DNA of 64,000 nt from Marinitoga sp. 38H-ov (lineage in GTDB: Bacteria > Thermotogota > Thermotogae > Petrotogales > Petrotogaceae), in assembly GCF_011057715.1 (NCBI RefSeq), contig NZ_LNGH01000053.1, positions 1-64,000 on the forward strand, in the 5' to 3' direction. Of the stretch, positions 1-64,000 are shown one piece after another. The notes below the pieces were generated by a model. That model was not told the DNA's origin, ran no database searches, and saw only the letters and a list, made by a program, of their open reading frames with translations. Position 1 is the first letter of the stretch. Each line of letters starts with the position of its first letter. The position numbers and the translations under genes are program-made.

Positions 1-39
1 TGACCTTATTAAGTAACTATGCACATGTGAATGAGTATT

Positions 40-154
40 GAGGGGTGCAGATACCAGATATGGAAACACGCGGATCCATGCCGAACCCGACCGTTAAGCA
101 TATCTGGGCCGATGGTAGTATGGGCAATCCATGCGAGAGTAGGTAGCGCCCCTC
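40..154 (+). rRNA. rrf: 5S ribosomal RNA
   Basis: The first nine bases (GAGGGGTGC) pair with the last nine (GCGCCCCTC) to close helix I, and between them lie the conserved CCGAACCCGACCGTTAAGC block and the GCCGATGGTAGTATGGG arm typical of bacterial 5S rRNA. About 115 nt, the normal size. It is followed at once by an intrinsic terminator, so it is the last gene of an rRNA operon. Bases 1-39 are probably the 23S-5S spacer or the 23S tail; I cannot tell which. End positions are good to a few bases. Confidence 0.95.
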
Positions 155-164
155 TTTTTATTTT

Positions 165-195
165 CCCCCCTGTCAAAAGACAGGGGGTTTTATTT
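165..195 (+). terminator. Terminator of the rRNA operon
   Basis: A GC-rich hairpin with stem CCCCCTGTC / GACAGGGGG, loop AAAA and a following T-rich run, directly behind the 5S gene. From here to about 390 there is only AT-rich sequence in which I see no gene. Confidence 0.9.
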
Positions 196-390
196 AATAA
201 ACTATAGAATAATAACGGGAATTATTTTTTATTATGTTGTTTTAAGAATAAGTAATATTTTGGGTTAAACTCATTCATGTGTTAAAAATAACTTTTAAAC
301 TTAAAAAATTAAAATTATTCAAAAATACATTCTCTCATTTATTTGCAAAACATATCTCATAATATCGATTATGAATTCTTGATGATAATA

Positions 391-414
391 ATAGGAGAGC
401 ATAAGCTCTCCTAA
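391..414 (-). terminator. Terminator of the aldo/keto reductase gene
   Basis: Perfect 8-bp stem (AGGAGAGC / GCTCTCCT) with a 4-base loop, immediately after the stop codon of the minus-strand reductase gene and followed on that strand by an AT-rich tract. The T tract is not pure, so termination may be partial. Confidence 0.7.
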
Positions 415-1398
415 TTATAATTTACTATTATTTAATGGATTATTATTTAATATTTTTTCAATTTCTATCATAATTTCATCAGTTAGTTTTTCTTTAATTT
501 CAACAGCTTTCATATTTTCTCTAACTTGTTCTACTCTACTTGCACCAGTGATAACAGTAGAAACATTAGGATTTTTTAATAACCAGGCTAATGCAAGTTG
601 AGACATAGAAATATTTAAATCTTTAGCGATAGTACTTAATTTTCTAACTTTTTCTAAATTTCCTTCTGAAAATAATCCATTTTCTTTCATATGTTGTGCT
701 AAATTTTTAAATTTAGCTAATCTACTATCTTCAGGAATACCATTATTATATTTCCCTGTTAATAATCCGCTTGCTAAAGGACTCCATGTAGTTAATCCAA
801 GACCATATTTTTCATATAATGGTTTAAATTCTTTTTCTACTTTTTCCCTTACAAACATATTATATTGTGGTTGTTCCATAGTAGGCGGAATACAATTTAA
901 TTCTTTAGCTGCCTTAAAAGCAGCTTCAAGCTGTTCAGCACTCCACTCAGATGTTCCCCAATACATTGCTAAACCATTTCTCACAACATAATCCATAGCT
1001 AAAACAGTTTCTTCAATAGGTGTTTCTGGATCAGGTCTGTGACAGAAAATTAAATCAACATAATCTAGTTGTAATCTTTTTAATGATTCCCAAGTACCTT
1101 CTAAAATATGCTTTCTTGATAATCCTGTATCATTAGGGCCATTTCCACCCCAAAAAATCTTAGTAGAAATTACCAAATCTGTTCTTCTATATTCTTTTAA
1201 AGCAATACCCATTAATGATTCAGATAATCCATTTGCATATGCTTCAGCATTATCAAAAAAGTTAACTCCATGATTAAAAGCTTCTCTCATACATGCTTTA
1301 ACATTTGCAGCGTCTAATTGATTACCAAATGTAAGCCAAGATCCAAAAGATAATTCACTTACCTTAATACCAGCTTTTCCAAGTTTTCTATATTCCAT
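415..1398 (-). CDS. Aldo/keto reductase, KCNAB/YghZ-like
   Basis: Cytosolic NADPH-dependent reductase of the aldo/keto reductase superfamily, resembling the voltage-gated potassium channel beta-subunit branch. The family tetrad is visible: Asp and Tyr in [11 protein letters not shown], Lys in [10 protein letters not shown], and His in [11 protein letters not shown]; the C-terminal cofactor region has [14 protein letters not shown]. About 327 residues, full family length. I chose the ATG at 1398 because GGGGTGG lies just upstream; a GTG three codons earlier overlaps that ribosome binding site. The gene stands alone with its own promoter and terminator. The physiological substrate cannot be told from sequence; aldehydes or methylglyoxal are common for the family. 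Confidence 0.9.
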
Positions 1399-1432
1399 TT
1401 TAACCACCCCTAAAATTTAATTCGTTATACTA

Positions 1433-1460
1433 ATTATAACATATTTAATTTTAAAATCAA
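1433..1460 (-). promoter_or_regulatory. Promoter of the aldo/keto reductase gene
   Basis: On the minus strand, TTGATT, 16 bases, then TATAAT preceded by TGT (extended -10 TGTTATAAT). It lies about 35 bases before the start codon. Confidence 0.6.
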
Positions 1461-1489
1461 AATAAAAAATATTATTAGAAAATATATTT

Positions 1490-2641
1490 TTATATAAATT
1501 TTTCAAAAGAACGGGGTAATAATGTATTTTCTAATTTTCTTTGATTAAAAATATATCTTCCATCACAAACAAACCCTAAATCTTCCCAATCTACATTATT
1601 TAACATATCTTTAAATTTAACAATGTCAATAATTTTTTTGGGAAATATTCCTAAAATGCTTCCATCATAATAGATAGAATCATGTAGAAAGAAAGGTTTA
1701 GTATCTCGTGTTCTAGCGTTTACATATACTCTAGGCTTATTAGAAATATAGAAATCTCTTCCCCATTTATACCAATTTTCTTCATTGAACTTTCTAATTT
1801 TTCTTTTCATTAGTTTATTTTTATTTTTTACCAAATGATCATTAATAATATTAAAAATCATTTTCTTTGTTTTTCCAGTTCTTTTAGTATATGAACAAAC
1901 AACATCAACATTACCACTTTCATGTGTAAAAATATTATCTGCTCCACTTGCTCCTCCTACTTTAACATATGCAATATCTTTAAGTTTAACTGTATAATTC
2001 TTATTTTTTAAAAACAAATAATGTCCTTCTATGTTATAAAAGTATTTAACTTCACCATTATAATTCATTTTCCTATTAAAATTATTTTTTTCATATCTCC
2101 AGATAACAACATTTGGAGAATATTTATAACCAAAAATTCTTTCATCTCCGAATTCAATAACATCAGTTATTGTCCCATTGTCATATAGTAAATTATTTAA
2201 GTTTATCGCCGAGGTTAAACTAAAAAAATCTCTAGGAGTAATAAATATAATTTCACCATTATCTGTCAAATGTAAAAATGATTTGTAGATGAAAAATAAA
2301 AATAAATTTGATCGTTTATCAAATACATCCATAGGTAGTTTTTTCTTTGTGGTTTTTAAAATATCTTTAAAAGCAACATAAGGAGGATTTCCTATGATAG
2401 TATCAAATTTTTCGGTTATGGGATAATCAAAGAAATCCATTTTTAAGCAATTAGGGTTTTCAAAATCCTTTTCTATTCCAATAATATTTTTGTTTTTAAG
2501 CAAACGAATAAAAACACCATCCCCGCAGGATGGTTCTAATATTCTATTGCCATTTTTAATTAAATTAATCATTTTTTTTGCTACGTTTTCTGGAGTAAAC
2601 ACTTGGCCAAGTCTTTTAATCTTATAATTTTCCTTTGCCAT
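1490..2641 (-). CDS. Adenine-N6 DNA methyltransferase, solitary
   Basis: SAM-dependent DNA adenine methyltransferase of the TaqI/Eco57I-like type. It opens with GQVFTPENVAKKMINL, has the SAM-binding motif I (ILEPSCGDGVF), and the catalytic motif IV NPPY within IIGNPPYVAF, followed by a C-terminal half that would hold the target recognition region. About 383 residues, close to M.TaqI size and much shorter than restriction-methylase fusions. The ATG at 2641 has AAGGAG eight bases upstream; an earlier ATG at 2659 overlaps the stop of the upstream ZIP gene. No restriction endonuclease gene is adjacent, so it looks like an orphan methylase co-transcribed with the transporter. The recognition site is unknown. 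Confidence 0.85.
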   Translation of the reverse strand: MAKENYKIKRLGQVFTPENVAKKMINLIKNGNRILEPSCGDGVFIRLLKNKNIIGIEKDFENPNCLKMDFFDYPITEKFDTIIGNPPYVAFKDILKTTKKKLPMDVFDKRSNLFLFFIYKSFLHLTDNGEIIFITPRDFFSLTSAINLNNLLYDNGTITDVIEFGDERIFGYKYSPNVVIWRYEKNNFNRKMNYNGEVKYFYNIEGHYLFLKNKNYTVKLKDIAYVKVGGASGADNIFTHESGNVDVVCSYTKRTGKTKKMIFNIINDHLVKNKNKLMKRKIRKFNEENWYKWGRDFYISNKPRVYVNARTRDTKPFFLHDSIYYDGSILGIFPKKIIDIVKFKDMLNNVDWEDLGFVCDGRYIFNQRKLENTLLPRSFEKFI

Positions 2642-2655
2642 ATTGTTTCTCCTTA

Positions 2656-3429
2656 TCATCCTAAAGCGTTATCAAGAATCATCATTACCAAAAAACCAAC
2701 AATCAAAGAAAAAGTTGCAGCTCTTTCATAACCATGTGAGTGTGTTTCAGGAATAATCTCATCACTTATGACATATAACATAGCTCCTGCAGCTAATGCT
2801 AGGAAAAATGGCAAAGCTGGTCTCATTAAAACAATAAAAGCAGCACCTACAATACCGCCAAGAGGTTCAACCCATCCTGAGAAGGCAGAATACCAAAAAG
2901 CTTGTTTTTTCGAATATCCGGCTTTTAAAAATGAGACTGCAGTAGCTGTTCCTTCTGGAATATTTTGTATTCCAATAGCAGTAGCAACAACAATACCATT
3001 TTTAATCATTTCTGTAGTTCCGCCGCCAAAACTAACTCCAACAGCCATACCTTCAGGGAAATTATGTAAAGTAATTGCTATAACAAATAACCAAACCTTT
3101 TTTACAAGAGCCATATCTGGTCCTTCATGTCCTTTTAAAAAATGTTCATGTGGTGCAAAAGTATCCATTAATTCTAAAATAACTGCACCAACTATAATAC
3201 CTATTGCAGTGATGGTTATTCCACCTAAGTCAATAGCTGGTACAATTAAAGAAAACATTGTAGCTGCAAGCATAACTCCTGCAGCAAATCCTAATGCCAT
3301 ATCAAGTTGTTTTTCTGATAATTGTTTTTTTAAAAAGAAAATAGGCAAAGCTCCTATTGCAGTTGCACTACCAGCAATTAAACTAGCTAAAGCACCATAT
3401 GTAAAAATTTGACCTCCAGTTAAATCCAT
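2656..3429 (-). CDS. ZIP family divalent metal transporter
   Basis: Inner-membrane importer of zinc or other divalent cations. 257 residues with about eight hydrophobic segments and the two family signatures in the metal-transport helices: HNFPEGMAVG and NIPEGTATA, each with the metal-coordinating Glu. This is the ZupT/GufA-like bacterial branch. The start ATG has GGAGGAG in front. The stop overlaps an upstream in-frame ATG of the methyltransferase, so the two are in one transcript. Metal preference is not determinable here; no metal regulator is adjacent. Confidence 0.92.
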   Translation of the reverse strand: MDLTGGQIFTYGALASLIAGSATAIGALPIFFLKKQLSEKQLDMALGFAAGVMLAATMFSLIVPAIDLGGITITAIGIIVGAVILELMDTFAPHEHFLKGHEGPDMALVKKVWLFVIAITLHNFPEGMAVGVSFGGGTTEMIKNGIVVATAIGIQNIPEGTATAVSFLKAGYSKKQAFWYSAFSGWVEPLGGIVGAAFIVLMRPALPFFLALAAGAMLYVISDEIIPETHSHGYERAATFSLIVGFLVMMILDNALG

Positions 3430-3464
3430 AATATCTCCTCCATTATTATATTTTATTTATTAAT

Positions 3465-3473
3465 ATTATATCA
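3465..3473 (-). promoter_or_regulatory. Extended -10 promoter for the ZIP/methyltransferase operon
   Basis: Minus-strand TGATATAAT about 35 bases before the ZIP start codon. No good -35 box is visible; the same extended -10 recurs at several other gene starts in this window. Confidence 0.55.
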
Positions 3474-3557
3474 TATAACCTAATCTAGAATCATTAAATA
3501 AAAATTCAATAATAACTAGTTTTCAATAATACGAAAAAAACGTTTAACATATAATTA

Positions 3558-3586
3558 TTGACATTGTCTAAAAATTATGATATCAT
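3558..3586 (+). promoter_or_regulatory. Sigma-70 type promoter for the peroxiredoxin gene
   Basis: TTGACA, exactly 17 bases, TATCAT, placed about 60 bases before the peroxiredoxin start. No clear operator is visible next to it. Confidence 0.75.
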
Positions 3587-3645
3587 AAAAATGTAACAAA
3601 TACAAATATATAATAATTTAAATTATATAATATGGAGGTGGGATA

Positions 3646-4290
3646 ATGGAAAATAGAATTCCCTTAATTGGTGAAAAATTCCCTGAATTAGAAGTAGTTA
3701 CAACACAAGGAAAAATGAAATTACCAGAAGCATTTAAAGGAAAATGGTTTGTATTATTTAGCCATCCTGCAGATTTTACACCTGTCTGTACAACAGAATT
3801 TGTAGGTTTTCAAAAAAGATATGATGAATTTAAGAAATTAAATACAGAATTAATAGGATTAAGTATTGATCAAGTTTTTTCACATATTAGTTGGATAAAC
3901 TGGATCAAAGAAAAAATGGGAGTAGAAATTCAATATCCTGTTATTGCAGATGATAGAGGAAAGGTAGCTGAAAGATTAGGATTAATTCACGCATCATCAA
4001 CAAATACCGTAAGAGCAGTATTTATTGTAGATCCTAATGGGATAGTTAGAGCAATTATTTATTATCCACCAGAATTAGGAAGAAATCTTGATGAAATTTT
4101 AAGAGCTATTAAAGCACTTCAATTAGCAGATAAATCAAAAGCAGCCATGCCAGCAAATTGGCCAAATAATGAGTTAATTGGAGATAAGGTTATTGTTCCT
4201 CCTGCATCAGATATAAACTCTGCAAAGGATAGATTAAAGAATTATGAAGGATATGACTGGTGGTTTGTATATAAGAAAATAGAAGAATAA
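3646..4290 (+). CDS. 1-Cys peroxiredoxin (Prx6-like)
   Basis: Thiol peroxidase that reduces hydrogen peroxide and organic peroxides in the cytosol. The active-site motif [13 protein letters not shown] carries the peroxidatic Cys at residue 48 with the usual Pro and Thr. Length (214) and the C-terminal dimerisation extension match the archaeal/thermophile Prx6 class. Cys48 is the only cysteine in the protein: relatives often have further cysteines around a C-terminal DWWF segment, but here the segment reads [11 protein letters not shown]. The reductant is therefore probably a partner thiol. The gene is monocistronic, with a consensus promoter, GGAGGTG before the ATG, and a terminator behind. 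Confidence 0.93.
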
Positions 4291-4294
4291 TTTT

Positions 4295-4322
4295 TTGGCT
4301 TCCTTTTGGAAGCCAATTTTTA
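4295..4322 (+). terminator. Terminator of the peroxiredoxin gene
   Basis: Stem TTGGCTTCC / GGAAGCCAA with a short loop and a following T-rich run, just after the stop codon. Confidence 0.85.
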
Positions 4323-4331
4323 TTTAAAATA

Positions 4332-4340
4332 TGATATAAT
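4332..4340 (+). promoter_or_regulatory. Extended -10 promoter for the HD-GYP sensor gene
   Basis: TGATATAAT 30 bases before the start codon of the sensor gene, right behind the preceding terminator. No convincing -35 box. Confidence 0.55.
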
Positions 4341-4369
4341 TTTAATAAAAGAAAAAAATGGTGAAAATT

Positions 4370-6493
4370 ATGAAGCCAAAAAAAATAAAAGATATTATAA
4401 AAACCATAAGATTATATATTACTATAACTATTTTTATATTAATAGTTATAATAATAGGAATAAGTTATAAAGCAGAGATAGAAGAAGAAAAGCTCAAACT
4501 TGAAAATGAGCTAAATAATGTTGTATTAGAAATAAATATTATAATTGATAACGCAATTAGATTATTAAATAATGTAGAAATAGATGATTTTGAAAGTGTA
4601 TATAAATTTTATGATAATATAGAATATATATATTTTGTAAAAGATGATGGAAATATATCTATTTATCCTCAAATAAATATTCCAACTAATTTTAATCCTA
4701 AAGAAAAGAAATGGTATATAGAAGCTCTTGAAAATGGTACTGCTATAACATATTCATATTCAGATGTGGAAAAAACCATACCTGTAATAACAATTTCAAA
4801 ACATGTAAATAATGGTATATTAGGTATAGACTTAAAATCAAATGTTATTTTTGATATATTATTAAAATATAAAAAGATTGATATAAATAATATTTATTTG
4901 GTAAAGGAAAATGGGGAAATTATATACAGTTATGATAATAATAATTATGGAAAATATTCAATGGAAAATATGGGATTTTTATATATTCGTAAAAAAGTAA
5001 ATAAAGACATTTATTTATTGTATAAATATGATATTAAACATATAAATAATAAATATATAAAAAAAGGTATATCAGTTCTTATAATATTATCTATTTTATA
5101 TATTTTATTATATAATTTCACAAGAAAATATATAGATAAGAATTTTATTATCCCAATAGAAAAAGTTGAAAATGCAATGCAAAATTTTAATTATAATGCG
5201 AAAGATAAAACTATATATTTAAATAATAAATGTAATATATATGAAATTAATTCAATTGTTGAAAGCTTTAATGTTCTTACAAGTACAATAATAGCATCTT
5301 CTTTTAATTTTAAATTAGCAACAGATGAAATAAAGAAAATGTATAATAGTCTTGAATCTATTAATAACATGTTTATTAATATAATAAGCTTAATAACTAA
5401 AATAGATGAAAAAGATTTAAGTTTAGAAGAATACTATAAGATATTATTAAAAAATCTAATTGATACCATACCTGAAGCTGAAACAGGAAGTATTTCTATT
5501 TTAGAGAATAATAATTGGATATATGTAACAGCAATAGGTCACGATATTAATAAATTGAAAAAAATAAAGATAGAAGTAGATAGCAAATTCTTTAAGAATT
5601 ATAATGGTATAAAAATAACTACATACAAAGAATTATTTAATATAAATAAGAATATTTTAGATGAATATACATATAATTTATTAAAAGAAGGAACAAAATC
5701 ATTCCATAAAGCTATGTCATATGTTAATTATTCAGAAAAATTTAGTCTTCTAATTTCTATAGAAACAAATAAAGATGATTTTTCTGAGAATAGTATAAAT
5801 GTTTTTAAAGCCTTTAACAGTATATCAAAAATATTTTTCGAAAAGAAATTAGAATTAGATAAAATTCAGGATATATATTTTAAATTTGCAGAGAAATTAG
5901 CTTCTGTTGCAGAAGGCTATGATGACATTACAGGGAAACATATATATAGGGTTGGTGAAATATCATCATTTTTAGCTAAAAAAATTGGATATGGCGAAAA
6001 AGAAGTAGAAAAAATTAAAAAATTTGCTCCTTTGCATGATATAGGTAAAATATATGTTCCTAATAAAATCTTAAACAAAGAGGGGAAATTAACTTCTGAG
6101 GAATGGGAAGAAATGAAAAAACATACAATATATGCAAAAAAATTATTAGATAACGATAATTATTTTGAGCTAGCATTAAATATCGCATTATATCATCATG
6201 AAAATTTTGATGGTAGCGGATATCCATTTGGATTAAAAGGAGATCAAATACCTATTGAGGCAGCTATAGTTAAAATTGTAGATATATATGATGCTTTAAG
6301 ATCAAAAAGATCATATAAAGAGGAATTTACTCATGAATTAGCATTAAAAATAATAACAAGTGGAGATGATAGAGTAAAACCGGAACATTTTAATCCCAAG
6401 ATATTAGAAGTTTTTGAAAAATATAATGATGAAATAAGAAAAATATGGGATAAAATAAATGGAGGTGAAATTGATGGATATAAAAGCAGTTGA
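4370..6493 (+). CDS. Membrane sensor with GAF-like and HD-GYP domains
   Basis: Predicted cyclic-di-GMP phosphodiesterase with an extracytoplasmic sensor. Order: transmembrane segment at about 14-33, a Cache-like sensor to about 225 (contains [11 protein letters not shown] and [16 protein letters not shown]), a second transmembrane segment at about 233-251, a GAF-like domain at about 343-493, and HD-GYP at about 503-693. The HD-GYP core is complete: HDIGKI near 555, [11 protein letters not shown] near 607 and the VDIYDAL segment. GGTG lies seven bases before the ATG at 4370; an ATG four codons earlier has no such site. The 3' end overlaps the next gene by 20 bases. The Cache ligand is unknown. 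Confidence 0.88.
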
Positions 6494-6959
6494 TATTAAA
6501 TTTCCATCAGATTGTAATGTAATAGTTGGTCAATCACATTTTATAAAAACAGTTGAAGATATATATGAAACAGTAGTAACTACAGTGCCCGGTATGAAAT
6601 TTGGAATAGCTTTTAATGAAGCAAGTGGTCCAAGATTAATTAGATATGATGGAAATGATGAAGAATTAATAAATGTAGCAATTGAAAATGCGAAAAATGT
6701 AGGTGCAGGTCATTTCTTTGTATTAGTAATTAGAAATGGGTATCCTATAAATATATTATCTAGATTAAAACAAGTGCAAGAGATAGTAAATATTTTTGCA
6801 GCAACGGCCAATCCATTACAAGTATTAGTAGCCGAAACTGATTTAGGTAGAGGAGTAATTGGGGTTATTGATGGCCAAACACCATTAGGTGTAGAAAGCG
6901 AAGAAGATAAAAAGAAAAGACATGATTTTTTAAGAAATATAACAGGTTATAAAAGATAA
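6474..6959 (+). CDS. Adenosine-specific kinase (PF04008)
   Basis: Small protein of the adenosine-specific kinase family, described mainly in archaea and thermophilic bacteria, thought to phosphorylate adenosine to AMP. About 161 residues with the family blocks [40 protein letters not shown] and the highly conserved [13 protein letters not shown], then [10 protein letters not shown] near the C-terminus. The ATG at 6474 follows GGAGGTGAAA and lies inside the end of the HD-GYP gene, so they are co-transcribed; I see no functional link between them. The biochemical role of the family is thinly characterised. Confidence 0.88.
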
Positions 6960-6962
6960 ATA

Positions 6963-7038
6963 TGGTCGGGGAGACCGGATTTGAACCGGCGACCCTCAAA
7001 TCCCGAATTTGATGCGCTACCACCTGCGCTACTCCCCG
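6963..7038 (-). tRNA. tRNA-Pro (anticodon CGG)
   Basis: Complete cloverleaf on the minus strand. The acceptor stem is CGGGGAG / CTCCCCG, the D arm is GCGC...GCGC, the anticodon stem TCAAA / TTTGA encloses TTCGGGA (anticodon CGG), and the T arm is GCCGG TTCAAAT CCGGT. The discriminator base is A and the 3' CCA is encoded. It reads CCG, a rare codon in such AT-rich DNA. It sits antisense between two plus-strand genes. Confidence 0.95.
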
Positions 7039-7054
7039 AACAATAATATTATAA

Positions 7055-8893
<1,839 letters not shown>

Positions 8894-8906
8894 AGGGGGA
8901 TTATAA

Positions 8907-9710
8907 ATGGAAAATAAATATTTAATTTTTCAATTGGCTGCATATTTAGGAACACCATCTTTTTATAACCTATTGGGGGATTTAATTAAAGAAGAGTCTA
9001 AAAGTGAGAAAGTTATTATTGTTAGATCCGAAGGAAATCAATGGGTTGTATTAGATTCTAAAGGATATATCCCTGAAAAGTTAGCTTATGATACTTTAGA
9101 AGAATTATTGGTGAAATTAAATAATGTTAAAGTATTAAAGTTCCCATTTAATACATATATATTGTTTGATGGAAATTTACAAGATAGTATTTTAATAAAA
9201 TATCTAGGTCTATTATTTGAAAAAGAAGAAGAATTATTTGAAAAATATAGACTTGAGAGCATTATAGATAGATTATCATATCAATTATCAGGTATAGAAA
9301 ATATAGTAAAAACATTAGGGAAAAAAATGAAAGAAGAAGATTTTTTAGAGACCTTATTAAGCAGTATATCGGAAATGTTTTTCTCTACTGTAGGATTATA
9401 TTCATATGAAGATTTAAAGTTAATAATGAAATTTGGAAGTTTAAATATTCCTGAAGAGTTAGAATTTTTTGACCATATGTTAGATGTACTCAATAAAGGA
9501 CAAAATTGCACAGTATTTAAGTTTACAGAAGAACAAAAAGCATATTATGATGTATTTTATATTAAATATATAGTGCCATATTTTAAAAATGGTTCTCTAA
9601 AATATTTATTAACAATTTCAAGAGATACAAACATAGAAAAAGAAGAAAATGAAGTGTTTGAAACAATAACAAAAATAACTAAATTCTTATACGAAGAAAA
9701 TGCAATATAA
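8907..9710 (+). CDS. Unknown protein next to the H-NOX receptor, perhaps two GAF-like modules
   Basis: I do not recognise this 267-residue protein. It has no signal peptide or transmembrane segment. The N-terminal half (about 1-115) alternates strands and helices (VIIVRSEGNQWVVLDSKG, YILFDGNL). A helix at about 117-140 (LSYQLSGIENIVKTLGKKMK) links it to a second alpha/beta half ending at 267. The layout resembles two diverged GAF-like modules, as in other regulators in this window, but this is only a shape argument. It starts 13 bases after the H-NOX receptor, behind GGGGG, so a role in the same pathway is plausible. A terminator follows directly. Confidence 0.6.
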   Translation: MENKYLIFQLAAYLGTPSFYNLLGDLIKEESKSEKVIIVRSEGNQWVVLDSKGYIPEKLAYDTLEELLVKLNNVKVLKFPFNTYILFDGNLQDSILIKYLGLLFEKEEELFEKYRLESIIDRLSYQLSGIENIVKTLGKKMKEEDFLETLLSSISEMFFSTVGLYSYEDLKLIMKFGSLNIPEELEFFDHMLDVLNKGQNCTVFKFTEEQKAYYDVFYIKYIVPYFKNGSLKYLLTISRDTNIEKEENEVFETITKITKFLYEENAI

Positions 9711-9715
9711 AAATA

Positions 9716-9739
9716 AAAAGGGCGATTTCGCCCTTTTTA
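9716..9739. terminator. Bidirectional terminator between convergent genes
   Basis: AAAAGGGCGA / TCGCCCTTTT hairpin with A-run on one side and T-run on the other, between the convergent plus-strand unknown gene and the minus-strand spoVS gene. Confidence 0.88.
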
Positions 9740-10012
9740 TTATGCTCTTGGTTGAACTACAAATTTAATAGCTGTTCTTTCTTCGCTTTCGATTTTAACA
9801 TCTACAAAAGCTGGAATACATACTAAATCAATTCCACTTGGAGCAACGTATCCTCTAGCGATAGCAACTGCCTTAACAGCTTGATTTACAGCTCCTGCCC
9901 CAATAGCTTGAATTTCTGCTTTCCCCTTTTCCCTAATAATTGCAGCTAATGCTCCTGCGATAGCAACAGGTTTTGAATTTGCAGCAACTTTCAATACTTC
10001 TACTTCTGCCAT
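9740..10012 (-). CDS. spoVS: Stage V sporulation protein S family protein (SpoVS)
   Basis: 90-residue protein matching the SpoVS family almost throughout: VLKVAANSKPVAIAGALAA, IQAIGAGAVNQAVKAVAIARGYVAPSG in sequence, and a C-terminal VKIESEERTAIKFVVQP. The fold is Alba-like, and the family is thought to bind nucleic acid; in Bacillus it is needed at a late stage of sporulation. No other sporulation gene is present here, and the family is widespread in non-spore-forming thermophiles, so a general regulatory role is more likely. A good GGGAGGT precedes the ATG. Confidence 0.92.
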   Translation of the reverse strand: MAEVEVLKVAANSKPVAIAGALAAIIREKGKAEIQAIGAGAVNQAVKAVAIARGYVAPSGIDLVCIPAFVDVKIESEERTAIKFVVQPRA

Positions 10013-10062
10013 AGATCTTACCTCCCTTTTTTTACTACTATTTCTACATATATTGGTGGAAT

Positions 10063-10139
10063 TGGCGCACCTGGAGGGAGTTGAACCCCCAACCTGCGGA
10101 TCCGAAGTCCGACGCTCTATCCAATTGAGCTACAGGTGC
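10063..10139 (-). tRNA. tRNA-Arg (anticodon TCG)
   Basis: Minus-strand cloverleaf: acceptor GCACCTG / CAGGTGC, D arm GCTC...GAGC, anticodon loop CTTCGGA (anticodon TCG), T stem around TTCAA, discriminator G and encoded CCA. The outermost anticodon-stem pair (27-43) reads T/C and does not pair; the inner four pairs are sound. Overall it resembles the Bacillus tRNA-Arg layout. Confidence 0.93.
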
Positions 10140-10245
10140 GTCTCAAAGTATATTATACTTTAAATTTTTATTTTAATCAAGAGGTATAATAAAAATTTTT
10201 TGGAAATTAGATTTTTAATTTTGTATAAAAATATTAAAAAATATT

Positions 10246-10254
10246 TGGTATAAT
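10246..10254 (+). promoter_or_regulatory. Extended -10 promoter for the phosphoesterase operon
   Basis: TGGTATAAT 17 bases before the phosphoesterase start codon. No clear -35 box, and the leader would be very short. Confidence 0.45.
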
Positions 10255-10270
10255 AAATTGAGGTGATAAA

Positions 10271-10735
10271 ATGAAATGCCTTTTAATATCAGATATTCAT
10301 ATACCAACAAGAAGTAAATATGAATATTTAGAAAAAATAGATTTTGATAAATATGATTATATATTAGCAATGGGTGATTTTGTAGAGGAAAATTTGCTGT
10401 ATTATTTTAAATCACAAAAACCCATATTTTATGGAGTTTATGGTAATATGGATGATTATGAAGTAAAATTCACATTACCCGAAAAAAGGATAATCAGGTT
10501 AGGGAATTTTGAAATTGGAATGATTCACGGGCATCAGGAAGGTTGGGGTGATCCAACTAAATTAGTAAAAAGATTTGAAAAAATAGATATATTATTATAT
10601 GGACATTCTCATAGAAAAGACGATAGTTTAATTAATGGGGTTAGATGTATTAATCCAGGGGCTTTTTGTGAGGGTAAATACGCAGAATTAGAGATAAGGA
10701 GTGATGAGATATTAATACATTGGATGGAAGTTTAA
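10271..10735 (+). CDS. YfcE/MJ0936-like metallophosphoesterase
   Basis: Small cytosolic two-metal phosphodiesterase/phosphatase. All metal-binding motifs of the calcineurin-like fold are present in order: SDIHIP (DxH), AMGDF (GD), YGNMDD (GNxD in place of GNHD/E), MIHGHQEG and YGHSHR (GHxH). At 154 residues it is the minimal YfcE/MJ0936 type. The start ATG follows GAGGTGATAAA. Its 3' end overlaps the next gene by 16 bases. The substrate in vivo is unknown. Confidence 0.9.
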   Translation: MKCLLISDIHIPTRSKYEYLEKIDFDKYDYILAMGDFVEENLLYYFKSQKPIFYGVYGNMDDYEVKFTLPEKRIIRLGNFEIGMIHGHQEGWGDPTKLVKRFEKIDILLYGHSHRKDDSLINGVRCINPGAFCEGKYAELEIRSDEILIHWMEV

Positions 10736-11694
10736 ACTTAAAAATAGAACAAATAAAAGCGGAAATAAAAAGTATAGTAGGAGATAATATATTATATATA
10801 GCTTTTTCTGGAGGTATGGACAGTACAATAGCTGCATTTTTAGCAAAAGAAGCATTAGGGCCAGAAAAGGTAAAATTAGTAAATGTATTATTTGGTCCCT
10901 TTGCATACTCAAAAAGCATAGAAGCAGTATTAAAAACAGCAGATGAATTAGGTCTTGAAATAGAATTTGCTGATAAACATCAAGCACAATATGAAATTAT
11001 GAAAAAAGGTCCTAATTGTAATCAATGTACAAAAACATTAAAAATGGAAGGAGTTAAAAGTGTAGCAAAGGATAATTTAGTAGCAACAGGTGCAAATCAA
11101 TCTGATTCATGGGGAAAAACCTGTATAAAAGTAATGAATAACCTATATTCTCCAATAATAGGTTTAACTAAGGATGAATTAAGAGCGATAGTAAAAAAAT
11201 ATAATTTAAATATTAGAAAAGTTGGCGAAAACGCACATAGGGAAGGATGCAAATTAAAGCATCTATTAAAATTATTAGTTAATATGGATTATCATGGAAG
11301 AGCAGTATCTTTTGCAAATGAGATAATTCATGATGTTTTAGATAGATATGATTATAAAAGGGAAATTGCTAATGTAAAAATAATAGGACCATTATCAAAG
11401 AATATAGCTTTAATAAACATAAAGCCATATCCACCAAAAGAAATATATGATGAAATAATAGAAATACTAGAAAGTGAAAGTAGTATAGATGAAGTACATA
11501 TTATAGACAGACCTATTGAATTAGTAGTAAGCGTTAATCCAGGAATATACGGAAATGAAGAATCAAGGTATTGGGTAGAAAAAGGTAAATTACAGCCGGA
11601 ATTTGCTGCACCAATTAAAGTGGTGTGGAAAAAATCAAAAAATGAAAGATTATCAACCTTTCATGCAATAGATTTTAAGTATATCGGGGAGTGA
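10720..11694 (+). CDS. PP-loop ATPase of the LarE/TIGR00268-like group
   Basis: ATP-pyrophosphatase superfamily enzyme with the PP-loop SGGMDS near residue 30 and a GPNCNQCTKTLK segment holding two cysteines, as in sulfur-transfer or tRNA-modifying members. Such enzymes adenylate a substrate that is then attacked by an amine or sulfur nucleophile. The C-terminal half carries VGENAHREGCKLKHLL and a possible ferredoxin-like part. I cannot assign the substrate; a LarE-like or tRNA-modification role are both possible. It appears to start at a TTG (10720) inside the phosphoesterase gene; GGAG lies rather far upstream, so the start is uncertain. Lnt follows four bases after its stop. Confidence 0.72.
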   Translation: MDGSLNLKIEQIKAEIKSIVGDNILYIAFSGGMDSTIAAFLAKEALGPEKVKLVNVLFGPFAYSKSIEAVLKTADELGLEIEFADKHQAQYEIMKKGPNCNQCTKTLKMEGVKSVAKDNLVATGANQSDSWGKTCIKVMNNLYSPIIGLTKDELRAIVKKYNLNIRKVGENAHREGCKLKHLLKLLVNMDYHGRAVSFANEIIHDVLDRYDYKREIANVKIIGPLSKNIALINIKPYPPKEIYDEIIEILESESSIDEVHIIDRPIELVVSVNPGIYGNEESRYWVEKGKLQPEFAAPIKVVWKKSKNERLSTFHAIDFKYIGE

Positions 11695-11698
11695 TAAA

Positions 11699-13162
11699 TT
11701 GAATTATATATTACCAATATTTTCTGGTATTTTAACAGGTCTTGCTATGCCTGGAAATCTTTTTTCATTTTTAATCTGGTTTTCTGTTGCTCCGTTTTTG
11801 TATTCATTTTCAAAGTCAAAAGGAACATTTGAAAGGTTATTAAAGGTTTTTCTATATGCATATTCATTAATGTTTACCACGTTATGGTGGGAAATACCAG
11901 TATTATCAAAAAACATTCCGGAAGTAATAAATTCTTTTCCTGGGTATATAGGTATTTTATCCTTCCTTTTAATGATACTTATTTTAACAATTCCATATTA
12001 TATAATATGGCTTTTGGGAGAATTATACTTTAGAAAATCTAGAGTAATAAATTTGAAATCATTAGTATTATTTTCTACATTTTCATACGCATCAGCAGAA
12101 ATTTTAAAACAATTTGGAGATTTAGCCTTTACTGGAGGTAACTTGTCAGACGCATTATATTTACATACAGGATTATTACAAATATTACCTTTTACAGGAA
12201 CAATAGGTTTAAGTATTTTAATATTAATAGTTAATTCAATACTAGCATTTACTAGAGAAAAAAGAAAATATGCTATTGTTATTATAGGTATTATATACTT
12301 AATTAATTTCACAATAGCTGAGAAATTGCCATTTGTAAAAACAAATGATAATGCTATGAAAGTTAGCGTTTTTCAAACAAATGTTCCTCAAGAAGTAAAA
12401 TATTCAGATAACACATGGAGTTCATATGTAGAAATTTCTAATTATTTACAAGAAAATAATGATAATACAGATTTATTAATATTACCAGAAGCTGTGTTTA
12501 TTAGAGATATTAGAGATACAGAGATATTTAGAATAATTCAAGAGGCTGTAAAATTATCAGAAAAAAATTGGATAATTGGATTTCCAACAGTTGATCTTGA
12601 AAAAAAAGAATATTATAATAGTGCAATATATTTAAATAAAAATGGCGAAATTGAAAAGATATATAATAAAATAAAATTAATGCCATTTGCGGAATTTTTA
12701 CCATATGAAAATATATTCAAAATTTTTTCATTCTTTAAATTAGTAAATTACTACACACAGGGAAACGAATATACTGTATTAGATAATAAATTTAGTGTTC
12801 AAATATGTTTTGAAACATATTTTCCAGAAGTTTCCAGAAATTTTGTAAAAAATGGAGCACAGTTCTTAATAGCAATAACAAATGATGGATGGTTTAGTCA
12901 TAAAACAGCATTAATTCAGCATTTTTCAAAAAGTGTATTTAGAGCAGCAGAAAATAGGAGAACATTTGTACAAGTATCAAATACTGGTATAACAGGTGTT
13001 ATTGATAAATATGGAAGAATAGTAGACACATTACCAATTAAAACATATGCAAGTCAAAATTATTATATTCCTTTAGAAACGAAGCAAACTATATATAACA
13101 AGTATGCAAATGTAATAATCGTTTTAATATTATTTCTCGCTATTATATTTAGTTTAATATAA
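11699..13162 (+). CDS. lnt: Apolipoprotein N-acyltransferase
   Basis: Membrane enzyme that adds the third acyl chain to the N-terminal Cys of lipoproteins. About six hydrophobic segments fill residues 1-210, followed by a nitrilase-type periplasmic domain. The catalytic triad is visible: Glu in LILPEAVF, Lys in YNKIKLMPFAEFLPYE, Cys in VQICFETYFP; the NDGWF and RAAENRR signatures follow. A last transmembrane helix ends the protein. It starts at a TTG behind GGGGAGTGATAAA. Its presence implies triacylated lipoproteins and a diderm envelope, and a lipoprotein gene lies two genes downstream. Confidence 0.93.
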   Translation: MNYILPIFSGILTGLAMPGNLFSFLIWFSVAPFLYSFSKSKGTFERLLKVFLYAYSLMFTTLWWEIPVLSKNIPEVINSFPGYIGILSFLLMILILTIPYYIIWLLGELYFRKSRVINLKSLVLFSTFSYASAEILKQFGDLAFTGGNLSDALYLHTGLLQILPFTGTIGLSILILIVNSILAFTREKRKYAIVIIGIIYLINFTIAEKLPFVKTNDNAMKVSVFQTNVPQEVKYSDNTWSSYVEISNYLQENNDNTDLLILPEAVFIRDIRDTEIFRIIQEAVKLSEKNWIIGFPTVDLEKKEYYNSAIYLNKNGEIEKIYNKIKLMPFAEFLPYENIFKIFSFFKLVNYYTQGNEYTVLDNKFSVQICFETYFPEVSRNFVKNGAQFLIAITNDGWFSHKTALIQHFSKSVFRAAENRRTFVQVSNTGITGVIDKYGRIVDTLPIKTYASQNYYIPLETKQTIYNKYANVIIVLILFLAIIFSLI

Positions 13163-13182
13163 TTTATATGGGGGGTGAAGTG

Positions 13183-13815
13183 ATGATAATTAAATGGTTT
13201 GGTCATTCGTGTTTTGGGGTGGAAAATGGTATAAAAATATTAATGGATCCGTTTAATAAAAATGTGGGTTATCCTATACCAAATTATCAACCAGACATTA
13301 TAACAGAAAGCCATCAACATTTTGATCATAATGCACATCATTTATTTAAAAATAAATTTGTACTAATTAATACACCTGGAAATCATATATTAAATAATCT
13401 CGAAATAACAGGACTTAAAACATACCATGATAAAACACATGGTCATGAAAGAGGAGAAAATATTATATTTAAATTTGAATTTTCAGACGGTATAAAATTA
13501 GCTCATTGTGGCGATTTAGGTCATATTCCAGATAAAGATACATTAAAAGAATTAGAAGACATTGATATAATAATGATTCCTGTAGGTGGATATTATACTA
13601 TTGATGCAAAACAAGCAAAGGAAATAGTAGATATATTAAAACCCAAAATAATAATTCCAATGCATTACAAAACAAATTTCATAGATTTCCCTATTAGTTT
13701 TGTAGATGAATTTATAGATTTATTTGATATTCCTATTATAAGGGTAGAAGAAGAATTTCATATTGAAGGAATAAATGAGACAAAAATAGTAGTGTTTAAA
13801 ATTAAGGAGGTGTAA
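13183..13815 (+). CDS. MBL-fold metal-dependent hydrolase (UPF0173-like)
   Basis: Compact metallo-beta-lactamase-fold protein of the UPF0173/UlaG-like type: begins IIKWFGHSCF, has the metal motif ESHQHFDHN (HxHxDH variant SHQHFDH), later HCGDLGH and a terminal MHYKTNF. About 210 residues. The ATG at 13183 is used because GGGGGTGAAG precedes it. It sits in a run of closely spaced genes between lnt and a lipoprotein gene. The substrate is unknown for this subgroup. Confidence 0.85.
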   Translation: MIIKWFGHSCFGVENGIKILMDPFNKNVGYPIPNYQPDIITESHQHFDHNAHHLFKNKFVLINTPGNHILNNLEITGLKTYHDKTHGHERGENIIFKFEFSDGIKLAHCGDLGHIPDKDTLKELEDIDIIMIPVGGYYTIDAKQAKEIVDILKPKIIIPMHYKTNFIDFPISFVDEFIDLFDIPIIRVEEEFHIEGINETKIVVFKIKEV

Positions 13816-13816
13816 A

Positions 13817-14620
13817 ATGAAAAAAATAATAAATAAATTGGTTATAATATTAATATTAATATTAATATTGAATAGCTGTTTTAATTCAAATACGGCTAAA
13901 GATTATTCTAAAATAACCTTTTATTTAACAGATTCGCCAAACACTGATATAGCTAAAGCGGAAATATTGGTAAAAGAAATAGAATTTTCTAGTGATTCTA
14001 CAAATATAATATTATTAGAAAATAAAGAGGTAGATTTTCTATCACTAGCTGGTGTTTTAAGTGAATTAAAAAATATAAAAGTTATTGATGAAAATATATT
14101 TAAAAATTCAAAAATAATGATAACTCTTGATTCAACTATTGATTTAGGGAATAAAGAAATAACTTCTGATTCAACAGAAATAGAATTGGAATTATCATCA
14201 AATTTTAATATTGGAAGAGATTATAATGTTATAATTGATTTAGATTTAGCAACTTCATTAAGTAATGATAAATTTAATCCTAATTTTAGAACATGGATGG
14301 TAGCAGATACTACAGCTGATTATAGGACAATAACGGGATATGTATATGATAATGAAGAAAATAAAAACCCTAAAGTATATAGACCAGTAGCTATTATAAC
14401 GAAAGATTCATCTGAATTATTATATTCTACATTAACCAATAAAGATGGAAAGTTTATTTTTAATAAGATCAAATTACCTTTAAAAGATTTAGAGATTGCG
14501 GTATTATATTCCGGGGTAACAATAGAATCAACAGATATTAGTAGTTATGTAATTACAGATAGTGCCACTAAATTAGGTCCAAGTATAGAAAACATTAATT
14601 TATATATTGGAGATATGTAA
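13817..14620 (+). CDS. Lipoprotein with DUF4382-like domain
   Basis: Exported lipoprotein: the N-terminus is a strong hydrophobic signal (about 7-20) followed by the lipobox LNSC, so the mature protein starts at Cys21. The part after it (ITFYLTDSPNTDIAKAEILVKEIEF ... LLENKEVDFLSLAGV) matches the pattern of DUF4382 proteins, beta-rich domains of unknown function. The C-terminal third (from about 175, ITGYVYDNEEN ... TLTNKDGKFIFNKIKLP) looks like a carboxypeptidase-regulatory/SdrD-like beta sandwich. It begins one base after the preceding stop codon, behind AAGGAGGTG. The role is unknown. Confidence 0.75.
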   Translation: MKKIINKLVIILILILILNSCFNSNTAKDYSKITFYLTDSPNTDIAKAEILVKEIEFSSDSTNIILLENKEVDFLSLAGVLSELKNIKVIDENIFKNSKIMITLDSTIDLGNKEITSDSTEIELELSSNFNIGRDYNVIIDLDLATSLSNDKFNPNFRTWMVADTTADYRTITGYVYDNEENKNPKVYRPVAIITKDSSELLYSTLTNKDGKFIFNKIKLPLKDLEIAVLYSGVTIESTDISSYVITDSATKLGPSIENINLYIGDM

Positions 14621-14633
14621 AGGGGGAATTAAA

Positions 14634-15521
14634 TTGAAAACATTAAGAGAAGTAATAGAAAAAGCAAAAACTGTAAGTAAAAAGAGAGTAGTAGTAGTAG
14701 GTGCGGAAGATAAAGAAGCATTAAAAGCTGTTGCGGCGGCATATGATGAAGGTTTTGTAGAACCGGTTTTAGTAGGTAATAAAGATATTATAGAAGAGAA
14801 TTTAAAAGAATTAGGAAGAGAATTTGATATTATTGATGCAAAAACAGAAGAAGAAGCAGCAGAACAAGGAGTTAGACTAGTTTCTTCTGGTGCAGCAGAT
14901 ATAGTAATGAAAGGGCTTATTAAAACATCAAAATTGTTAAAAGCAGTTTTAAACAAGGAATGGGGTTTAAGAACTGGTAGTGTATTGAGCCATGTTGCAA
15001 TTATAGAAACAGAGGCATTAGAATCATTAAAATTAGTTACAGATGGTGGTATGATAATAAAACCAACATTAGATCAAAAAGTAGCTATTATAAATAATGC
15101 AGTAGAATTAGCCCATTCAATGGGAATAGATAACCCTAAAGTTGCATTATTAGCTGCTGTTGAAGTAGTAAATCCAGATATGCCAGAAACATTAGATGCA
15201 GCGATAATAACTCAAATGAATAAAAGAGGTCAAATAAAGGGATGTACTGTTGATGGACCTTTAGCTTTGGATAATGCATTAAGTGAAATGGCTGCAAAAA
15301 TTAAAAAAATAGATAGTGATGTAGCAGGTCATGCCGATATATTAGTAGTTCCAGATATACATGCGGGTAATGTACTGGGTAAGTCTGCAATATATTTAGC
15401 TAATGGAAAAATAGCGGGTCTTGTACTAGGTGCAAAAGCACCAATTGTAATAGTTTCAAGAGCAGATACTGCTGAATCCAAATTAGCATCATTAGCATTA
15501 GCATCTTTAAAAGCAGAATAA
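14634..15521 (+). CDS. ptb: Phosphate butyryltransferase / phosphotransacylase
   Basis: Soluble enzyme exchanging the acyl group between CoA and phosphate (butyryl-CoA or other short acyl-CoA), the first step toward ATP from acyl-phosphates. About 295 residues, the Ptb size, with family blocks DIVMKGLIKTSKLLKAV, LSHVAIIE, VTDGGMIIKP, KVALLAAVEVVNPDMPET and DILVVPDIHAGNVLGK. It starts at a TTG directly behind AGGGGG; an in-frame TTG nine codons upstream lies inside the preceding gene. No acyl kinase gene (buk/ack) is adjacent. Phosphate acetyltransferase is the alternative but the motifs fit Ptb better. Confidence 0.88.
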   Translation: MKTLREVIEKAKTVSKKRVVVVGAEDKEALKAVAAAYDEGFVEPVLVGNKDIIEENLKELGREFDIIDAKTEEEAAEQGVRLVSSGAADIVMKGLIKTSKLLKAVLNKEWGLRTGSVLSHVAIIETEALESLKLVTDGGMIIKPTLDQKVAIINNAVELAHSMGIDNPKVALLAAVEVVNPDMPETLDAAIITQMNKRGQIKGCTVDGPLALDNALSEMAAKIKKIDSDVAGHADILVVPDIHAGNVLGKSAIYLANGKIAGLVLGAKAPIVIVSRADTAESKLASLALASLKAE

Positions 15522-15550
15522 TACCGCTTCATTAGAAGCGGTATTATTAA
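15521..15550 (+). terminator. Terminator after ptb
   Basis: Ten-base stem ATACCGCTTC / GAAGCGGTAT with loop ATTA and an AT-rich tail, beginning at the ptb stop codon. Confidence 0.85.
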
Positions 15551-15564
15551 TATATGTCGAAAGG

Positions 15565-15593
15565 TTTACAAAATATTTAAAATATGATATAAT
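15565..15593 (+). promoter_or_regulatory. Promoter of the GAF-like regulator gene
   Basis: TTTACA, 17 bases, then TATAAT with a TG extension (TGATATAAT). It lies 35 bases before the ATG. Confidence 0.75.
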
Positions 15594-15627
15594 ATTTATA
15601 CATAAATTATCTAAATTGGTGATTAAA

Positions 15628-16641
15628 ATGTCTGAAATTCACTTAAATAAGTTGCCCGAATTAGTAAAATTATTAGAAGATACATATGATCATGTGGAAG
15701 ATATAGATGCTTTTTTTGAAAAAGTATTACTTTTAGCATTAGATTTTACTAATGAAGCAGACTATGCTTCATTAATATTAATTTTTCCAGATAAAAAGGT
15801 ATTAAATTGGTTAGCTGCAGTTGGACATGACGTAAAAAAACTAACTAAAACAGCTCATTTTCTTAAAAATTTAGATATTAAAGAATTAGAAAGAATTAAT
15901 GGAAATATAATAGAAGGTAATGTAATTTATAAAATGAAAAATTATTTTTCTGAATATGAATATAATTTATTATTAAAATCATTAAAACCTATTAAAGAAT
16001 CAATAGTTTATACATTAAAATTACAAGATAAAAATTATTTAATTTTTTCATTAGATATTTCAGAAAAAAGCGAAAAAGTTTTTTCAGATAAATCCAAAGA
16101 AGTAATAAAAATATTTGCCAATATAGCTTATATATTTATTAAATTTAAAATAAAAAATGAAGAAATAAAAGAATATATAAAAAATGCTAATATAGAAAGG
16201 GAAAAAATTATTAAATTAAAGGAAGAATTTTTTTCTAGAATAAAGAATTTTAAGAATGTATTATTAAATTTAATAATATTATTTTTAAATAATGGCAGAA
16301 AAATAATGTATTCAGATGAGATATTAAGGTATATAGTATTTAATGTTCCTTTTATTGAAAAGGCATTAATTATTGAAATGAAAAAAGATAAGTTTAAGAT
16401 AATAAATTATGTAGGGTATGAAAATTCAATTATTAGAGAAATTTCTATAAAAGATATGTATAGAAAAGATGGTATTAATTTTATTAAATTTAATGAAATA
16501 TCTGGAGAATATTTTGAATTAACCACAATTGATGAAAATACATGCATATTATTAAAATTAAAAGAAGAGAAAGATATGACACTTGTAAATTTACAATTAG
16601 AAGTTCTTTCTGAGTTTATTTCAAATTTATCTAAATTATAG
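15628..16641 (+). CDS. Double GAF-like regulator, paralogue of the HD-GYP protein at 26331 without its HD-GYP domain
   Basis: A 337-residue soluble protein related along its whole length to the first two-thirds of the HD-GYP protein at 26331-27911. The first module (about 15-170) has the shared LNWLAAVGHDVKKL motif, against WNWLAAIGHDNNILKK there. A coiled coil follows, then a second module (about 225-335: VPFIEKALIIE against IPFVEKALLVE). It stops where the other protein begins its HD-GYP domain. It may bind the same ligand and act as a stand-alone sensor or competitor; this is inference. The ATG at 15628 follows GGTGAT. It is monocistronic, with its own promoter and terminator. Confidence 0.7.
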   Translation: MSEIHLNKLPELVKLLEDTYDHVEDIDAFFEKVLLLALDFTNEADYASLILIFPDKKVLNWLAAVGHDVKKLTKTAHFLKNLDIKELERINGNIIEGNVIYKMKNYFSEYEYNLLLKSLKPIKESIVYTLKLQDKNYLIFSLDISEKSEKVFSDKSKEVIKIFANIAYIFIKFKIKNEEIKEYIKNANIEREKIIKLKEEFFSRIKNFKNVLLNLIILFLNNGRKIMYSDEILRYIVFNVPFIEKALIIEMKKDKFKIINYVGYENSIIREISIKDMYRKDGINFIKFNEISGEYFELTTIDENTCILLKLKEEKDMTLVNLQLEVLSEFISNLSKL

Positions 16642-16664
16642 AGGCCTTTGGGCCTCTTATTTTG
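16640..16664 (+). terminator. Terminator after the GAF-like gene
   Basis: Stem AGAGGCC / GGCCTCT with loop TTTG, then a T-rich run. The TTGACA of the next promoter begins one base later. Confidence 0.85.
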
Positions 16665-16712
16665 TTGACAAAATAAATTAAAAGAGTTATAATAAAATAG
16701 ATCGAACGTTCG
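16665..16712 (+). promoter_or_regulatory. Consensus promoter with palindromic operator for the tetR-MMPL operon
   Basis: TTGACA (16665-16670), exactly 17 bases, TATAAT (16688-16693). Ten bases further lies the perfect palindrome CGAACGTTCG (16703-16712), overlapping the expected transcription start. The position and symmetry fit an operator for the TetR-family protein encoded just downstream, so autoregulation is likely. Confidence 0.8.
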
Positions 16713-16729
16713 TTTTAAGGGGTGATATT

Positions 16730-17311
16730 ATTTTAAAAGAAAAAATATTAAATGCATCTATAGAACTATTTTATAGAAAAGGTTTTGAAGCAACTGGAGT
16801 TAGAGAAATAGCAAAAAAAGCTGAAGTTAGCCCGTCTATGATAAATTATTACTTTGGATCAAAAAACGGTATATTAAAAGAAATTATGGAATTATTTTTT
16901 TCTCAAATGGAAGTATATTTATCTAATGTTGAAGAACAGGAATTTGAGGAAAGAATAAGAATGGGTATAAAATCTTTAGTATATGCATTAAGAAAAAACG
17001 AAAAAATGTTTAAAATAATAATGACTCAGATTCCAGATGATAACACTGAATTAATAGAATATAGGGCAGAAAAAATGAAAAATATAATATTAAAAAAGAT
17101 ATTTTTAGATGAATTCAAAGGATTTAATGGAGAAATTAAGTATGAAATAATAGGTCCAGCATTAAGCGGTATGATTTTTTCACACTTTTTATTAAAAGAT
17201 ATAGCTACACAAATTACAGGAGCAAAATTTAATGATGAATTCTATGAAATTTATCCAGATTATATAGCAGATATTTATTTATACGGAGCATTAAAAAAAT
17301 TAAAGAAGTAA
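16730..17311 (+). CDS. TetR-family transcriptional regulator, apparent ATT start
   Basis: DNA-binding repressor expected to control the adjacent MMPL exporter. The N-terminal helix-turn-helix reads AIELF-type: ILNASIELFYRKGFEATG, then VREIAKKAEVSPSMINYYFG, the classic TetR signature ending in YYFGSK. The first ordinary start codon in frame is the ATG at 16838, which would remove most of the helix-turn-helix. Upstream to the promoter there is no in-frame ATG, GTG or TTG. GGGGTGAT (16719-16726) followed three bases later by ATT (16730) has the spacing used by other genes here, so I place the start at that ATT, giving about 193 residues, the normal family length. The ligand is unknown. Confidence 0.85.
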   Translation: MLKEKILNASIELFYRKGFEATGVREIAKKAEVSPSMINYYFGSKNGILKEIMELFFSQMEVYLSNVEEQEFEERIRMGIKSLVYALRKNEKMFKIIMTQIPDDNTELIEYRAEKMKNIILKKIFLDEFKGFNGEIKYEIIGPALSGMIFSHFLLKDIATQITGAKFNDEFYEIYPDYIADIYLYGALKKLKK

Positions 17312-17323
17312 GGAGATGAGTTA

Positions 17324-19438
17324 ATGGAAAGATATGTAGAAATTATATTTAAAAACAGAAAAAAACTATTGATATTATTAGCATTAATTAATATCACTGC
17401 ATTAATAGGTTTATTTCAAATTAGACTTAATGTGGATTTAAAAACTTTTTTGCCTGCGGATTCAGAATATTTAGATAGTTATTCAATAATAGAAAAAAAA
17501 TATGATTTATCAGATCAATTAATTGTAATGTTAGAAACAGAAAACAATCCTTTAGAAGATTTAGAATTATACAGAAAATTATGGTCTTTGCAAAGAGATT
17601 TAGAAAGCATAGAAGGAATAAATTTTATATCAAGTTTATACCCACAATCATTTCCAGGATATAATATTAAAAATCCAGAAGATATCAATGAAAATTTTTT
17701 AAATAAAATTTCTCAAATATCATTGTTTAAAGATAAATTTTTTAAAGAAAAGGATGGTAAATACTATTCTTTACTTACAATTCCATTGAAAAGTGAAGAT
17801 TTTAAAGTTGTAGATCAAATTGAAGAAAAATTAATGGCAGTTACTCATTATAGTGGGGGTACATTGTTCTTTACAAAAAAACTATTTGATTATTTATTAA
17901 GTATAGTAATATTTTTACCTCCATTTGCATTCTTGACAATGTTAATAATTTTTTCTCTACAGTTAGGATCAAAAAAATTAGCACTATTTTCTGTTATACC
18001 TGCTGGGTTAGGTGCATTATGGACTTTGGGATTAATGGGATGGTCTGGTAGAGAATTAAGTATTGCTAGCGTATTGGTTCCAATATTTACTATAATAATG
18101 GGTAGTGCTGATGGTATGCACTTTTTAACTCATTATATAGAATATATAGAAAAAGGACTTGATAGGAAAAAAGCAGTTGTTGAAACATTAAAAAGTACAG
18201 GTATAGCAATGATAATGACAACTATTACAACAATAATAGGATTTATTTCTATGATTTTTATAAATTCAAACATGATGAGGGAAATGGGAATTTGGACTTC
18301 ATTTGGTATTGGGTTTGCTGGAATAGCAACATTATATGTATTGCCTGTAATTATAGCAGGTAATGTTAAATTAGAAAGAAAAAGAGCTCATATGTTTGAT
18401 GCATCTTTTGTAAAAAGTCTTTGGAATAAAAAAGGCGTATTTACATATATAATAATAATTTTAATATTTGCATTATTAATACCGTCAATAACAATAAAAT
18501 TTGATCAAATAAGTATGTTTAAAAATTATACTAAAGTTAGAAAAGATTATGAAAAATTAACAACAATATTTGACTTTAATATTCCAATTATGGTTGATTT
18601 TCAAACTATAAAAGATCCTTTAGATAAGGTTTATTTAGAAGAAATGAAAAAATTAGAAAAAGAATTAAATGTTTCAATGTTTAATTATCCACAGCTATTT
18701 TTAGAGATTATGGGTAAAGAATTTTTCAACTTTAAAGCTTATCCAAATTCAATTCAAGTATTAATAATAAAAAATGCAATAAAAAATAATCCATCAGTAC
18801 CATTATTTGATTTAGTTAAGGGAAAAAGCTTTTTAGGAATAATTACAACTAATTCACAAAATACATTAGAAGAAGTACAAAAAAAAGTTGATAATTTAAA
18901 AAATACAGGACTTTTTACTGATATAAAGGTATCGGGTATGCCATATGTATTTAATGAAATGAATACAACTGTTTTAAATAGTCAATTAAAAAGTATTATT
19001 ATTAGTTTAATTCTTGTATTTATCTCAATATTTATTATGATACGAAATATAAAAATATCATTTTATGGAATATTACCACTATTTGGTGCTCTTATTGTAG
19101 AGTTTGGTGCAATGACATTATTTAAAATTCCATTAAATATACAAAGTGCATTAATGGCTAACATTACAATAGGTGTTGGTGTTGATTATGCAATTCATAT
19201 GATAGGAACATATAAGTATTATAAAACCAGAAGTGAAAATCCAATTGAAGAAACATTTAATGTAGTTCAAAAACCAATATTAGCTAATGCTATAGGATTA
19301 GCCCTTGGATTATCCGTTTTAAATTTTTCACCATTTACATTCCACACAAATCTATCAATTATAATGTGGGTAGGAATGATTAGTGCATCAATGTTTACAT
19401 TGATATTATTGCCTAATTTTTTAAAAAACGAGAAATAA
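17324..19438 (+). CDS. MMPL/RND superfamily exporter (HAE3-like)
   Basis: Inner-membrane proton-driven exporter or lipid transporter. 704 residues as two repeats, each with one hydrophobic helix, a large extracytoplasmic loop (about 35-185 and 395-555) and a cluster of about five helices. The sterol-sensing-like cores are seen at GSADGMHFLTHYIEY and GVGVDYAIHMIGTYKYY, the paired family signature with the conserved Asp. This is the half-length MMPL type, not the 1000-residue AcrB type. It is the second gene of the tetR operon, so it is probably induced when the repressor binds a toxic or lipid ligand. The substrate is unknown. Confidence 0.88.
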   Translation: MERYVEIIFKNRKKLLILLALINITALIGLFQIRLNVDLKTFLPADSEYLDSYSIIEKKYDLSDQLIVMLETENNPLEDLELYRKLWSLQRDLESIEGINFISSLYPQSFPGYNIKNPEDINENFLNKISQISLFKDKFFKEKDGKYYSLLTIPLKSEDFKVVDQIEEKLMAVTHYSGGTLFFTKKLFDYLLSIVIFLPPFAFLTMLIIFSLQLGSKKLALFSVIPAGLGALWTLGLMGWSGRELSIASVLVPIFTIIMGSADGMHFLTHYIEYIEKGLDRKKAVVETLKSTGIAMIMTTITTIIGFISMIFINSNMMREMGIWTSFGIGFAGIATLYVLPVIIAGNVKLERKRAHMFDASFVKSLWNKKGVFTYIIIILIFALLIPSITIKFDQISMFKNYTKVRKDYEKLTTIFDFNIPIMVDFQTIKDPLDKVYLEEMKKLEKELNVSMFNYPQLFLEIMGKEFFNFKAYPNSIQVLIIKNAIKNNPSVPLFDLVKGKSFLGIITTNSQNTLEEVQKKVDNLKNTGLFTDIKVSGMPYVFNEMNTTVLNSQLKSIIISLILVFISIFIMIRNIKISFYGILPLFGALIVEFGAMTLFKIPLNIQSALMANITIGVGVDYAIHMIGTYKYYKTRSENPIEETFNVVQKPILANAIGLALGLSVLNFSPFTFHTNLSIIMWVGMISASMFTLILLPNFLKNEK

Positions 19439-19449
19439 TAAAGAAAATA

Positions 19450-19458
19450 TGATATAAT
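19450..19458 (+). promoter_or_regulatory. Extended -10 promoter for the riboflavin operon
   Basis: TGATATAAT about 13 bases before the first stem of the FMN riboswitch. No clear -35 box. Confidence 0.6.
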
Positions 19459-19470
19459 ATTATAAAAGTA

Positions 19471-19593
19471 AATATTCTCCGGGGCAGGGTGAAATTCCCG
19501 ACCGGCGGTTATAGCCCGCGAACCTTATTTAAGGTTGATCTGGTGAAATTCCAGAGCCGACAGTTAAAGTCTGGATGGGAGGAGAAAAATATT
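19471..19593 (+). promoter_or_regulatory. FMN riboswitch (RFN element)
   Basis: The leader carries the RFN consensus: CTCCGGGGCAGGGTGAAATTCCCGACCGGCGGT, in which positions 19478-19510 hold the first arms, then AGCCCGCGA, a variable hairpin (AACCTTATTTAAGGTT), CTGGTGAAATTCCAGAGCCGACAGT and GTCTGGATGGGAGGAG, closed by AATATTCTCC pairing with GGAG...AATATT. FMN binding should favour the terminator hairpin downstream and switch off the rib genes. All conserved blocks appear intact. Confidence 0.97.
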
Positions 19594-19624
19594 GGAATAA
19601 GTGTATTTATTTTATTAGATAAAT

Positions 19625-19660
19625 AATTGCCCTGGAGAAATCCAGGGCAATTTTATTTTT
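19625..19660 (+). terminator. Riboswitch-controlled terminator
   Basis: Perfect 12-bp stem AATTGCCCTGGA / TCCAGGGCAATT with loop GAAA and a T-rich tail, between the riboswitch and the ribosome binding site of ribBA. This points to transcriptional attenuation, not control of translation. Confidence 0.92.
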
Positions 19661-19673
19661 AGGAGGTATTATT

Positions 19674-20840
19674 ATGGACTATATTTTAGAAACTTTTAAT
19701 TTGAACAAACCTGTAATTATTTGGGATGAAAAAAAAGAGATAGAAGCAGATTTCGTTTTTCCTGCCCAAATGGCAAATGAGGAAATAATTAATTTTTTTA
19801 TTTCAAAAGGAAAGGGGCTATTATGTTTAGCTGCAGAGGAAAAATACTTAATAAATAAAGGTTTTTTTAAATTACCGTCTAATAATTATGATAAATTAAA
19901 TACCAATTATTTTATTACTATTGATTATAAAGATACAAAAACAGGTATATCTGCTAAAGAAAGAGCAAAAACTATTAAAGAATTTTCTAATAATTTAGAT
20001 ATTACCGATTTTAAATATCCGGGACATGTACAATTATTAGGAAGCATAGGTATTAATAATCGTAAAGGGCATACAGAAGCATCAGTAGAGTTAATGAAAT
20101 TATTGAATTTAAAACCATTTTCTATATTAATTGAAATATTAGACGAAAATGGAAATTCGCATAATTATAAATTTATACAAGAATTATCTAAAAAATATAA
20201 AATACCATTAATAAATATAGAGGATATATATAATAAGGTTATTATTGAGAAACTCTTTGTAAAACCTGTATCAAAAGCTAAGTTACCTACAAAATACGGA
20301 GACTTTAATATAATAGGGTTTGAAAACAATTTAGATGGAAAAGAACATTTTGCTATATATAAAGGGGATTTAAAAAAAGAACCGGTATTAATAAGAATTC
20401 ATTCTGAATGTGTAACTGGAGATGTATTAACTTCAAAAAAATGTGATTGCGGAAGCCAACTGCATAGGGCAATGAAAAAAATAAATGACATTGGAAGCGG
20501 AATGATAATATATTTAAGACAAGAAGGAAGAGATATAGGTATTACAAATAAAATTAAAGCATATGAATTACAAGATAAAGGATTTGATACAGTACAGGCT
20601 AATTTGGAGATTGGAATGCCTATAGATAATAGGGATTATGCTATAGCTGCACAAATTTTAAAATCATTAAATATACAAAAAATTATACTTATGACAAATA
20701 ATCCAGATAAGGTTAATCAATTAAGAAAGTATGGAATACAAGTTATAAAGTATGAAGAACATCAAGGAGAAATTACATTAGAAAATAAATTTTATTTAAA
20801 AATAAAAAAAGAAAAAATGAATCACAATATTAAAATATAG
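19674..20840 (+). CDS. ribBA: RibBA: dihydroxybutanone-phosphate synthase / GTP cyclohydrolase II
   Basis: Bifunctional enzyme opening both branches of riboflavin synthesis: ribulose 5-phosphate to dihydroxybutanone phosphate, and GTP to the pyrimidine precursor. The N-terminal RibB half (about 1-195) has [22 protein letters not shown] and the acidic motif. That motif reads DEKKEIEAD where the family usually has D-E-D-R-E-x-E-x-D, a Lys for the Arg. The C-terminal RibA half has the zinc ligands [26 protein letters not shown] and the NNPDK end. First gene of the riboswitch-controlled operon, with AGGAGG before the ATG. Confidence 0.93.
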
Positions 20841-20851
20841 GAGGGAATAAT

Positions 20852-21331
20852 ATGAAAATTATTGAAGGAATATACGATGGTAAAGGGCTTAAATTTGGTA
20901 TTGTAGTATCAAGATTTAATTCTTTTTTCTCAGAAAAATTATTAGAGGGCGCATTAGATGCATTAAAGAGGCATAATGTTGATGAAAATAATATAGATAT
21001 TCTTAAAGTTCCTGGAGCATTCGAAATTCCGTTTATAACTAAAAAATTGATAAAAAAAGATTATGACGCCATAATAGCATTAGGAGTAGTAATAAGAGGA
21101 GAAACATATCATTTTGAAGTAGTTGCTAATGAAGTTTCAAAAGGGATTGCTCAAATAAATCTAGAATCAGATATTCCGATAACATTTGGAGTAATCACTT
21201 CTGAAACATTGGAGCAAAGTATAGATAGATCAGGTGCAAAGGCTGGAAATAAAGGATTTGAAGCAGCAATGGCAGCAATAGAAATGGCAAATTTAAATAA
21301 GAAATTAAAGGAAGGATATCATGAATCATGA
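20852..21331 (+). CDS. ribH: 6,7-dimethyl-8-ribityllumazine synthase
   Basis: Joins dihydroxybutanone phosphate with the ribityl pyrimidine to make lumazine. 159 residues with the family features: [22 protein letters not shown] in sequence, [23 protein letters not shown] (catalytic His), [17 protein letters not shown] and the GNKGFEAA end. Usually forms pentamers or 60-mers. It lies 11 bases after ribBA, behind GGAGGGA, and overlaps ribD. Confidence 0.96.
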
Positions 21332-22382
21332 ATATTTTATGCAAATTGCCATAAATGAAGCAAAAAAAGGTATTGGGAAAGTAAATCCGAATCCTTTAGT
21401 AGGCGCTGTTATTGTAAAAAAAGGAAAAATAATTTCAAAAGGATATCATGAGTATTATGGTGGAAGACACGCTGAAATTGTAGCAATAGAAAAAGCTAAA
21501 AGAAAGAATATTAATATAAAAGGGGCAACAATGTACGTAACTCTCGAACCGTGTTCTCATTATGGTAAAACTCCGCCATGTGCATATAGATTAATTAGAG
21601 AAGGTTTTAAAAAAGTTATTATTGGAATGTTAGATCCAAATCCTTTAGTAAATGGAAATGGTAAAAAAATTTTAAAAGATGCTGGTATAAAAGTTGAATA
21701 TGGAATATTAGAAGAAAAAATAAAAGAGTTAAATGAAATATTTATTACATATATAACTAAAAAAAGACCATATATAGCTTTAAAATTTGCCATGACTTTA
21801 GATGGATATATAGCAACAAATACTTTTGATTCAAAATGGATATCAAATGAAAAATCTAGAAATTTAACTCATAAACTTAGAAAATACTACTCCTCTATTT
21901 TAATAGGAGCAAATACTTTGATAATAGATAATCCAAAATTAACTTGTAGAATAAAAAATGGAAGAAATCCCATTAGAATAATTCTGGATAAAGACGGGAT
22001 TTTTGAAAATAAAAACTTAAATATATTTAATGAAGAAGGGAAAAATATTATTTTTACCGGAAGAGATATAAAAAATATTCCTCAAAACACAGAAATAATA
22101 AAAGAAACAAATATTAATAACATAATGAATATTTTATATAAAAAAGGAATAGATAGTATTCTTGTTGAAGGTGGATCATCGGTATTATCTTTATTTTTAA
22201 AAAGTAAAATAGCTGATAAATTACATATTTTTTATTCGCCAAAAATTATTGGTAATGGAATATCTCCATTTAAAAATATAACTATAGATAGTATAGATAA
22301 ATCTATAAAATTAAAAACAATTAAAATGAAAAAAATAGAAGATAATATTTATTGGGAGTTGAAACAATGTTTACAGGAATAA
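21321..22382 (+). CDS. ribD: Riboflavin deaminase/reductase RibD
   Basis: Bifunctional: a zinc deaminase followed by an NADPH reductase acting on the pyrimidine intermediate. The deaminase half (about 1-145) has the metal motif GGRHAEIVA and [14 protein letters not shown]. The reductase half starts near [17 protein letters not shown] and has [24 protein letters not shown] and the [10 protein letters not shown] site. 353 residues, full length. It overlaps ribH by 11 bases and ribE by 16 bases, so translation is probably coupled along the operon. Confidence 0.96.
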
Positions 22383-22939
22383 TTCAAAAAATAGGAAAAA
22401 TGAAAATGAAAAAAAATAAAGTTATTATACAAAACCCTTTTGATAATGTAAGTATTGGCGAAAGCATAGCTATAAATGGTGTGTGTTTAACCGTTGAAAA
22501 TATTGAAGAAAATTATCTTTATTTTTCACTAGGTGAAGAAACAATTAATAAGACAAATTTAAAATATTATAATAATAAATATGTTAATTTAGAGAGAGCA
22601 TTAAGAGCTTCTGATTTTTTGGGAGGACATATAGTATCTGGGCATGTTGATGGAACAATTGCATTTTTATCTTTAAGAAAATCACAAGATACTTATTGGA
22701 TGAGATTTAAATCACCCAGTGAAAAATGGGCTATAACAGAAAAAGGGTCAATAACAATAAATGGAATAAGTTTAACTATTGCAAGAAAAGATTTAGATTC
22801 ATTTATGGTACAGGTTATAGAACATACATTTAAAAATACTAATTTGCAATATTTAAAATCAAATGATTTAATTAATTATGAAATAGATATTTTTAATAGA
22901 TATATAAAAAATATAATAAATAATATACATATGATATAA
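22367..22939 (+). CDS. ribE: Riboflavin synthase, alpha chain
   Basis: Dismutates two lumazines to riboflavin. About 190 residues made of two similar beta barrels, each with the family signature: [10 protein letters not shown] at the start, SIAINGVCLTVE in the first half, GHIVSGHVDG at the junction, and SITINGISLTIA with VIEHTFKNTNL in the second. The ATG at 22367 follows GGGAG and gives the usual MFTGII start. It ends the operon; order here is ribBA-ribH-ribD-ribE instead of the common D-E-BA-H. Confidence 0.96.
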   Translation: MFTGIIQKIGKMKMKKNKVIIQNPFDNVSIGESIAINGVCLTVENIEENYLYFSLGEETINKTNLKYYNNKYVNLERALRASDFLGGHIVSGHVDGTIAFLSLRKSQDTYWMRFKSPSEKWAITEKGSITINGISLTIARKDLDSFMVQVIEHTFKNTNLQYLKSNDLINYEIDIFNRYIKNIINNIHMI

Positions 22940-22940
22940 T
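22932..22940 (+). promoter_or_regulatory. Extended -10 promoter for the patatin gene
   Basis: TGATATAAT at the very end of ribE, about 20 bases before the proposed patatin start. No clear -35 box. Read-through from the rib operon is also possible because no terminator intervenes. Confidence 0.5.
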
Positions 22941-22960
22941 CAATACATAGGGGTGATAAA

Positions 22961-23788
22961 ATAAAAAATATAACGATATTATTAATAATATTATTTCAAA
23001 TAACACTTTTTTCAAAAACATTATTAGTGCTTGGTGGCGGGGGAGCAGCCGGAGCATATGAAATAGGAGTGTTAAAATATATAGAGGAAAATAGTATAAA
23101 GATTGATGGCGTGTTTGGAGTGTCAGCAGGCGCCTTAAATGGTGCAGGTTTTGTTATGGGAAAATTAAATGAAGTAGAAGAGTTATGGAAAAGTATAGAT
23201 GATAAAGATGTATATGATTTAAATACAAAAGATCATCAAGATAAATTAAATCCTTTTATTTTAGATCCATCACCATTATATGAATTTTTAAAAAATATAA
23301 TTTCAGAAGAATTAATACTAAATTCAAATTATGATTTTGGAATTTTAACGTTTAATATAACCGACTTTAAACCTCTTTTTATAAAAAAGGAAGAAATGAA
23401 AGGTAAAATGCTAGATTATATTTTTGCAAGTGCAAGTTATCCATTATTTGGAACAATTGAAATAGAGGGTAAAAAATATACGGATGGCGGAGTTTTTTCT
23501 AATACATATCCAGCATTATTAGCGGATAGATATGGTTATGATAAAGTTATTGCAGTTTTTCCTGTAATAGATTTACCTACTGATTGGGTAATATATTCAA
23601 TATTAAAAACAAAAAAGAATATAATAATTATTAGACCATCAGACTCAGTGCCTTTTCCATTAAATTTTTCACCGAGTTATTCAGAAAAATTAATAGAAAT
23701 GGGATATAATGATGCAAAAAATAAATTAAAAATCCAGTACTTTGAACCAAAAAATGAAACAATAAAAAAAACACCCCTTGAAGAATAA
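22961..23788 (+). CDS. Patatin-like phospholipase with signal peptide, apparent ATA start
   Basis: Patatin-family lipid acyl hydrolase. The oxyanion loop GGGGAAGAYEIG, the nucleophile elbow GVSAGALNG (GxSxG) and the catalytic Asp in TDGGVFSN are all present. A GTG at 23027 gives a protein starting just before the glycine loop, but it has no ribosome binding site. Continuing upstream in frame, an uninterrupted segment encodes a Lys, a hydrophobic stretch (ILLIILFQITLF) and SKT, a good signal peptide, and its first codon ATA (22961) stands three bases after GGGGTGAT. I therefore place the start at ATA, about 275 residues. The product would be exported; the function may be membrane phospholipid turnover. 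Confidence 0.78.
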   Translation: MKNITILLIILFQITLFSKTLLVLGGGGAAGAYEIGVLKYIEENSIKIDGVFGVSAGALNGAGFVMGKLNEVEELWKSIDDKDVYDLNTKDHQDKLNPFILDPSPLYEFLKNIISEELILNSNYDFGILTFNITDFKPLFIKKEEMKGKMLDYIFASASYPLFGTIEIEGKKYTDGGVFSNTYPALLADRYGYDKVIAVFPVIDLPTDWVIYSILKTKKNIIIIRPSDSVPFPLNFSPSYSEKLIEMGYNDAKNKLKIQYFEPKNETIKKTPLEE

Positions 23789-23807
23789 AAGTATGGGGTG
23801 TTTTTTT
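23769..23807 (+). terminator. Terminator after the patatin gene
   Basis: ACACCCC / GGGGTGT stem, with an A-run before and a run of T after. The left arm lies within the last codons of the patatin gene. A-run and T-run make it usable in both directions. Confidence 0.8.
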
Positions 23808-23889
23808 CAAAAAGAATATAAAAATCAAAATTAACCAATATTGCTCCAGTAGAATATTAGAGTCATATTAGTTAATTGTACCACTTTCA

Positions 23890-24756
23890 TTAAATCCATC
23901 TTTTTTTAATATCATTAACTAGTTTTTTAGCTGTAGGAGTAACTGCGATTCCTCCATTTCCTGTTTCTCTTAAATCTTCATGCATCATTTTACCTACTCT
24001 ATACATTGCATCAACAACCTCATCAAAAGGTATTACGCTTTCGATTCCAGACAATGCCATTTCAGCTGTAGCAATGGCAACATTTGCTGCAGATGCGTTT
24101 CTTTTTACACATGGAATTTCTACAAAACCTCCGACAGGATCACAAACAAGCCCCATTAATGATTTTAAAGCTAAAGATGCTGCATGACCACATTTTTCGG
24201 CATCTTTAGAAAAATAGTATGTTAAAGCAGCTGAAGCCATAGCTGTAGCGGTTCCGATTTCCGCTTGACATCCTCCTGCTGCACCTGAAATTGTAGCTTT
24301 TTTTGCAACAACATTACCAATTGCCCCAGCTACTATAAATGAAGAAACTAAATCATCAAAAGAAGCATTTTTAACTTTTTTTAATGCATATAATATTGCA
24401 GGTACAACTCCACATGAACCAGCAGTTGGACATGCAACAATTCTTCCCATTGAAGCATTGTTTTCTGCAGTGGATAAAGCTGTTAATGTTGCAACATAAT
24501 TAAATTCACTTAATAGTTTTGGAGAGTAATTTAATAATTTTGGAGCATTTTCTCCAGTTAATCCAGTTAAACTTTCATGTTTTTTTCCATAATTTTTTTC
24601 AGCTTCAGTAATCATTACTTCAACTAATCTCTTCATATTATTTTTAATAATAACAGGATCCATACCCGTTTCAACCATTTCTTCTGTTAATATAACTTCT
24701 TCAAAAGGTATATTAGTCTCCCGCCAAATTTCTAAGAGATTTTCAAATGTCATCAT
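23890..24756 (-). CDS. sdaAA: L-serine dehydratase, iron-sulfur type, alpha subunit
   Basis: Converts L-serine to pyruvate and ammonia with an oxygen-labile 4Fe-4S cluster. About 288 residues with family blocks IVACPTAGSCGVVPA, AGAAGGCQAEIGTATAM, GLVCDPVGGFVEIPC and a TGNGGIAVTPTA end; the cysteines in these blocks are the expected cluster ligands. Several starts are possible; ATGATG at 24756 sits behind GGAAGTGAT. It overlaps the end of the beta-subunit gene by 14 bases. The split two-subunit form is typical of Gram-positive and anaerobic bacteria. Confidence 0.95.
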   Translation of the reverse strand: MMTFENLLEIWRETNIPFEEVILTEEMVETGMDPVIIKNNMKRLVEVMITEAEKNYGKKHESLTGLTGENAPKLLNYSPKLLSEFNYVATLTALSTAENNASMGRIVACPTAGSCGVVPAILYALKKVKNASFDDLVSSFIVAGAIGNVVAKKATISGAAGGCQAEIGTATAMASAALTYYFSKDAEKCGHAASLALKSLMGLVCDPVGGFVEIPCVKRNASAANVAIATAEMALSGIESVIPFDEVVDAMYRVGKMMHEDLRETGNGGIAVTPTAKKLVNDIKKRWI

Positions 24757-25399
24757 TATCACTTCCAACGTAAAAATATTTAATTACACATTCTAATTTA
24801 TTTAATTCATTTAAATTAGAAGGTTTTTCATCTAATTCTAAAATTGTCAGAGCTCTACCTTCAAGAATATTGGTTCTTTTTAAATATAAATTTGCAACAT
24901 TAACACTAATAATTCTTAAAATGTTTTCTAATGCTCCTTTTATATCTTTGTTGACTATAATTAATGTATTATAATCACCTGATAAATCACAATCTACACC
25001 ATTTATTTTTGTTATTTTTATAGCCCCTCCTCCAATAGATGCTCCTTGTACTTCATTTATTTTATTATCTTTTTTTAATCTAATAAGCACGGTATTGGGA
25101 TTAACATCACCAAGATCTGTTTCTATAAAAGAAAATTTTAGATTATAATTTTTTGCCAAATTATATGCATTTTTTATATCATAATCGTATTCTCTTAATC
25201 CCAAAATACCAGCAATTAAAGCTCTGTCTGTACCATGTCCCAAATAAGTTTTTGCAAAGGAACCATGTAAATAAAATTCTACTTCTTCTGGTATTCCTTC
25301 AATAAGTTTATATGCAAATCTTGCAATTTTTAATGCTCCAAGAGTATGAGAACTTGACGGACCAACCATTACAGGACCAACAACATCAAGCATGCTCAT
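24743..25399 (-). CDS. sdaAB: L-serine dehydratase, iron-sulfur type, beta subunit
   Basis: Partner of the alpha subunit. The N-terminal half has the family signature VGPVMVGPSSSHTLGALKIA and YLHGSFAKTYLGHGTDRALIAG. The C-terminal half contains an ACT-like regulatory domain (LIIVNKDIKGALENILRI), a likely serine-binding site. 218 residues, full length. The ATG at 25399 follows AAGGTGAT. First gene of the two-gene operon. Confidence 0.95.
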   Translation of the reverse strand: MSMLDVVGPVMVGPSSSHTLGALKIARFAYKLIEGIPEEVEFYLHGSFAKTYLGHGTDRALIAGILGLREYDYDIKNAYNLAKNYNLKFSFIETDLGDVNPNTVLIRLKKDNKINEVQGASIGGGAIKITKINGVDCDLSGDYNTLIIVNKDIKGALENILRIISVNVANLYLKRTNILEGRALTILELDEKPSNLNELNKLECVIKYFYVGSDNDDI

Positions 25400-25428
25400 A
25401 ATATCACCTTCTTATTATAATTTATTTA

Positions 25429-25437
25429 ATTATAACA
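25429..25437 (-). promoter_or_regulatory. Extended -10 promoter for sdaAB-sdaAA
   Basis: Minus-strand TGTTATAAT about 30 bases before the sdaAB start codon. No clear -35 box. Confidence 0.5.
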
Positions 25438-25497
25438 TATTATAGTATATAGAATATTTTTTTGTAACATGCGATATAATTATATAGGGGCGATATT

Positions 25498-26325
25498 ATG
25501 ATAAAAGAAATAGAACAGTTTATAAAAGAAAAGATAAGAGATTATGGATATAATGGAGCAATGATAGGAATAAGCGGTGGAATAGATTCTGCTGTTGTTG
25601 GGAAATTATGTGTTAATGCATTGGGTAAAGAAAGAGTAAAAGGATTAATATTACCAGAAAGAGATTCATCACCAGAAACAATTGAAGATGCAAAGATAGT
25701 ATGTGATTTTTTAGAAATTGATTATAGGATTATAAAAATATCGCCGATTTTAAGAAAGATAGGAGTATATTCTTTAGAACCACCTACATTTTTTATACCA
25801 AGAAAGATACAAGAAAAGTATGCAAAAAAAGAATTTGAAAAAAGAAGTTATATAAATGATTTGAAAAATCAAGGAGATACAGAATTTTTAAAAGGGATAG
25901 CATATTATAGGATAAAACATAGAATAAGAATGGTGCTATTATATTTTTATGCGGAACAAATAAATTATGCTGTTATTGGAACTACAAATAAAACAGAATT
26001 AAAAACAGGATTTTATGTAAAATATGGTGATGATTCTGTAGATATTGAACCAATAATGCATTTATATAAAACTCAAGTATTTAATTTAGCAAGGGAATTA
26101 AAAATACCTGAAAAAATAATAAACAAATCACCATCACCGGATTTAATTCCAGGTATAACAGATGAATATGCAATGGGTATTAGTTATAATGATTTAGATA
26201 GGATTTTGGTTAAAATGGGAAATAATGAAGATTTAAATGATGAAGATGAAAAGATGGTAAAAAAAGTAAAAGAGATTTTAAAAGTAGCAAAATATAGAGA
26301 GATAAAAAATTTACATATGGAGTGA
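25498..26325 (+). CDS. nadE: NH3-dependent NAD+ synthetase
   Basis: Last step of NAD synthesis: deamido-NAD plus ATP and ammonia to NAD. PP-loop GISGGIDSAV near residue 24, then LPERDSSPETIEDA, the GTTNKTELKTGFYVKYGDD block and PSPDLIPGITDEYAMG. 275 residues with no glutaminase domain, so it uses free ammonia. The ATG follows GGGGCGATATT. A TATAAT at 25475-25480 may be its -10 box. Its stop is six bases from the next gene's start. Confidence 0.95.
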   Translation: MIKEIEQFIKEKIRDYGYNGAMIGISGGIDSAVVGKLCVNALGKERVKGLILPERDSSPETIEDAKIVCDFLEIDYRIIKISPILRKIGVYSLEPPTFFIPRKIQEKYAKKEFEKRSYINDLKNQGDTEFLKGIAYYRIKHRIRMVLLYFYAEQINYAVIGTTNKTELKTGFYVKYGDDSVDIEPIMHLYKTQVFNLARELKIPEKIINKSPSPDLIPGITDEYAMGISYNDLDRILVKMGNNEDLNDEDEKMVKKVKEILKVAKYREIKNLHME

Positions 26326-26330
26326 TAAAT

Positions 26331-27911
26331 ATGCACTTTGAATTAAGCCAAAATGTTATAGATAATATTCCTAAATTAATATCATTATTAGAATCCATAT
26401 CAAATGAAACATATAATATGGATGATTTCTATAATGAATTATTAAAAACAGCTATAAGTATAATTCCTGAAGCTGATTATGGATCTTTAATATTAATTAA
26501 TAATGATTCTTGGAATTGGTTAGCTGCAATAGGTCATGATAATAATATTTTAAAAAAGATGTCATTTAAAATAAAAAATGATGATCTAATTGACGGAAAT
26601 GTTATTATATATAATGATGTTTTAGAGTATAGAAAAAAATTAATGCATAAATATGTATATGAAACTTTAAAGAAAGCTACCATACCAATTAAAAGTACCA
26701 TGGCCTATCATTTAAAAATAAATGATAATCTTTGGATACAATTTTCTTTGGACATAGCAAAAGAAAGTCAAAAAACTTTTTCTGAAGACTCCAAAGAAAC
26801 ATTGAAATTATTTGGAAATCTTGCCAAAATATTTTTAAAAAATAAAATAGAAAAGGATAAGATAATTGAATTAAATAAAGAATTAAAAATAAAAAATTAT
26901 CAATTATTAGAAATAAATAAAAAAATGCAAAGAATGTATGAAAATACATTAGATATAATCAACAATATGAATAAAATTACAAGAAGCATAAAAGATGATG
27001 AAAGTTTGATTATAAATGTTTTTAATACATTGGTAAAAATAATTCCTTTTGTAGAAAAAGCGTTATTAGTTGAAAAGAAAAATAAAAAAGTAAAAATAAA
27101 AGAAAAAATAGGATTTGGTTATTTAACTTTGAAGGAATTAAGTATAAAAGAAATAAAAAACAATATAATAGAGTTTATTGAACTTGATGGATATTTTGTT
27201 CAAACAAAATTTGAGGATAATATATATATATTATTAAAAATAGAAAAAGATGAAAATTATGAATTATTTAATGTTTATAATATTAATGAGAGTTTAGAAA
27301 AATTAATTCATTCTTTTTCTGAGTTAAAGGAAAATTTAAAAAGTTCAAAAGAATTTACAAAGAAAGTTATAAGAACATTTGTTAATTTAAGTGATTTAAA
27401 CGGTGTATATAAGATGAAGCATTCAGAAAAAACAGCCTATTATGCAAATATAATAGGAAAGGAAATGGGTTTTTCAAAGGAAAAATTAGATAATTTATAT
27501 TGTGCATCTTTAATGCATGATATTGGAAAAATAGGTATTCCGCCAAATATTTTAGTAAAAACAACAACTTTAACTCCAGAAGAATATGAAATTGTAAAAA
27601 GGCACACAATTATAGGTTATGATATAATTATGAAATATTTAGAAGATGAAAAATTAGCAAGGATTGTAAAATATCATCATGAGAGATATGATGGAAAAGG
27701 ATATCCTGAAGGTTTAAAAGGAGAAGAAATACCTATAGAATCTAGAATAATATCAGTGGCAGATTCTTTTTCTGAAATGTTAGAAGAAAAATCCTATAGA
27801 AAGAATTTATCTCGAGAAAAAGCTATTAATGTATTAAAAGATAATAAAGGCACACAATTTGATCCTATGATTGTTGAAATATTCGTTAAATTTTTAGGAG
27901 AAAACCAATAG
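26331..27911 (+). CDS. Soluble HD-GYP protein with two GAF-like modules
   Basis: Predicted cyclic-di-GMP phosphodiesterase without membrane anchor. GAF-like module one at about 23-173 (WNWLAAIGHDNNILKK), a coiled coil, a second GAF-like module at about 216-323, then HD-GYP at about 343-523. Catalytic residues are present: MKHSEKTAYYA, HDIGKIGIPP near 395, KRHTIIGYD, KYHHERYDGKGYPEG, and the ISVAD metal Asp. The DAFDAM segment common in the family reads DSFSEM here. The ATG at 26331 follows GGAGTGATAAAT. It adjoins nadE, but functionally belongs with the other HD-GYP genes; the protein at 15628 is its paralogue lacking the output domain. Confidence 0.88.
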   Translation: MHFELSQNVIDNIPKLISLLESISNETYNMDDFYNELLKTAISIIPEADYGSLILINNDSWNWLAAIGHDNNILKKMSFKIKNDDLIDGNVIIYNDVLEYRKKLMHKYVYETLKKATIPIKSTMAYHLKINDNLWIQFSLDIAKESQKTFSEDSKETLKLFGNLAKIFLKNKIEKDKIIELNKELKIKNYQLLEINKKMQRMYENTLDIINNMNKITRSIKDDESLIINVFNTLVKIIPFVEKALLVEKKNKKVKIKEKIGFGYLTLKELSIKEIKNNIIEFIELDGYFVQTKFEDNIYILLKIEKDENYELFNVYNINESLEKLIHSFSELKENLKSSKEFTKKVIRTFVNLSDLNGVYKMKHSEKTAYYANIIGKEMGFSKEKLDNLYCASLMHDIGKIGIPPNILVKTTTLTPEEYEIVKRHTIIGYDIIMKYLEDEKLARIVKYHHERYDGKGYPEGLKGEEIPIESRIISVADSFSEMLEEKSYRKNLSREKAINVLKDNKGTQFDPMIVEIFVKFLGENQ

Positions 27912-27927
27912 TGGTTTTCTCCTAAAA
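27892..27927. terminator. Bidirectional terminator between convergent HD-GYP and receiver genes
   Basis: A perfect 16-bp inverted repeat (left arm 27892-27907, right arm 27912-27927) that begins and ends in T/A runs and contains both stop codons. It serves both convergent genes. Confidence 0.9.
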
Positions 27928-28326
27928 TGAATTTCTAAAAGCATTTCTCCATCTTTCGATTTTTGAAAAATAGCATTTTATAATATTTTCTATTTCTGTT
28001 GTAGAAAAAGGTTTTAATAGGTAGTCATCAGCACCAGCTTCAATAGCTTCAAGAACTCTTTCCATTGTAGAATTACCAGTTATCATTATAACTTGAATTA
28101 ATGAGTTTAAATCCTTTACTTTTCTTAAAAACTCAAAAGAATCAAGTCCAGGCATTACTATATCCAATAATATAATATGAAACTGTTCTTCATTTATTTT
28201 TTTTAAAGCTATATCGGCATTTTCAGCTGTTTCAATTTTTGTATTTTCAAAATTCATTTCAATATAATCCTTTAATACTTCTCTTATACCGGGTTCATCG
28301 TCAACGATTAAAACTTTCCAAGCCAT
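27922..28326 (-). CDS. Single-domain response regulator
   Basis: CheY-like receiver of 134 residues with the acidic pair in VLIVDDEPGIR, the phospho-acceptor Asp in ILLDIVMPG, Thr in MITGNS and Lys in LLKPF. It ends with a short basic/aromatic tail (SKIERWRNAF) that resembles the tail of the receiver at 42464 (ENVERVKRWKKTL), so the two may be paralogues. It lies three bases behind the histidine kinase gene and is its likely partner. Confidence 0.9.
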   Translation of the reverse strand: MAWKVLIVDDEPGIREVLKDYIEMNFENTKIETAENADIALKKINEEQFHIILLDIVMPGLDSFEFLRKVKDLNSLIQVIMITGNSTMERVLEAIEAGADDYLLKPFSTTEIENIIKCYFSKIERWRNAFRNSF

Positions 28327-28329
28327 AAC

Positions 28330-29637
28330 TTATTCCTCCTTTATTTTAGGAATTTTTAATATAAATTTAGTTCCTTTGTTTACTTCGCTTTCGACATTAA
28401 TTTCTATTTTATGTTTTAAACATATATTATATACAAAGAACAAACCGTATCCCATACCATGTTTTGATTTAGTAGTGAAAAATGGTTCGAAAATACGTTT
28501 AATATTTTCTTTAGGAATCCCCTCGCCGTTGTCCTCAATAGTAACATTATAAAATGTAGAAAGTTTCATAACGTTAATATTTATAAATCCATTTTTTCTA
28601 TCTCCTATAGCTTCTATAGCATTTTCTATCAAGTTTGAAAAAACAATCATTAACTCCTGTTTATTTCCTTTAATATAAAATGGGGGATTACATGTTGTAT
28701 TAAAATTAATAGAAATATTAGAAGGAGCTTTATATCTCATAAATTTTATAACGTCTTTTAAAACATCATATAAATCAATTTTTGTTTGAGAAGTTTCGCC
28801 TTTTACTAATGATTTAAATAGACCTGTAATTTCAATTATTCTATATACATTTTCTACAATACTTTTTACATAAGGTTGGTATTTTTCATCAATTATATTA
28901 TTTAGCATTTCAGACTTCATTAAAACAATAGATAGTGGATTATTTATTTCGTGAAACATTCCTACAATTAGATTATTAGCAATTTCAAGGTATTCAAATA
29001 CATTTGTGCCGTTTCTTTTTGAGTAGGTGTTATAAATATTTTCTATATGTTTTGATAAAACTTCTATAGAATTATTTACTAAAGGTACAATATTTAAAGG
29101 TATATTAGATGTTAATTCATAATAATAAACATTATTAAAAAGCTCAAAGTAATAACTACTAAATTCATTTTTTGATATTTTTGAAATAAAGTCATTGTTT
29201 TTTATTAAATCAAAAAAATTTTCTTCTAATTCTTTTTTTGACAAATATTGTATAGAAAACAAAAAAGTAAAAGAGTTATTATAGAAATCTATTAGAGAGT
29301 ATAAGTATTTAAGTTTTGTATTTATATTTATTTCTGTTAGGTATTCTTTTGTTTTGGGATATAGTTCTATCATAAATTCTTCGCTGGAAATAGGATGAAT
29401 ATTAATAGTAAAATAATTTTCACTCTTTAATATTTTCTTAGATTTTCTTTCTGAAAAATATAGAGTTGAATTATTTTCAATAAAACTTTTAATCATAGAT
29501 ATATAGGAATGATTAACTAAATCAAAAAAATTTTTTTCATGGAAAAATGAATCAAAAGAAAAATTGCTATTTAATATATTTCCATCTTTATCAATTATAG
29601 CAATTGGAATTCTCAAACTATTTATATCAATCTTCAT
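28330..29637 (-). CDS. Soluble PAS-like histidine kinase
   Basis: Sensor kinase of about 435 residues with no transmembrane segment. The N-terminus looks like a PAS domain (IAIIDKDGNILNSNFSFDSFF). A long helical region follows, then a HisKA-type phospho-acceptor site (GMFHEINNPLS), an N-box (NLIENAIEAI), G1 (EDNGEGIP), an F-box (FEPFFTTK) and G2 (GMGYGLF). It appears fully active. The ATG at 29637 follows GAGGGAG and lies within the end of the CheX-like gene; the downstream receiver is its likely target. Confidence 0.9.
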   Translation of the reverse strand: MKIDINSLRIPIAIIDKDGNILNSNFSFDSFFHEKNFFDLVNHSYISMIKSFIENNSTLYFSERKSKKILKSENYFTINIHPISSEEFMIELYPKTKEYLTEININTKLKYLYSLIDFYNNSFTFLFSIQYLSKKELEENFFDLIKNNDFISKISKNEFSSYYFELFNNVYYYELTSNIPLNIVPLVNNSIEVLSKHIENIYNTYSKRNGTNVFEYLEIANNLIVGMFHEINNPLSIVLMKSEMLNNIIDEKYQPYVKSIVENVYRIIEITGLFKSLVKGETSQTKIDLYDVLKDVIKFMRYKAPSNISINFNTTCNPPFYIKGNKQELMIVFSNLIENAIEAIGDRKNGFININVMKLSTFYNVTIEDNGEGIPKENIKRIFEPFFTTKSKHGMGYGLFFVYNICLKHKIEINVESEVNKGTKFILKIPKIKEE

Positions 29638-30124
29638 TTTTAACTCCCTCTTTAAATGCAAATAATAGATATCCGGAAATATTTTCAGATTTTATTTCAA
29701 ATTTTATAGTAATACCATTTATTATATCATTTTTAATTTCTGAGAATTTATGCAAAATAGGTGGGGTAAAGGATAAATCCTTTTCATTTTCGGCAATAAT
29801 GCTAATTACATTTCCACAAATAATATTCCCAATTTCCAAAAAAGAATCTAAAACATCTTCTGGCTGAATATTTTCTATATTATTAAAATTTTCTACTAAA
29901 CCTAAAAATTTTAAAAAGTCAGAGGATAATAATGTGAAATAGAAATTCCAGATTTTATTTTCGCTCTTAGCTGATTGAGTCATAATGTAGTAATTTTTAT
30001 TTATTATTTCATTTAATTTTATTTCTTTGGAATTATTTGGATACATTTTAATATCAATTCCAGTTAACTCTTTTAATATGACCTCGGATTTTTTAATTCC
30101 TCTTTCGATAATTTTATTTATCAT
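29627..30124 (-). CDS. cheX: CheX/CheC-like phosphatase
   Basis: 165-residue protein of the CheX type, which dephosphorylates CheY-P. The signature helix carries the catalytic pair: LEIGNIICGNVISII contains the E-x-x-N pattern. The N-terminal GIKKSEVILKELTGIDIKM and the later ITIKFEIKSENISGYLLFAF also fit the family fold. The ATG follows GAGGTG. First gene of a divergent operon facing the chemosensory operon, followed by a kinase and a receiver. Overall similarity is moderate, so the subfamily (CheX rather than CheC) is a judgement. Confidence 0.75.
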   Translation of the reverse strand: MINKIIERGIKKSEVILKELTGIDIKMYPNNSKEIKLNEIINKNYYIMTQSAKSENKIWNFYFTLLSSDFLKFLGLVENFNNIENIQPEDVLDSFLEIGNIICGNVISIIAENEKDLSFTPPILHKFSEIKNDIINGITIKFEIKSENISGYLLFAFKEGVKNED

Positions 30125-30155
30125 TTTAAACACCTCTAGAATTATCTTCAATATT

Positions 30156-30164
30156 ATTATAGCA
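30156..30164 (-). promoter_or_regulatory. Extended -10 promoter for the cheX-kinase-receiver operon
   Basis: Minus-strand TGCTATAAT about 30 bases before the cheX-like start codon. Back to back with the promoter at 30204. Confidence 0.55.
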
Positions 30165-30203
30165 TAAAATGTTATAAAGTTGAAATAATGAAATACGAAT
30201 ATG

Positions 30204-30212
30204 TGATATAAT
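30204..30212 (+). promoter_or_regulatory. Extended -10 promoter for the chemosensory operon
   Basis: TGATATAAT 44 bases before the first gene of the 14-gene operon. It diverges from the promoter at 30156-30164 with about 40 bases between, so a shared regulator could act on both. Confidence 0.6.
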
Positions 30213-30256
30213 AATAATGAAAAACACTAAAATTTAATAATATGTGAGGGGAAATT

Positions 30257-31294
30257 ATGAATGTTAAAGAAATGTTGTTTTCAGATAACATAAAGGATAG
30301 ATTAATATCAATTGAATATATAGCGGAAAATAAATTGAACGGATATGCCAAAGATCTATTTTCCTTATTAAAATATGAAAAAGATTTAATGGTTCAAGAG
30401 GCAATAATAAATACTTTAAAACACCTTGAATTAGAAAAAGTGCCTGATGAAATATTTTTAGAACTATTATTAAATGAAGAATTACTATTAAAAGAGTTTG
30501 CTTTATCACTTTTAAGTATAAATAAAAGAATAAATATTTTAGGAAAACTATTGGAAAATGAAGATAAAGATATTAGAAAATATGCTTTAGACGGATTGTA
30601 TAGAACCAATGATAAAGAAGCAATAAAATATATAGCAAAATGTTTAGATGATCAAGATATAAATAATCAAATTGCAGCAATTGAATATTTGGGATTATTA
30701 GGCGCAAAAGAGTATTCTGAAAAAATAGCAAATATATTGCAAAGAACAAATAATCAATTTTTATTGACAACTATATTAGAAACATTGTCTTTAATTGGAG
30801 ATGATAAATCAGATAATATAGTAAAAGAAAAAATAAATGATTTTAAAAAGGTACATCTAATAATTCCTTTTGCAAAATATGTTTTTAAAAGAAGTAATGT
30901 TTTTGAGAGTATAGATTTTTTTGAGAATTGTGAATATAAACATTTGATAATAAAGGAATTTTTAGATTATCTATACAAAAATCATAAGAAAATATATCCA
31001 TATACAAAATTAAAAAATAAAGTAATAAAGGAATTAATAGAATTATTGAAATATAAAGAATATATATATGATATTTTAACCTTAATAAACTTATTAGACC
31101 AGGATGAGATAGATAAAATAATTTTAGAAAATATAAATGAATTAAATTCTGAGGGTATTATTGCAGTAATAGAAATAATAAACGAAAGAAAGTTAAAATC
31201 TTTTAAAGACATTCTCCAAAAAATAAAAAATAAATTTTCAGATGAAATAAAAATGATTATAGAAGAAACAATAATGGAGATGGAAACATGGTAG
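30257..31294 (+). CDS. HEAT-repeat protein, first gene of the chemosensory operon
   Basis: 345-residue all-helical protein built of HEAT/PBS-like repeats, clearest at ALKHLELEKVPDEIFLELLL, DKDIRKYALDGLYRTNDKEAIKYIAKCL and INNQIAAIEYLGLLGAKEYSEKIA (each the start of a repeat). No catalytic motif, signal or membrane segment. Such solenoids act as protein-binding scaffolds, and HEAT proteins occur in other non-standard chemosensory operons. Its 3' end overlaps cheR by seven bases. The binding partner is unknown; a CheA/CheR-linked scaffold is my inference. Confidence 0.8.
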   Translation: MNVKEMLFSDNIKDRLISIEYIAENKLNGYAKDLFSLLKYEKDLMVQEAIINTLKHLELEKVPDEIFLELLLNEELLLKEFALSLLSINKRINILGKLLENEDKDIRKYALDGLYRTNDKEAIKYIAKCLDDQDINNQIAAIEYLGLLGAKEYSEKIANILQRTNNQFLLTTILETLSLIGDDKSDNIVKEKINDFKKVHLIIPFAKYVFKRSNVFESIDFFENCEYKHLIIKEFLDYLYKNHKKIYPYTKLKNKVIKELIELLKYKEYIYDILTLINLLDQDEIDKIILENINELNSEGIIAVIEIINERKLKSFKDILQKIKNKFSDEIKMIIEETIMEMETW

Positions 31295-32124
31295 AAAGTT
31301 ACAAAAAAATACGCGATTATATATATGAAAAAACAGGAATATATATAGAAGAAAAAAGATTATATTTTTTTAAAAATAGAGTTTTTAGAAGAATGAAAAA
31401 GATAGGAATAGATGATCCAGACACATACTATAATTTTTTAGTAAATGGAGAATATTCAGAAAATGAATTAGTAAAATTAATTAGCGAAATAACAGTTAAT
31501 GAAACATATTTTTTTAGAGAATTTCCTCAATTGAAATCTTTTGCAGAATATGCATTAAAAGATGTAATAAGTAGAAAAAATAATAAAACAATAAAAGTAT
31601 TATCAGCGGGATGTGCATCTGGCGAAGAACCATATACATTATCCATTATATTAGAAGAAATGTTAGATGGAGAATTTAATTATAAAATTGATGCATTTGA
31701 TATAGATCCTATAATGATATTAAAAGCAAAAGCTGGAATATATAATGATTATGCAGTAAGAGATGTACCTAAAGAATATTTAAATAAATATTTTGAAAAA
31801 GATAAAGAGAATTATAAAATAAAGGATATTATAAAAAATAAGGTTAATATATTTAATTTAAATTTAATCGAAGATAATACATATGAAAAATTAGATGATA
31901 ATTATGATTTTATATTCTGCAGAAATGTATTCATATATTTTTCTGATGAAATTAGAAAAAAGATAATCACGAAGTTTTATACAATTTTAAATGAAGGTGG
32001 ATATATATTTTTAGGTCATTCTGAATCAATAAATAGAATAACTAATGCATTTAAAGTTGTAAAAGCAAATGATTTTATACTATACCAAAAACCATGGAAT
32101 AAGGGAGGTAATGTGAATGCATAA
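31288..32124 (+). CDS. cheR: CheR: chemoreceptor glutamate methyltransferase
   Basis: SAM-dependent methylation of receptor glutamates for adaptation. 278 residues: an N-terminal helical domain, the TVNETYFFREFPQ motif, the SAM site LSAGCASGEEPYTLS, the acidic FDIDP, and the catalytic-domain block FCRNVFIYF followed by LGHSES. No TPR extension. It overlaps the HEAT gene and the receiver gene, so expression is coupled. The obvious substrate is the double-tip receptor encoded at 36842. Confidence 0.95.
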   Translation: MVESYKKIRDYIYEKTGIYIEEKRLYFFKNRVFRRMKKIGIDDPDTYYNFLVNGEYSENELVKLISEITVNETYFFREFPQLKSFAEYALKDVISRKNNKTIKVLSAGCASGEEPYTLSIILEEMLDGEFNYKIDAFDIDPIMILKAKAGIYNDYAVRDVPKEYLNKYFEKDKENYKIKDIIKNKVNIFNLNLIEDNTYEKLDDNYDFIFCRNVFIYFSDEIRKKIITKFYTILNEGGYIFLGHSESINRITNAFKVVKANDFILYQKPWNKGGNVNA

Positions 32125-32488
32125 AATATTAATAATAGATGACTCTAAAATGACAAGAAGTTACCATGCCAGTATATTAAAAGCTGCTGGATTTGAAGTA
32201 ATTGAAGCAGAAGATGGCGCAAAAGCTTTAGATGTATTATACAGAGAAGAAGGTATAGATTTAATATTAACAGATTTAAATATGCCTAATTTAGATGGTT
32301 ATACTATGATAAAAAAGATTAGGGAAGATGAGAATTATAAAGATATACCAATAATAATAGTAACAACATTAGATAAATCTACTAATAAAATGAAAGGATT
32401 TGAGGTCGGAGCTAATTTTTACATAGTTAAACCATCAGATCCAGAATCATTAATTGAAAGTGTTAAAATAGCTCTTGGAGTGGATTAA
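32117..32488 (+). CDS. cheY: CheY-like single-domain response regulator
   Basis: 123-residue receiver with the acidic pair in ILIIDDSKMTRS, phospho-acceptor Asp in ILTDLNMPNLDGY, Thr in IVTTLD and Lys in IVKPSDPESL. Immediately precedes cheA and overlaps cheR. It could act as a diffusible output or as a phosphate sink; the HD-GYP protein of the operon has no receiver of its own, so one of the operon's two receivers may relay to it. Confidence 0.92.
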   Translation: MHKILIIDDSKMTRSYHASILKAAGFEVIEAEDGAKALDVLYREEGIDLILTDLNMPNLDGYTMIKKIREDENYKDIPIIIVTTLDKSTNKMKGFEVGANFYIVKPSDPESLIESVKIALGVD

Positions 32489-32489
32489 A

Positions 32490-34355
32490 ATGAAAATGCA
32501 TTTTGATAAAGAGTTTATCGATGGATTAATGAGAGACTTTTTTGCTGAAGCTGAAGAAAGTATAAACACCATCGAGGTTAATTTAGTGAACTTAGAAGAA
32601 ACAGGTGATTTAAATCTAATAAATTCAATAATGAGAGGGTTCCATAGTCTTAAAGGAACATCTAGGTTGCTTTTGTCTATGGATATTCCTGAGAGATTTG
32701 TAGAAAAAACAAAAAAAATAGAGGAGCTTTCACATAAATTAGAAGATTTATCTTTAAGTATATCAGGAAAAGATGATAAGAATATAGATTTATTATATGA
32801 TGGATTAGATTTGATAAAAAAAATTTTAAAATCATATAAAGATGATACTGTTGTAGATGTAAAAGAATTTTTAAATAATACTAAAAATATTAATATAGAA
32901 AAGAAAACAGATATTAATGAAGTTACTAAAAAGATGTTAATTAATTTAAAGGATCAATTTTTTGAATATTTAATTAATTCTGAAAATTATAATTTATCTC
33001 AATTAAATAGAATGAGAAAACCTATTAAAAATATATTGAAAAAAATGGGAAATGAAAAATTATCAAATAAATTTAATGAAATAATAAAATATGTTGAAAG
33101 TAATAATAAAACTGAATTAAAAAAGGCTATAAAAGAATTTGATGATATATTATATAATAAAAAAACAAATGAAATTAGTAAAATAGAATTTTCTGATACG
33201 CTTAGAGTAGACATAAAAAAAATAAATAATATATTGAATTTAGTTGGAGAGCTAATAATAGTAAAAAATACTTCAACATATTTACTAAAAGAATTATATA
33301 AAGTATCCCCGGATTTGTATAAAGAGTTTATTCATGTTTTTTCTAATTTAAATAAGATAACAATTAATATTCAAGATCAAATTTTAAGTTTAAAAATGGT
33401 TCCAATTAAAGAATTATTATACAAATACAAAAGATTAATAAGAGAATTGGCTAAAGAAAAAAACAAGAAAATAATATATGAATTTACTGGAGAAAATATA
33501 GAATTAGATAGAATATTAATAGAAAATATATCAGATCCTTTAACTCATATTATAAGAAATTCTATTGATCACGGTATTGAAGAAGTTGAGGAAAGGAGAA
33601 AAATTGGTAAAAATGAAGAAGGATTAATAAAGATAAATGCATATTATGAAAGTGGATATGTATATATAGAAATTATTGATGATGGTAGAGGAATTGATAT
33701 AGAAAAAATAAAAGAAAAAGCTAAAAAATTAGGATGGAACATAGATATACCTGATGAAGAAATTATTAATTATATATTTGGGTCTGGGTTTAGCACTTCT
33801 AAAGAAGTGACTGAAATCTCCGGTCGTGGTGTAGGTATGGATATAGTAAAGAATAATATTGAAAAGTTAAATGGAAAAGTGTTTGTAGAAACTAAAAAAA
33901 ATCAAGGGACAAAAATAACATTAAAAATTCCTAACTCAATTTTAAACATAAATGGCATAATGGTGTTAGTTGATAATGAAAGGTATATATTACCATTTGA
34001 AGAAGTATATAAAATTATTAAGGTAAAAAAAGATAAAATACATAATTATTCTAATAAATTATTTGTTGAATATAATGATGAAATAATTCCTTTTTTTGAT
34101 TTAAAAGGAATACTAAAAAACAGAGAATATTCTTTTGATGATATTTTAAATAGAGAATATAAATATGATTTGGTGTCATTATTATTGATAGATGATGGAA
34201 TTTCTGCAGTGTTAGTAGATGAAGTATTAGAGGAAAATGAATATTTAGTAAAACCATTACCGGAGTACTTGAAACATGACTTTCTATATGGTTCAACAAT
34301 ATTAGGAAATGGAGATATTGTATTAATACTCAAACCATCTGGATTGGTGATATAA
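32490..34355 (+). CDS. cheA: CheA histidine kinase
   Basis: Core kinase of the array, about 621 residues. P1 with phospho-acceptor His52 in GFHSLKGTSR; a helical linker region at about 130-225 where a normal P2 is not recognisable; P3 dimerisation around LRVDIKKINNILNLVGELI; P4 ATPase with N-box THIIRNSIDHGIE (near 350), DDGRGID (near 395) and GRGVGMDIV (near 445); then a C-terminal CheW-like P5. The ATG at 32490 follows GGAGTGG at the end of cheY. Its stop codon overlaps the parA start by one base. All catalytic motifs are intact. Confidence 0.95.
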   Translation: MKMHFDKEFIDGLMRDFFAEAEESINTIEVNLVNLEETGDLNLINSIMRGFHSLKGTSRLLLSMDIPERFVEKTKKIEELSHKLEDLSLSISGKDDKNIDLLYDGLDLIKKILKSYKDDTVVDVKEFLNNTKNINIEKKTDINEVTKKMLINLKDQFFEYLINSENYNLSQLNRMRKPIKNILKKMGNEKLSNKFNEIIKYVESNNKTELKKAIKEFDDILYNKKTNEISKIEFSDTLRVDIKKINNILNLVGELIIVKNTSTYLLKELYKVSPDLYKEFIHVFSNLNKITINIQDQILSLKMVPIKELLYKYKRLIRELAKEKNKKIIYEFTGENIELDRILIENISDPLTHIIRNSIDHGIEEVEERRKIGKNEEGLIKINAYYESGYVYIEIIDDGRGIDIEKIKEKAKKLGWNIDIPDEEIINYIFGSGFSTSKEVTEISGRGVGMDIVKNNIEKLNGKVFVETKKNQGTKITLKIPNSILNINGIMVLVDNERYILPFEEVYKIIKVKKDKIHNYSNKLFVEYNDEIIPFFDLKGILKNREYSFDDILNREYKYDLVSLLLIDDGISAVLVDEVLEENEYLVKPLPEYLKHDFLYGSTILGNGDIVLILKPSGLVI

Positions 34356-35107
34356 TGGCAAAAGTAATCGTTTTTGCAAATAGAAAAGGTGGAAGCGGAA
34401 AAACAACATTAGCATTTAATTTAGCAAATATATTTAAAAACTCGCTGTTAATAGATTTTGATTCTCAGGCACATTCTACAGTATATGCAGGAATTAATCC
34501 ATTTGAAGTAAAATATGGAATATATGAGATGATTATTGATTATTTAAATACTGGGAAGTATAAGGATAAAAAATTAAATGTTCATAATATAGATATTATT
34601 CCGTCTAATCAAAATTTATCAGCATTAGAAGTTGAATTAGCCCATTATAATGAAAGGAATTTTGTATTAAAAGACTTTTTAATAGATTTTCATAATAAAT
34701 ATGATTATATTTTCATTGATACACCACCAAGTTTAGGATTACTAACAATTAACGCTTTAAATGCTTCTGATTACCTACTAATTCCAGTAAAAAGTGATTT
34801 CCTATCTCTTGTTGGGCTATCTCAAATGATGGAAATATACTATAAGGTAAATATAGAAAATCCTAGTTTAAAATTCTTAGGTGTTATTCCAACTATGGTT
34901 GATAAAAGAACAAAAATATCTAAAGAAATATTAGATGAACTAAATAAGATTTTTGGTGAAAAAAAAGTATTAACTGCGCTTAGAAATGATGTAAAACTTA
35001 TAGAATCATCAAGTCATGGAATTCCAATAAATAAATATTCACCTAAATCAAGAGCAGCAATTGATATAAAAAAGATAGCTAAAGAAATTCAGGAGTTGAT
35101 TAAATGA
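34355..35107 (+). CDS. ParA-like positioning ATPase of the chemosensory operon
   Basis: 250-residue MinD/ParA-family ATPase with deviant Walker A NRKGGSGKTT (signature Lys11), LLIDFDSQAHST, Walker B-like FIDTPPSLGLL and SDFLSLVGLSQ. ParA proteins pattern on the nucleoid and move cargo that carries an activator. Relatives within chemotaxis operons (PpfA of Rhodobacter sphaeroides, ParC of Vibrio) position chemoreceptor arrays. Here the gene is wedged between cheA and a tiny gene whose product carries a ParB-like ParA-activating peptide, with one- and four-base overlaps. I infer that it segregates the cytoplasmic array; it is not a chromosomal or plasmid ParA, as no parB with a DNA-binding domain follows. 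Confidence 0.9.
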   Translation: MAKVIVFANRKGGSGKTTLAFNLANIFKNSLLIDFDSQAHSTVYAGINPFEVKYGIYEMIIDYLNTGKYKDKKLNVHNIDIIPSNQNLSALEVELAHYNERNFVLKDFLIDFHNKYDYIFIDTPPSLGLLTINALNASDYLLIPVKSDFLSLVGLSQMMEIYYKVNIENPSLKFLGVIPTMVDKRTKISKEILDELNKIFGEKKVLTALRNDVKLIESSSHGIPINKYSPKSRAAIDIKKIAKEIQELIK

Positions 35108-35394
35108 AAATCCTTGGCCGTGGTTTAGATACATTTTTTAATTCCGATAATTTATTTAAAAAGGCTTTAGAACTCGATGATAAAGGAAATATATTTTTTG
35201 CTTTTCATTATTATTTGAAAGCTGCTGAAACTAATGAAGATATAAAATCAAAAGCTTTAAATAATGCTGCAGTTATTTTAGCGGAAAATGGATTTGAAAA
35301 AGAAGCAATAGATTTATTAAAAAAATCTTTAGAATCAAATCCCGATAACAAGGAAGCAAAAGAAAACCTCGAGTATTTGGAGGGACTACTTTGA
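35104..35394 (+). CDS. Small TPR protein with ParB-like ParA-activating N-terminus
   Basis: 96 residues. The N-terminus MKILGRGLDTFF matches the LGRGLDALF/LGKGLxAL peptide found at the start of ParB/Spo0J, which contacts ParA and triggers ATP hydrolysis. The rest is helical with about two TPR units (about 18-90: KALELDDKGNIFFAFHYYLK and AAVILAENGFEKEAIDLLKK). No DNA-binding or CTPase part of ParB is present. It overlaps parA by the ATGA junction and the hsp70 gene by four bases. The likely role is an adaptor that links ParA to the receptor array, or to the Hsp70 made by the next gene. The peptide match is direct; the role is inferred. Confidence 0.85.
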   Translation: MKILGRGLDTFFNSDNLFKKALELDDKGNIFFAFHYYLKAAETNEDIKSKALNNAAVILAENGFEKEAIDLLKKSLESNPDNKEAKENLEYLEGLL

Positions 35395-36812
35395 TAGTTG
35401 GAATAGATTTTGGTACAACGAATTCTTTAATTGCAAATTCTGAAATATTTATTAATGAAAGAGGTAGTAGAATAACACCTTCAATAGTTTTTTTTAGAAA
35501 TAACAATGAAGTTTTAGTTGGAGATTTAGCTAAATCTCAAATGTATATTAGACCAGATAAAGTTATATTAAATGTAAAAAGGGATCTTGGAAAAGGTAAA
35601 GAGTATATTATTAATAATGAAAAATTTAAAGCAGAAGAAATAGCGAGTTTTATTTTTAAGAAATTAAAAAATATAGTAAATGAAGAAATTTCAAGTGCTG
35701 TAATTACTGTGCCAGCATATTTTGATGACAATCAAAGAAACGGTGTATTAGAAGCGGCTTCTATAGCTGGTTTGGATGTTGTAAAGCTCCTAAATGAACC
35801 AGTTGCAGCAGCTATTGGATATGGAATAAATATAGAAAACAAAAAAATATTAGTTTTAGATTTTGGCGGGGGAACATTTGATATTACGCTAATGGAAATA
35901 AAGGACGATGTTTTTAATGTATTAAAAACGGGAGGTAGTTCAGAATTAGGTGGAATAGATTTCGATAATATATTAGTTAATTGGATTGTAAATACGGTAA
36001 AAGAAAAAGATGGAATAGATTTAAATGTAGATCCAGTTGCACTTCAGCAATTATATATTCATGCTGAAAACGCTAAAATAGATTTATCTGTTGTTGAAAA
36101 TACTGATATTATCATTCCATATATTGCTACCTTAAATAATAGACCATATCATTTAAACTTAAATATAAATAGAGATATTTTTTTAAGTATATCAAAAGGA
36201 TTAATAGAAAAAATAGAAAAATTAATATTGGAAGTTGCTAATGAAGAAATAGATGAAATAATATTTGTAGGAGGGTCTTCTAGATTATTCTTTTTAAAAG
36301 AATTAGTAAAAAAGATTTTCCCTGATAAAAAGATAATATCAGATTTAAACCCTGAAGAGATTGTAGTTAAAGGAGCAGGATTATATGCTCAGGTATTAGA
36401 AGGAAAAATAAATAATATTTTACTTAGAGATATATTACCTCATTCTTTAGGAGTATTAGATGATGAAGGTAATTTTATAGAAATACTAAAAAGTGGAATT
36501 CATTATCCATCATCGGAAACAGAAATTTTCACTAATACTAAAGATAATCAAGATACTATTATTATTAAAGTTTTACAGAAGAAAAATGATGAAATGATTA
36601 ATCTTGGTGATTTTGAATTTAAATTTTCTAAAAAATGGAAAAAAAATGAAGCGAGAATAGCGGTTAATTTTTCACTTAATATAAACGGATTATTAGAAAT
36701 TACTGCAGAGGATTTAAATACGGGACAAAGTTTAAAGGGAAAAATTACCAATGCTATGGTGAATAGAAAGAGTATAAATAAAGATTTTATAAATAATTAT
36801 AAGATAATATAA
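35391..36812 (+). CDS. Lidless DnaK/Hsp70-like chaperone in the chemosensory operon
   Basis: 473-residue Hsp70 homologue. The actin-type ATPase covers about 1-350: GIDFGTTNS, VPAYFDDNQRNG, LNEPVAAAIGYG, LDFGGGTFDITL, IIFVGGSSRL. A linker-like LLRDILPHSLG leads to a beta substrate-binding domain to about 460 (SETEIFTNTKDNQDTIIIKV, INGLLEITAEDLNTG). The helical lid of DnaK (normally about 100 further residues) is missing. It starts at a TTG behind GGAGGG and overlaps the TPR gene. No dnaJ or grpE is adjacent, so this is not the housekeeping DnaK locus. It may fold or gather receptor, CheA or CheW, with the TPR protein as co-chaperone; that is inference. Confidence 0.9.
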   Translation: MIVGIDFGTTNSLIANSEIFINERGSRITPSIVFFRNNNEVLVGDLAKSQMYIRPDKVILNVKRDLGKGKEYIINNEKFKAEEIASFIFKKLKNIVNEEISSAVITVPAYFDDNQRNGVLEAASIAGLDVVKLLNEPVAAAIGYGINIENKKILVLDFGGGTFDITLMEIKDDVFNVLKTGGSSELGGIDFDNILVNWIVNTVKEKDGIDLNVDPVALQQLYIHAENAKIDLSVVENTDIIIPYIATLNNRPYHLNLNINRDIFLSISKGLIEKIEKLILEVANEEIDEIIFVGGSSRLFFLKELVKKIFPDKKIISDLNPEEIVVKGAGLYAQVLEGKINNILLRDILPHSLGVLDDEGNFIEILKSGIHYPSSETEIFTNTKDNQDTIIIKVLQKKNDEMINLGDFEFKFSKKWKKNEARIAVNFSLNINGLLEITAEDLNTGQSLKGKITNAMVNRKSINKDFINNYKII

Positions 36813-36841
36813 ATAACTGGTTAATATAAGGGGGAATTTAA

Positions 36842-38776
36842 ATGGAAGAAAAAAAATTGCTTTCTCCGGAGTCGCAAAAAACACCAGGAATAATGAAAAT
36901 TAAAGATGAAGAATTAAGAAAGAAAAGAGAAGAAGCAAGACAAAAAGCTATTGAAAGAGCTAAAAGACAAACTATACTAAAAAGGCAAGTAATAGCAGAA
37001 AATTTAACATCTTCATCTGAGGAATTATTAGCTGCTGTTGAGCAAATAAGTTCTAGCGTTGAAGAATTATCAAAGTCTATGATGCAAATAAGTTCTGGAG
37101 CAGAACAAATATCTAATTCTATTCATGAAATTAGAGCTGCAATATATCAAATAAATAAGAATTCTGATGGAATAAAAAAAGAGTCAAGAGATATATTATA
37201 TGAAACAGATAAATCTCAAGTACAAATATTACAATCAATAAATAGCGTAGATATGTTAATTAATTCTGTAAATAAAAGTATTGAATTTAATAAAGATACA
37301 AATTCCAATATCTTAGAATTAAAGGAAAAATCTCAAAAAATATCAGATATTATCAATTCTGTCTTATTAATTGCTGATCAAACAAATCTTTTGTCATTAA
37401 ATGCGGCAATTGAAGCTGCAAGAGCAGAAGAATATGGTGTTGGATTTGCTGTGGTAGCTGATGAAATTAGAAATCTTGCAGAAACTTCAGAAATAAATGC
37501 AAAAAATATTGAGGAAAGCATAAAAAATCTAAAAAGTAGTATGGATTATGTTATAAATGATGTTGAAAAATTAAATATATATTTTGAAGAACAAGGAAAA
37601 TTAGGCGATGAAATTAATAAGGAATTTAATGATATAAAAAATACATTTGATGCTATCAAAAATAATGTAAACAAAGAAATAAAAATAATAGAAGAATTTT
37701 CTGAAATATCAGAAAAATATTTAGCTTCCGCTGAAAATGTTGTATCTTTTTCAGAACAAGTTGCAAAAGAATCAGAAGATATATCTAAAGCATTACAGGA
37801 AGAGGAACAAGCATTTATTCAAATTTCTCAAGCATCTCAAAATTTAGTAGATATTTCAGAAAAAATATTAAACTCTACTGAAGATAAAGATTCATTATTA
37901 CAATTATCCTCATCAATTGATGAAATGTTTAGTATTATAGAAGAAGCATATAATGGTTCTGAGAATATAAAATATCATTTAGAACAATTAGAAAAAATTT
38001 CTTCAGTATTCGCTGAAGAAATGGATAATATGATTAATTTAGTTTCAAAATTTTCTGAATTATCAAAAGAATTATTGGATATTAATAAAAATGATAAAGA
38101 CACAATAATTACAATATTAAATAATATAAAAGAAAGTAAATCAAAAGTAAATACTTTAATTGATAGTATAAATAGCACAAATGATGGATTTTCGGAAATA
38201 TATAAAAATATAAAAAAATTATCCACAAACTTCAAATTAATAAATAATAGTATATCTAAAATTGAAAAAATATCTATTCAAATTAATATGTTAGCTGTAA
38301 ACGGGTTTATAGAATCTGCTAGAGCTGGTGAGTATGGTAATGGTTTTTATGTAGTTTCTAATGATATAAGAGAATTATCGAAAACTTCTGAAGAAAATTT
38401 AGAGTCTATAAAAAATGTGATAGAAGAGATTGATGAAAATATAAAAATATCCGAAGAAAATGTATATGAAAATCAAAAAAGGACATATTCAGAATTAATA
38501 GAAGCAAATTCAGCGGTTAATGCCATTAAAGAAATTCAAAAAAATATAGAAGAATTATTAAATAAATATAAAACAGTTTCGCACTCTATTTCAGAAATTG
38601 TCATAGCTATTGAACAATCTAAAAAGGCAGTAGAACAGTCACAAAGTGCTGTTGAAGAATCTTTTGCTTCAATAGAAGAGGCTTCAAAAGCTTCTATTGA
38701 ACATGAAAGAGGTATAAATGAAATGCTAAAGGTTGTAAAAGAAATTATGAATCAATCAAATGATCTACAATTATAA
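36842..38776 (+). CDS. Soluble chemoreceptor with two MCP signalling tips (DosM-like)
   Basis: 644 residues, no signal peptide or transmembrane segment, almost entirely coiled coil. Two separate MCP hairpin tips are visible: the first near 176-215 ([31 protein letters not shown]) is canonical; the second near 477-515 ([31 protein letters not shown]) is diverged. About 300 residues lie between them. This is the layout of DosM of Vibrio cholerae, which bridges the two CheA/CheW layers of cytoplasmic arrays. The N-terminus is charged ([17 protein letters not shown]) with no recognised sensor domain. No CheR-binding pentapeptide at the C-terminus (NDLQL). Third quarter of the operon, between hsp70 and the triple CheW gene. 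Confidence 0.92.
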
Positions 38777-38789
38777 TGAGGGTGTATAT

Positions 38790-40268
38790 ATGAATTATAT
38801 AATATTTTCATTAAACGAACAAGAATATTGTATTCCAATGAATGAGATAAGAGAAATTGTGGATTTAAAAAAAATCACTAAAATTCCATTAGCTCCTGAT
38901 TATGTTGAAGGTTTAATAAACCTAAGAGGAGAAATTATCCCAGTAATTAATTTAAAAACAAAACTGGGATTAAAGAGTAATTACAATTCAAAAATTATAA
39001 TTTTGAATAATAATATAGGAATATTAGTTGATTCTATAAACGGAATTTTAAGCAAATTCGATGAAAAAATAGAAACAAAATCAAAATATGTTAATTCGGT
39101 TATAAAAAATGGGGAAAATGAATATTTTTTATTAGACATTAATAAATTAATTGAAGTAAATAACAAAAAAATTCAAAGCACAATAAATAGAAAAAAAATA
39201 AAGAAACAAAATAAAAAGATTAAAATGAAAAAGATTATTACTTTTAAAGTAAATGGCGAGATATATGGATTTGAAATAAATCAAATTTTTGAAATAATCA
39301 ATTATTTTGAACCTAACAAAGTTCCAATTAATCAGGATTGTGTAAAAGGAATTATTTCTGAAAGAGGAGAAGTTATACCTGTAATTGATCTTAAGAAATT
39401 ATTATATAATATAGATTCGAAAATTAACAAAAAAACGAAAATAGCTATTATAGATGTTGATGGATATAATATTGGTGTAATAGTAGAAGAAATTCATAGA
39501 ATAGTTGAAGTAGAAAAAATAAAAGAATTTCCATATAAAAATTTATTAAAAGGATATATAAAAACAAAAGATTTTTCTGCTGTAATATTAGATATAAATA
39601 ATGTATTGAATGATGAAATTAAATTTTTGAATAAAAAGAGTGTAAAAGTTCAAAAAGATAAAGTGAAAAAGGATAAATATTTATTATTTAATATAAATAA
39701 TGAAAAGTATGCATTAGAATTGAAATTAGTTAAAGAAATAAATAGGTTAAATAAAATAACAAAAGTACCTTATTCATCATACGTTCGAGGGATAAGTAAT
39801 TTAAGGGGAAATATATTACCAATAATTGATTTAAAAAAGAGGTTAGGATTCGAAGAAATAAAAAATAAATTTTCAAGGGTTATAGTTTCTAATATAGATA
39901 ACCAATTAATAGGGTTTTTAGTAGATTCTGTAAATAACATAATATCTATGGAATATATTCAATTTAAATCAAGCGATAAATTTATTAAAGGTATAGGTAA
40001 ATATAATAATGAATCTGTATTATTAATAGATTTAAATAAAATAGTTGATAAAGAAGAATTAAAAAGATTAAATGAATCTATTTATAATTCAAAAACTGAT
40101 AATTCAAAAATTGATAAAACAAAACTTGATAAAACTATTACTGATAAAACAAGACCTAATAAATCAAGAACAGATAATTTAAATGATAAACCTATTAAAG
40201 AAAAAGAGGAAACAAAAACAATTAGAAAAGAAAAAATTAAAAATATAAAATTAAAGAGATCGAGGTGA
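38790..40268 (+). CDS. Triple CheW-domain coupling protein with basic repetitive tail
   Basis: About 492 residues made of three consecutive CheW domains at about 1-130, 148-280 and 292-425. Each has the pattern of a first strand (NYIIFSLNEQEYCIP; KIITFKVNGEIYGFE; KYLLFNINNEKYALE) and the central turn (GLINLRGEIIPVINLK; GIISERGEVIPVIDLK; GISNLRGNILPIIDLK). The second domain has ERGE in place of LRGE. A Lys-rich tail (about 430-492) holds repeats of the type SKTDN-SKIDKTKLDKTITDK and ends KLKRSR. It would link CheA to receptor tips, and three domains could seed CheW rings. The ATG at 38790 follows GAGGGTG. The basic tail might touch nucleoid or membrane; this is speculation. Confidence 0.92.
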   Translation: MNYIIFSLNEQEYCIPMNEIREIVDLKKITKIPLAPDYVEGLINLRGEIIPVINLKTKLGLKSNYNSKIIILNNNIGILVDSINGILSKFDEKIETKSKYVNSVIKNGENEYFLLDINKLIEVNNKKIQSTINRKKIKKQNKKIKMKKIITFKVNGEIYGFEINQIFEIINYFEPNKVPINQDCVKGIISERGEVIPVIDLKKLLYNIDSKINKKTKIAIIDVDGYNIGVIVEEIHRIVEVEKIKEFPYKNLLKGYIKTKDFSAVILDINNVLNDEIKFLNKKSVKVQKDKVKKDKYLLFNINNEKYALELKLVKEINRLNKITKVPYSSYVRGISNLRGNILPIIDLKKRLGFEEIKNKFSRVIVSNIDNQLIGFLVDSVNNIISMEYIQFKSSDKFIKGIGKYNNESVLLIDLNKIVDKEELKRLNESIYNSKTDNSKIDKTKLDKTITDKTRPNKSRTDNLNDKPIKEKEETKTIRKEKIKNIKLKRSR

Positions 40269-41332
40269 TTCTTATTCCAGAAATAAATGTTTTAATTGCA
40301 GATGATTCTCCTTTGACAAGAAAAATTCTAAAAGCATTAATAGAATCAGATAAAAGTTTAAGGATAATAGGGGTTGCAAGAGATGGAATTGAAGCTGTTG
40401 AAAAAGCAAATAAACTAAACCCTGATGTTATAATAATGGATATAAAAATGCCAAATATGGATGGTTTAACGGCGTTACAGTATATATTAGAAGAAAAAAA
40501 TATACCTGTTATTGTTGTATCGTCACTGGGTGAAAAATCATCTATAATAGCATATGAAGCTCTTGAATTAGGTGCATTTGATTATATTGAAAAACCAGAT
40601 GATTTATATTATCTAAAAGATGAATTGATAAAAAAAATTCATGCAGCTTATATATTTTCACAATCAGAAGAAGCAAAAAAAGAATTTTTCTCTGAAAAAG
40701 ACATTTCATACCAACCTAAAGAAAAAAAGGAAACTGAAACAAATATTGAAATGGATTTCTATGGAGTTACTATTGGTATTTCAACAGGTGGGCCAAGAGA
40801 GATTTATGATGTTTTGCCGAAATTTCCAGCAAATTTAAATGCAGCAATTTTTTTAGTTCAGCATATACCTGAAAAATTTACAAAAACTTATGCAGAAAGG
40901 TTAAATAACAGTTGCGAATTAAAGGTTGTTGAAGCGGAAAATGATATGGATGTTAAACCAGGATATGTTTATGTTGGTAAAGGCGGTTATCATTTAAAAT
41001 TAAGAAAAGGATTAAATGGCCTTAAGATAATGTTATCAAAAACACCAAGAACTATATTCATGCCATCAGCGGATATTTTAATGGAATCTGTTTTAGAACA
41101 TTTTAATAATAAAACTATAGGTGTGTTAATGACAGGTATGGGCGATGATGGTGCAAAGGCAATGGTAAAAATAAAAGAAAATAATGGTTATACTATAGCA
41201 GAATCCGAAGAAACAGCAGTTGTTTTTGGAATGCCAGCTGAAGCCATTAGATTAGGTGGTGCAAATATAGTTTTACCATCTTATATGATAGCGAATGAAG
41301 TTATTGAGAAAGTTGGATTGAGAAATGGATAA
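40265..41332 (+). CDS. cheB: CheB: receptor methylesterase
   Basis: Removes methyl groups from receptors. Receiver at about 1-118 (LIADDSPLTRK, IIMDIKMPNMDG, VSSLG, IEKP), then an esterase domain from about 165 with Ser in GISTGGP, His in VQHIPEKFT and Asp in TGMGDDGAKAM, a complete triad. The listed start is a GTG that overlaps the previous stop as GTGA, but this GTG lies inside the ribosome binding site GAGGTGAT. ATT at 40274, four bases after that site, would give the normal (M)PEINVLIADDS start and may be the true one. It overlaps the next gene by eight bases. Confidence 0.93.
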   Translation: MILIPEINVLIADDSPLTRKILKALIESDKSLRIIGVARDGIEAVEKANKLNPDVIIMDIKMPNMDGLTALQYILEEKNIPVIVVSSLGEKSSIIAYEALELGAFDYIEKPDDLYYLKDELIKKIHAAYIFSQSEEAKKEFFSEKDISYQPKEKKETETNIEMDFYGVTIGISTGGPREIYDVLPKFPANLNAAIFLVQHIPEKFTKTYAERLNNSCELKVVEAENDMDVKPGYVYVGKGGYHLKLRKGLNGLKIMLSKTPRTIFMPSADILMESVLEHFNNKTIGVLMTGMGDDGAKAMVKIKENNGYTIAESEETAVVFGMPAEAIRLGGANIVLPSYMIANEVIEKVGLRNG

Positions 41333-42461
41333 GAGTTATGAAGAATTAATGGCATTAAAAGATGAATTAGAAGAAGCCTATAAACAATTAGAACAATCAT
41401 ATAATGAACTGGAAGAATTGAATAATAGATTTGTTAGAGTAACAGATTTAATTACAAATATATCTATGGATATATCAATGGAATCATTTTTTGGAAAATT
41501 GTTATCTTATTTTGTAGAATTAATACCACAAATTTCATATGGATGTGTTTTGGAAAAAGAAGGGGATTTTTTTAGATTTGTAGCGACTTTAGGGCATAGC
41601 AAAAAATTATTATTAGATACTGCTATAATAACTAAAGAATTTAATGAGATAAAAGAGATAAATAACTTTTACTGTAATTATATAAAAAATTATAATGTGT
41701 TAAAAGAAAAGATAATAAAGTCTAATAAGAGTTTAATAATTCCATTGAAAACATTCGAATTACATGGATATATAATATTAGATTTAAAAGATAGAGATAT
41801 AAAAAAAACTGAAAAAGATTTAATTAATGTTATGGGGAAAATAGCTTCAACATTTTTAGTTTCAAAAATATTGTATAATGAACAAAATAAATTTTTAAAA
41901 AACACGGCATTTGCCTTTTTAAAGGCTGTTGATTTTTATGATCCATATACAAAAGGCCATTCTGAAAGAGTTTCATATTATGCTACCACACTTGCAAAAA
42001 TAATTGGAAGAGAAGATATTATTAATGATATTTTCGTTGCAAGTACCTTGCATGATATAGGTAAATTATCAATTCCTCAAAGTATATTATTAAAAAAAGA
42101 AAGATTAAATAATGAAGAATTTGAAAAAATAAAAGAACATCCTGTTAGAGGAGAGGAATTAGTAAAGACCTTTAAGGGTTTTGAAAAAATAGGGAAAATA
42201 ATTAGGCATCATCATGAAAGATGTGATGGAAAAGGTTATCCAGATGGATTATCTGATAAAGAGATACCTTTGGAATCAAGAATAATAACAATTGTGGATG
42301 CTTTTGATGCAATGACAACAGCAAGACCATATAGGGACGCTTTATCAGTTGAAGAAGCAATTAATGAGCTTATTAATAACAAAGGTAAGCAATTTGATCC
42401 TATACTAACAGATGAATTTATAAAATTTATTAAACTTAATAAATTTTTCAAGGAGGAATGA
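41325..42461 (+). CDS. HD-GYP phosphodiesterase of the chemosensory operon
   Basis: 378-residue soluble protein: coiled coil at about 1-45 (ELMALKDELEEAYKQLEQSY), a GAF-like domain to about 180 (FRFVATLGHSKKLLL, related to the GHD module of other proteins here), and HD-GYP at about 190-375. The active site is fully canonical: KGHSERVSYYA, LHDIGKLSIP near 241, KEHPVRGEEL, RHHHERCDGKGYPDG and VDAFDAM. It should hydrolyse cyclic-di-GMP. It begins inside cheB, so it is co-produced with the array; it has no receiver, so input must come through the GAF domain or partner contact. The most likely enzymatic output of the operon. Confidence 0.92.
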   Translation: MDKSYEELMALKDELEEAYKQLEQSYNELEELNNRFVRVTDLITNISMDISMESFFGKLLSYFVELIPQISYGCVLEKEGDFFRFVATLGHSKKLLLDTAIITKEFNEIKEINNFYCNYIKNYNVLKEKIIKSNKSLIIPLKTFELHGYIILDLKDRDIKKTEKDLINVMGKIASTFLVSKILYNEQNKFLKNTAFAFLKAVDFYDPYTKGHSERVSYYATTLAKIIGREDIINDIFVASTLHDIGKLSIPQSILLKKERLNNEEFEKIKEHPVRGEELVKTFKGFEKIGKIIRHHHERCDGKGYPDGLSDKEIPLESRIITIVDAFDAMTTARPYRDALSVEEAINELINNKGKQFDPILTDEFIKFIKLNKFFKEE

Positions 42462-42463
42462 TT

Positions 42464-42856
42464 ATGGGCAAAATATTAGTAGTAGATGATGATAATGTTA
42501 TTAGAACGGTATTAAAAAAGGTTTTGGAAAGTGAAAAGTATAATGTAGATGTAGCTGAAGGTGGGAATAAGGCAATAGAATTAATAAAAAATACAGAATA
42601 TGATGTAATATTGCTTGATATTATAATGGAAGATTTAGACGGTATTGAAGTATTAAGAAAAGCAAAAAAATTATCACCATTAACAACAGTTATTATGATG
42701 ACAGCATATTCAAGTCCAGACTATGTTTTACATGCATTAACTTTAGGAGCAACAGATTTTGTAGAAAAGCCTTTTGAACCTGAAAATATGATTAAATTAG
42801 TAAAAGAAAATGTTGAAAGAGTAAAAAGGTGGAAGAAAACTTTAGGACTTCTTTGA
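42464..42856 (+). CDS. Single-domain response regulator
   Basis: About 130 residues: ILVVDDDNVIR, phospho-acceptor Asp in ILLDIIMEDLDG, Thr in MMTAYS, Lys in VEKPFEPEN. It ends in a basic tail (ENVERVKRWKKTL) like that of the receiver at 27922. The ATG at 42464 has AAGGAGG at good distance; the ATG two codons upstream is too close to it. Placed directly behind the HD-GYP gene, with a degenerate kinase gene following, it may carry phosphate from CheA to either. Confidence 0.9.
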   Translation: MGKILVVDDDNVIRTVLKKVLESEKYNVDVAEGGNKAIELIKNTEYDVILLDIIMEDLDGIEVLRKAKKLSPLTTVIMMTAYSSPDYVLHALTLGATDFVEKPFEPENMIKLVKENVERVKRWKKTLGLL

Positions 42857-42865
42857 GGTGTTAAT

Positions 42866-44218
42866 ATGAGTTTTATATCTAATCTTAATTTTGAAGAATT
42901 TAATGATTATATAAACTTAATATTCAATAAAACATTAGAGACTTTAAAAGCTGATTCGGGATCTTTAATTATATTTGATGATGATAAAAATATTATTTTT
43001 AAAATAATGAAAAATTTAGAAATTGATATTAATAATATAAAACCGGGAAAAATAGATGAGATGTTTATTAATTCTAAAAATCCAATAATTATTAATAATG
43101 AAGATCTTGAAAAAAAAGGGATCTTACCTAAAAAAAAGGATACTATATCTTCAATAGTATTTCCTATGTATTTTAAGAATAAATTAATTGGAGTTATGAA
43201 TTTAAATAGAAAATCTGTTAAATTTACTTTAGACGACTTAAAAAAATTAAACGATAATAAAATTTTTCTTATGCCATCAATATATAATATTATTTTACTA
43301 GAAGAAGTTCATGATGAAAGAGAGAGATTTAAAAAATATTTAAATGTTTTTGAGTTGATAGTAGAAAAATATTCAACTGCAAATACGGTTATAGATTTTA
43401 TAAATGAAACAATTAATGAAATCAGAAGAAAATATAAAATTAAAATTAATATTGAAACAGTAGATGAACCAGATGAAAATACAATAAAAATTAAAAATTT
43501 GTATTATAAATTTGATGTGGAATATAGTAAAGATGAAGATATAGTAAATAAACTAAAATCTTTTATGATGAAAATGACAGTTATAAAACATGTAGAGGAA
43601 TTAAATAAAGTTTTAAGTGAGTATTCTGATCTTGCAAAAGAAACATTATTGATGAATTTTATGTCTTGGGATTTAATTCAAGAAATAAATAGTGCAATTA
43701 CAGGGATAAATTTAATAACCTTTTTCTTTGAATCTACAAACCCAGAAATTTCAAATGAATTAAAAAAATCTATAAATAGAATCAAGGAAGCGGTTGAGAG
43801 ATATAAATCAAATTTTTATAATAATGAATCAATTGAATTAATTGATATATCAAATGTTGTTAAAGAAGTAGAAAATAAAATCAAATTTCTTAACCCGGAT
43901 ATTAGTTTTACTACAAGAATTAAATATAATGCAACAATATATGGATCAAGAAAGATACTTTTTAATTCTTTAATGAATATAGTTGTGTCTGTATTGAAAT
44001 ATACGTCTAATAGAAAATTTAATGTTGAATTATATCACGAGGAAAGTTATTATTATTTAAAGATTGAAACTAAAATAAATTCATCAGAAATAAATAATAG
44101 AGAGTTGAAAAAAGCAATTAATATTTCTTCAACTATGTTGAGTAATTATCATATAGATTTTCTACAAAAAACAAATAAAGAAAATACAGATTTTATATTA
44201 CAAATACCAGCAAAATAA
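42866..44218 (+). CDS. GAF-domain protein with degenerate histidine-kinase core
   Basis: 450-residue soluble protein. A GAF domain covers about 10-155 (KADSGSLIIFDDDKNIIF, ISSIVFPMYFKNKLIGVMNL). A helical segment near 265-290 (FMSWDLIQEINSAITGI) lies where a HisKA helix would have HEINNPL; the phospho-acceptor His is absent. The C-terminal part resembles an ATPase lid-less fold (GSRKILFNSLMNIVVSVLKY at the N-box position) but lacks the Asn of the N-box and both glycine boxes. I read it as a pseudokinase that keeps dimerisation and binding roles. It could bind the preceding receiver; this is inference. ATG follows GAGGTG. Confidence 0.72.
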   Translation: MSFISNLNFEEFNDYINLIFNKTLETLKADSGSLIIFDDDKNIIFKIMKNLEIDINNIKPGKIDEMFINSKNPIIINNEDLEKKGILPKKKDTISSIVFPMYFKNKLIGVMNLNRKSVKFTLDDLKKLNDNKIFLMPSIYNIILLEEVHDERERFKKYLNVFELIVEKYSTANTVIDFINETINEIRRKYKIKINIETVDEPDENTIKIKNLYYKFDVEYSKDEDIVNKLKSFMMKMTVIKHVEELNKVLSEYSDLAKETLLMNFMSWDLIQEINSAITGINLITFFFESTNPEISNELKKSINRIKEAVERYKSNFYNNESIELIDISNVVKEVENKIKFLNPDISFTTRIKYNATIYGSRKILFNSLMNIVVSVLKYTSNRKFNVELYHEESYYYLKIETKINSSEINNRELKKAINISSTMLSNYHIDFLQKTNKENTDFILQIPAK

Positions 44219-44226
44219 ATGGGGTG

Positions 44227-45921
44227 ATGGAAATTTTTAATTTGGAGATAATAAAAAGATCTATAAATATTTTTTCAAGAACATTATTTCAAAATAAAGA
44301 AGTATTTATAGGTCTTGCTGTAAATTTAGAAGGAACAAGTTTTTTAAATATATTTACATTTGATAATTTAAATAAAGAATATTTAGAATATTCTGAAGAT
44401 GTTGTATTTGAAGTTCCTCAAAAAATGTATGATGTATTTGAAGAGAAAAGAGAATCAAATTTTAAAGTATCATTTTCAAATGAATTTACTTTTTTAATAA
44501 ATAATAGATTAGATAGATATAATATAAAAACATTTCTTTTGCCAGAAAAAGAGAAAAATTATGGTTTTTTATACATAATTTCTGTCGATGAAATAAAAAT
44601 TGATAACAGAGATGTTTTTTTGAGATTTTTATCGGTATTTGAAAAAAATATTGATGCTGTATATTTTGATAAATATTCTAAGTATTCTATAAACGCATTT
44701 GTAAAGAATTATTTGATGCTATTACAAAATCATTCTGAGATTTTGTATGAACATTCTATGAGAGTTGCTGATTTAACAAATATTATTGGAAGTTTATTAG
44801 GTATAGGTGAAGATAGTTTATATAAATTACAAATAGCCTCTTTTATACATGATATTGGATATATATGGTTTTCTGAAAAAACATTAGAAGAAACATTTTA
44901 TTCTCAGGATGAAGATGCAAAAGATCCATTGATAAGTGTACATTTAAAAAGATTAGAAGAAATGTTTTTTGGAAATGTTTTAATGAATCCATATGTTGAA
45001 TTAGCAATTAATCATCATGAAAATATGTCTGGAACAGGATATTTTAAGAAAAAAGATTTAACTATTGAAGATAATATTTTAATAATAGCAAATTATATTG
45101 ATGAAAATATAGTGTTATCCGGTAAAAATAGGATTGAAAGTATTGTTGAATTTTTGGAAAAAAACGCTGGGAAATTATATGATAAAAATGTAGCAAACGC
45201 TGCTATAGAAGCACTTAAAATTTACTATACAGAATTTGATAATGGGAAATACTTAGGGTTGACATTAAAATCGAAAACAATAAATTTAAGATATGAGGGG
45301 TTAGGAGAAGAATTAATAGAATTAACTGGAACTATTGAGAAGGTTATATCAGATACAATATATGTAAACGTAAGAACTATAGAACAAATAAATATTGGTT
45401 CTATTTTAAAGATAAAAATAACTACTAAAGATTTTCCATTAATAGCTAAGGCTCAAGTTATTCTAAAAAATCCATATGGTTATGTATTAAAGATTCTGGA
45501 AAGAAAAGAAACGAAAAAATCAAAGTTAAAGGTATTTTGGAATTTTGAATTTTATTTAGGATTAAAAAATGAAATAACTCCATTATTAAAAGAAAAATTA
45601 ACACCTATAATATTTAATATTATTAAATCAAAAATGAAAATTGCAAGATGTAAAGTATTTAGTGCAGAAGGTATTATTTTTTCAGTAGATATTGAAAATG
45701 ATATATTCAAGAAAGATGATGTAGTTATGCTATATATTGATCAGAATGGAGAAACTGTTTTTATTCCAGCAACTATATTATCAAAGAAAAAAGGATTATT
45801 TAATATAGAATATGAAGCTAAGTTTTTTGATTTGCCCGAAAGATTACAATCAGCAATATATAGAATGATATTTAGGAAACAATCTAATATTAGAACATTA
45901 GGTTCAATTAGAGAAATGTAA
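44227..45921 (+). CDS. Degenerate HD-GYP protein with possible PilZ-like C-terminus
   Basis: About 564 residues, last gene of the operon. An N-terminal domain (about 1-145) is unrecognised. An HD-GYP-like domain follows (about 150-345): EHSMRVADLTNI, FIHDIGYIWFS and INHHENMSGTGYF. Lys of HDIGK is Tyr, GYP is GYF, and the late metal Asp reads IANYID, so activity is doubtful. From about 360 the protein is beta-rich (IGSILKIKITTKDFPLIAKAQVI) and ends FDLPERLQSAIYRMIFRKQ, like the end of YcgR/PilZ proteins, though no RxxxR motif is seen. It may bind instead of cleave cyclic-di-GMP. Start unsure: the ATG at 44227 nearly touches GGGGTG; ATT at 44233 is better spaced. Confidence 0.7.
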   Translation: MEIFNLEIIKRSINIFSRTLFQNKEVFIGLAVNLEGTSFLNIFTFDNLNKEYLEYSEDVVFEVPQKMYDVFEEKRESNFKVSFSNEFTFLINNRLDRYNIKTFLLPEKEKNYGFLYIISVDEIKIDNRDVFLRFLSVFEKNIDAVYFDKYSKYSINAFVKNYLMLLQNHSEILYEHSMRVADLTNIIGSLLGIGEDSLYKLQIASFIHDIGYIWFSEKTLEETFYSQDEDAKDPLISVHLKRLEEMFFGNVLMNPYVELAINHHENMSGTGYFKKKDLTIEDNILIIANYIDENIVLSGKNRIESIVEFLEKNAGKLYDKNVANAAIEALKIYYTEFDNGKYLGLTLKSKTINLRYEGLGEELIELTGTIEKVISDTIYVNVRTIEQINIGSILKIKITTKDFPLIAKAQVILKNPYGYVLKILERKETKKSKLKVFWNFEFYLGLKNEITPLLKEKLTPIIFNIIKSKMKIARCKVFSAEGIIFSVDIENDIFKKDDVVMLYIDQNGETVFIPATILSKKKGLFNIEYEAKFFDLPERLQSAIYRMIFRKQSNIRTLGSIREM

Positions 45922-45950
45922 ATCCCCGATTATAAATCGGGGATTTTTTT
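45920..45950. terminator. Terminator of the chemosensory operon
   Basis: AAATCCCCGATT / AATCGGGGATTT stem with short loop and a run of seven T, right after the last gene. It also lies just beyond the end of the convergent permease gene and may serve both strands. Confidence 0.9.
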
Positions 45951-46794
45951 AGCCTTTTACAGCTCCAGCTGTTAAACCAGCTACAATTTTATTTTGGAAT
46001 ATTAAAACTAATGCTACAAGTGGAACAGTAACTATTACTGCTGCAGCCATTAGTTGCCCCCACGGTAATTCATAAAATGTTTTACCAGAGAACATAGCTA
46101 TAGCCACAGGAACGGTATATTTTTCTGGTAATTGCATAAAAGTTAAAGCGAACATAAATTCATTCCATGCTGCAATGAAAGTTAATAATCCTGTTGTAAC
46201 AAGGCCAGGAGCAGACAATGGAATTATAATTTTCCATAATGTCATAAATTTAGAACAACCATCAATAGCAGCGGATTCTTCAATAGATATAGGAATATCT
46301 TTAAAGAAATTATGTAATATCCAAGTAGTTAATGGCAAATTTAAAGCTATATATGGTAAAATCAAACCAGGATATGTATTTATTAATTTCATATTTCTTA
46401 AAATTTGAAATAAAGCACCTAAAATAGATACTTGTGGAAACATACTTACTGCTAATATCAATGACATTATAGCTACTTTACCAGGCATTCTTAATCTTGC
46501 AACAGCATATCCAGCAAATGCTCCAAAAATTAAAGATAATATAGTAGTTGCACCAGCTACAATTACAGAATTTAAAATATTTTGATGGAACGGTCTTTCT
46601 GTAAAAACTAAAATATAGTTTTTAAAAGTTGGGCTTTTTGGAAAAAGTTTAATACTTTTAGAAAATAGCTCTGAATTTGGAGTAACAGATGAAATTATAG
46701 CATAATAAAAAGGAAAAACATAAAATATAAGCATGATAATAACAAAAGTGTACAAGATAATTTTTTCAATTCTTTTTTTAGTTTTGTAATTCAT
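45949..46794 (-). CDS. Sugar ABC transporter permease, MalG-like
   Basis: Inner-membrane subunit of a carbohydrate importer (CUT1 family). 281 residues with six hydrophobic segments and the EAA loop that docks the ATPase: ESAAIDGCSKFMTLWKIIIPLSAPGL holds the E-A-A-x3-G pattern. The C-terminus AGLTAGAVKG is typical of MalG/ThuG proteins. Third gene after the binding protein and the MalF-like permease; no ATPase gene is in the operon, so a shared MsmX/MalK-like ATPase elsewhere is needed. AAGGAGG precedes the ATG. Confidence 0.93.
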   Translation of the reverse strand: MNYKTKKRIEKIILYTFVIIMLIFYVFPFYYAIISSVTPNSELFSKSIKLFPKSPTFKNYILVFTERPFHQNILNSVIVAGATTILSLIFGAFAGYAVARLRMPGKVAIMSLILAVSMFPQVSILGALFQILRNMKLINTYPGLILPYIALNLPLTTWILHNFFKDIPISIEESAAIDGCSKFMTLWKIIIPLSAPGLVTTGLLTFIAAWNEFMFALTFMQLPEKYTVPVAIAMFSGKTFYELPWGQLMAAAVIVTVPLVALVLIFQNKIVAGLTAGAVKG

Positions 46795-46813
46795 ATTCTA
46801 ATCCTCCTTTAGA

Positions 46814-47710
46814 TCATTCAAACCTTAAGTTTAATGATCTAATGTAGATTATAGCAAAAATACTAATTATTAAGAAAATAACAACTGATATGGCAGAACC
46901 ATATCCAAACCAAGCACCAGTAAATGCTCTATCCATTAAAATATGTCTGTTATAAACAGCTAATGTTTCAACAGACTTATTCATAATGTAGAATATATCA
47001 AATACTCTTAATGCATCAAGTGTTCTAAATATTAAAGCAACAGCTATAGTAGGACTTAATATAGGTAATGTTATTTTTGTAAATTGTTTCCATTTTGAAG
47101 CTCCATCAATTCTTGATGCTTCATACAATTCTGATGGAATAGTTTGTAATCCAGCTAATAATAATAGTGCCATAAATGGAGCTGTTTTCCATACGTCAAC
47201 TGCTAAAATTGCAAACATTGATGACCATTTATTGCTCAATATTGGAGTTCCTGGAGCTAACCACCCTAAATTATACAAAATTTGAGATATAATACCATAT
47301 TGATCATTGTACATCCACTTCCACATTTGTGAGGAAACTGATGTAGGGATAGCCCATGGTATTAAAATAGCAGCTCTTACCACACCTCTTAATGCAAAAT
47401 CAGCATTTAAGATTAAAGCGGTTGCTAAACCTAGTACGAATTCTAAAGAAACAGAAATAGCTGTAAAAATAAGGGTATTAATTAAACTTGTCATAAATCT
47501 AGTATCATTTAATAATCTTGCATAATTATCTAATCCAACAAATCTTTTTACAATACCAGGTCTCAATCCAAAAGAAAATAAACTATCCCAGAATGTTTTT
47601 AATAATGGAAAAAAAGCTGTAATAAGTATAGCTAGCATTGCTGGCAAAATAAGCCAAAAACCTAGCCATATATCCTTTTTTTTATAATTAATTTTTATTT
47701 TGGTACTCAA
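46814..47710 (-). CDS. Sugar ABC transporter permease, MalF-like
   Basis: Partner permease, about 298 residues, six hydrophobic segments, with the EAA loop YEASRIDGASKWKQFTKITLP. An N-terminal cytosolic segment (KINYKKKDIWLG) precedes the first helix. I use the TTG at 47710 because AGGAGGTG lies five bases before it; a GTG two codons earlier is directly attached to that site. The ribosome binding site overlaps a small hairpin (47720-47738), which could reduce translation compared with the binding-protein gene. Confidence 0.92.
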   Translation of the reverse strand: MSTKIKINYKKKDIWLGFWLILPAMLAILITAFFPLLKTFWDSLFSFGLRPGIVKRFVGLDNYARLLNDTRFMTSLINTLIFTAISVSLEFVLGLATALILNADFALRGVVRAAILIPWAIPTSVSSQMWKWMYNDQYGIISQILYNLGWLAPGTPILSNKWSSMFAILAVDVWKTAPFMALLLLAGLQTIPSELYEASRIDGASKWKQFTKITLPILSPTIAVALIFRTLDALRVFDIFYIMNKSVETLAVYNRHILMDRAFTGAWFGYGSAISVVIFLIISIFAIIYIRSLNLRFE

Positions 47711-47719
47711 GAGCACACC

Positions 47720-47738
47720 TCCTATTAAACCTAATAGG
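47720..47738 (-). promoter_or_regulatory. Hairpin overlapping the ribosome binding site of the malF-like gene
   Basis: On the minus strand CCTATTA pairs with TAATAGG, and the last AGG is part of the AGGAGGTG ribosome binding site. Folding would partly hide that site. It may help set the low permease-to-binding-protein ratio usual in such operons. Confidence 0.45.
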
Positions 47739-47751
47739 TTTTTTAAAAATA

Positions 47752-47773
47752 AACCGGAGGAAAATCCCCCGGC
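47752..47773 (-). terminator. Intercistronic hairpin after the sugar-binding protein gene
   Basis: Minus-strand AGCCGGGGG / CCTCCGGTTT stem (one mismatch) followed by TATTTTTAAAAAA, directly after the binding-protein stop codon. Probably a partial terminator or mRNA-stabilising hairpin that lowers permease expression. Confidence 0.65.
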
Positions 47774-49024
47774 TTATTGACCAATTATCATCTTTAATTC
47801 TGATTCTAAATCTTTTAAAGCTTTTTCTACGTCTTTTTTACCTATTAAGAAGTCATGAATATGTCTTTGTATTGCATCTGATACTTCTGTATAAACAGGG
47901 GTAATTGGTCTTGGTTCTGCATTTATAAACACATTATATAATTCAACCATAAATGGAGCGGCTTCTTTGATTTTTGGATCTGAGTAAACAGCTTTTCTTG
48001 TTGGATTTTGACCAGCATTTATAGCTTTATATAATTGTTGATCATATGAGGTTAAGAATTTTACAAATTTCTTTGCAGCATCTTTTTCAGCATCTGATGA
48101 ATAATTGTTAATTGCTAACATCCATCCACCTAATGTAGCTGAATGTCTTCCGTTTTCAATATCTCCCTTTGGTAATGGAGCAACGCCAATTTTACCAGCA
48201 ATTTTTGATTGATTAGCATCATTTGCTAATGACCAAACATATGGCCAGTTCCTTAAGAATACTGATTCACCATTTTGGAAAGGTCTTCTTGTTTCTTCTT
48301 CCATATAAGTTAAAACACCTTTTGGAGCAACGCCGTCGTCAATAAAGCTCTTTAAAGTTGTTAATGCTTTTACTAATCTAGCATGATTATCAGCATCACC
48401 TATAATAACATTTCCATTAGCATCTAAGAAATCTGCACCGTATGAATGTACAAATTCTGCAACATCACATACCAAACCTTCATATTGAGCTAATTGAAAT
48501 AACATACCATTAATCTTTTCTTTTGATGCAATATCAGAAGCTACTGTTTTTAATTCTTCCCATGTTTGTGGAACATCATAACCATATTTTTCTAATAAAT
48601 CTTTTCTATAATACAATAATCCTGCATCTGTGAACCAAGGTATTGCAACTATTCTTCCTTGAACTGTCCCGGATTTAACTGTACCAGGTAAGAATTGATC
48701 TAATTCAAAATAATCATAATCATCAGTTAAATCTGCAACAAATGGAGCAAATTCAGCAGGCCAAATAACATCTATCATTAAAATATCTGGATCAGATGTC
48801 ATAGCTCCTAAATATGTAACGTATAAATCATGTCTTGCAGTTGAACTATTTGGCATAGGTAATAATTGAACTTCAATATCGGGATAAATTTTATTGAACA
48901 TCTTGATTTGATTCATTAATACTTCTAATTCTTTACCGACAGCACCAGCAGCCATTGTAATTTTAACACTTAATCCCATAATAGCAATTAATAATACTAA
49001 AGATAAAACTAATACTTTTTTCAT
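47774..49024 (-). CDS. Extracellular sugar-binding protein, trehalose/maltose type
   Basis: Periplasmic ligand-binding subunit (family 1). The signal peptide is MKKVLVLSLVLLIAIMGLS, with cleavage probably just before VKITMAAG, the first strand of the mature fold. Features of the trehalose/maltose-binding cluster: GKELEVLMNQIKMF, YPDIEVQLLPMP, MTSDPDILMIDVIWPAEFA, IPWFTDAGLLYYRKDLLEKYG and a SATLGGWMLAIN block. About 416 residues. No lipobox Cys. The ATG at 49024 follows GGAGGG. First gene of the operon, with a LacI-type operator in its leader. Exact sugar not determinable. Confidence 0.9.
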   Translation of the reverse strand: MKKVLVLSLVLLIAIMGLSVKITMAAGAVGKELEVLMNQIKMFNKIYPDIEVQLLPMPNSSTARHDLYVTYLGAMTSDPDILMIDVIWPAEFAPFVADLTDDYDYFELDQFLPGTVKSGTVQGRIVAIPWFTDAGLLYYRKDLLEKYGYDVPQTWEELKTVASDIASKEKINGMLFQLAQYEGLVCDVAEFVHSYGADFLDANGNVIIGDADNHARLVKALTTLKSFIDDGVAPKGVLTYMEEETRRPFQNGESVFLRNWPYVWSLANDANQSKIAGKIGVAPLPKGDIENGRHSATLGGWMLAINNYSSDAEKDAAKKFVKFLTSYDQQLYKAINAGQNPTRKAVYSDPKIKEAAPFMVELYNVFINAEPRPITPVYTEVSDAIQRHIHDFLIGKKDVEKALKDLESELKMIIGQ

Positions 49025-49043
49025 CCTAACACCCTCCTTTTTT

Positions 49044-49057
49044 TGCAAACGGTTTCG
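49044..49057 (-). promoter_or_regulatory. LacI-family operator upstream of the sugar-binding protein gene
   Basis: CGAAACCGTTTGCA on the minus strand, an almost perfect form of the LacI/GalR/CcpA-type site (TGnAAnCGnTTnCA) with the central CG. It lies between the -10 region and the ribosome binding site, a position where a repressor would block transcription. The regulator gene is not in this window. Confidence 0.85.
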
Positions 49058-49083
49058 AAAATCAATAATAAAAATCTATTTTC

Positions 49084-49092
49084 ATTATATCA
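49084..49092 (-). promoter_or_regulatory. Extended -10 promoter for the sugar transporter operon
   Basis: Minus-strand TGATATAAT about 60 bases before the binding-protein start and about 27 bases before the LacI-type operator. A TTGAAT further up is 23 bases away, too far for a normal -35. Confidence 0.6.
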
Positions 49093-49129
49093 TTTTTTAA
49101 AAAATTAAAAAAATTCAACTAAATGTAAT

Positions 49130-49170
49130 ATACGGGATTAATCGGTAATAATAAACGATTAATCCCGTAT
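49130..49170. terminator. Perfect 15-bp inverted repeat between outer-membrane and sugar-transport operons
   Basis: ATACGGGATTAATCG (49130-49144) is repeated inverted at 49156-49170, with an 11-base loop. It lies downstream of the minus-strand outer-membrane gene, so a terminator is the simplest reading, but neither side has a clean T-run. A protein-binding site is an alternative. Confidence 0.6.
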
Positions 49171-49195
49171 ATTTTATAATAAATTAAATTAATTA

Positions 49196-50395
49196 TTAAA
49201 AATCAGCAATAACAGAAAATTCTATTTTGTCCTTAAATTCATTGTTTATATTGTCATAATATTTTGTATATAGCATGAATAAACCATTTGAAATAGGATA
49301 TCCAAAAGAAATTTCAGCATTTGTATTTGTATCGAATAATGAAGATAATTCATCTAAACTTTCCATATCCTTATAATATTTTCCTACAATTAATAATGGG
49401 AATTGTTCTGAAGGAATTCTAGCTTGTAATGAACCATTTAATTCTGGATTTTGAACTTCGAATTCTGTGGTTAAATCATAGTTTAATCTTGCACTAGCTC
49501 TTAAAATATTTCCTAAAGAAAATTCTAATTCTCCAATACCTCCTAATCTTGTATCATTATAATTTTTTAATTCATCATATTTTGTATTGTCCATTAAATT
49601 TTCTTCGTATTGAGAATTTACAAATCCAAGCTTATAATATGGCATTTGTAAAACTACAGGCAATGCTTTTAATGTAATAATACCTAAATTTAATATTCCG
49701 CCAGCACCTGCGCCATAACCAGTTAATGTGGTAGAATCGAATGTTGAAGATATATAACCAATTTCTCCACCTAATTTTAATGCGTTCCCGCCAATATATG
49801 CAGATACACTACCTAATAGATCATCTCTTAATGGTTCAACTTCATTCTTAGCCATAGGTTTTCCAGCAAATGCTTCTAAATTAATAAATCCAACTTTTGT
49901 TTTTAAAATTCCATAATATAAATGTGCTGATTGACTATATGAGAATGGCATTAATGAATCTAAAGAATATGGAGCATGCACTTCTATTCTTGCCATTGGT
50001 AAAATTAAACCTAAGTCTAAAGCATTTCTATAATCATTGTTGTAGTTAAAAACCAACATACCTAAACCTATAGTTTTTGGATATGACATACCATATCTAA
50101 AGTATAAAGGGCCTACTCTTAATTTTACTAAGTTCAAAGTTAATCCCGAAAGTACATTTGTTGAAGGATCAGTACCAGGTGTCCCATAGAATAAGCTTCC
50201 GCCTATTTCTTCTTGATAAGCATTAAGTCCTAAACCAATACCGAAGTTATCATTTTCAAAAACACCTGTTATAGAATATGCTAAATAATCTTGTCCATTT
50301 TCTTCAACAGTTTTAAAAAATGGTCGCACATAAAAAGCAGAAAATGATGTAAATACTAATAATACTATAAATGAAAATGTTAAAAGTTTTTTCAT
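49196..50395 (-). CDS. Outer-membrane beta-barrel protein
   Basis: Exported protein of 399 residues: signal peptide MKKLLTFSFIVLLVFTSFSA, then alternating amphipathic beta strands throughout (FGIGLGLNAYQEEIGGSLFYG, LYFRYGMSYPKTIGLGML), ending IEFSVIADF, the C-terminal strand with a final Phe that BAM-dependent barrels carry. Probably about 16-18 strands. No N-terminal SLH or coiled-coil part as in OmpA1 of Thermotogales. I do not recognise a named family. It overlaps the galT stop by four bases and is the last gene of the sugar/glycogen operon, so a sugar-permeable channel is plausible. Confidence 0.75.
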   Translation of the reverse strand: MKKLLTFSFIVLLVFTSFSAFYVRPFFKTVEENGQDYLAYSITGVFENDNFGIGLGLNAYQEEIGGSLFYGTPGTDPSTNVLSGLTLNLVKLRVGPLYFRYGMSYPKTIGLGMLVFNYNNDYRNALDLGLILPMARIEVHAPYSLDSLMPFSYSQSAHLYYGILKTKVGFINLEAFAGKPMAKNEVEPLRDDLLGSVSAYIGGNALKLGGEIGYISSTFDSTTLTGYGAGAGGILNLGIITLKALPVVLQMPYYKLGFVNSQYEENLMDNTKYDELKNYNDTRLGGIGELEFSLGNILRASARLNYDLTTEFEVQNPELNGSLQARIPSEQFPLLIVGKYYKDMESLDELSSLFDTNTNAEISFGYPISNGLFMLYTKYYDNINNEFKDKIEFSVIADF

Positions 50396-51396
50396 AATAA
50401 TCCCTCCTCTAAAATTTTTAAGTTTCTAGCGGCAACTTCTGGTGAAACAGAATTAATAAAAAATCCTGATCCCCACTCAAAACCTGCAGCATTTGTTAAT
50501 CTAGGAATAATTTCTAAATGCCAATGATAATATGAATTGTTTAAAATATCAAAGGGTGATGTGTGAATCATATAGTTATATGGTATATCGCCTAATAATA
50601 CGTTTAACCTTAATAATGTATTTTTAAGTATAGAAGAAAAATCCTTAACATCTTTTGAATTAATACTACCAAAATTTGAATTATGTTTTTTTTGAATTAT
50701 CCATGTTTCATATGGAAATCTAGGAGCAAAAGGTTCAAGAGATAAAAATGTATCGTTTTCTTCAACAATTCTTATATTTTCATTTTTTTCCTGCTCAATT
50801 ATAGAACAAAAAATACATTTGTTTTTAATATTATAGAATTTTTTTGCACCTTTAATTTCATCTTCAATAAAAATAGGAATTATGGGAGTTGCAATTAATT
50901 GTGAGTGAGGATGAGATAAAGATGCGCCAGCACTTCTTCCATAATTTTTAAAAATTTGAATATATTTGATTTTTTTATCTTTTTTTATATCATTAAATCT
51001 ATTTAAATATGCCCATACAATTTCTTCTACTTCAGAATAATTCATATAAGCAATTTTCGAATCATGATTAGGTGTTTCTATTATAACCTCGTGATAACCA
51101 TATCCATCAACTGAAAAATATATTCCATTGCTATTTAAATTTGGAGGAATATCTTTTGTTACAGCTGGGAATTTATTTGGAACAACTCTTAGCCACCAAT
51201 TTTCATCATTTGGTTTAGATTTTTCTGGTTTAAAGGCTAAAACTTCTGGTGGAGTTAGGTTTTCATTTCCTTGATCAAATGGACAAAAGTCAAATTTTTC
51301 TACATTAGGAATAATTTTTTCTATTGGTCTATTGGATCTTTCAGAGGATATAATAACCCATCGATTTGTAATAGGATCTTTTCTATATTCAGGCAT
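50392..51396 (-). CDS. galT: Galactose-1-phosphate uridylyltransferase
   Basis: Leloir pathway enzyme exchanging UMP between UDP-glucose and galactose 1-phosphate through a uridylylated His. 334 residues, HIT superfamily: start MPEYRKDPITNRWVIIS, the active site SLSHPHSQLIATP (His-Pro-His), zinc-ligand cysteines in FCPFD and CIFCSI, and SYYHWHLEIIPR near the C-terminus. AGGAGG before the ATG. Between glgA and the outer-membrane gene; no galK or galE is seen in the window. Confidence 0.93.
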   Translation of the reverse strand: MPEYRKDPITNRWVIISSERSNRPIEKIIPNVEKFDFCPFDQGNENLTPPEVLAFKPEKSKPNDENWWLRVVPNKFPAVTKDIPPNLNSNGIYFSVDGYGYHEVIIETPNHDSKIAYMNYSEVEEIVWAYLNRFNDIKKDKKIKYIQIFKNYGRSAGASLSHPHSQLIATPIIPIFIEDEIKGAKKFYNIKNKCIFCSIIEQEKNENIRIVEENDTFLSLEPFAPRFPYETWIIQKKHNSNFGSINSKDVKDFSSILKNTLLRLNVLLGDIPYNYMIHTSPFDILNNSYYHWHLEIIPRLTNAAGFEWGSGFFINSVSPEVAARNLKILEEGLL

Positions 51397-51405
51397 TTTA
51401 TCCTC

Positions 51406-52866
51406 CTAATAATTTTTCTTATTGATTGATCTTTTGTATAATAATATATATTCATCTGCCGATTTATCCCATGAAAAATCAGTTTTCATTGCATTTTTAA
51501 CTAGTGTATTCCAACATTCTTGATTTCTAAAATATACATTAAGAGCTTTTAATACAGAGATTAATAAATTAGATGAAGTATATTCGTAAAAACCAAATCC
51601 AGTACCCTCATTAGTATTACAATAAAATTCTTTTACAGTATCGGCTAAACCACCAGTGTATCTTACTATTGGAATAGTTCCATATCTCATTGAATACATT
51701 TGTCCCAATCCGCATGGTTCATATTTGGAAGGCATTATGAACATATCACTACCAGCATAAATAAGTTGAGCTAAATCTAAATCAAATTTAATATTTATAG
51801 ATAGTTTATCAGGGTATTTATTTTGATATTTAAGTAATAATTCTTCATATTTTTTTTCACCAGTTCCTAAAATAATAATTTGAATATCCAATAAAGTTAG
51901 ATAATCTATTATTTCTGAGATTAAATCAATACCTTTTTGTTCAACAATTCTACCTATAAAACTTATAACAGGTATTTCTTTATTTTGAGGTAAATTTAAT
52001 TTTTCTTGTAAATATAATTTATTTTTTGTTTTATTTTCTAAGTTTTTAATGTTGAAATTATATGGAATTAATTTATCTGTTTCTGGATTAAAAATTTCAT
52101 AATCAATACCATTTAAAATGCCGTATAAATCTTCATTTCTAATTTTTAGTACGCCATCAAGTTTATATCCATATTCTTCAGTTTGAATTTCTTCAGCATA
52201 TGTTCTGCTTACTGTATTTAAAATATCACTAAATAAAATTCCACCTTTTAAGAAATTAATTTGTCCAAAAAATTCTAAAGCATCAATATTATATAAGTAT
52301 CCAGGTAATCCTGCAACATTAAGTGTATCAGGAGAGAATATCCCTTGATAACCTAAGTTATGAATAGTTAAAACAGTAGTTTTTTTATTTAAAATTTCAT
52401 CATCTCTATAATTATTTCTTAGATAAACAGGAATTAATGATGTTTGCCAATCATTAATATGTATAATATCTATATCTGGAAGAGCTGTTTTTACAAACGT
52501 TAAAGAGGCATCACAAAAGTAAGATGTTTGATGTTCAGGATGAGGATATTCATATATTTCTTCAGTTGAAAAAAGATTATCGTTTTTTATTAAGTAGACT
52601 GGAATATTTGTATTTGGTAATACAGATTTATATACCGAAAAAGGATATTTTAATGAATGACTAAAAGGATAAAGTTCATCATATACTTTTTCTAAAGGTA
52701 AATTATATTTTTCTATGTTTTTTTCAACAATTTTGTGAAAAGGCATTATTATATTTATGTTATCTACTTTGTTTTGTAAAAATTTCGGTAAAGTTCCAAC
52801 AACATCTCCTAATCCTCCAACCTTTGCTAAAGGAGCAACCTCATATGAAATAAAAGTAATATTCAT
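51406..52866 (-). CDS. glgA: Glycogen synthase (ADP-glucose type, GT5)
   Basis: Extends alpha-1,4-glucan from ADP-glucose. 486 residues: N-terminal EVAPLAKVGGLGDVVGTLP (sugar-nucleotide loop K-x-G-G), HINDWQTSLIP, TIHNLGYQG, GILNGIDYEIFNP, then the second Rossmann half with FIGRIVEQKGIDL and MPSKYEPCGLGQMYSMRYGT (retaining-GT E-x7-E region), ending in TGFGFYEY. GGTGGTGAAA precedes the ATG. It lies in a five-gene minus operon with galT; no other glg gene is nearby. Confidence 0.95.
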   Translation of the reverse strand: MNITFISYEVAPLAKVGGLGDVVGTLPKFLQNKVDNINIIMPFHKIVEKNIEKYNLPLEKVYDELYPFSHSLKYPFSVYKSVLPNTNIPVYLIKNDNLFSTEEIYEYPHPEHQTSYFCDASLTFVKTALPDIDIIHINDWQTSLIPVYLRNNYRDDEILNKKTTVLTIHNLGYQGIFSPDTLNVAGLPGYLYNIDALEFFGQINFLKGGILFSDILNTVSRTYAEEIQTEEYGYKLDGVLKIRNEDLYGILNGIDYEIFNPETDKLIPYNFNIKNLENKTKNKLYLQEKLNLPQNKEIPVISFIGRIVEQKGIDLISEIIDYLTLLDIQIIILGTGEKKYEELLLKYQNKYPDKLSINIKFDLDLAQLIYAGSDMFIMPSKYEPCGLGQMYSMRYGTIPIVRYTGGLADTVKEFYCNTNEGTGFGFYEYTSSNLLISVLKALNVYFRNQECWNTLVKNAMKTDFSWDKSADEYILLYKRSINKKNY

Positions 52867-52877
52867 AATTTCACCAC

Positions 52878-53492
52878 CTATCTCATTTTATAAGGTGTAT
52901 CATGAGTGAAAATAACATAATCAGATTTTTCTGACCATTCTTTTACTATTTCTGCAACCTTATCAGTTCTTAAATTTCTCATAATGTCATAAAAATCAAT
53001 TTTTGTCATACAAATATCGCCTGGCAGGAATATTTTACCCATATTTTCACTTTCAATATATAGAGAAACATGCTCTTTTGAATGATATGGGGTGTATATA
53101 ACCTTTATAGAATCAAATAAAATCTCGCCATCTTTAAATGTTTCTACGCGGTTATTCCAAGAATTAATCATTTGTTGATATGCTTGTCCTATTAGTGGGC
53201 CAAATTTTCTATAATCTTTTCCTAAATAATTTTCATGTATTCTTATTGTTGCATTTGGGAAAAACATAGAATTATATGCATGATCCAAATGCACATGAGT
53301 TAAAACAATATCTGTTATATCTTCTGGTGCAATTTCTAAATTAGCTTCTATATCTTGAATAACATGTATATGACTTGGATCAATTAGTATTTTTCTAGTA
53401 TTATTTTCTAGTAAAAATACAGAAGAGAATGTACCGTGTACTCTACCAGTTATAGTTAATAATCCGCCATCTAAAATTACTTTAAAGTTCAT
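52878..53492 (-). CDS. MBL-fold hydrolase
   Basis: 204-residue metallo-beta-lactamase-fold protein. Metal motifs: LTHVHLDHAYN (HxHxDH), YHSKEHVSLYIE, LPGDICMTK and a terminal FTHDTPYK. It appears complete for the minimal fold. The substrate is unknown; lactonase or thioesterase functions occur in similar small members. Short spacing to glgA (11 bases) and to the CBS-ACT gene upstream indicates the same operon. AGGAGGT before the ATG. Confidence 0.88.
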   Translation of the reverse strand: MNFKVILDGGLLTITGRVHGTFSSVFLLENNTRKILIDPSHIHVIQDIEANLEIAPEDITDIVLTHVHLDHAYNSMFFPNATIRIHENYLGKDYRKFGPLIGQAYQQMINSWNNRVETFKDGEILFDSIKVIYTPYHSKEHVSLYIESENMGKIFLPGDICMTKIDFYDIMRNLRTDKVAEIVKEWSEKSDYVIFTHDTPYKMR

Positions 53493-53503
53493 ATTTTTAC
53501 CTC

Positions 53504-54112
53504 CTATGCTTCTTCATATATTCCATCATATTCAATATTATTATTATCTAAGATAGAGGATATAGCATTAACATCCTTTAAGGATAGTTTTATTGATAAC
53601 ATTCTTTTAAATGAATTTATTTTACATGTTGTCATTGATAAAATATTTAAATTGTTATTGCTTATAGTTTCAACAACCTTTTTTACTTCGCCAGGTTTAT
53701 CATGTAAAGTTATAATAACTTTCGTTCCTGGTTCATCTAACGCAGTAATATTTACCATTGCTTTTAGCAATTCATTAATTCCAAAAATTCCTATAGGTTT
53801 CATATCATAATCAACTACTGGTAATATCTTATAATTAGTTTCTAACATTGTTAATAATACATCTTCAACTAAATCATCTTCATATAAAAAATCTTCTATA
53901 GGTTCAAATACATCTATTAATAAATCATCGCTATCGTATTCTCGTAAAACAGCAATATCCTCTTTTCTGATTGCAGAAAGAAGAGTTCCATTTTTTCTTG
54001 TAAGTAAAATAATATCAATATCTTTTTCAAAAAACATTTTTATTGCGTCGTCTATGGTGTTTTCAATACTTAATTTTTCAAAGGCCCTCTTTGTCCATAA
54101 TTTTACGTACAT
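53504..54112 (-). CDS. CBS-pair and ACT domain protein (AcuB-like)
   Basis: About 202 residues: two CBS motifs (about 1-125: IDDAIKMFFEKDIDIILLTRKNG and LVEDVLLTMLETNYKILPVVDYDMKPIGIFG), then an ACT domain (about 135-200: VIITLHDKPGEVKKVVETIS). This order is that of AcuB-type proteins. Such modules bind adenosyl nucleotides and amino acids, so it may sense energy state and tune the glycogen/sugar operon that it heads. The ATG at 54112 follows AAGGAGG; the 13-codon extension upstream lacks a ribosome binding site. Confidence 0.85.
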   Translation of the reverse strand: MYVKLWTKRAFEKLSIENTIDDAIKMFFEKDIDIILLTRKNGTLLSAIRKEDIAVLREYDSDDLLIDVFEPIEDFLYEDDLVEDVLLTMLETNYKILPVVDYDMKPIGIFGINELLKAMVNITALDEPGTKVIITLHDKPGEVKKVVETISNNNLNILSMTTCKINSFKRMLSIKLSLKDVNAISSILDNNNIEYDGIYEEA

Positions 54113-54166
54113 AAATATCCTCCTTCTTCCTTTTATTATATTATACACCAAAAAAGATAAAAATTG

Positions 54167-54175
54167 TGCTATAAT
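54167..54175 (+). promoter_or_regulatory. Extended -10 promoter for the degV pair
   Basis: TGCTATAAT about 33 bases before the first degV start codon, in the short divergent region shared with the CBS-ACT gene. Confidence 0.5.
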
Positions 54176-54207
54176 ATTAATATCAAAAAGAAAAAGGGGG
54201 AGAATAA

Positions 54208-55059
54208 ATGGGGAAAATAGGAGTAATTGTAGATTCAGGCTGTGACATCCCTTTAAATATATTAGAAAAATATGATAATCTTAAAGTAGTTCCGTTGAGA
54301 ACTATAATTGATGGTGTTGAATACGATGAGGGAACATTTTCGGAAGATTTTTTATTTGAACATATAGATGGAAATGTTAAAACATCATTACCGAAACCAG
54401 AGAATATAAAAATTGCAATAGAAGAGATGATAAATGATGGATATAATGATATATTAACCTTTAATATATCAAAGAATTTAAGTGGTACATATAATTTGTT
54501 TAAAATGATATCAGAAAGCATTAAAGATGTAAAAATAATAAATATAGATACTTTAAATATTTCAATAGGCTCAGGATTAGTAGTATATAGAGCTTTACAA
54601 TATATAGAACAAGGTATGGATTTAAAAGAAATTGTTGATAATATAAAAAGAGATATAAAAAATTCTACAGTATTTTATGTAATACCAACATTGAAGTATC
54701 TTGCACGTGGTGGAAGGATAGGAAAGGTATCTGCCATGATGGGACAATTATTAAATTTAAAACCTATTATTTCAGTTGATGATGAAGGTGTTTATTATAC
54801 AGTATCAAAAATAAGGGGGTATAATAAATCAGTAGAAGCATTGTATAAAGAGGTGTTAAAATATATAGGAGATAATAAATTTATAGCTGGTGTTGTTATA
54901 AGTGGGAATAATGAGAAAGTGAAAATTATGCAAGATAATTTTGTAGAAAAATTAAAAATATTAGGCAATACTTTAGAGATATTTAAAGGTAAGGTTTCTA
55001 GTACATTATCAGTTCACACTGGTCAAGATTTAATAGGTATTGGTGTCTTGAAATTATAA
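54208..55059 (+). CDS. DegV family fatty-acid-binding protein (first copy)
   Basis: DegV/FakB-type protein that holds a fatty acid between two domains; in Gram-positive bacteria such proteins present it to the kinase FakA. 283 residues with IGVIVDSGCDIP, VPLRTIIDG, TSLPKPENI, ILTFNISKNLSGTYN, DTLNISIGSGLVV, YLARGGRIGKVSAM and the final STLSVHTGQDLIGIG with a ligand-binding His. It is followed after 15 bases by a paralogue. No fakA-like gene is adjacent. Confidence 0.92.
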   Translation: MGKIGVIVDSGCDIPLNILEKYDNLKVVPLRTIIDGVEYDEGTFSEDFLFEHIDGNVKTSLPKPENIKIAIEEMINDGYNDILTFNISKNLSGTYNLFKMISESIKDVKIINIDTLNISIGSGLVVYRALQYIEQGMDLKEIVDNIKRDIKNSTVFYVIPTLKYLARGGRIGKVSAMMGQLLNLKPIISVDDEGVYYTVSKIRGYNKSVEALYKEVLKYIGDNKFIAGVVISGNNEKVKIMQDNFVEKLKILGNTLEIFKGKVSSTLSVHTGQDLIGIGVLKL

Positions 55060-55074
55060 TTGGAGGATGATAGT

Positions 55075-55941
55075 ATGGAAAAAATAGGTATTATAGTAGA
55101 TTCTGGTACAGATTTACCTAAAAATATAATAGAAAAATATAATATAAAAGTAGTACCATTAAGAATAATTATTGACGGAAAAGAATATGAAGAGGGTTCT
55201 ATAACAGAAGAATTTTTAATTAAAAGACTTGATGATAGTGAAGTAACCACATCATTACCTAAGCCTGATTCAGTGATAAAAGCTTTTGAGGAATTAATTA
55301 GTGAAGGTATAAAAAGAATAATTACCTTTAATATTTCAAGTAAGATGAGCGGCACTTTTAATCTTTTTAGATTAACTTCAAATACATTAAAAGAAAAATA
55401 TCCAGATGTAAAAATAGAAAATATTGATACAAAAAATATTTCAATAGGTGCAGGACTTGTAGCTTATAATGCAATTAAAATGATTGAAGAAGGTAAAGTA
55501 TTTGATGAAATAGTTAAATGGTGTAATGAAAACATAAATAAAGCAAAAGTATTTTTTGCTATTCCAACGTTAAAATACTTAGCAAAAGGTGGTAGAATAG
55601 GGAAAGTTTCTGCAAAAATAGGTGAAATGTTAAATATAAAGCCTATAATATCTATAAGTGATGAGGGGATTTATTATTCTGTATCAAAAGTAAGAGGTTT
55701 TAAGAAATCATTTGATAAAGTGTTTGAGGAATTTAATAAGTTTGTTGATAATAGGAAAAATATAGCGGCTGTTTATATTAGCGGAACTACAAAAGAATTT
55801 GAAAAAGTTCAGAGAGATTTTTTTGAAAAAGTTGGTAATTTAGAGCATACCTTAGAAGTTATTATGGGGAAGGTTTCAAGTACATTATTAGTTCATTCTG
55901 GTCCTGATTTATTTGGTATAGGTGTAATTGTAACAGAATAA
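55075..55941 (+). CDS. DegV family fatty-acid-binding protein (second copy)
   Basis: Paralogue of the preceding gene along its full length: IGIIVDSGTDLPKNI, VPLRIIIDGKEYEEG, TSLPKPDSV, ITFNISSKMSGTFN, YLAKGGRIGKVSAKIG, STLLVHSGPDLFGIG. About 288 residues. A local tandem duplication, diverged enough that the two may prefer different fatty acids (saturated versus unsaturated, as for FakB1/FakB2); that part is inference. The ATG at 55075 follows GGAGGATGAT. Confidence 0.92.
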   Translation: MEKIGIIVDSGTDLPKNIIEKYNIKVVPLRIIIDGKEYEEGSITEEFLIKRLDDSEVTTSLPKPDSVIKAFEELISEGIKRIITFNISSKMSGTFNLFRLTSNTLKEKYPDVKIENIDTKNISIGAGLVAYNAIKMIEEGKVFDEIVKWCNENINKAKVFFAIPTLKYLAKGGRIGKVSAKIGEMLNIKPIISISDEGIYYSVSKVRGFKKSFDKVFEEFNKFVDNRKNIAAVYISGTTKEFEKVQRDFFEKVGNLEHTLEVIMGKVSSTLLVHSGPDLFGIGVIVTE

Positions 55942-55950
55942 GGTGATAAA

Positions 55951-57180
55951 TTGTATATTCCATTATACGAATCATTAAGGCCAAAAAAATTAAATGAAGT
56001 AATTGGAAATCAAAAATTAAAAGGTATTTTAAGAAATTGGATAATAAAAGATAAAATTAAATCATTTGTAATTTACGGGCCACCAGGGTCCGGTAAAACT
56101 ACTATAATATCAGCTTTTCTAAATGAATTAGATACTAATAGGTATGAAATTCATAAAATTTCTGGAGCATTGGAAGGAGCAAAAACTCTTAAAACTATTA
56201 TTGCTCAATCAGAAACACCTCTTTTTAAAAAACAAATAGTTTTATTTGTTGATGAAATTCATAGATTAAATAAAGCTGAACAAGATGTATTGCTGTTACA
56301 TGTAGAAAAAGGAGATTTGATTTTAATAGGTTCTACTACAGAGAATCCTTCTTTTTCCATAAACCCAGCGTTATTATCAAGAATATTGACTTTTGAAATT
56401 TCCCCTTTAAATGAGGAAGATATAGAAGAATTATTAAATATAATAGAAAAGAAATTTCAGAATGTTTCATTTTCTAAAAATTTAAATATTCATTTAAAAA
56501 CATATTTTGGTTATGACATAAGAAGAATAATAAATACAATTGAGGCATTAATTGATATAGGAATAAAAGAAATAGAGCCTGATTCATTTAAAGAAATATT
56601 ATCCTCTTTTGGCTATTCAAAAGAGGATAAATATGATGCTATATCAGCTTTTATAAAAAGTGTTAGAGGTAGTGATCCAGATGCAGCTGTATTTTATTTA
56701 GCATATATGTTAGAAAATGGAGAAGATCCATTATATATAGCGAGACGATTAATGATACTAGCATCCGAGGATATTGGACTTGCAGATCCTATAGCGTTAA
56801 ATATTGCTGTTTCTGCATTTTTAGCAACAAAAGAAATAGGATATCCAGAATGTTTATATCCATTAACAGAAGCAACAATTTATTTATCTTCAGCACCAAA
56901 ATCCAATTCTTCCTTAAATGCATATATGACAGCTAAACAATATATTAATATTGATTTTGAAATACCTATGAAACTTAGAAATCCGGTTACTAAATGGATG
57001 AAAACAAAAGGATATGGTAAAGATTATAAATACCCACATGATTATAATGGGTTTATAAAAGATTATTATTTACCAGAAAAAATAAAAAATACTCAAATAT
57101 ATAAACCATATGATATAGGATTTGAGAATAAAATAAAACAACGTTTAAAAAAATTATGGGATGGGTTTAAGAACTATTAG
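55951..57180 (+). CDS. rarA: Replication-associated recombination protein RarA (MgsA)
   Basis: AAA+ ATPase related to clamp loaders, acting at stalled replication forks. 409 residues: PLYESLRPKKLNEVIGNQ at the start, Walker A GPPGSGKTT, Walker B VLFVDEIHRLNKAEQ, sensor 1 GSTTENPSF, then the RarA C-terminal block FIKSVRGSDPDAAVFYLAYMLENGEDPLYIARRL in sequence and APKSNSS, YPHDYNG. Starts at a TTG behind AAGGTGATAAA. The 3' end overlaps the convergent S4 gene by four bases. Confidence 0.95.
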   Translation: MYIPLYESLRPKKLNEVIGNQKLKGILRNWIIKDKIKSFVIYGPPGSGKTTIISAFLNELDTNRYEIHKISGALEGAKTLKTIIAQSETPLFKKQIVLFVDEIHRLNKAEQDVLLLHVEKGDLILIGSTTENPSFSINPALLSRILTFEISPLNEEDIEELLNIIEKKFQNVSFSKNLNIHLKTYFGYDIRRIINTIEALIDIGIKEIEPDSFKEILSSFGYSKEDKYDAISAFIKSVRGSDPDAAVFYLAYMLENGEDPLYIARRLMILASEDIGLADPIALNIAVSAFLATKEIGYPECLYPLTEATIYLSSAPKSNSSLNAYMTAKQYINIDFEIPMKLRNPVTKWMKTKGYGKDYKYPHDYNGFIKDYYLPEKIKNTQIYKPYDIGFENKIKQRLKKLWDGFKNY

Positions 57181-57413
57181 ACGTTATTATTAATATTTAT
57201 TTCTTCTAATATTTCAATTTTATAGTCATCTGTAATTTTAAAAATAATTTTTTTATTGTATAATGTAATGTTAATTATATCCCCGGATTTCACCTCATAT
57301 GAAGGTTTTAGTGTATTGTTATTTTTTGTTATTTTTCCGGCTTTAGCTAATTCATTAGCAATAGTTCTTCTTTTAATTATTTTATTTACCTTTAAAAACT
57401 TGTCCAATCTCAT
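57177..57413 (-). CDS. S4-domain RNA-binding protein, Hsp15/RqcP-like
   Basis: 78-residue protein that is mainly one S4 domain: MRLDKFLKVNKIIKRRTIA, ANELAKAGKI, then VKSGDIINITLYNKK. Size and start match the RqcP/YabO-Hsp15 group, which binds peptidyl-tRNA on stalled 50S subunits during ribosome quality control. GGAGG is ten bases before the ATG. Convergent with rarA, with overlapping stops. Function is inferred by family only. Confidence 0.85.
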   Translation of the reverse strand: MRLDKFLKVNKIIKRRTIANELAKAGKITKNNNTLKPSYEVKSGDIINITLYNKKIIFKITDDYKIEILEEININNNV

Positions 57414-57473
57414 TTATTAACAACCTCCGTGAAAAATTTTTCATTATTGTGAATTAAAATCGTTTTTTAATAC

Positions 57474-57502
57474 TTGACATTATGGTGTAAAATAATTATA
57501 AT
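57474..57502 (+). promoter_or_regulatory. Consensus promoter of the opp operon
   Basis: TTGACA (57474-57479), exactly 17 bases, TATAAT (57497-57502): a full sigma-70 consensus about 50 bases before oppD. Confidence 0.9.
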
Positions 57503-57552
57503 ATATTAAGTGAAAATATTCAATAATTAAATTTAATTATGAGGTGATAGAG

Positions 57553-58575
57553 TTGTCTGAGCCAGTTCTTATAGTAGAAAACTTAAAAACCTATTTCGAC
57601 ATAGCTGAAGGAACAGTTAAGGCAGTAAACGGAGTTTCTTTTACTTTAAATAAGAATGAGTCTTTAGGTGTTGTTGGTGAAACAGGTTCTGGAAAAAGTG
57701 TTACTATGAAAACTATAATGGGATTAATAAAAAAACCAGGATATATTCCTGAAGGTAAAATTTTATTTTACACTGATGAATTCAGTAAAGATGGGAAAAA
57801 GGAATATATTGATTTAACAAAATTACCATACAATCAATTTACTAGAATAAGGGGAAAACATGTTGCTATGATTTTCCAAGATCCAATGACATCTTTAAAT
57901 CCAATGTATACTGTAGCTGATCAAATGATAGAAACAATAATGTATCATCAAAATGTTTCTGAAGAAGAAGCAAGAAAAAGAGCTATAGAATTATTAAGGA
58001 AAGTTGGAATTCCAAATGCTGAGGAAAGAATAGATGACTATCCTTTCCAATTTTCAGGAGGACAAAGACAAAGAATTGTTATCGCTATAGGTTTATCATG
58101 TAATCCAGAATTATTAATAGCTGATGAACCAACAACAGCACTTGATGTTACTATTCAAGCACAGATATTAGAATTAATGAAAGATTTGCAAAATGAATTT
58201 AATACGGCAATGATTTATATAACACATGATTTATCTGTTGTAGCTGAGATAGCAGATAAAGTTATGGTTATGTATGGTGGAATGCAAATGGAATTAGCTG
58301 ATGTGAATACTATTTTTGAAAAGCCATTGCATCCTTATACACATATGTTATTAAATTGTATTCCAAGACATGATGCTAAAAAAGAGGAGTTAGAACCAAT
58401 TCCAGGACAACCACCAATAATGTTAGATCCTCCAGAACTATGTCCGTTTTTACCTAGATGCCCTAAAGCAACAGATAGATGTAGAAAAGAATTAGCACCA
58501 TTTAAAGAAGTTGAACAAGGACATTATATAAGATGTTGGAACCCAATGGACGTAGAAATGGAGGGAGATAAATAA
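57553..58575 (+). CDS. oppD: Oligopeptide-type ABC transporter ATPase OppD
   Basis: Cytosolic ATPase driving a family-5 (peptide or oligosaccharide) importer. About 340 residues: Walker A GETGSGKS, Q-loop FQDPMTSLNP, signature FSGGQRQR, Walker B LLIADEPTTALD, H-loop ITHD. The C-terminus has the OppD extension with cysteines (ELCPFLPRCPKATDRC ... IRCWNP), likely a 4Fe-4S site as in other Opp/Dpp ATPases. The TTG at 57553 follows GAGGTGAT; the ATG-less upstream codons lie inside that site. Stop and next start overlap by one base. Confidence 0.95.
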   Translation: MSEPVLIVENLKTYFDIAEGTVKAVNGVSFTLNKNESLGVVGETGSGKSVTMKTIMGLIKKPGYIPEGKILFYTDEFSKDGKKEYIDLTKLPYNQFTRIRGKHVAMIFQDPMTSLNPMYTVADQMIETIMYHQNVSEEEARKRAIELLRKVGIPNAEERIDDYPFQFSGGQRQRIVIAIGLSCNPELLIADEPTTALDVTIQAQILELMKDLQNEFNTAMIYITHDLSVVAEIADKVMVMYGGMQMELADVNTIFEKPLHPYTHMLLNCIPRHDAKKEELEPIPGQPPIMLDPPELCPFLPRCPKATDRCRKELAPFKEVEQGHYIRCWNPMDVEMEGDK

Positions 58576-59738
58576 TGCTTTTAAGAGTTAATAATTTAAA
58601 AAAATATTTTCCTATAAAACACGGATTTATAGTTGAAAAAACTGTTGGATATGTAAAGGCTGTTGATGATGTTAGTTTTGAATTGGATAAAGGCGAAACA
58701 TATGGGCTTGTTGGAGAATCGGGTTGTGGTAAAACAACAATTGGTAAAACAATTTTAAGATTATATAATCAAACTGATGGAGAAATATTTATAGATGACA
58801 AAGATACAAGTTATCTATTTTTAAAAAGATCAGAAGCTAAAGAATATTTAAAAAATCATTATATTGATATTTTAAATAATGGAATAAAGAAAAAATCAGA
58901 ATCAGAATTTTTAAATGAATTACCAGATTATAAAAAACCATATTTTGAATATTTGATCAAAAATGGAGAATCAAAGTTTATTGATTACATGCTATCTGAT
59001 TTAAAAGAAAAGAGAATGCACTTTAGAAGAAAGGTACAAATTGTTTTCCAAGATCCAACATCATCTTTGAACCCTAGAATGACAGTTGGTGCAATATTAT
59101 CAGAACCATTATTATTTCACGGTATAGCTAAGAATAAAAATGATGCTTTTGATATAGTTAAAGAAATACTTGTAAATGTTGGTCTTAAAAAATATCATGT
59201 TGACAGATATCCACATCAATTCTCAGGAGGACAAAGACAAAGAATTGCTGTAGCTAGAGCTGCTATATTAAAACCAGATTTGATAATTCTTGACGAACCT
59301 ACATCAGCATTAGATGTTTCAGTTCAAGCACAAATTATTAAATTATTAAAAGATTTACAATCAGAATTAAACGCAGGTTATTTATTTATTTCTCATGATC
59401 TTGGTGTTGTTAGATTTATTTCTAATTATGTTGGTATTATGTATTTAGGAAGAATGGTTGAATATGGTGACTCTGATGAAATTTTTGACAACTTTAAACA
59501 TCCATATACTGAAGCATTATTAAATGCAGCTCCAGTTCCTGATCCAAAAAAGAGAAGAGACAGAAAGCAATTTATTATAAAAGGACAAGTTCCTTCTCCA
59601 ATTAATAGACCAAATGGATGTTTCTTCTCACCAAGATGTAAATATGCATTTGAACCATGTTCTAAAAAATATCCAGAATATTATGAAGTAGAAAAAAATC
59701 ATTATGTAGGTTGTTATAAATTTGAACCAAAATCTTAA
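58575..59738 (+). CDS. oppF: Oligopeptide-type ABC transporter ATPase OppF, with an insertion
   Basis: Partner ATPase. 387 residues: Walker A GESGCGKTT, Q-loop FQDPTSSLNPRM, FSGGQRQR, LIILDEPTSALD, ISHD, and the Cys-rich end (CFFSPRCKYAFEPCSKKYPEYYE region). Between Walker A and Q-loop, about residues 78-152, sits an extra segment (FLKRSEAKEYLKNHYIDILN, KSESEFLNELPDYKKPYFEY) that standard OppF (about 320 residues) lacks. It is helical and charged and lies where the ATPase faces the permease coupling helices. No frame disruption, so it is a true part of the protein. Confidence 0.94.
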   Translation: MLLRVNNLKKYFPIKHGFIVEKTVGYVKAVDDVSFELDKGETYGLVGESGCGKTTIGKTILRLYNQTDGEIFIDDKDTSYLFLKRSEAKEYLKNHYIDILNNGIKKKSESEFLNELPDYKKPYFEYLIKNGESKFIDYMLSDLKEKRMHFRRKVQIVFQDPTSSLNPRMTVGAILSEPLLFHGIAKNKNDAFDIVKEILVNVGLKKYHVDRYPHQFSGGQRQRIAVARAAILKPDLIILDEPTSALDVSVQAQIIKLLKDLQSELNAGYLFISHDLGVVRFISNYVGIMYLGRMVEYGDSDEIFDNFKHPYTEALLNAAPVPDPKKRRDRKQFIIKGQVPSPINRPNGCFFSPRCKYAFEPCSKKYPEYYEVEKNHYVGCYKFEPKS

Positions 59739-59757
59739 ATTCAAGGGAGGGAGTAGT

Positions 59758-61500
59758 ATGAAGAAGTTTTTAGTCTTATTATTAGTTTTTGTTTCAGCAT
59801 TAGCAGTATTTGCTGAAGAAGTAGATTGGGCAATTGAAGACGTTGCTGGAAAACCAGGGGGTACATTGTTTTTAGACACAACATCCGGTCCAAAAACAAT
59901 GAATCCAGCATGGGCACAAGAAACATCATCTACAGATATTATCGGATGGGTATTAGACACATTAGTACATTCTTCTAACAAAGGTTTAGCAGAATTACCA
60001 GGATTAGCAAAAGAATTTTCTGCTAAAGTTACAGAAGATGGAAAAACAGTATATACATATGTTTTAAGAAAAGGTTTAAAATGGTCAGATGGTGAACCAT
60101 TAACAGTTGATGATGTTATTTGGTCATTTGAAAAAATATGGTTTGATGAAAATATGACAGCAAATGGAAATGCTGGTTATATGGATTCAAATGATGAATT
60201 ACCATCAATAGTTAGGGTAGATGATTATACAGTACAATTTATTTATAACTCAAAATTCAGAAGAGGTCATGAATCAATTGGATGGACAGAAATATTACCA
60301 AAACATGTATTAGAACCATATTATAACGAAGGTAAATTCCAAGAAGCTTGGTCATTAGCAGAATTAGATAAAGTAGTTGGTTCAGGTCCATTTGTATTAA
60401 AAGAATATAAAGAAGGCGTTAGAGTTGTATTAGAAAAGAACCCTTACTATTATAGAAAAGATAAAAATGGTGTTCAATTACCATATTTAGATCAAATTAT
60501 ATACATAATCGTTAAAGACTTAAATACAGGTAGATTAAAGTTCGAAGCTGGAGAAACAGATATTTATTCTCCAACAGCTGAAGAATTCCCAGAAATTAGA
60601 GCAATGGCAGAAGAAAAAGGTTGGATAGTAAAACAAGGTGGACCAAACTTAGGATCAAACTTTGTAACATTTAACTTTAACGCAAAAGATCCTGTAAAGA
60701 GAAAATGGTTTAGAAATGATCACTTTAGAAGAGCTATTGCTTATGCTATTGATAAACAAACATTAATTGATGTATTATATAATGGTTTAGGTGCTGCATT
60801 ATACGGTCCAGTATCACCATCATCAGGATTCTATAATCCAGAAGTAGAAAACTTAGGATTCAGATATTCTTTAGCAAGAGCAAAGAGAGAATTAAAAGAT
60901 GGTGGCTTTGTATTAAAAGGTGGAAAATTATATGATGCAGATGGAAATCAAGTTAAATTTGAATTAACAACAAATGCAGGTAATAATGTTAGGGAAGAAA
61001 TTGGTAATATCTTAAAAGAAAACTTATCAAAATTAGGAATTGAAGTTAACTTCGCACCAATGCAATTTAATTCATTAGTTGGAAAATTAGTTTCAACAGG
61101 TGATTGGGAAGCAATTATTATTGGTTTAACAGGTTCAGTTGATCCAGCATCAGGATGGAATGTATGGAGATTAGACGGTGGATTACATTTCTGGAATTAT
61201 TCACCAGAAGTAAAACCAGATATGTACGATGATGCATTAAAAGCAGATTACATGGTACCAGAATATGAAAAGAGAATAGATGAAATTATGAGATTACAAG
61301 TTACAGCTGTAGATAAGGATGAATTAAGAAAATTATTTGATGAATTCCAAATGTTAGTTGCAGAACATCAAGTATTAGTATATACAGTTGCACAAAATTA
61401 TTTAATAGCTTACAAAAATACAGTTCATATATACAACCCAGAACCAAACCCAGCAGCAGGCGTATTATGGGCAGGATGGAATATCTGGAAAGATCAATAA
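59758..61500 (+). CDS. oppA: Family-5 extracellular solute-binding protein (OppA-like)
   Basis: Periplasmic binding protein for peptides or oligosaccharides. 580 residues, signal peptide MKKFLVLLLVFVSALAVFA with cleavage before EEVDW. Family markers: GGTLFLDTTSGPKTMNPAWA, LRKGLKWSDGEPLTVDDVIWSFE (SBP_bac_5 signature), GSGPFVLKEYKEGVRVVLEKNPYYY, and FRRAIAYAIDKQTLIDVLYNG. No lipobox. In Thermotogota many such proteins bind sugars, so the ligand is open. The ATG at 59758 follows GGGAGGGAGTAGT. Codon choice is more uniform than in neighbours, fitting high expression. Confidence 0.93.
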   Translation: MKKFLVLLLVFVSALAVFAEEVDWAIEDVAGKPGGTLFLDTTSGPKTMNPAWAQETSSTDIIGWVLDTLVHSSNKGLAELPGLAKEFSAKVTEDGKTVYTYVLRKGLKWSDGEPLTVDDVIWSFEKIWFDENMTANGNAGYMDSNDELPSIVRVDDYTVQFIYNSKFRRGHESIGWTEILPKHVLEPYYNEGKFQEAWSLAELDKVVGSGPFVLKEYKEGVRVVLEKNPYYYRKDKNGVQLPYLDQIIYIIVKDLNTGRLKFEAGETDIYSPTAEEFPEIRAMAEEKGWIVKQGGPNLGSNFVTFNFNAKDPVKRKWFRNDHFRRAIAYAIDKQTLIDVLYNGLGAALYGPVSPSSGFYNPEVENLGFRYSLARAKRELKDGGFVLKGGKLYDADGNQVKFELTTNAGNNVREEIGNILKENLSKLGIEVNFAPMQFNSLVGKLVSTGDWEAIIIGLTGSVDPASGWNVWRLDGGLHFWNYSPEVKPDMYDDALKADYMVPEYEKRIDEIMRLQVTAVDKDELRKLFDEFQMLVAEHQVLVYTVAQNYLIAYKNTVHIYNPEPNPAAGVLWAGWNIWKDQ

Positions 61501-61517
61501 TTAATTTTATTTTAATT

Positions 61518-61551
61518 GGGAGTGGGGGAATGTGGAGTTTTCTCCACTCCC
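61518..61551 (+). terminator. Intercistronic hairpin between oppA and oppB
   Basis: GGGAGTGG (61518-61525) can pair with CCACTCCC (61544-61551), or alternatively GTGGAG with CTCCAC around a TTTT loop. Only a short T-run follows. A partial terminator or mRNA-protecting hairpin that lets oppA be made in excess. Confidence 0.65.
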
Positions 61552-61580
61552 TTTCAAATTAAATTGAGGAGGTATTATGG

Positions 61581-62558
61581 ATGTTAAAGTATATCCTTAG
61601 AAGGATTATTCTATCTATTCCCGTTCTACTGGGAGTATCTATTGTTTCATTTATGATTATATCCTTAGCTCCTGGTGATTTTTTAGATTCATATAGGCTA
61701 AATCCTGCAGTAGATGCAGAACAAGTAAAATTATTAGAAAAAAACTTTGGTCTTGATAAATCACCAGTTGTTCAATACTTTTTATGGTTAAAAAATATGC
61801 TTCAAGGTGAATGGGGACAATCATTCACATATCAAGTTCCTGTATGGGATTTAATTTGGAGAAGAGTTGGAGCAACATTATTATTAAGTATTACAACATT
61901 CATTTTTACCTGGGGGATAGGTATCCCGCTGGGTATATATGCAGCATTGCATCAATATAGTTTAGGTGATCAAATAGTAGCAGTTATTGGATTTATAGGA
62001 TTATCAATTCCTAATTTCTTCTTTGCGTTATTATTTTTATTTTTTGCAGCAAAAACCGGAGGAAAATATTTCCCTGTTGGTGGATACATATCATTAGATT
62101 ATGATTCATTCCCTGTATGGAAGAAATTTCTAGATATTGTATGGCATGTACTTGGTCCAATGATTACTTTAGGTACATCGGGTCTTGCTGGTACAATGAG
62201 AATTATGAGAGGTCAATTACTTGATGAATTAAAACAAGATTATGTTGAATTTGCAAGAGCAAAAGGTATGCCTGAAAATGTTGTTATATATAAACACGCC
62301 TTAAGAAATGCTATAAACCCAATAATAACAGCTTTAGGATTTTCCATATCAGGTCTTTTAGGTGGAGCTGTTTTAACAGAAAACGTATTTGGATGGCCAG
62401 GTATGGGACAATTAATCATTGAAGCATTATTACAACAAGATATTTTTGTTATAATGGCTGATATTATGTTAGCTTCTGTATTATTAGTTGTTGGTAATTT
62501 AATTGCAGATATATTATTAGCAGCAGTTGATCCAAGAGTTCGTTTGAGATTAGGATAA
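61581..62558 (+). CDS. oppB: Oligopeptide-type ABC transporter permease OppB
   Basis: Inner-membrane permease, 325 residues, six hydrophobic segments: MLKYILRRIILSIPVLLGVS start typical of OppB/DppB, SPVVQYFLWLKNMLQGEWGQSF in the periplasmic loop, and the EAA-like loop DYVEFARAKGMPENVVIYKHALRNA (seen with the conserved ARAKG). Ends IADILLAAVDPRVRL as the family does. GAGGAGGT lies eight bases before the ATG; another ATG four bases earlier is out of frame. Confidence 0.95.
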   Translation: MLKYILRRIILSIPVLLGVSIVSFMIISLAPGDFLDSYRLNPAVDAEQVKLLEKNFGLDKSPVVQYFLWLKNMLQGEWGQSFTYQVPVWDLIWRRVGATLLLSITTFIFTWGIGIPLGIYAALHQYSLGDQIVAVIGFIGLSIPNFFFALLFLFFAAKTGGKYFPVGGYISLDYDSFPVWKKFLDIVWHVLGPMITLGTSGLAGTMRIMRGQLLDELKQDYVEFARAKGMPENVVIYKHALRNAINPIITALGFSISGLLGGAVLTENVFGWPGMGQLIIEALLQQDIFVIMADIMLASVLLVVGNLIADILLAAVDPRVRLRLG

Positions 62559-62571
62559 TGGAGGGAAAATA

Positions 62572-64000
62572 ATGGCTGAAGAAATTAAAAATGAACAACA
62601 ACAACAAGATGTTTTTGAAAAACAATTTTTATCTACCCCTCAATTAGTATGGAGAGCGTTAAAAAGACATAAATTTGGTCTTGTTGCTATGTGGATATTA
62701 CTTATATTATATATTTTTGCATTATTTGCAGATTTTCTTTCACCAATGGATTATAGGGTTCAACATATACAATTTAAATATGCTCCTCCAATGAAAGTTT
62801 TTTGGAAAGATGAAACAGGAAAACTTGCAGGGCCTCATGTTTATTTATACAAAAGAGTTAAAGATCCAGTAACTTTCCAAAGTACATATAAGGAAGCAAC
62901 TTATTTTGATAATTTTAAAGTATACGATGATTTTTCAGGTGTAGAGACAACATTAAAAGTAGGAGAATATAACCCAGATTATGAATCTACAGTTACAAAT
63001 TATCAATTTGTATTGAGCTATAATACAATTGCTGTGACAAATGATGGAAAAGAGTACAATATTTTAACAGAATCAAAAACAGAACCATTAGTAACTTTTG
63101 AAGAATTAGGAATTAAAGATAAGATTATAAATAAAAATGAAGAAGGGTTTTTAAATATTGATCAAATACCTTTATTAAAAGGTGAAAATGTATTATTATC
63201 TGTAGAGGATAGAGGTATAGCTTCAACTTTCTATTTTGAAGAAAATTATAAGACAAAATCAAATTTAGAAAGATATAATTTAAAACCAGAAGATATTAAA
63301 GAATTTAGAAAATATGTTTCTTTAGATGTAATTGAAGTTGAAACAGAAGATGATTTCTATGAATTTTACCCAGAAAACATTTTAGGAGTTAATTTGAAGA
63401 AATTTAACCTTAAATTCTTTACTAAAGGTTGGGAATATAAATGGTTAGGATTTATTCCTGGAAATATTCATTTATTTGGTGTTGAAAAAAGTAAATTACC
63501 ATATTTTGCAGAGGATTATGCATCTAAAGACGGTATTATCTACTTATGGGGTGCAGATAAGTTCGGTAGAGATATGATTAGTAGATTATTATTTGGTAGT
63601 AGAGTTTCATTGACAATTGGTTTATTAGGTATTGCTATTACATTTACAATTGGTTTAATGCTAGGTGGAGTAGCTGGATACTTTGGTGGTTGGATTGATG
63701 AGATATTAATGAGATTTACAGAAATATTAATGTCTATTCCAAGTTTCTATTTATTAGTATCATTAAGTGCTATATTACCTTCTGAATTATCACCATCAAT
63801 AAAATATATTTTAATTATAGTTATATTATCTTTTATTGGATGGCCTGGTATGACAAGGGTTATTAGAGGTATGACACTCGGTTTAAAAGAAACAGAATTT
63901 ATTCAAGCAGCTGTTGCTTTAGGTTATCCATCAAGAAAAATTATATGGAAACATTTATTACCTAATACAGCAACATATGTTATTGTTTCTGCTACATTAT
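62572..64000 (+). CDS. oppC: Oligopeptide-type ABC transporter permease OppC, with large periplasmic insertion (cut off by the window)
   Basis: The ATG at 62572 follows GGAGGG; the frame stays open to the window end, so the gene is partial at its 3' end (at least 476 residues seen). A cytosolic start with a Gln-rich patch (NEQQQQDVFEKQF) leads to the first helix at about 30-52 (FGLVAMWILLILYIFALFADF). Normal OppC has some 50 residues before WGTDxxGRD; here about 265 residues precede WGADKFGRDMISRLL near 323. After that come typical helices and the EAA-like loop KETEFIQAAVALGYPSRKIIWKHLLPN (central AVALG). The inserted part is mostly beta-like and has no stop or frame change. Confidence 0.9.
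   Translation, partial: MAEEIKNEQQQQDVFEKQFLSTPQLVWRALKRHKFGLVAMWILLILYIFALFADFLSPMDYRVQHIQFKYAPPMKVFWKDETGKLAGPHVYLYKRVKDPVTFQSTYKEATYFDNFKVYDDFSGVETTLKVGEYNPDYESTVTNYQFVLSYNTIAVTNDGKEYNILTESKTEPLVTFEELGIKDKIINKNEEGFLNIDQIPLLKGENVLLSVEDRGIASTFYFEENYKTKSNLERYNLKPEDIKEFRKYVSLDVIEVETEDDFYEFYPENILGVNLKKFNLKFFTKGWEYKWLGFIPGNIHLFGVEKSKLPYFAEDYASKDGIIYLWGADKFGRDMISRLLFGSRVSLTIGLLGIAITFTIGLMLGGVAGYFGGWIDEILMRFTEILMSIPSFYLLVSLSAILPSELSPSIKYILIIVILSFIGWPGMTRVIRGMTLGLKETEFIQAAVALGYPSRKIIWKHLLPNTATYVIVSATL

Follow-up and report, generated by a model that had tools for sequence, protein, structure and literature searches.

The window is a stretch of 64,000 nucleotides; its contig measures 109 kb and comes from a Thermotogota genome (Marinitoga) of 2.26 Mb, that of a heat-loving bacterium. 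Fourteen open reading frames, all on the plus strand, span positions 30257-45921, and at the 13 junctions neighbours overlap by up to 17 bases or stand up to 29 bases apart. The first-pass annotation had described fourteen same-strand genes with overlaps or short gaps; all were recovered as ORFs in place, and Pfam searches bore out its gene list (HEAT, CheR, REC, CheA, ParA, TPR, HSP70, MCPsignal, CheW, CheB and HD-GYP). Its claim that no product carries a transmembrane segment also held: 19-residue hydropathy windows, which are not a dedicated predictor, gave no convincing membrane helix in the 14 proteins, the top score of 1.61 lying within the CheW domain of CheA. All operon genes are under purifying selection, with dN/dS values of 0.05-0.33 against three congeners. 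A hairpin of 12 pairs (45920-45946, strand unassigned) stands past the last stop, between the operon and convergent sugar transporter genes, and is a probable terminator; inside the operon, the plus strand holds only one weak terminator-like match. Upstream lie divergent genes for a CheX-like protein, a histidine kinase and a receiver (27922-30151, minus strand), assigned by Pfam and synteny. The same divergent operon adjoins the array operon in the related genomes G042, G039 and G040, and in G041 the neighbour is present in a frameshift-broken form. On this synteny, it probably belongs with the array operon.

The run opens with a HEAT-repeat protein (30257..31294; HEAT_2, 2.7e-12), which is the first gene in most relatives and is fused to a receiver in L075. 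It is followed by a CheR methyltransferase (31288..32124; CheR, 2e-54), a CheY-like receiver (32117..32488; Response_reg, 2e-28) and the kinase CheA (32490..34355), in which Pfam finds one Hpt domain and the dimerisation, ATPase and CheW domains, with no match for a P2 domain. Beyond the three genes described below, the core resumes with a DosM-like soluble receptor (36842..38776), a triple CheW protein (CheW3; 38790..40268, three CheW domains by Pfam), also present in the operons of relatives, and a CheB methylesterase (40265..41332; Pfam). Two start sites were revised from the earlier reading: for CheA, an ATG at 32490 is likelier than 32475, and for CheW3 an ATG at 38790 is likelier than 38760, each with a GGAG/GAGG box. 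The receptor has two MCPsignal stretches by Pfam, with tip motifs at residues 191 and 491, and the spacing of 300 residues (301 in one case) recurs in every receptor in which both motifs were scored. Besides the two tips it carries only a short tail, and no sensor domain was found by Pfam.

A tandem-tip DosM receptor, a concatenated triple CheW, and cheA, cheY, cheB and cheR are thus found together at one locus. Because the two-tip receptor and CheW3 architectures are described, in the available part of one survey, as unique to the F9 class (PMC9321776), we assign the array core to the F9 type from these architectures and from the content of the cluster, a sequence signature that the first-pass annotation did not recognise. 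In the same part of that survey, full F9 clusters are reported in 64 of 2781 species, and nearly all DosM homologues are said to have no sensor domain; most described DosM proteins are thought to need extra sensory proteins (PMC9321776). No physiological role of F9 arrays is known in the portions of the literature consulted.

Between cheA and the receptor gene stands a cassette of three genes. The first encodes a ParA ATPase (34355..35107; AAA_31, 9e-46) that aligns over its full length with Soj/ParA structures and retains the deviant Walker A motif; orthologues occur in 9 of 103 Thermotogota genomes, in seven genera and six families. The second encodes a TPR adaptor of 96 amino acids (35104..35394), with a TPR fold by profile and an N-terminal ParB-type peptide, LGRGLD. 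In all orthologues aligned or read, L-G-x-G-L is invariant at this N-terminus, and the peptide is similar to the N-termini of true ParB proteins from the same genomes (GLGKGLEALI in Caldatribacterium, GLGRGLEALL in G168). Pfam finds no ParB DNA-binding domain in the TPR protein. No ParB_N match was obtained in the two Thermotogota genomes searched, that of the window and G058, and therefore a role of the peptide in a chromosomal ParABS system is excluded there. ParA and the TPR protein are always found together. Since the two Thermotogota tested have no ParB, they probably act as a self-sufficient pair in positioning the array on the nucleoid, and ParA-driven placement is consistent with all of the sequence evidence.

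The third cassette gene encodes an Hsp70 (35391..36812; HSP70, 2.7e-110) made up of a nucleotide-binding domain, a beta substrate domain and a short conserved tail. It shares its nucleotide-binding motifs and beta substrate domain with bacterial DnaK, but the DnaK match stops near residue 450 of 473, the alpha-helical lid is missing behind the beta domain, and the score of 398 bits falls far below the 648 bits of the DnaK name cut-off. There is an extra C-terminal tail, conserved behind a variable linker and often reading ERRGxxLxV[ILF]. Orthologues, taken at about 50% identity or more (DnaK stands at about 40%), were found in 7 of 103 Thermotogota genomes, and an eighth is cut by a contig end. 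The protein had been called a dedicated Hsp70, and it does sit in a conserved operon, but it is dispensable: in the complete genome G039, which keeps everything else, the gene is gone, and the short gap left at its place holds no trace of it. ParA and TPR of G039 are nonetheless 88% identical, and therefore the Hsp70 is not needed for ParA function. Conversely, no Hsp70 without ParA and TPR was found among the operons examined. The link to Hsp70 is the most surprising and least explained part of the operon; its role may lie in array remodelling or stress input.

Four further genes close the run. Gene 11 encodes an HD-GYP phosphodiesterase (41325..42461; HD_5, 3e-40) whose HD, HH and GYP catalytic motifs are intact in the alignment, and is followed by a stand-alone receiver (42458..42856; Response_reg, 1.5e-32). 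Gene 13 (42866..44218) had been called a pseudokinase. It has a weak GAF match (0.001) and a low-scoring, though in-register, alignment with a kinase ATPase profile, and its single-sequence structure model was unusable (pLDDT 48). The name is weakly supported, and we describe it as a GAF protein with a possible degenerate kinase C-terminus. The description of gene 14 (44224..45921; HD_5, 1e-9) as a degenerate HD-GYP protein is a fair one: it keeps H, HD, H and HH in the alignment, loses the lysine of HDIGK, the P of GYP and the first D of VDAFDA, and ends in a PilZ-like C-terminus (weak PilZ, 7e-5).

HD-GYP genes close the run in the window's genus, in agreement with the earlier proposal of an output that lowers cyclic-di-GMP. 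That proposal does not extend to the operon as a whole, however, as the output genes are lineage-specific. A REC-HD-GYP gene is present in the operons of G082 and the Atribacterota; G020-G022 have a REC-GGDEF synthase with a neighbouring HD-GYP gene; and the Bacillota operons read carry receiver and CheX-like genes in a run that lacks HD-GYP (one lies nearby in L075), as do G055 and G058 within the contig stretches read. GGDEF proteins were found in 22 of 22 genomes searched. From these gene contents, a cyclic-di-GMP output is likely in much of Thermotogota and in Atribacterota, with a variable direction, and is not universal.

A neighbourhood search for the gene order, proposed as a check in the first-pass annotation, showed that it recurs. 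The shared order HEAT-CheR-CheY-CheA-ParA-TPR-Hsp70-MCP-CheW3-CheB is found in several Thermotogota families, three Atribacterota and five Bacillota genomes, partially so where contigs end; exceptions are G058, where the three cassette genes open the operon as a unit, and G039, which has no Hsp70. When the TPR alignment was scanned against 84,980 species genomes, the operon turned up again in Candidatus Caldatribacterium (Atribacterota) and HGW-Firmicutes-15, and phylum searches added two Atribacterota and four Bacillota, bringing the totals to 3 of 50 Atribacterota and 5 of 398 sampled Bacillota; these counts are lower bounds because the scan patterns were strict. On gene order and domain content, the operon is real, conserved in three phyla, and of the F9 kind with an added ParA-TPR-Hsp70 cassette. 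The first-pass annotation was right to see one operon that joins a soluble DosM-like array to a dedicated Hsp70 and to an adaptor carrying the ParB peptide separately.

The cassette is a module separable from the core. Genomes of the window's genus have all of it, all but Hsp70, or none, and the core is kept in each. All three cassette genes are absent from G040, G041 and G066, with cheA directly before the receptor gene in G066, and in G020-G022 ParA and TPR are absent and the cassette slot holds the REC-GGDEF gene (the domain is shown for G021). In the core tree, G040 branches outside G039 and the window's pair. A single genus thus offers a natural series of whole cassette, no Hsp70 and no cassette.

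Several described systems share parts of this organization. The Vibrio cholerae cluster I (F9) system is alike in its sensorless two-tip soluble receptor, triple CheW, CheA, CheR, CheB and cytoplasmic location, and differs in that the available parts of its descriptions mention no ParA, TPR adaptor or Hsp70 (PMC7534058, PMC9321776). In Rhodobacter sphaeroides, the ParA-type ATPase PpfA is likewise encoded with a soluble receptor, TlpT, and was shown to place the cytoplasmic cluster on the nucleoid (PMC3964821). There, ParB-like stimulation is ascribed to the N-terminus of the receptor itself (PMC3964821), whereas in Marinitoga the peptide sits on the separate TPR protein, LGxGL being absent from the receptor tail; the dedicated Hsp70 is a further addition relative to PpfA/TlpT. 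ParC of Vibrio and Halothiobacillus (with ParP in Vibrio) is also a ParA/MinD-family ATPase that places chemotaxis arrays, but it is polar, and neither an Hsp70 nor a ParB-type TPR adaptor accompanies it in the available part of the source (PMC10241942). The core carries the signature of a described class, and what is new is the ParA-TPR-Hsp70 cassette between cheA and the receptor. In open-licence literature we found no description of a chemosensory array combined with ParA-TPR-Hsp70, and nothing relevant on Hsp70 or ParA with F9 arrays or on Marinitoga chemoreceptors.

We propose, with a probability of about 0.6, that the operon encodes an F9-type cytoplasmic array with a ParA/TPR positioning and Hsp70 chaperone cassette and, in this genus, a cyclic-di-GMP output. 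From the gene content we infer the protein contacts, the nucleoid placement, the role of Hsp70 and the direction of the output as follows. A soluble array would form from CheA, the two-tip receptor and CheW3, with CheR and CheB tuning it and the CheX-like proteins probably dephosphorylating its CheY. As the receptor is without a sensor domain, its input must come via a bound partner. The TPR part of the adaptor would grip the array, perhaps at the N-terminal tail of the receptor, and its LGRGLD peptide would stimulate ParA, which, bound to the nucleoid, would space the array or split it between daughter cells. The lidless Hsp70 would contribute to assembly or remodelling, probably by holding array components with its substrate domain and the conserved tail. 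Phosphate from CheA probably reaches both CheY and the stand-alone receiver in this genus, which would put the HD-GYP enzyme that lowers cyclic-di-GMP under the control of the kinase. A more specific version, in which ParA, the ParB-peptide adaptor and the Hsp70 form one machine that pulls the array apart and shares it out at division, we regard as tentative and rather doubtful; if true, it would be the first case of a chemosensory array having an Hsp70 of its own.

Three other explanations compete with this placement model. The strongest, which we nevertheless consider unlikely, makes the Hsp70 a sensor: unfolded protein would compete it off the receptor and switch CheA, so that the array reads protein-folding stress. 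A receptor without any sensor domain, the dependence on extra sensory proteins already suggested for most described DosM proteins (PMC9321776, available part), and the retention of the beta substrate domain and tail would all suit such a role. Against it, G039 and every cassette-less relative have an otherwise intact core but no Hsp70, and Hsp70 was not seen without ParA and TPR, which ties it to placement more than to sensing.

Less probable still is an ordinary second chemotaxis system that modulates the flagellum only. CheY is kept, and FlhA was found in 17 of 18 carriers or close relatives searched, but most genomes have another CheA and cyclic-di-GMP enzymes occupy the run or the slot. 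Moreover G082 (98% complete) has no FlhA and no CheA other than this one, yet keeps the operon with REC-HD-GYP, and therefore the output cannot be only flagellar. That ParA partitions DNA and stands in the operon by accident is highly improbable: it is close to chromosomal Soj/ParA, but it holds a fixed position inside the che run across three phyla, its partner is a TPR protein without the ParB DNA-binding domain, and G058 and the window's genome have no ParB for it to work with. Under the placement model, the cassette suggests that cells can actively position signalling bodies in their interior and maybe remodel them, and the operon gives F9 arrays concrete partners (a nucleoid-type ATPase, a minimal ParB-peptide adaptor, an Hsp70 and cyclic-di-GMP enzymes) and points to a possible non-flagellar output.

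The receptor tail offers a lead on how the cassette might dock. Nearly all versions open with a K/R-L-x-x-P word, and [TP]G[ILV] occurs in 15 of 15 cassette-bearing receptors read, G039 included, and in 0 of 6 cassette-less ones. Fisher's test on a stricter 14/15 tally gives 1e-4, for a motif picked after looking and genomes that are related rather than independent. An alignment column scan, in which about 590 columns are conserved in carriers and only CheA V492 and CheW3 V4 separate with the cassette, did not pick the motif, probably because the tail aligns poorly. As a lead, the motif would point to a docking site for ParA or TPR rather than Hsp70.

As for geometry, the 300-residue tip spacing corresponds to about 45 nm if the receptor is a straight rod, against the 35 nm between the two layers of the cytoplasmic V. 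cholerae F9 arrays, which DosM is described as spanning in the available part of PMC7534058; a two-layer array here would follow by analogy with DosM. The single-chain AlphaFold model of the receptor is all-helical and of high confidence, with a helix break at 345-348, midway between the tips, and may correspond to a dimeric rod. Compact bundles also match the model over 120-575, the high-Z matches being common long-helix arrangements, and together with the helix break they would allow a possible fold-back of the chain with both tips on the same side.

In the tail of the soluble two-tip receptor (window 36842-36910; tails in the relatives' operon regions, L036-L088), a [TP]G[ILV] motif accompanies the ParA and TPR adaptor genes and is missing where those genes are missing. 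The K/R-L-x-x-P that precedes this position is found in nearly all receptor tails. In the lidless Hsp70, a variable linker is followed by a conserved C-terminal end (window 36780-36809) that is kept in three phyla, often as ERRGxxLxV[ILF], and that has a shorter version, YKII, in the genus of the window.

The place of the cassette, between CheA and the two-tip receptor, is filled at L085:10055-11482 by a REC-GGDEF protein, which ORFs with a leading receiver in L086 and L087 resemble. Downstream of its operon, genome G253 encodes another two-tip receptor (L074:16706-18757), its second. In G102 and G287, the receptor gene lies in two frames (L037:1042-3003 and L073:10452-12306), reflecting either an assembly error or a real break. 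Frameshifts disrupt many operon genes in G041 (L084), and are probably uncorrected reads.

At L075:16883-18388, an N-terminal receiver and the HEAT protein form one fusion, hinting that the HEAT protein may be a partner under phosphorylation control. A further HD-GYP protein is encoded at window 26322-27911, adjoining an NAD synthase gene and near the divergent CheX-kinase-receiver operon.
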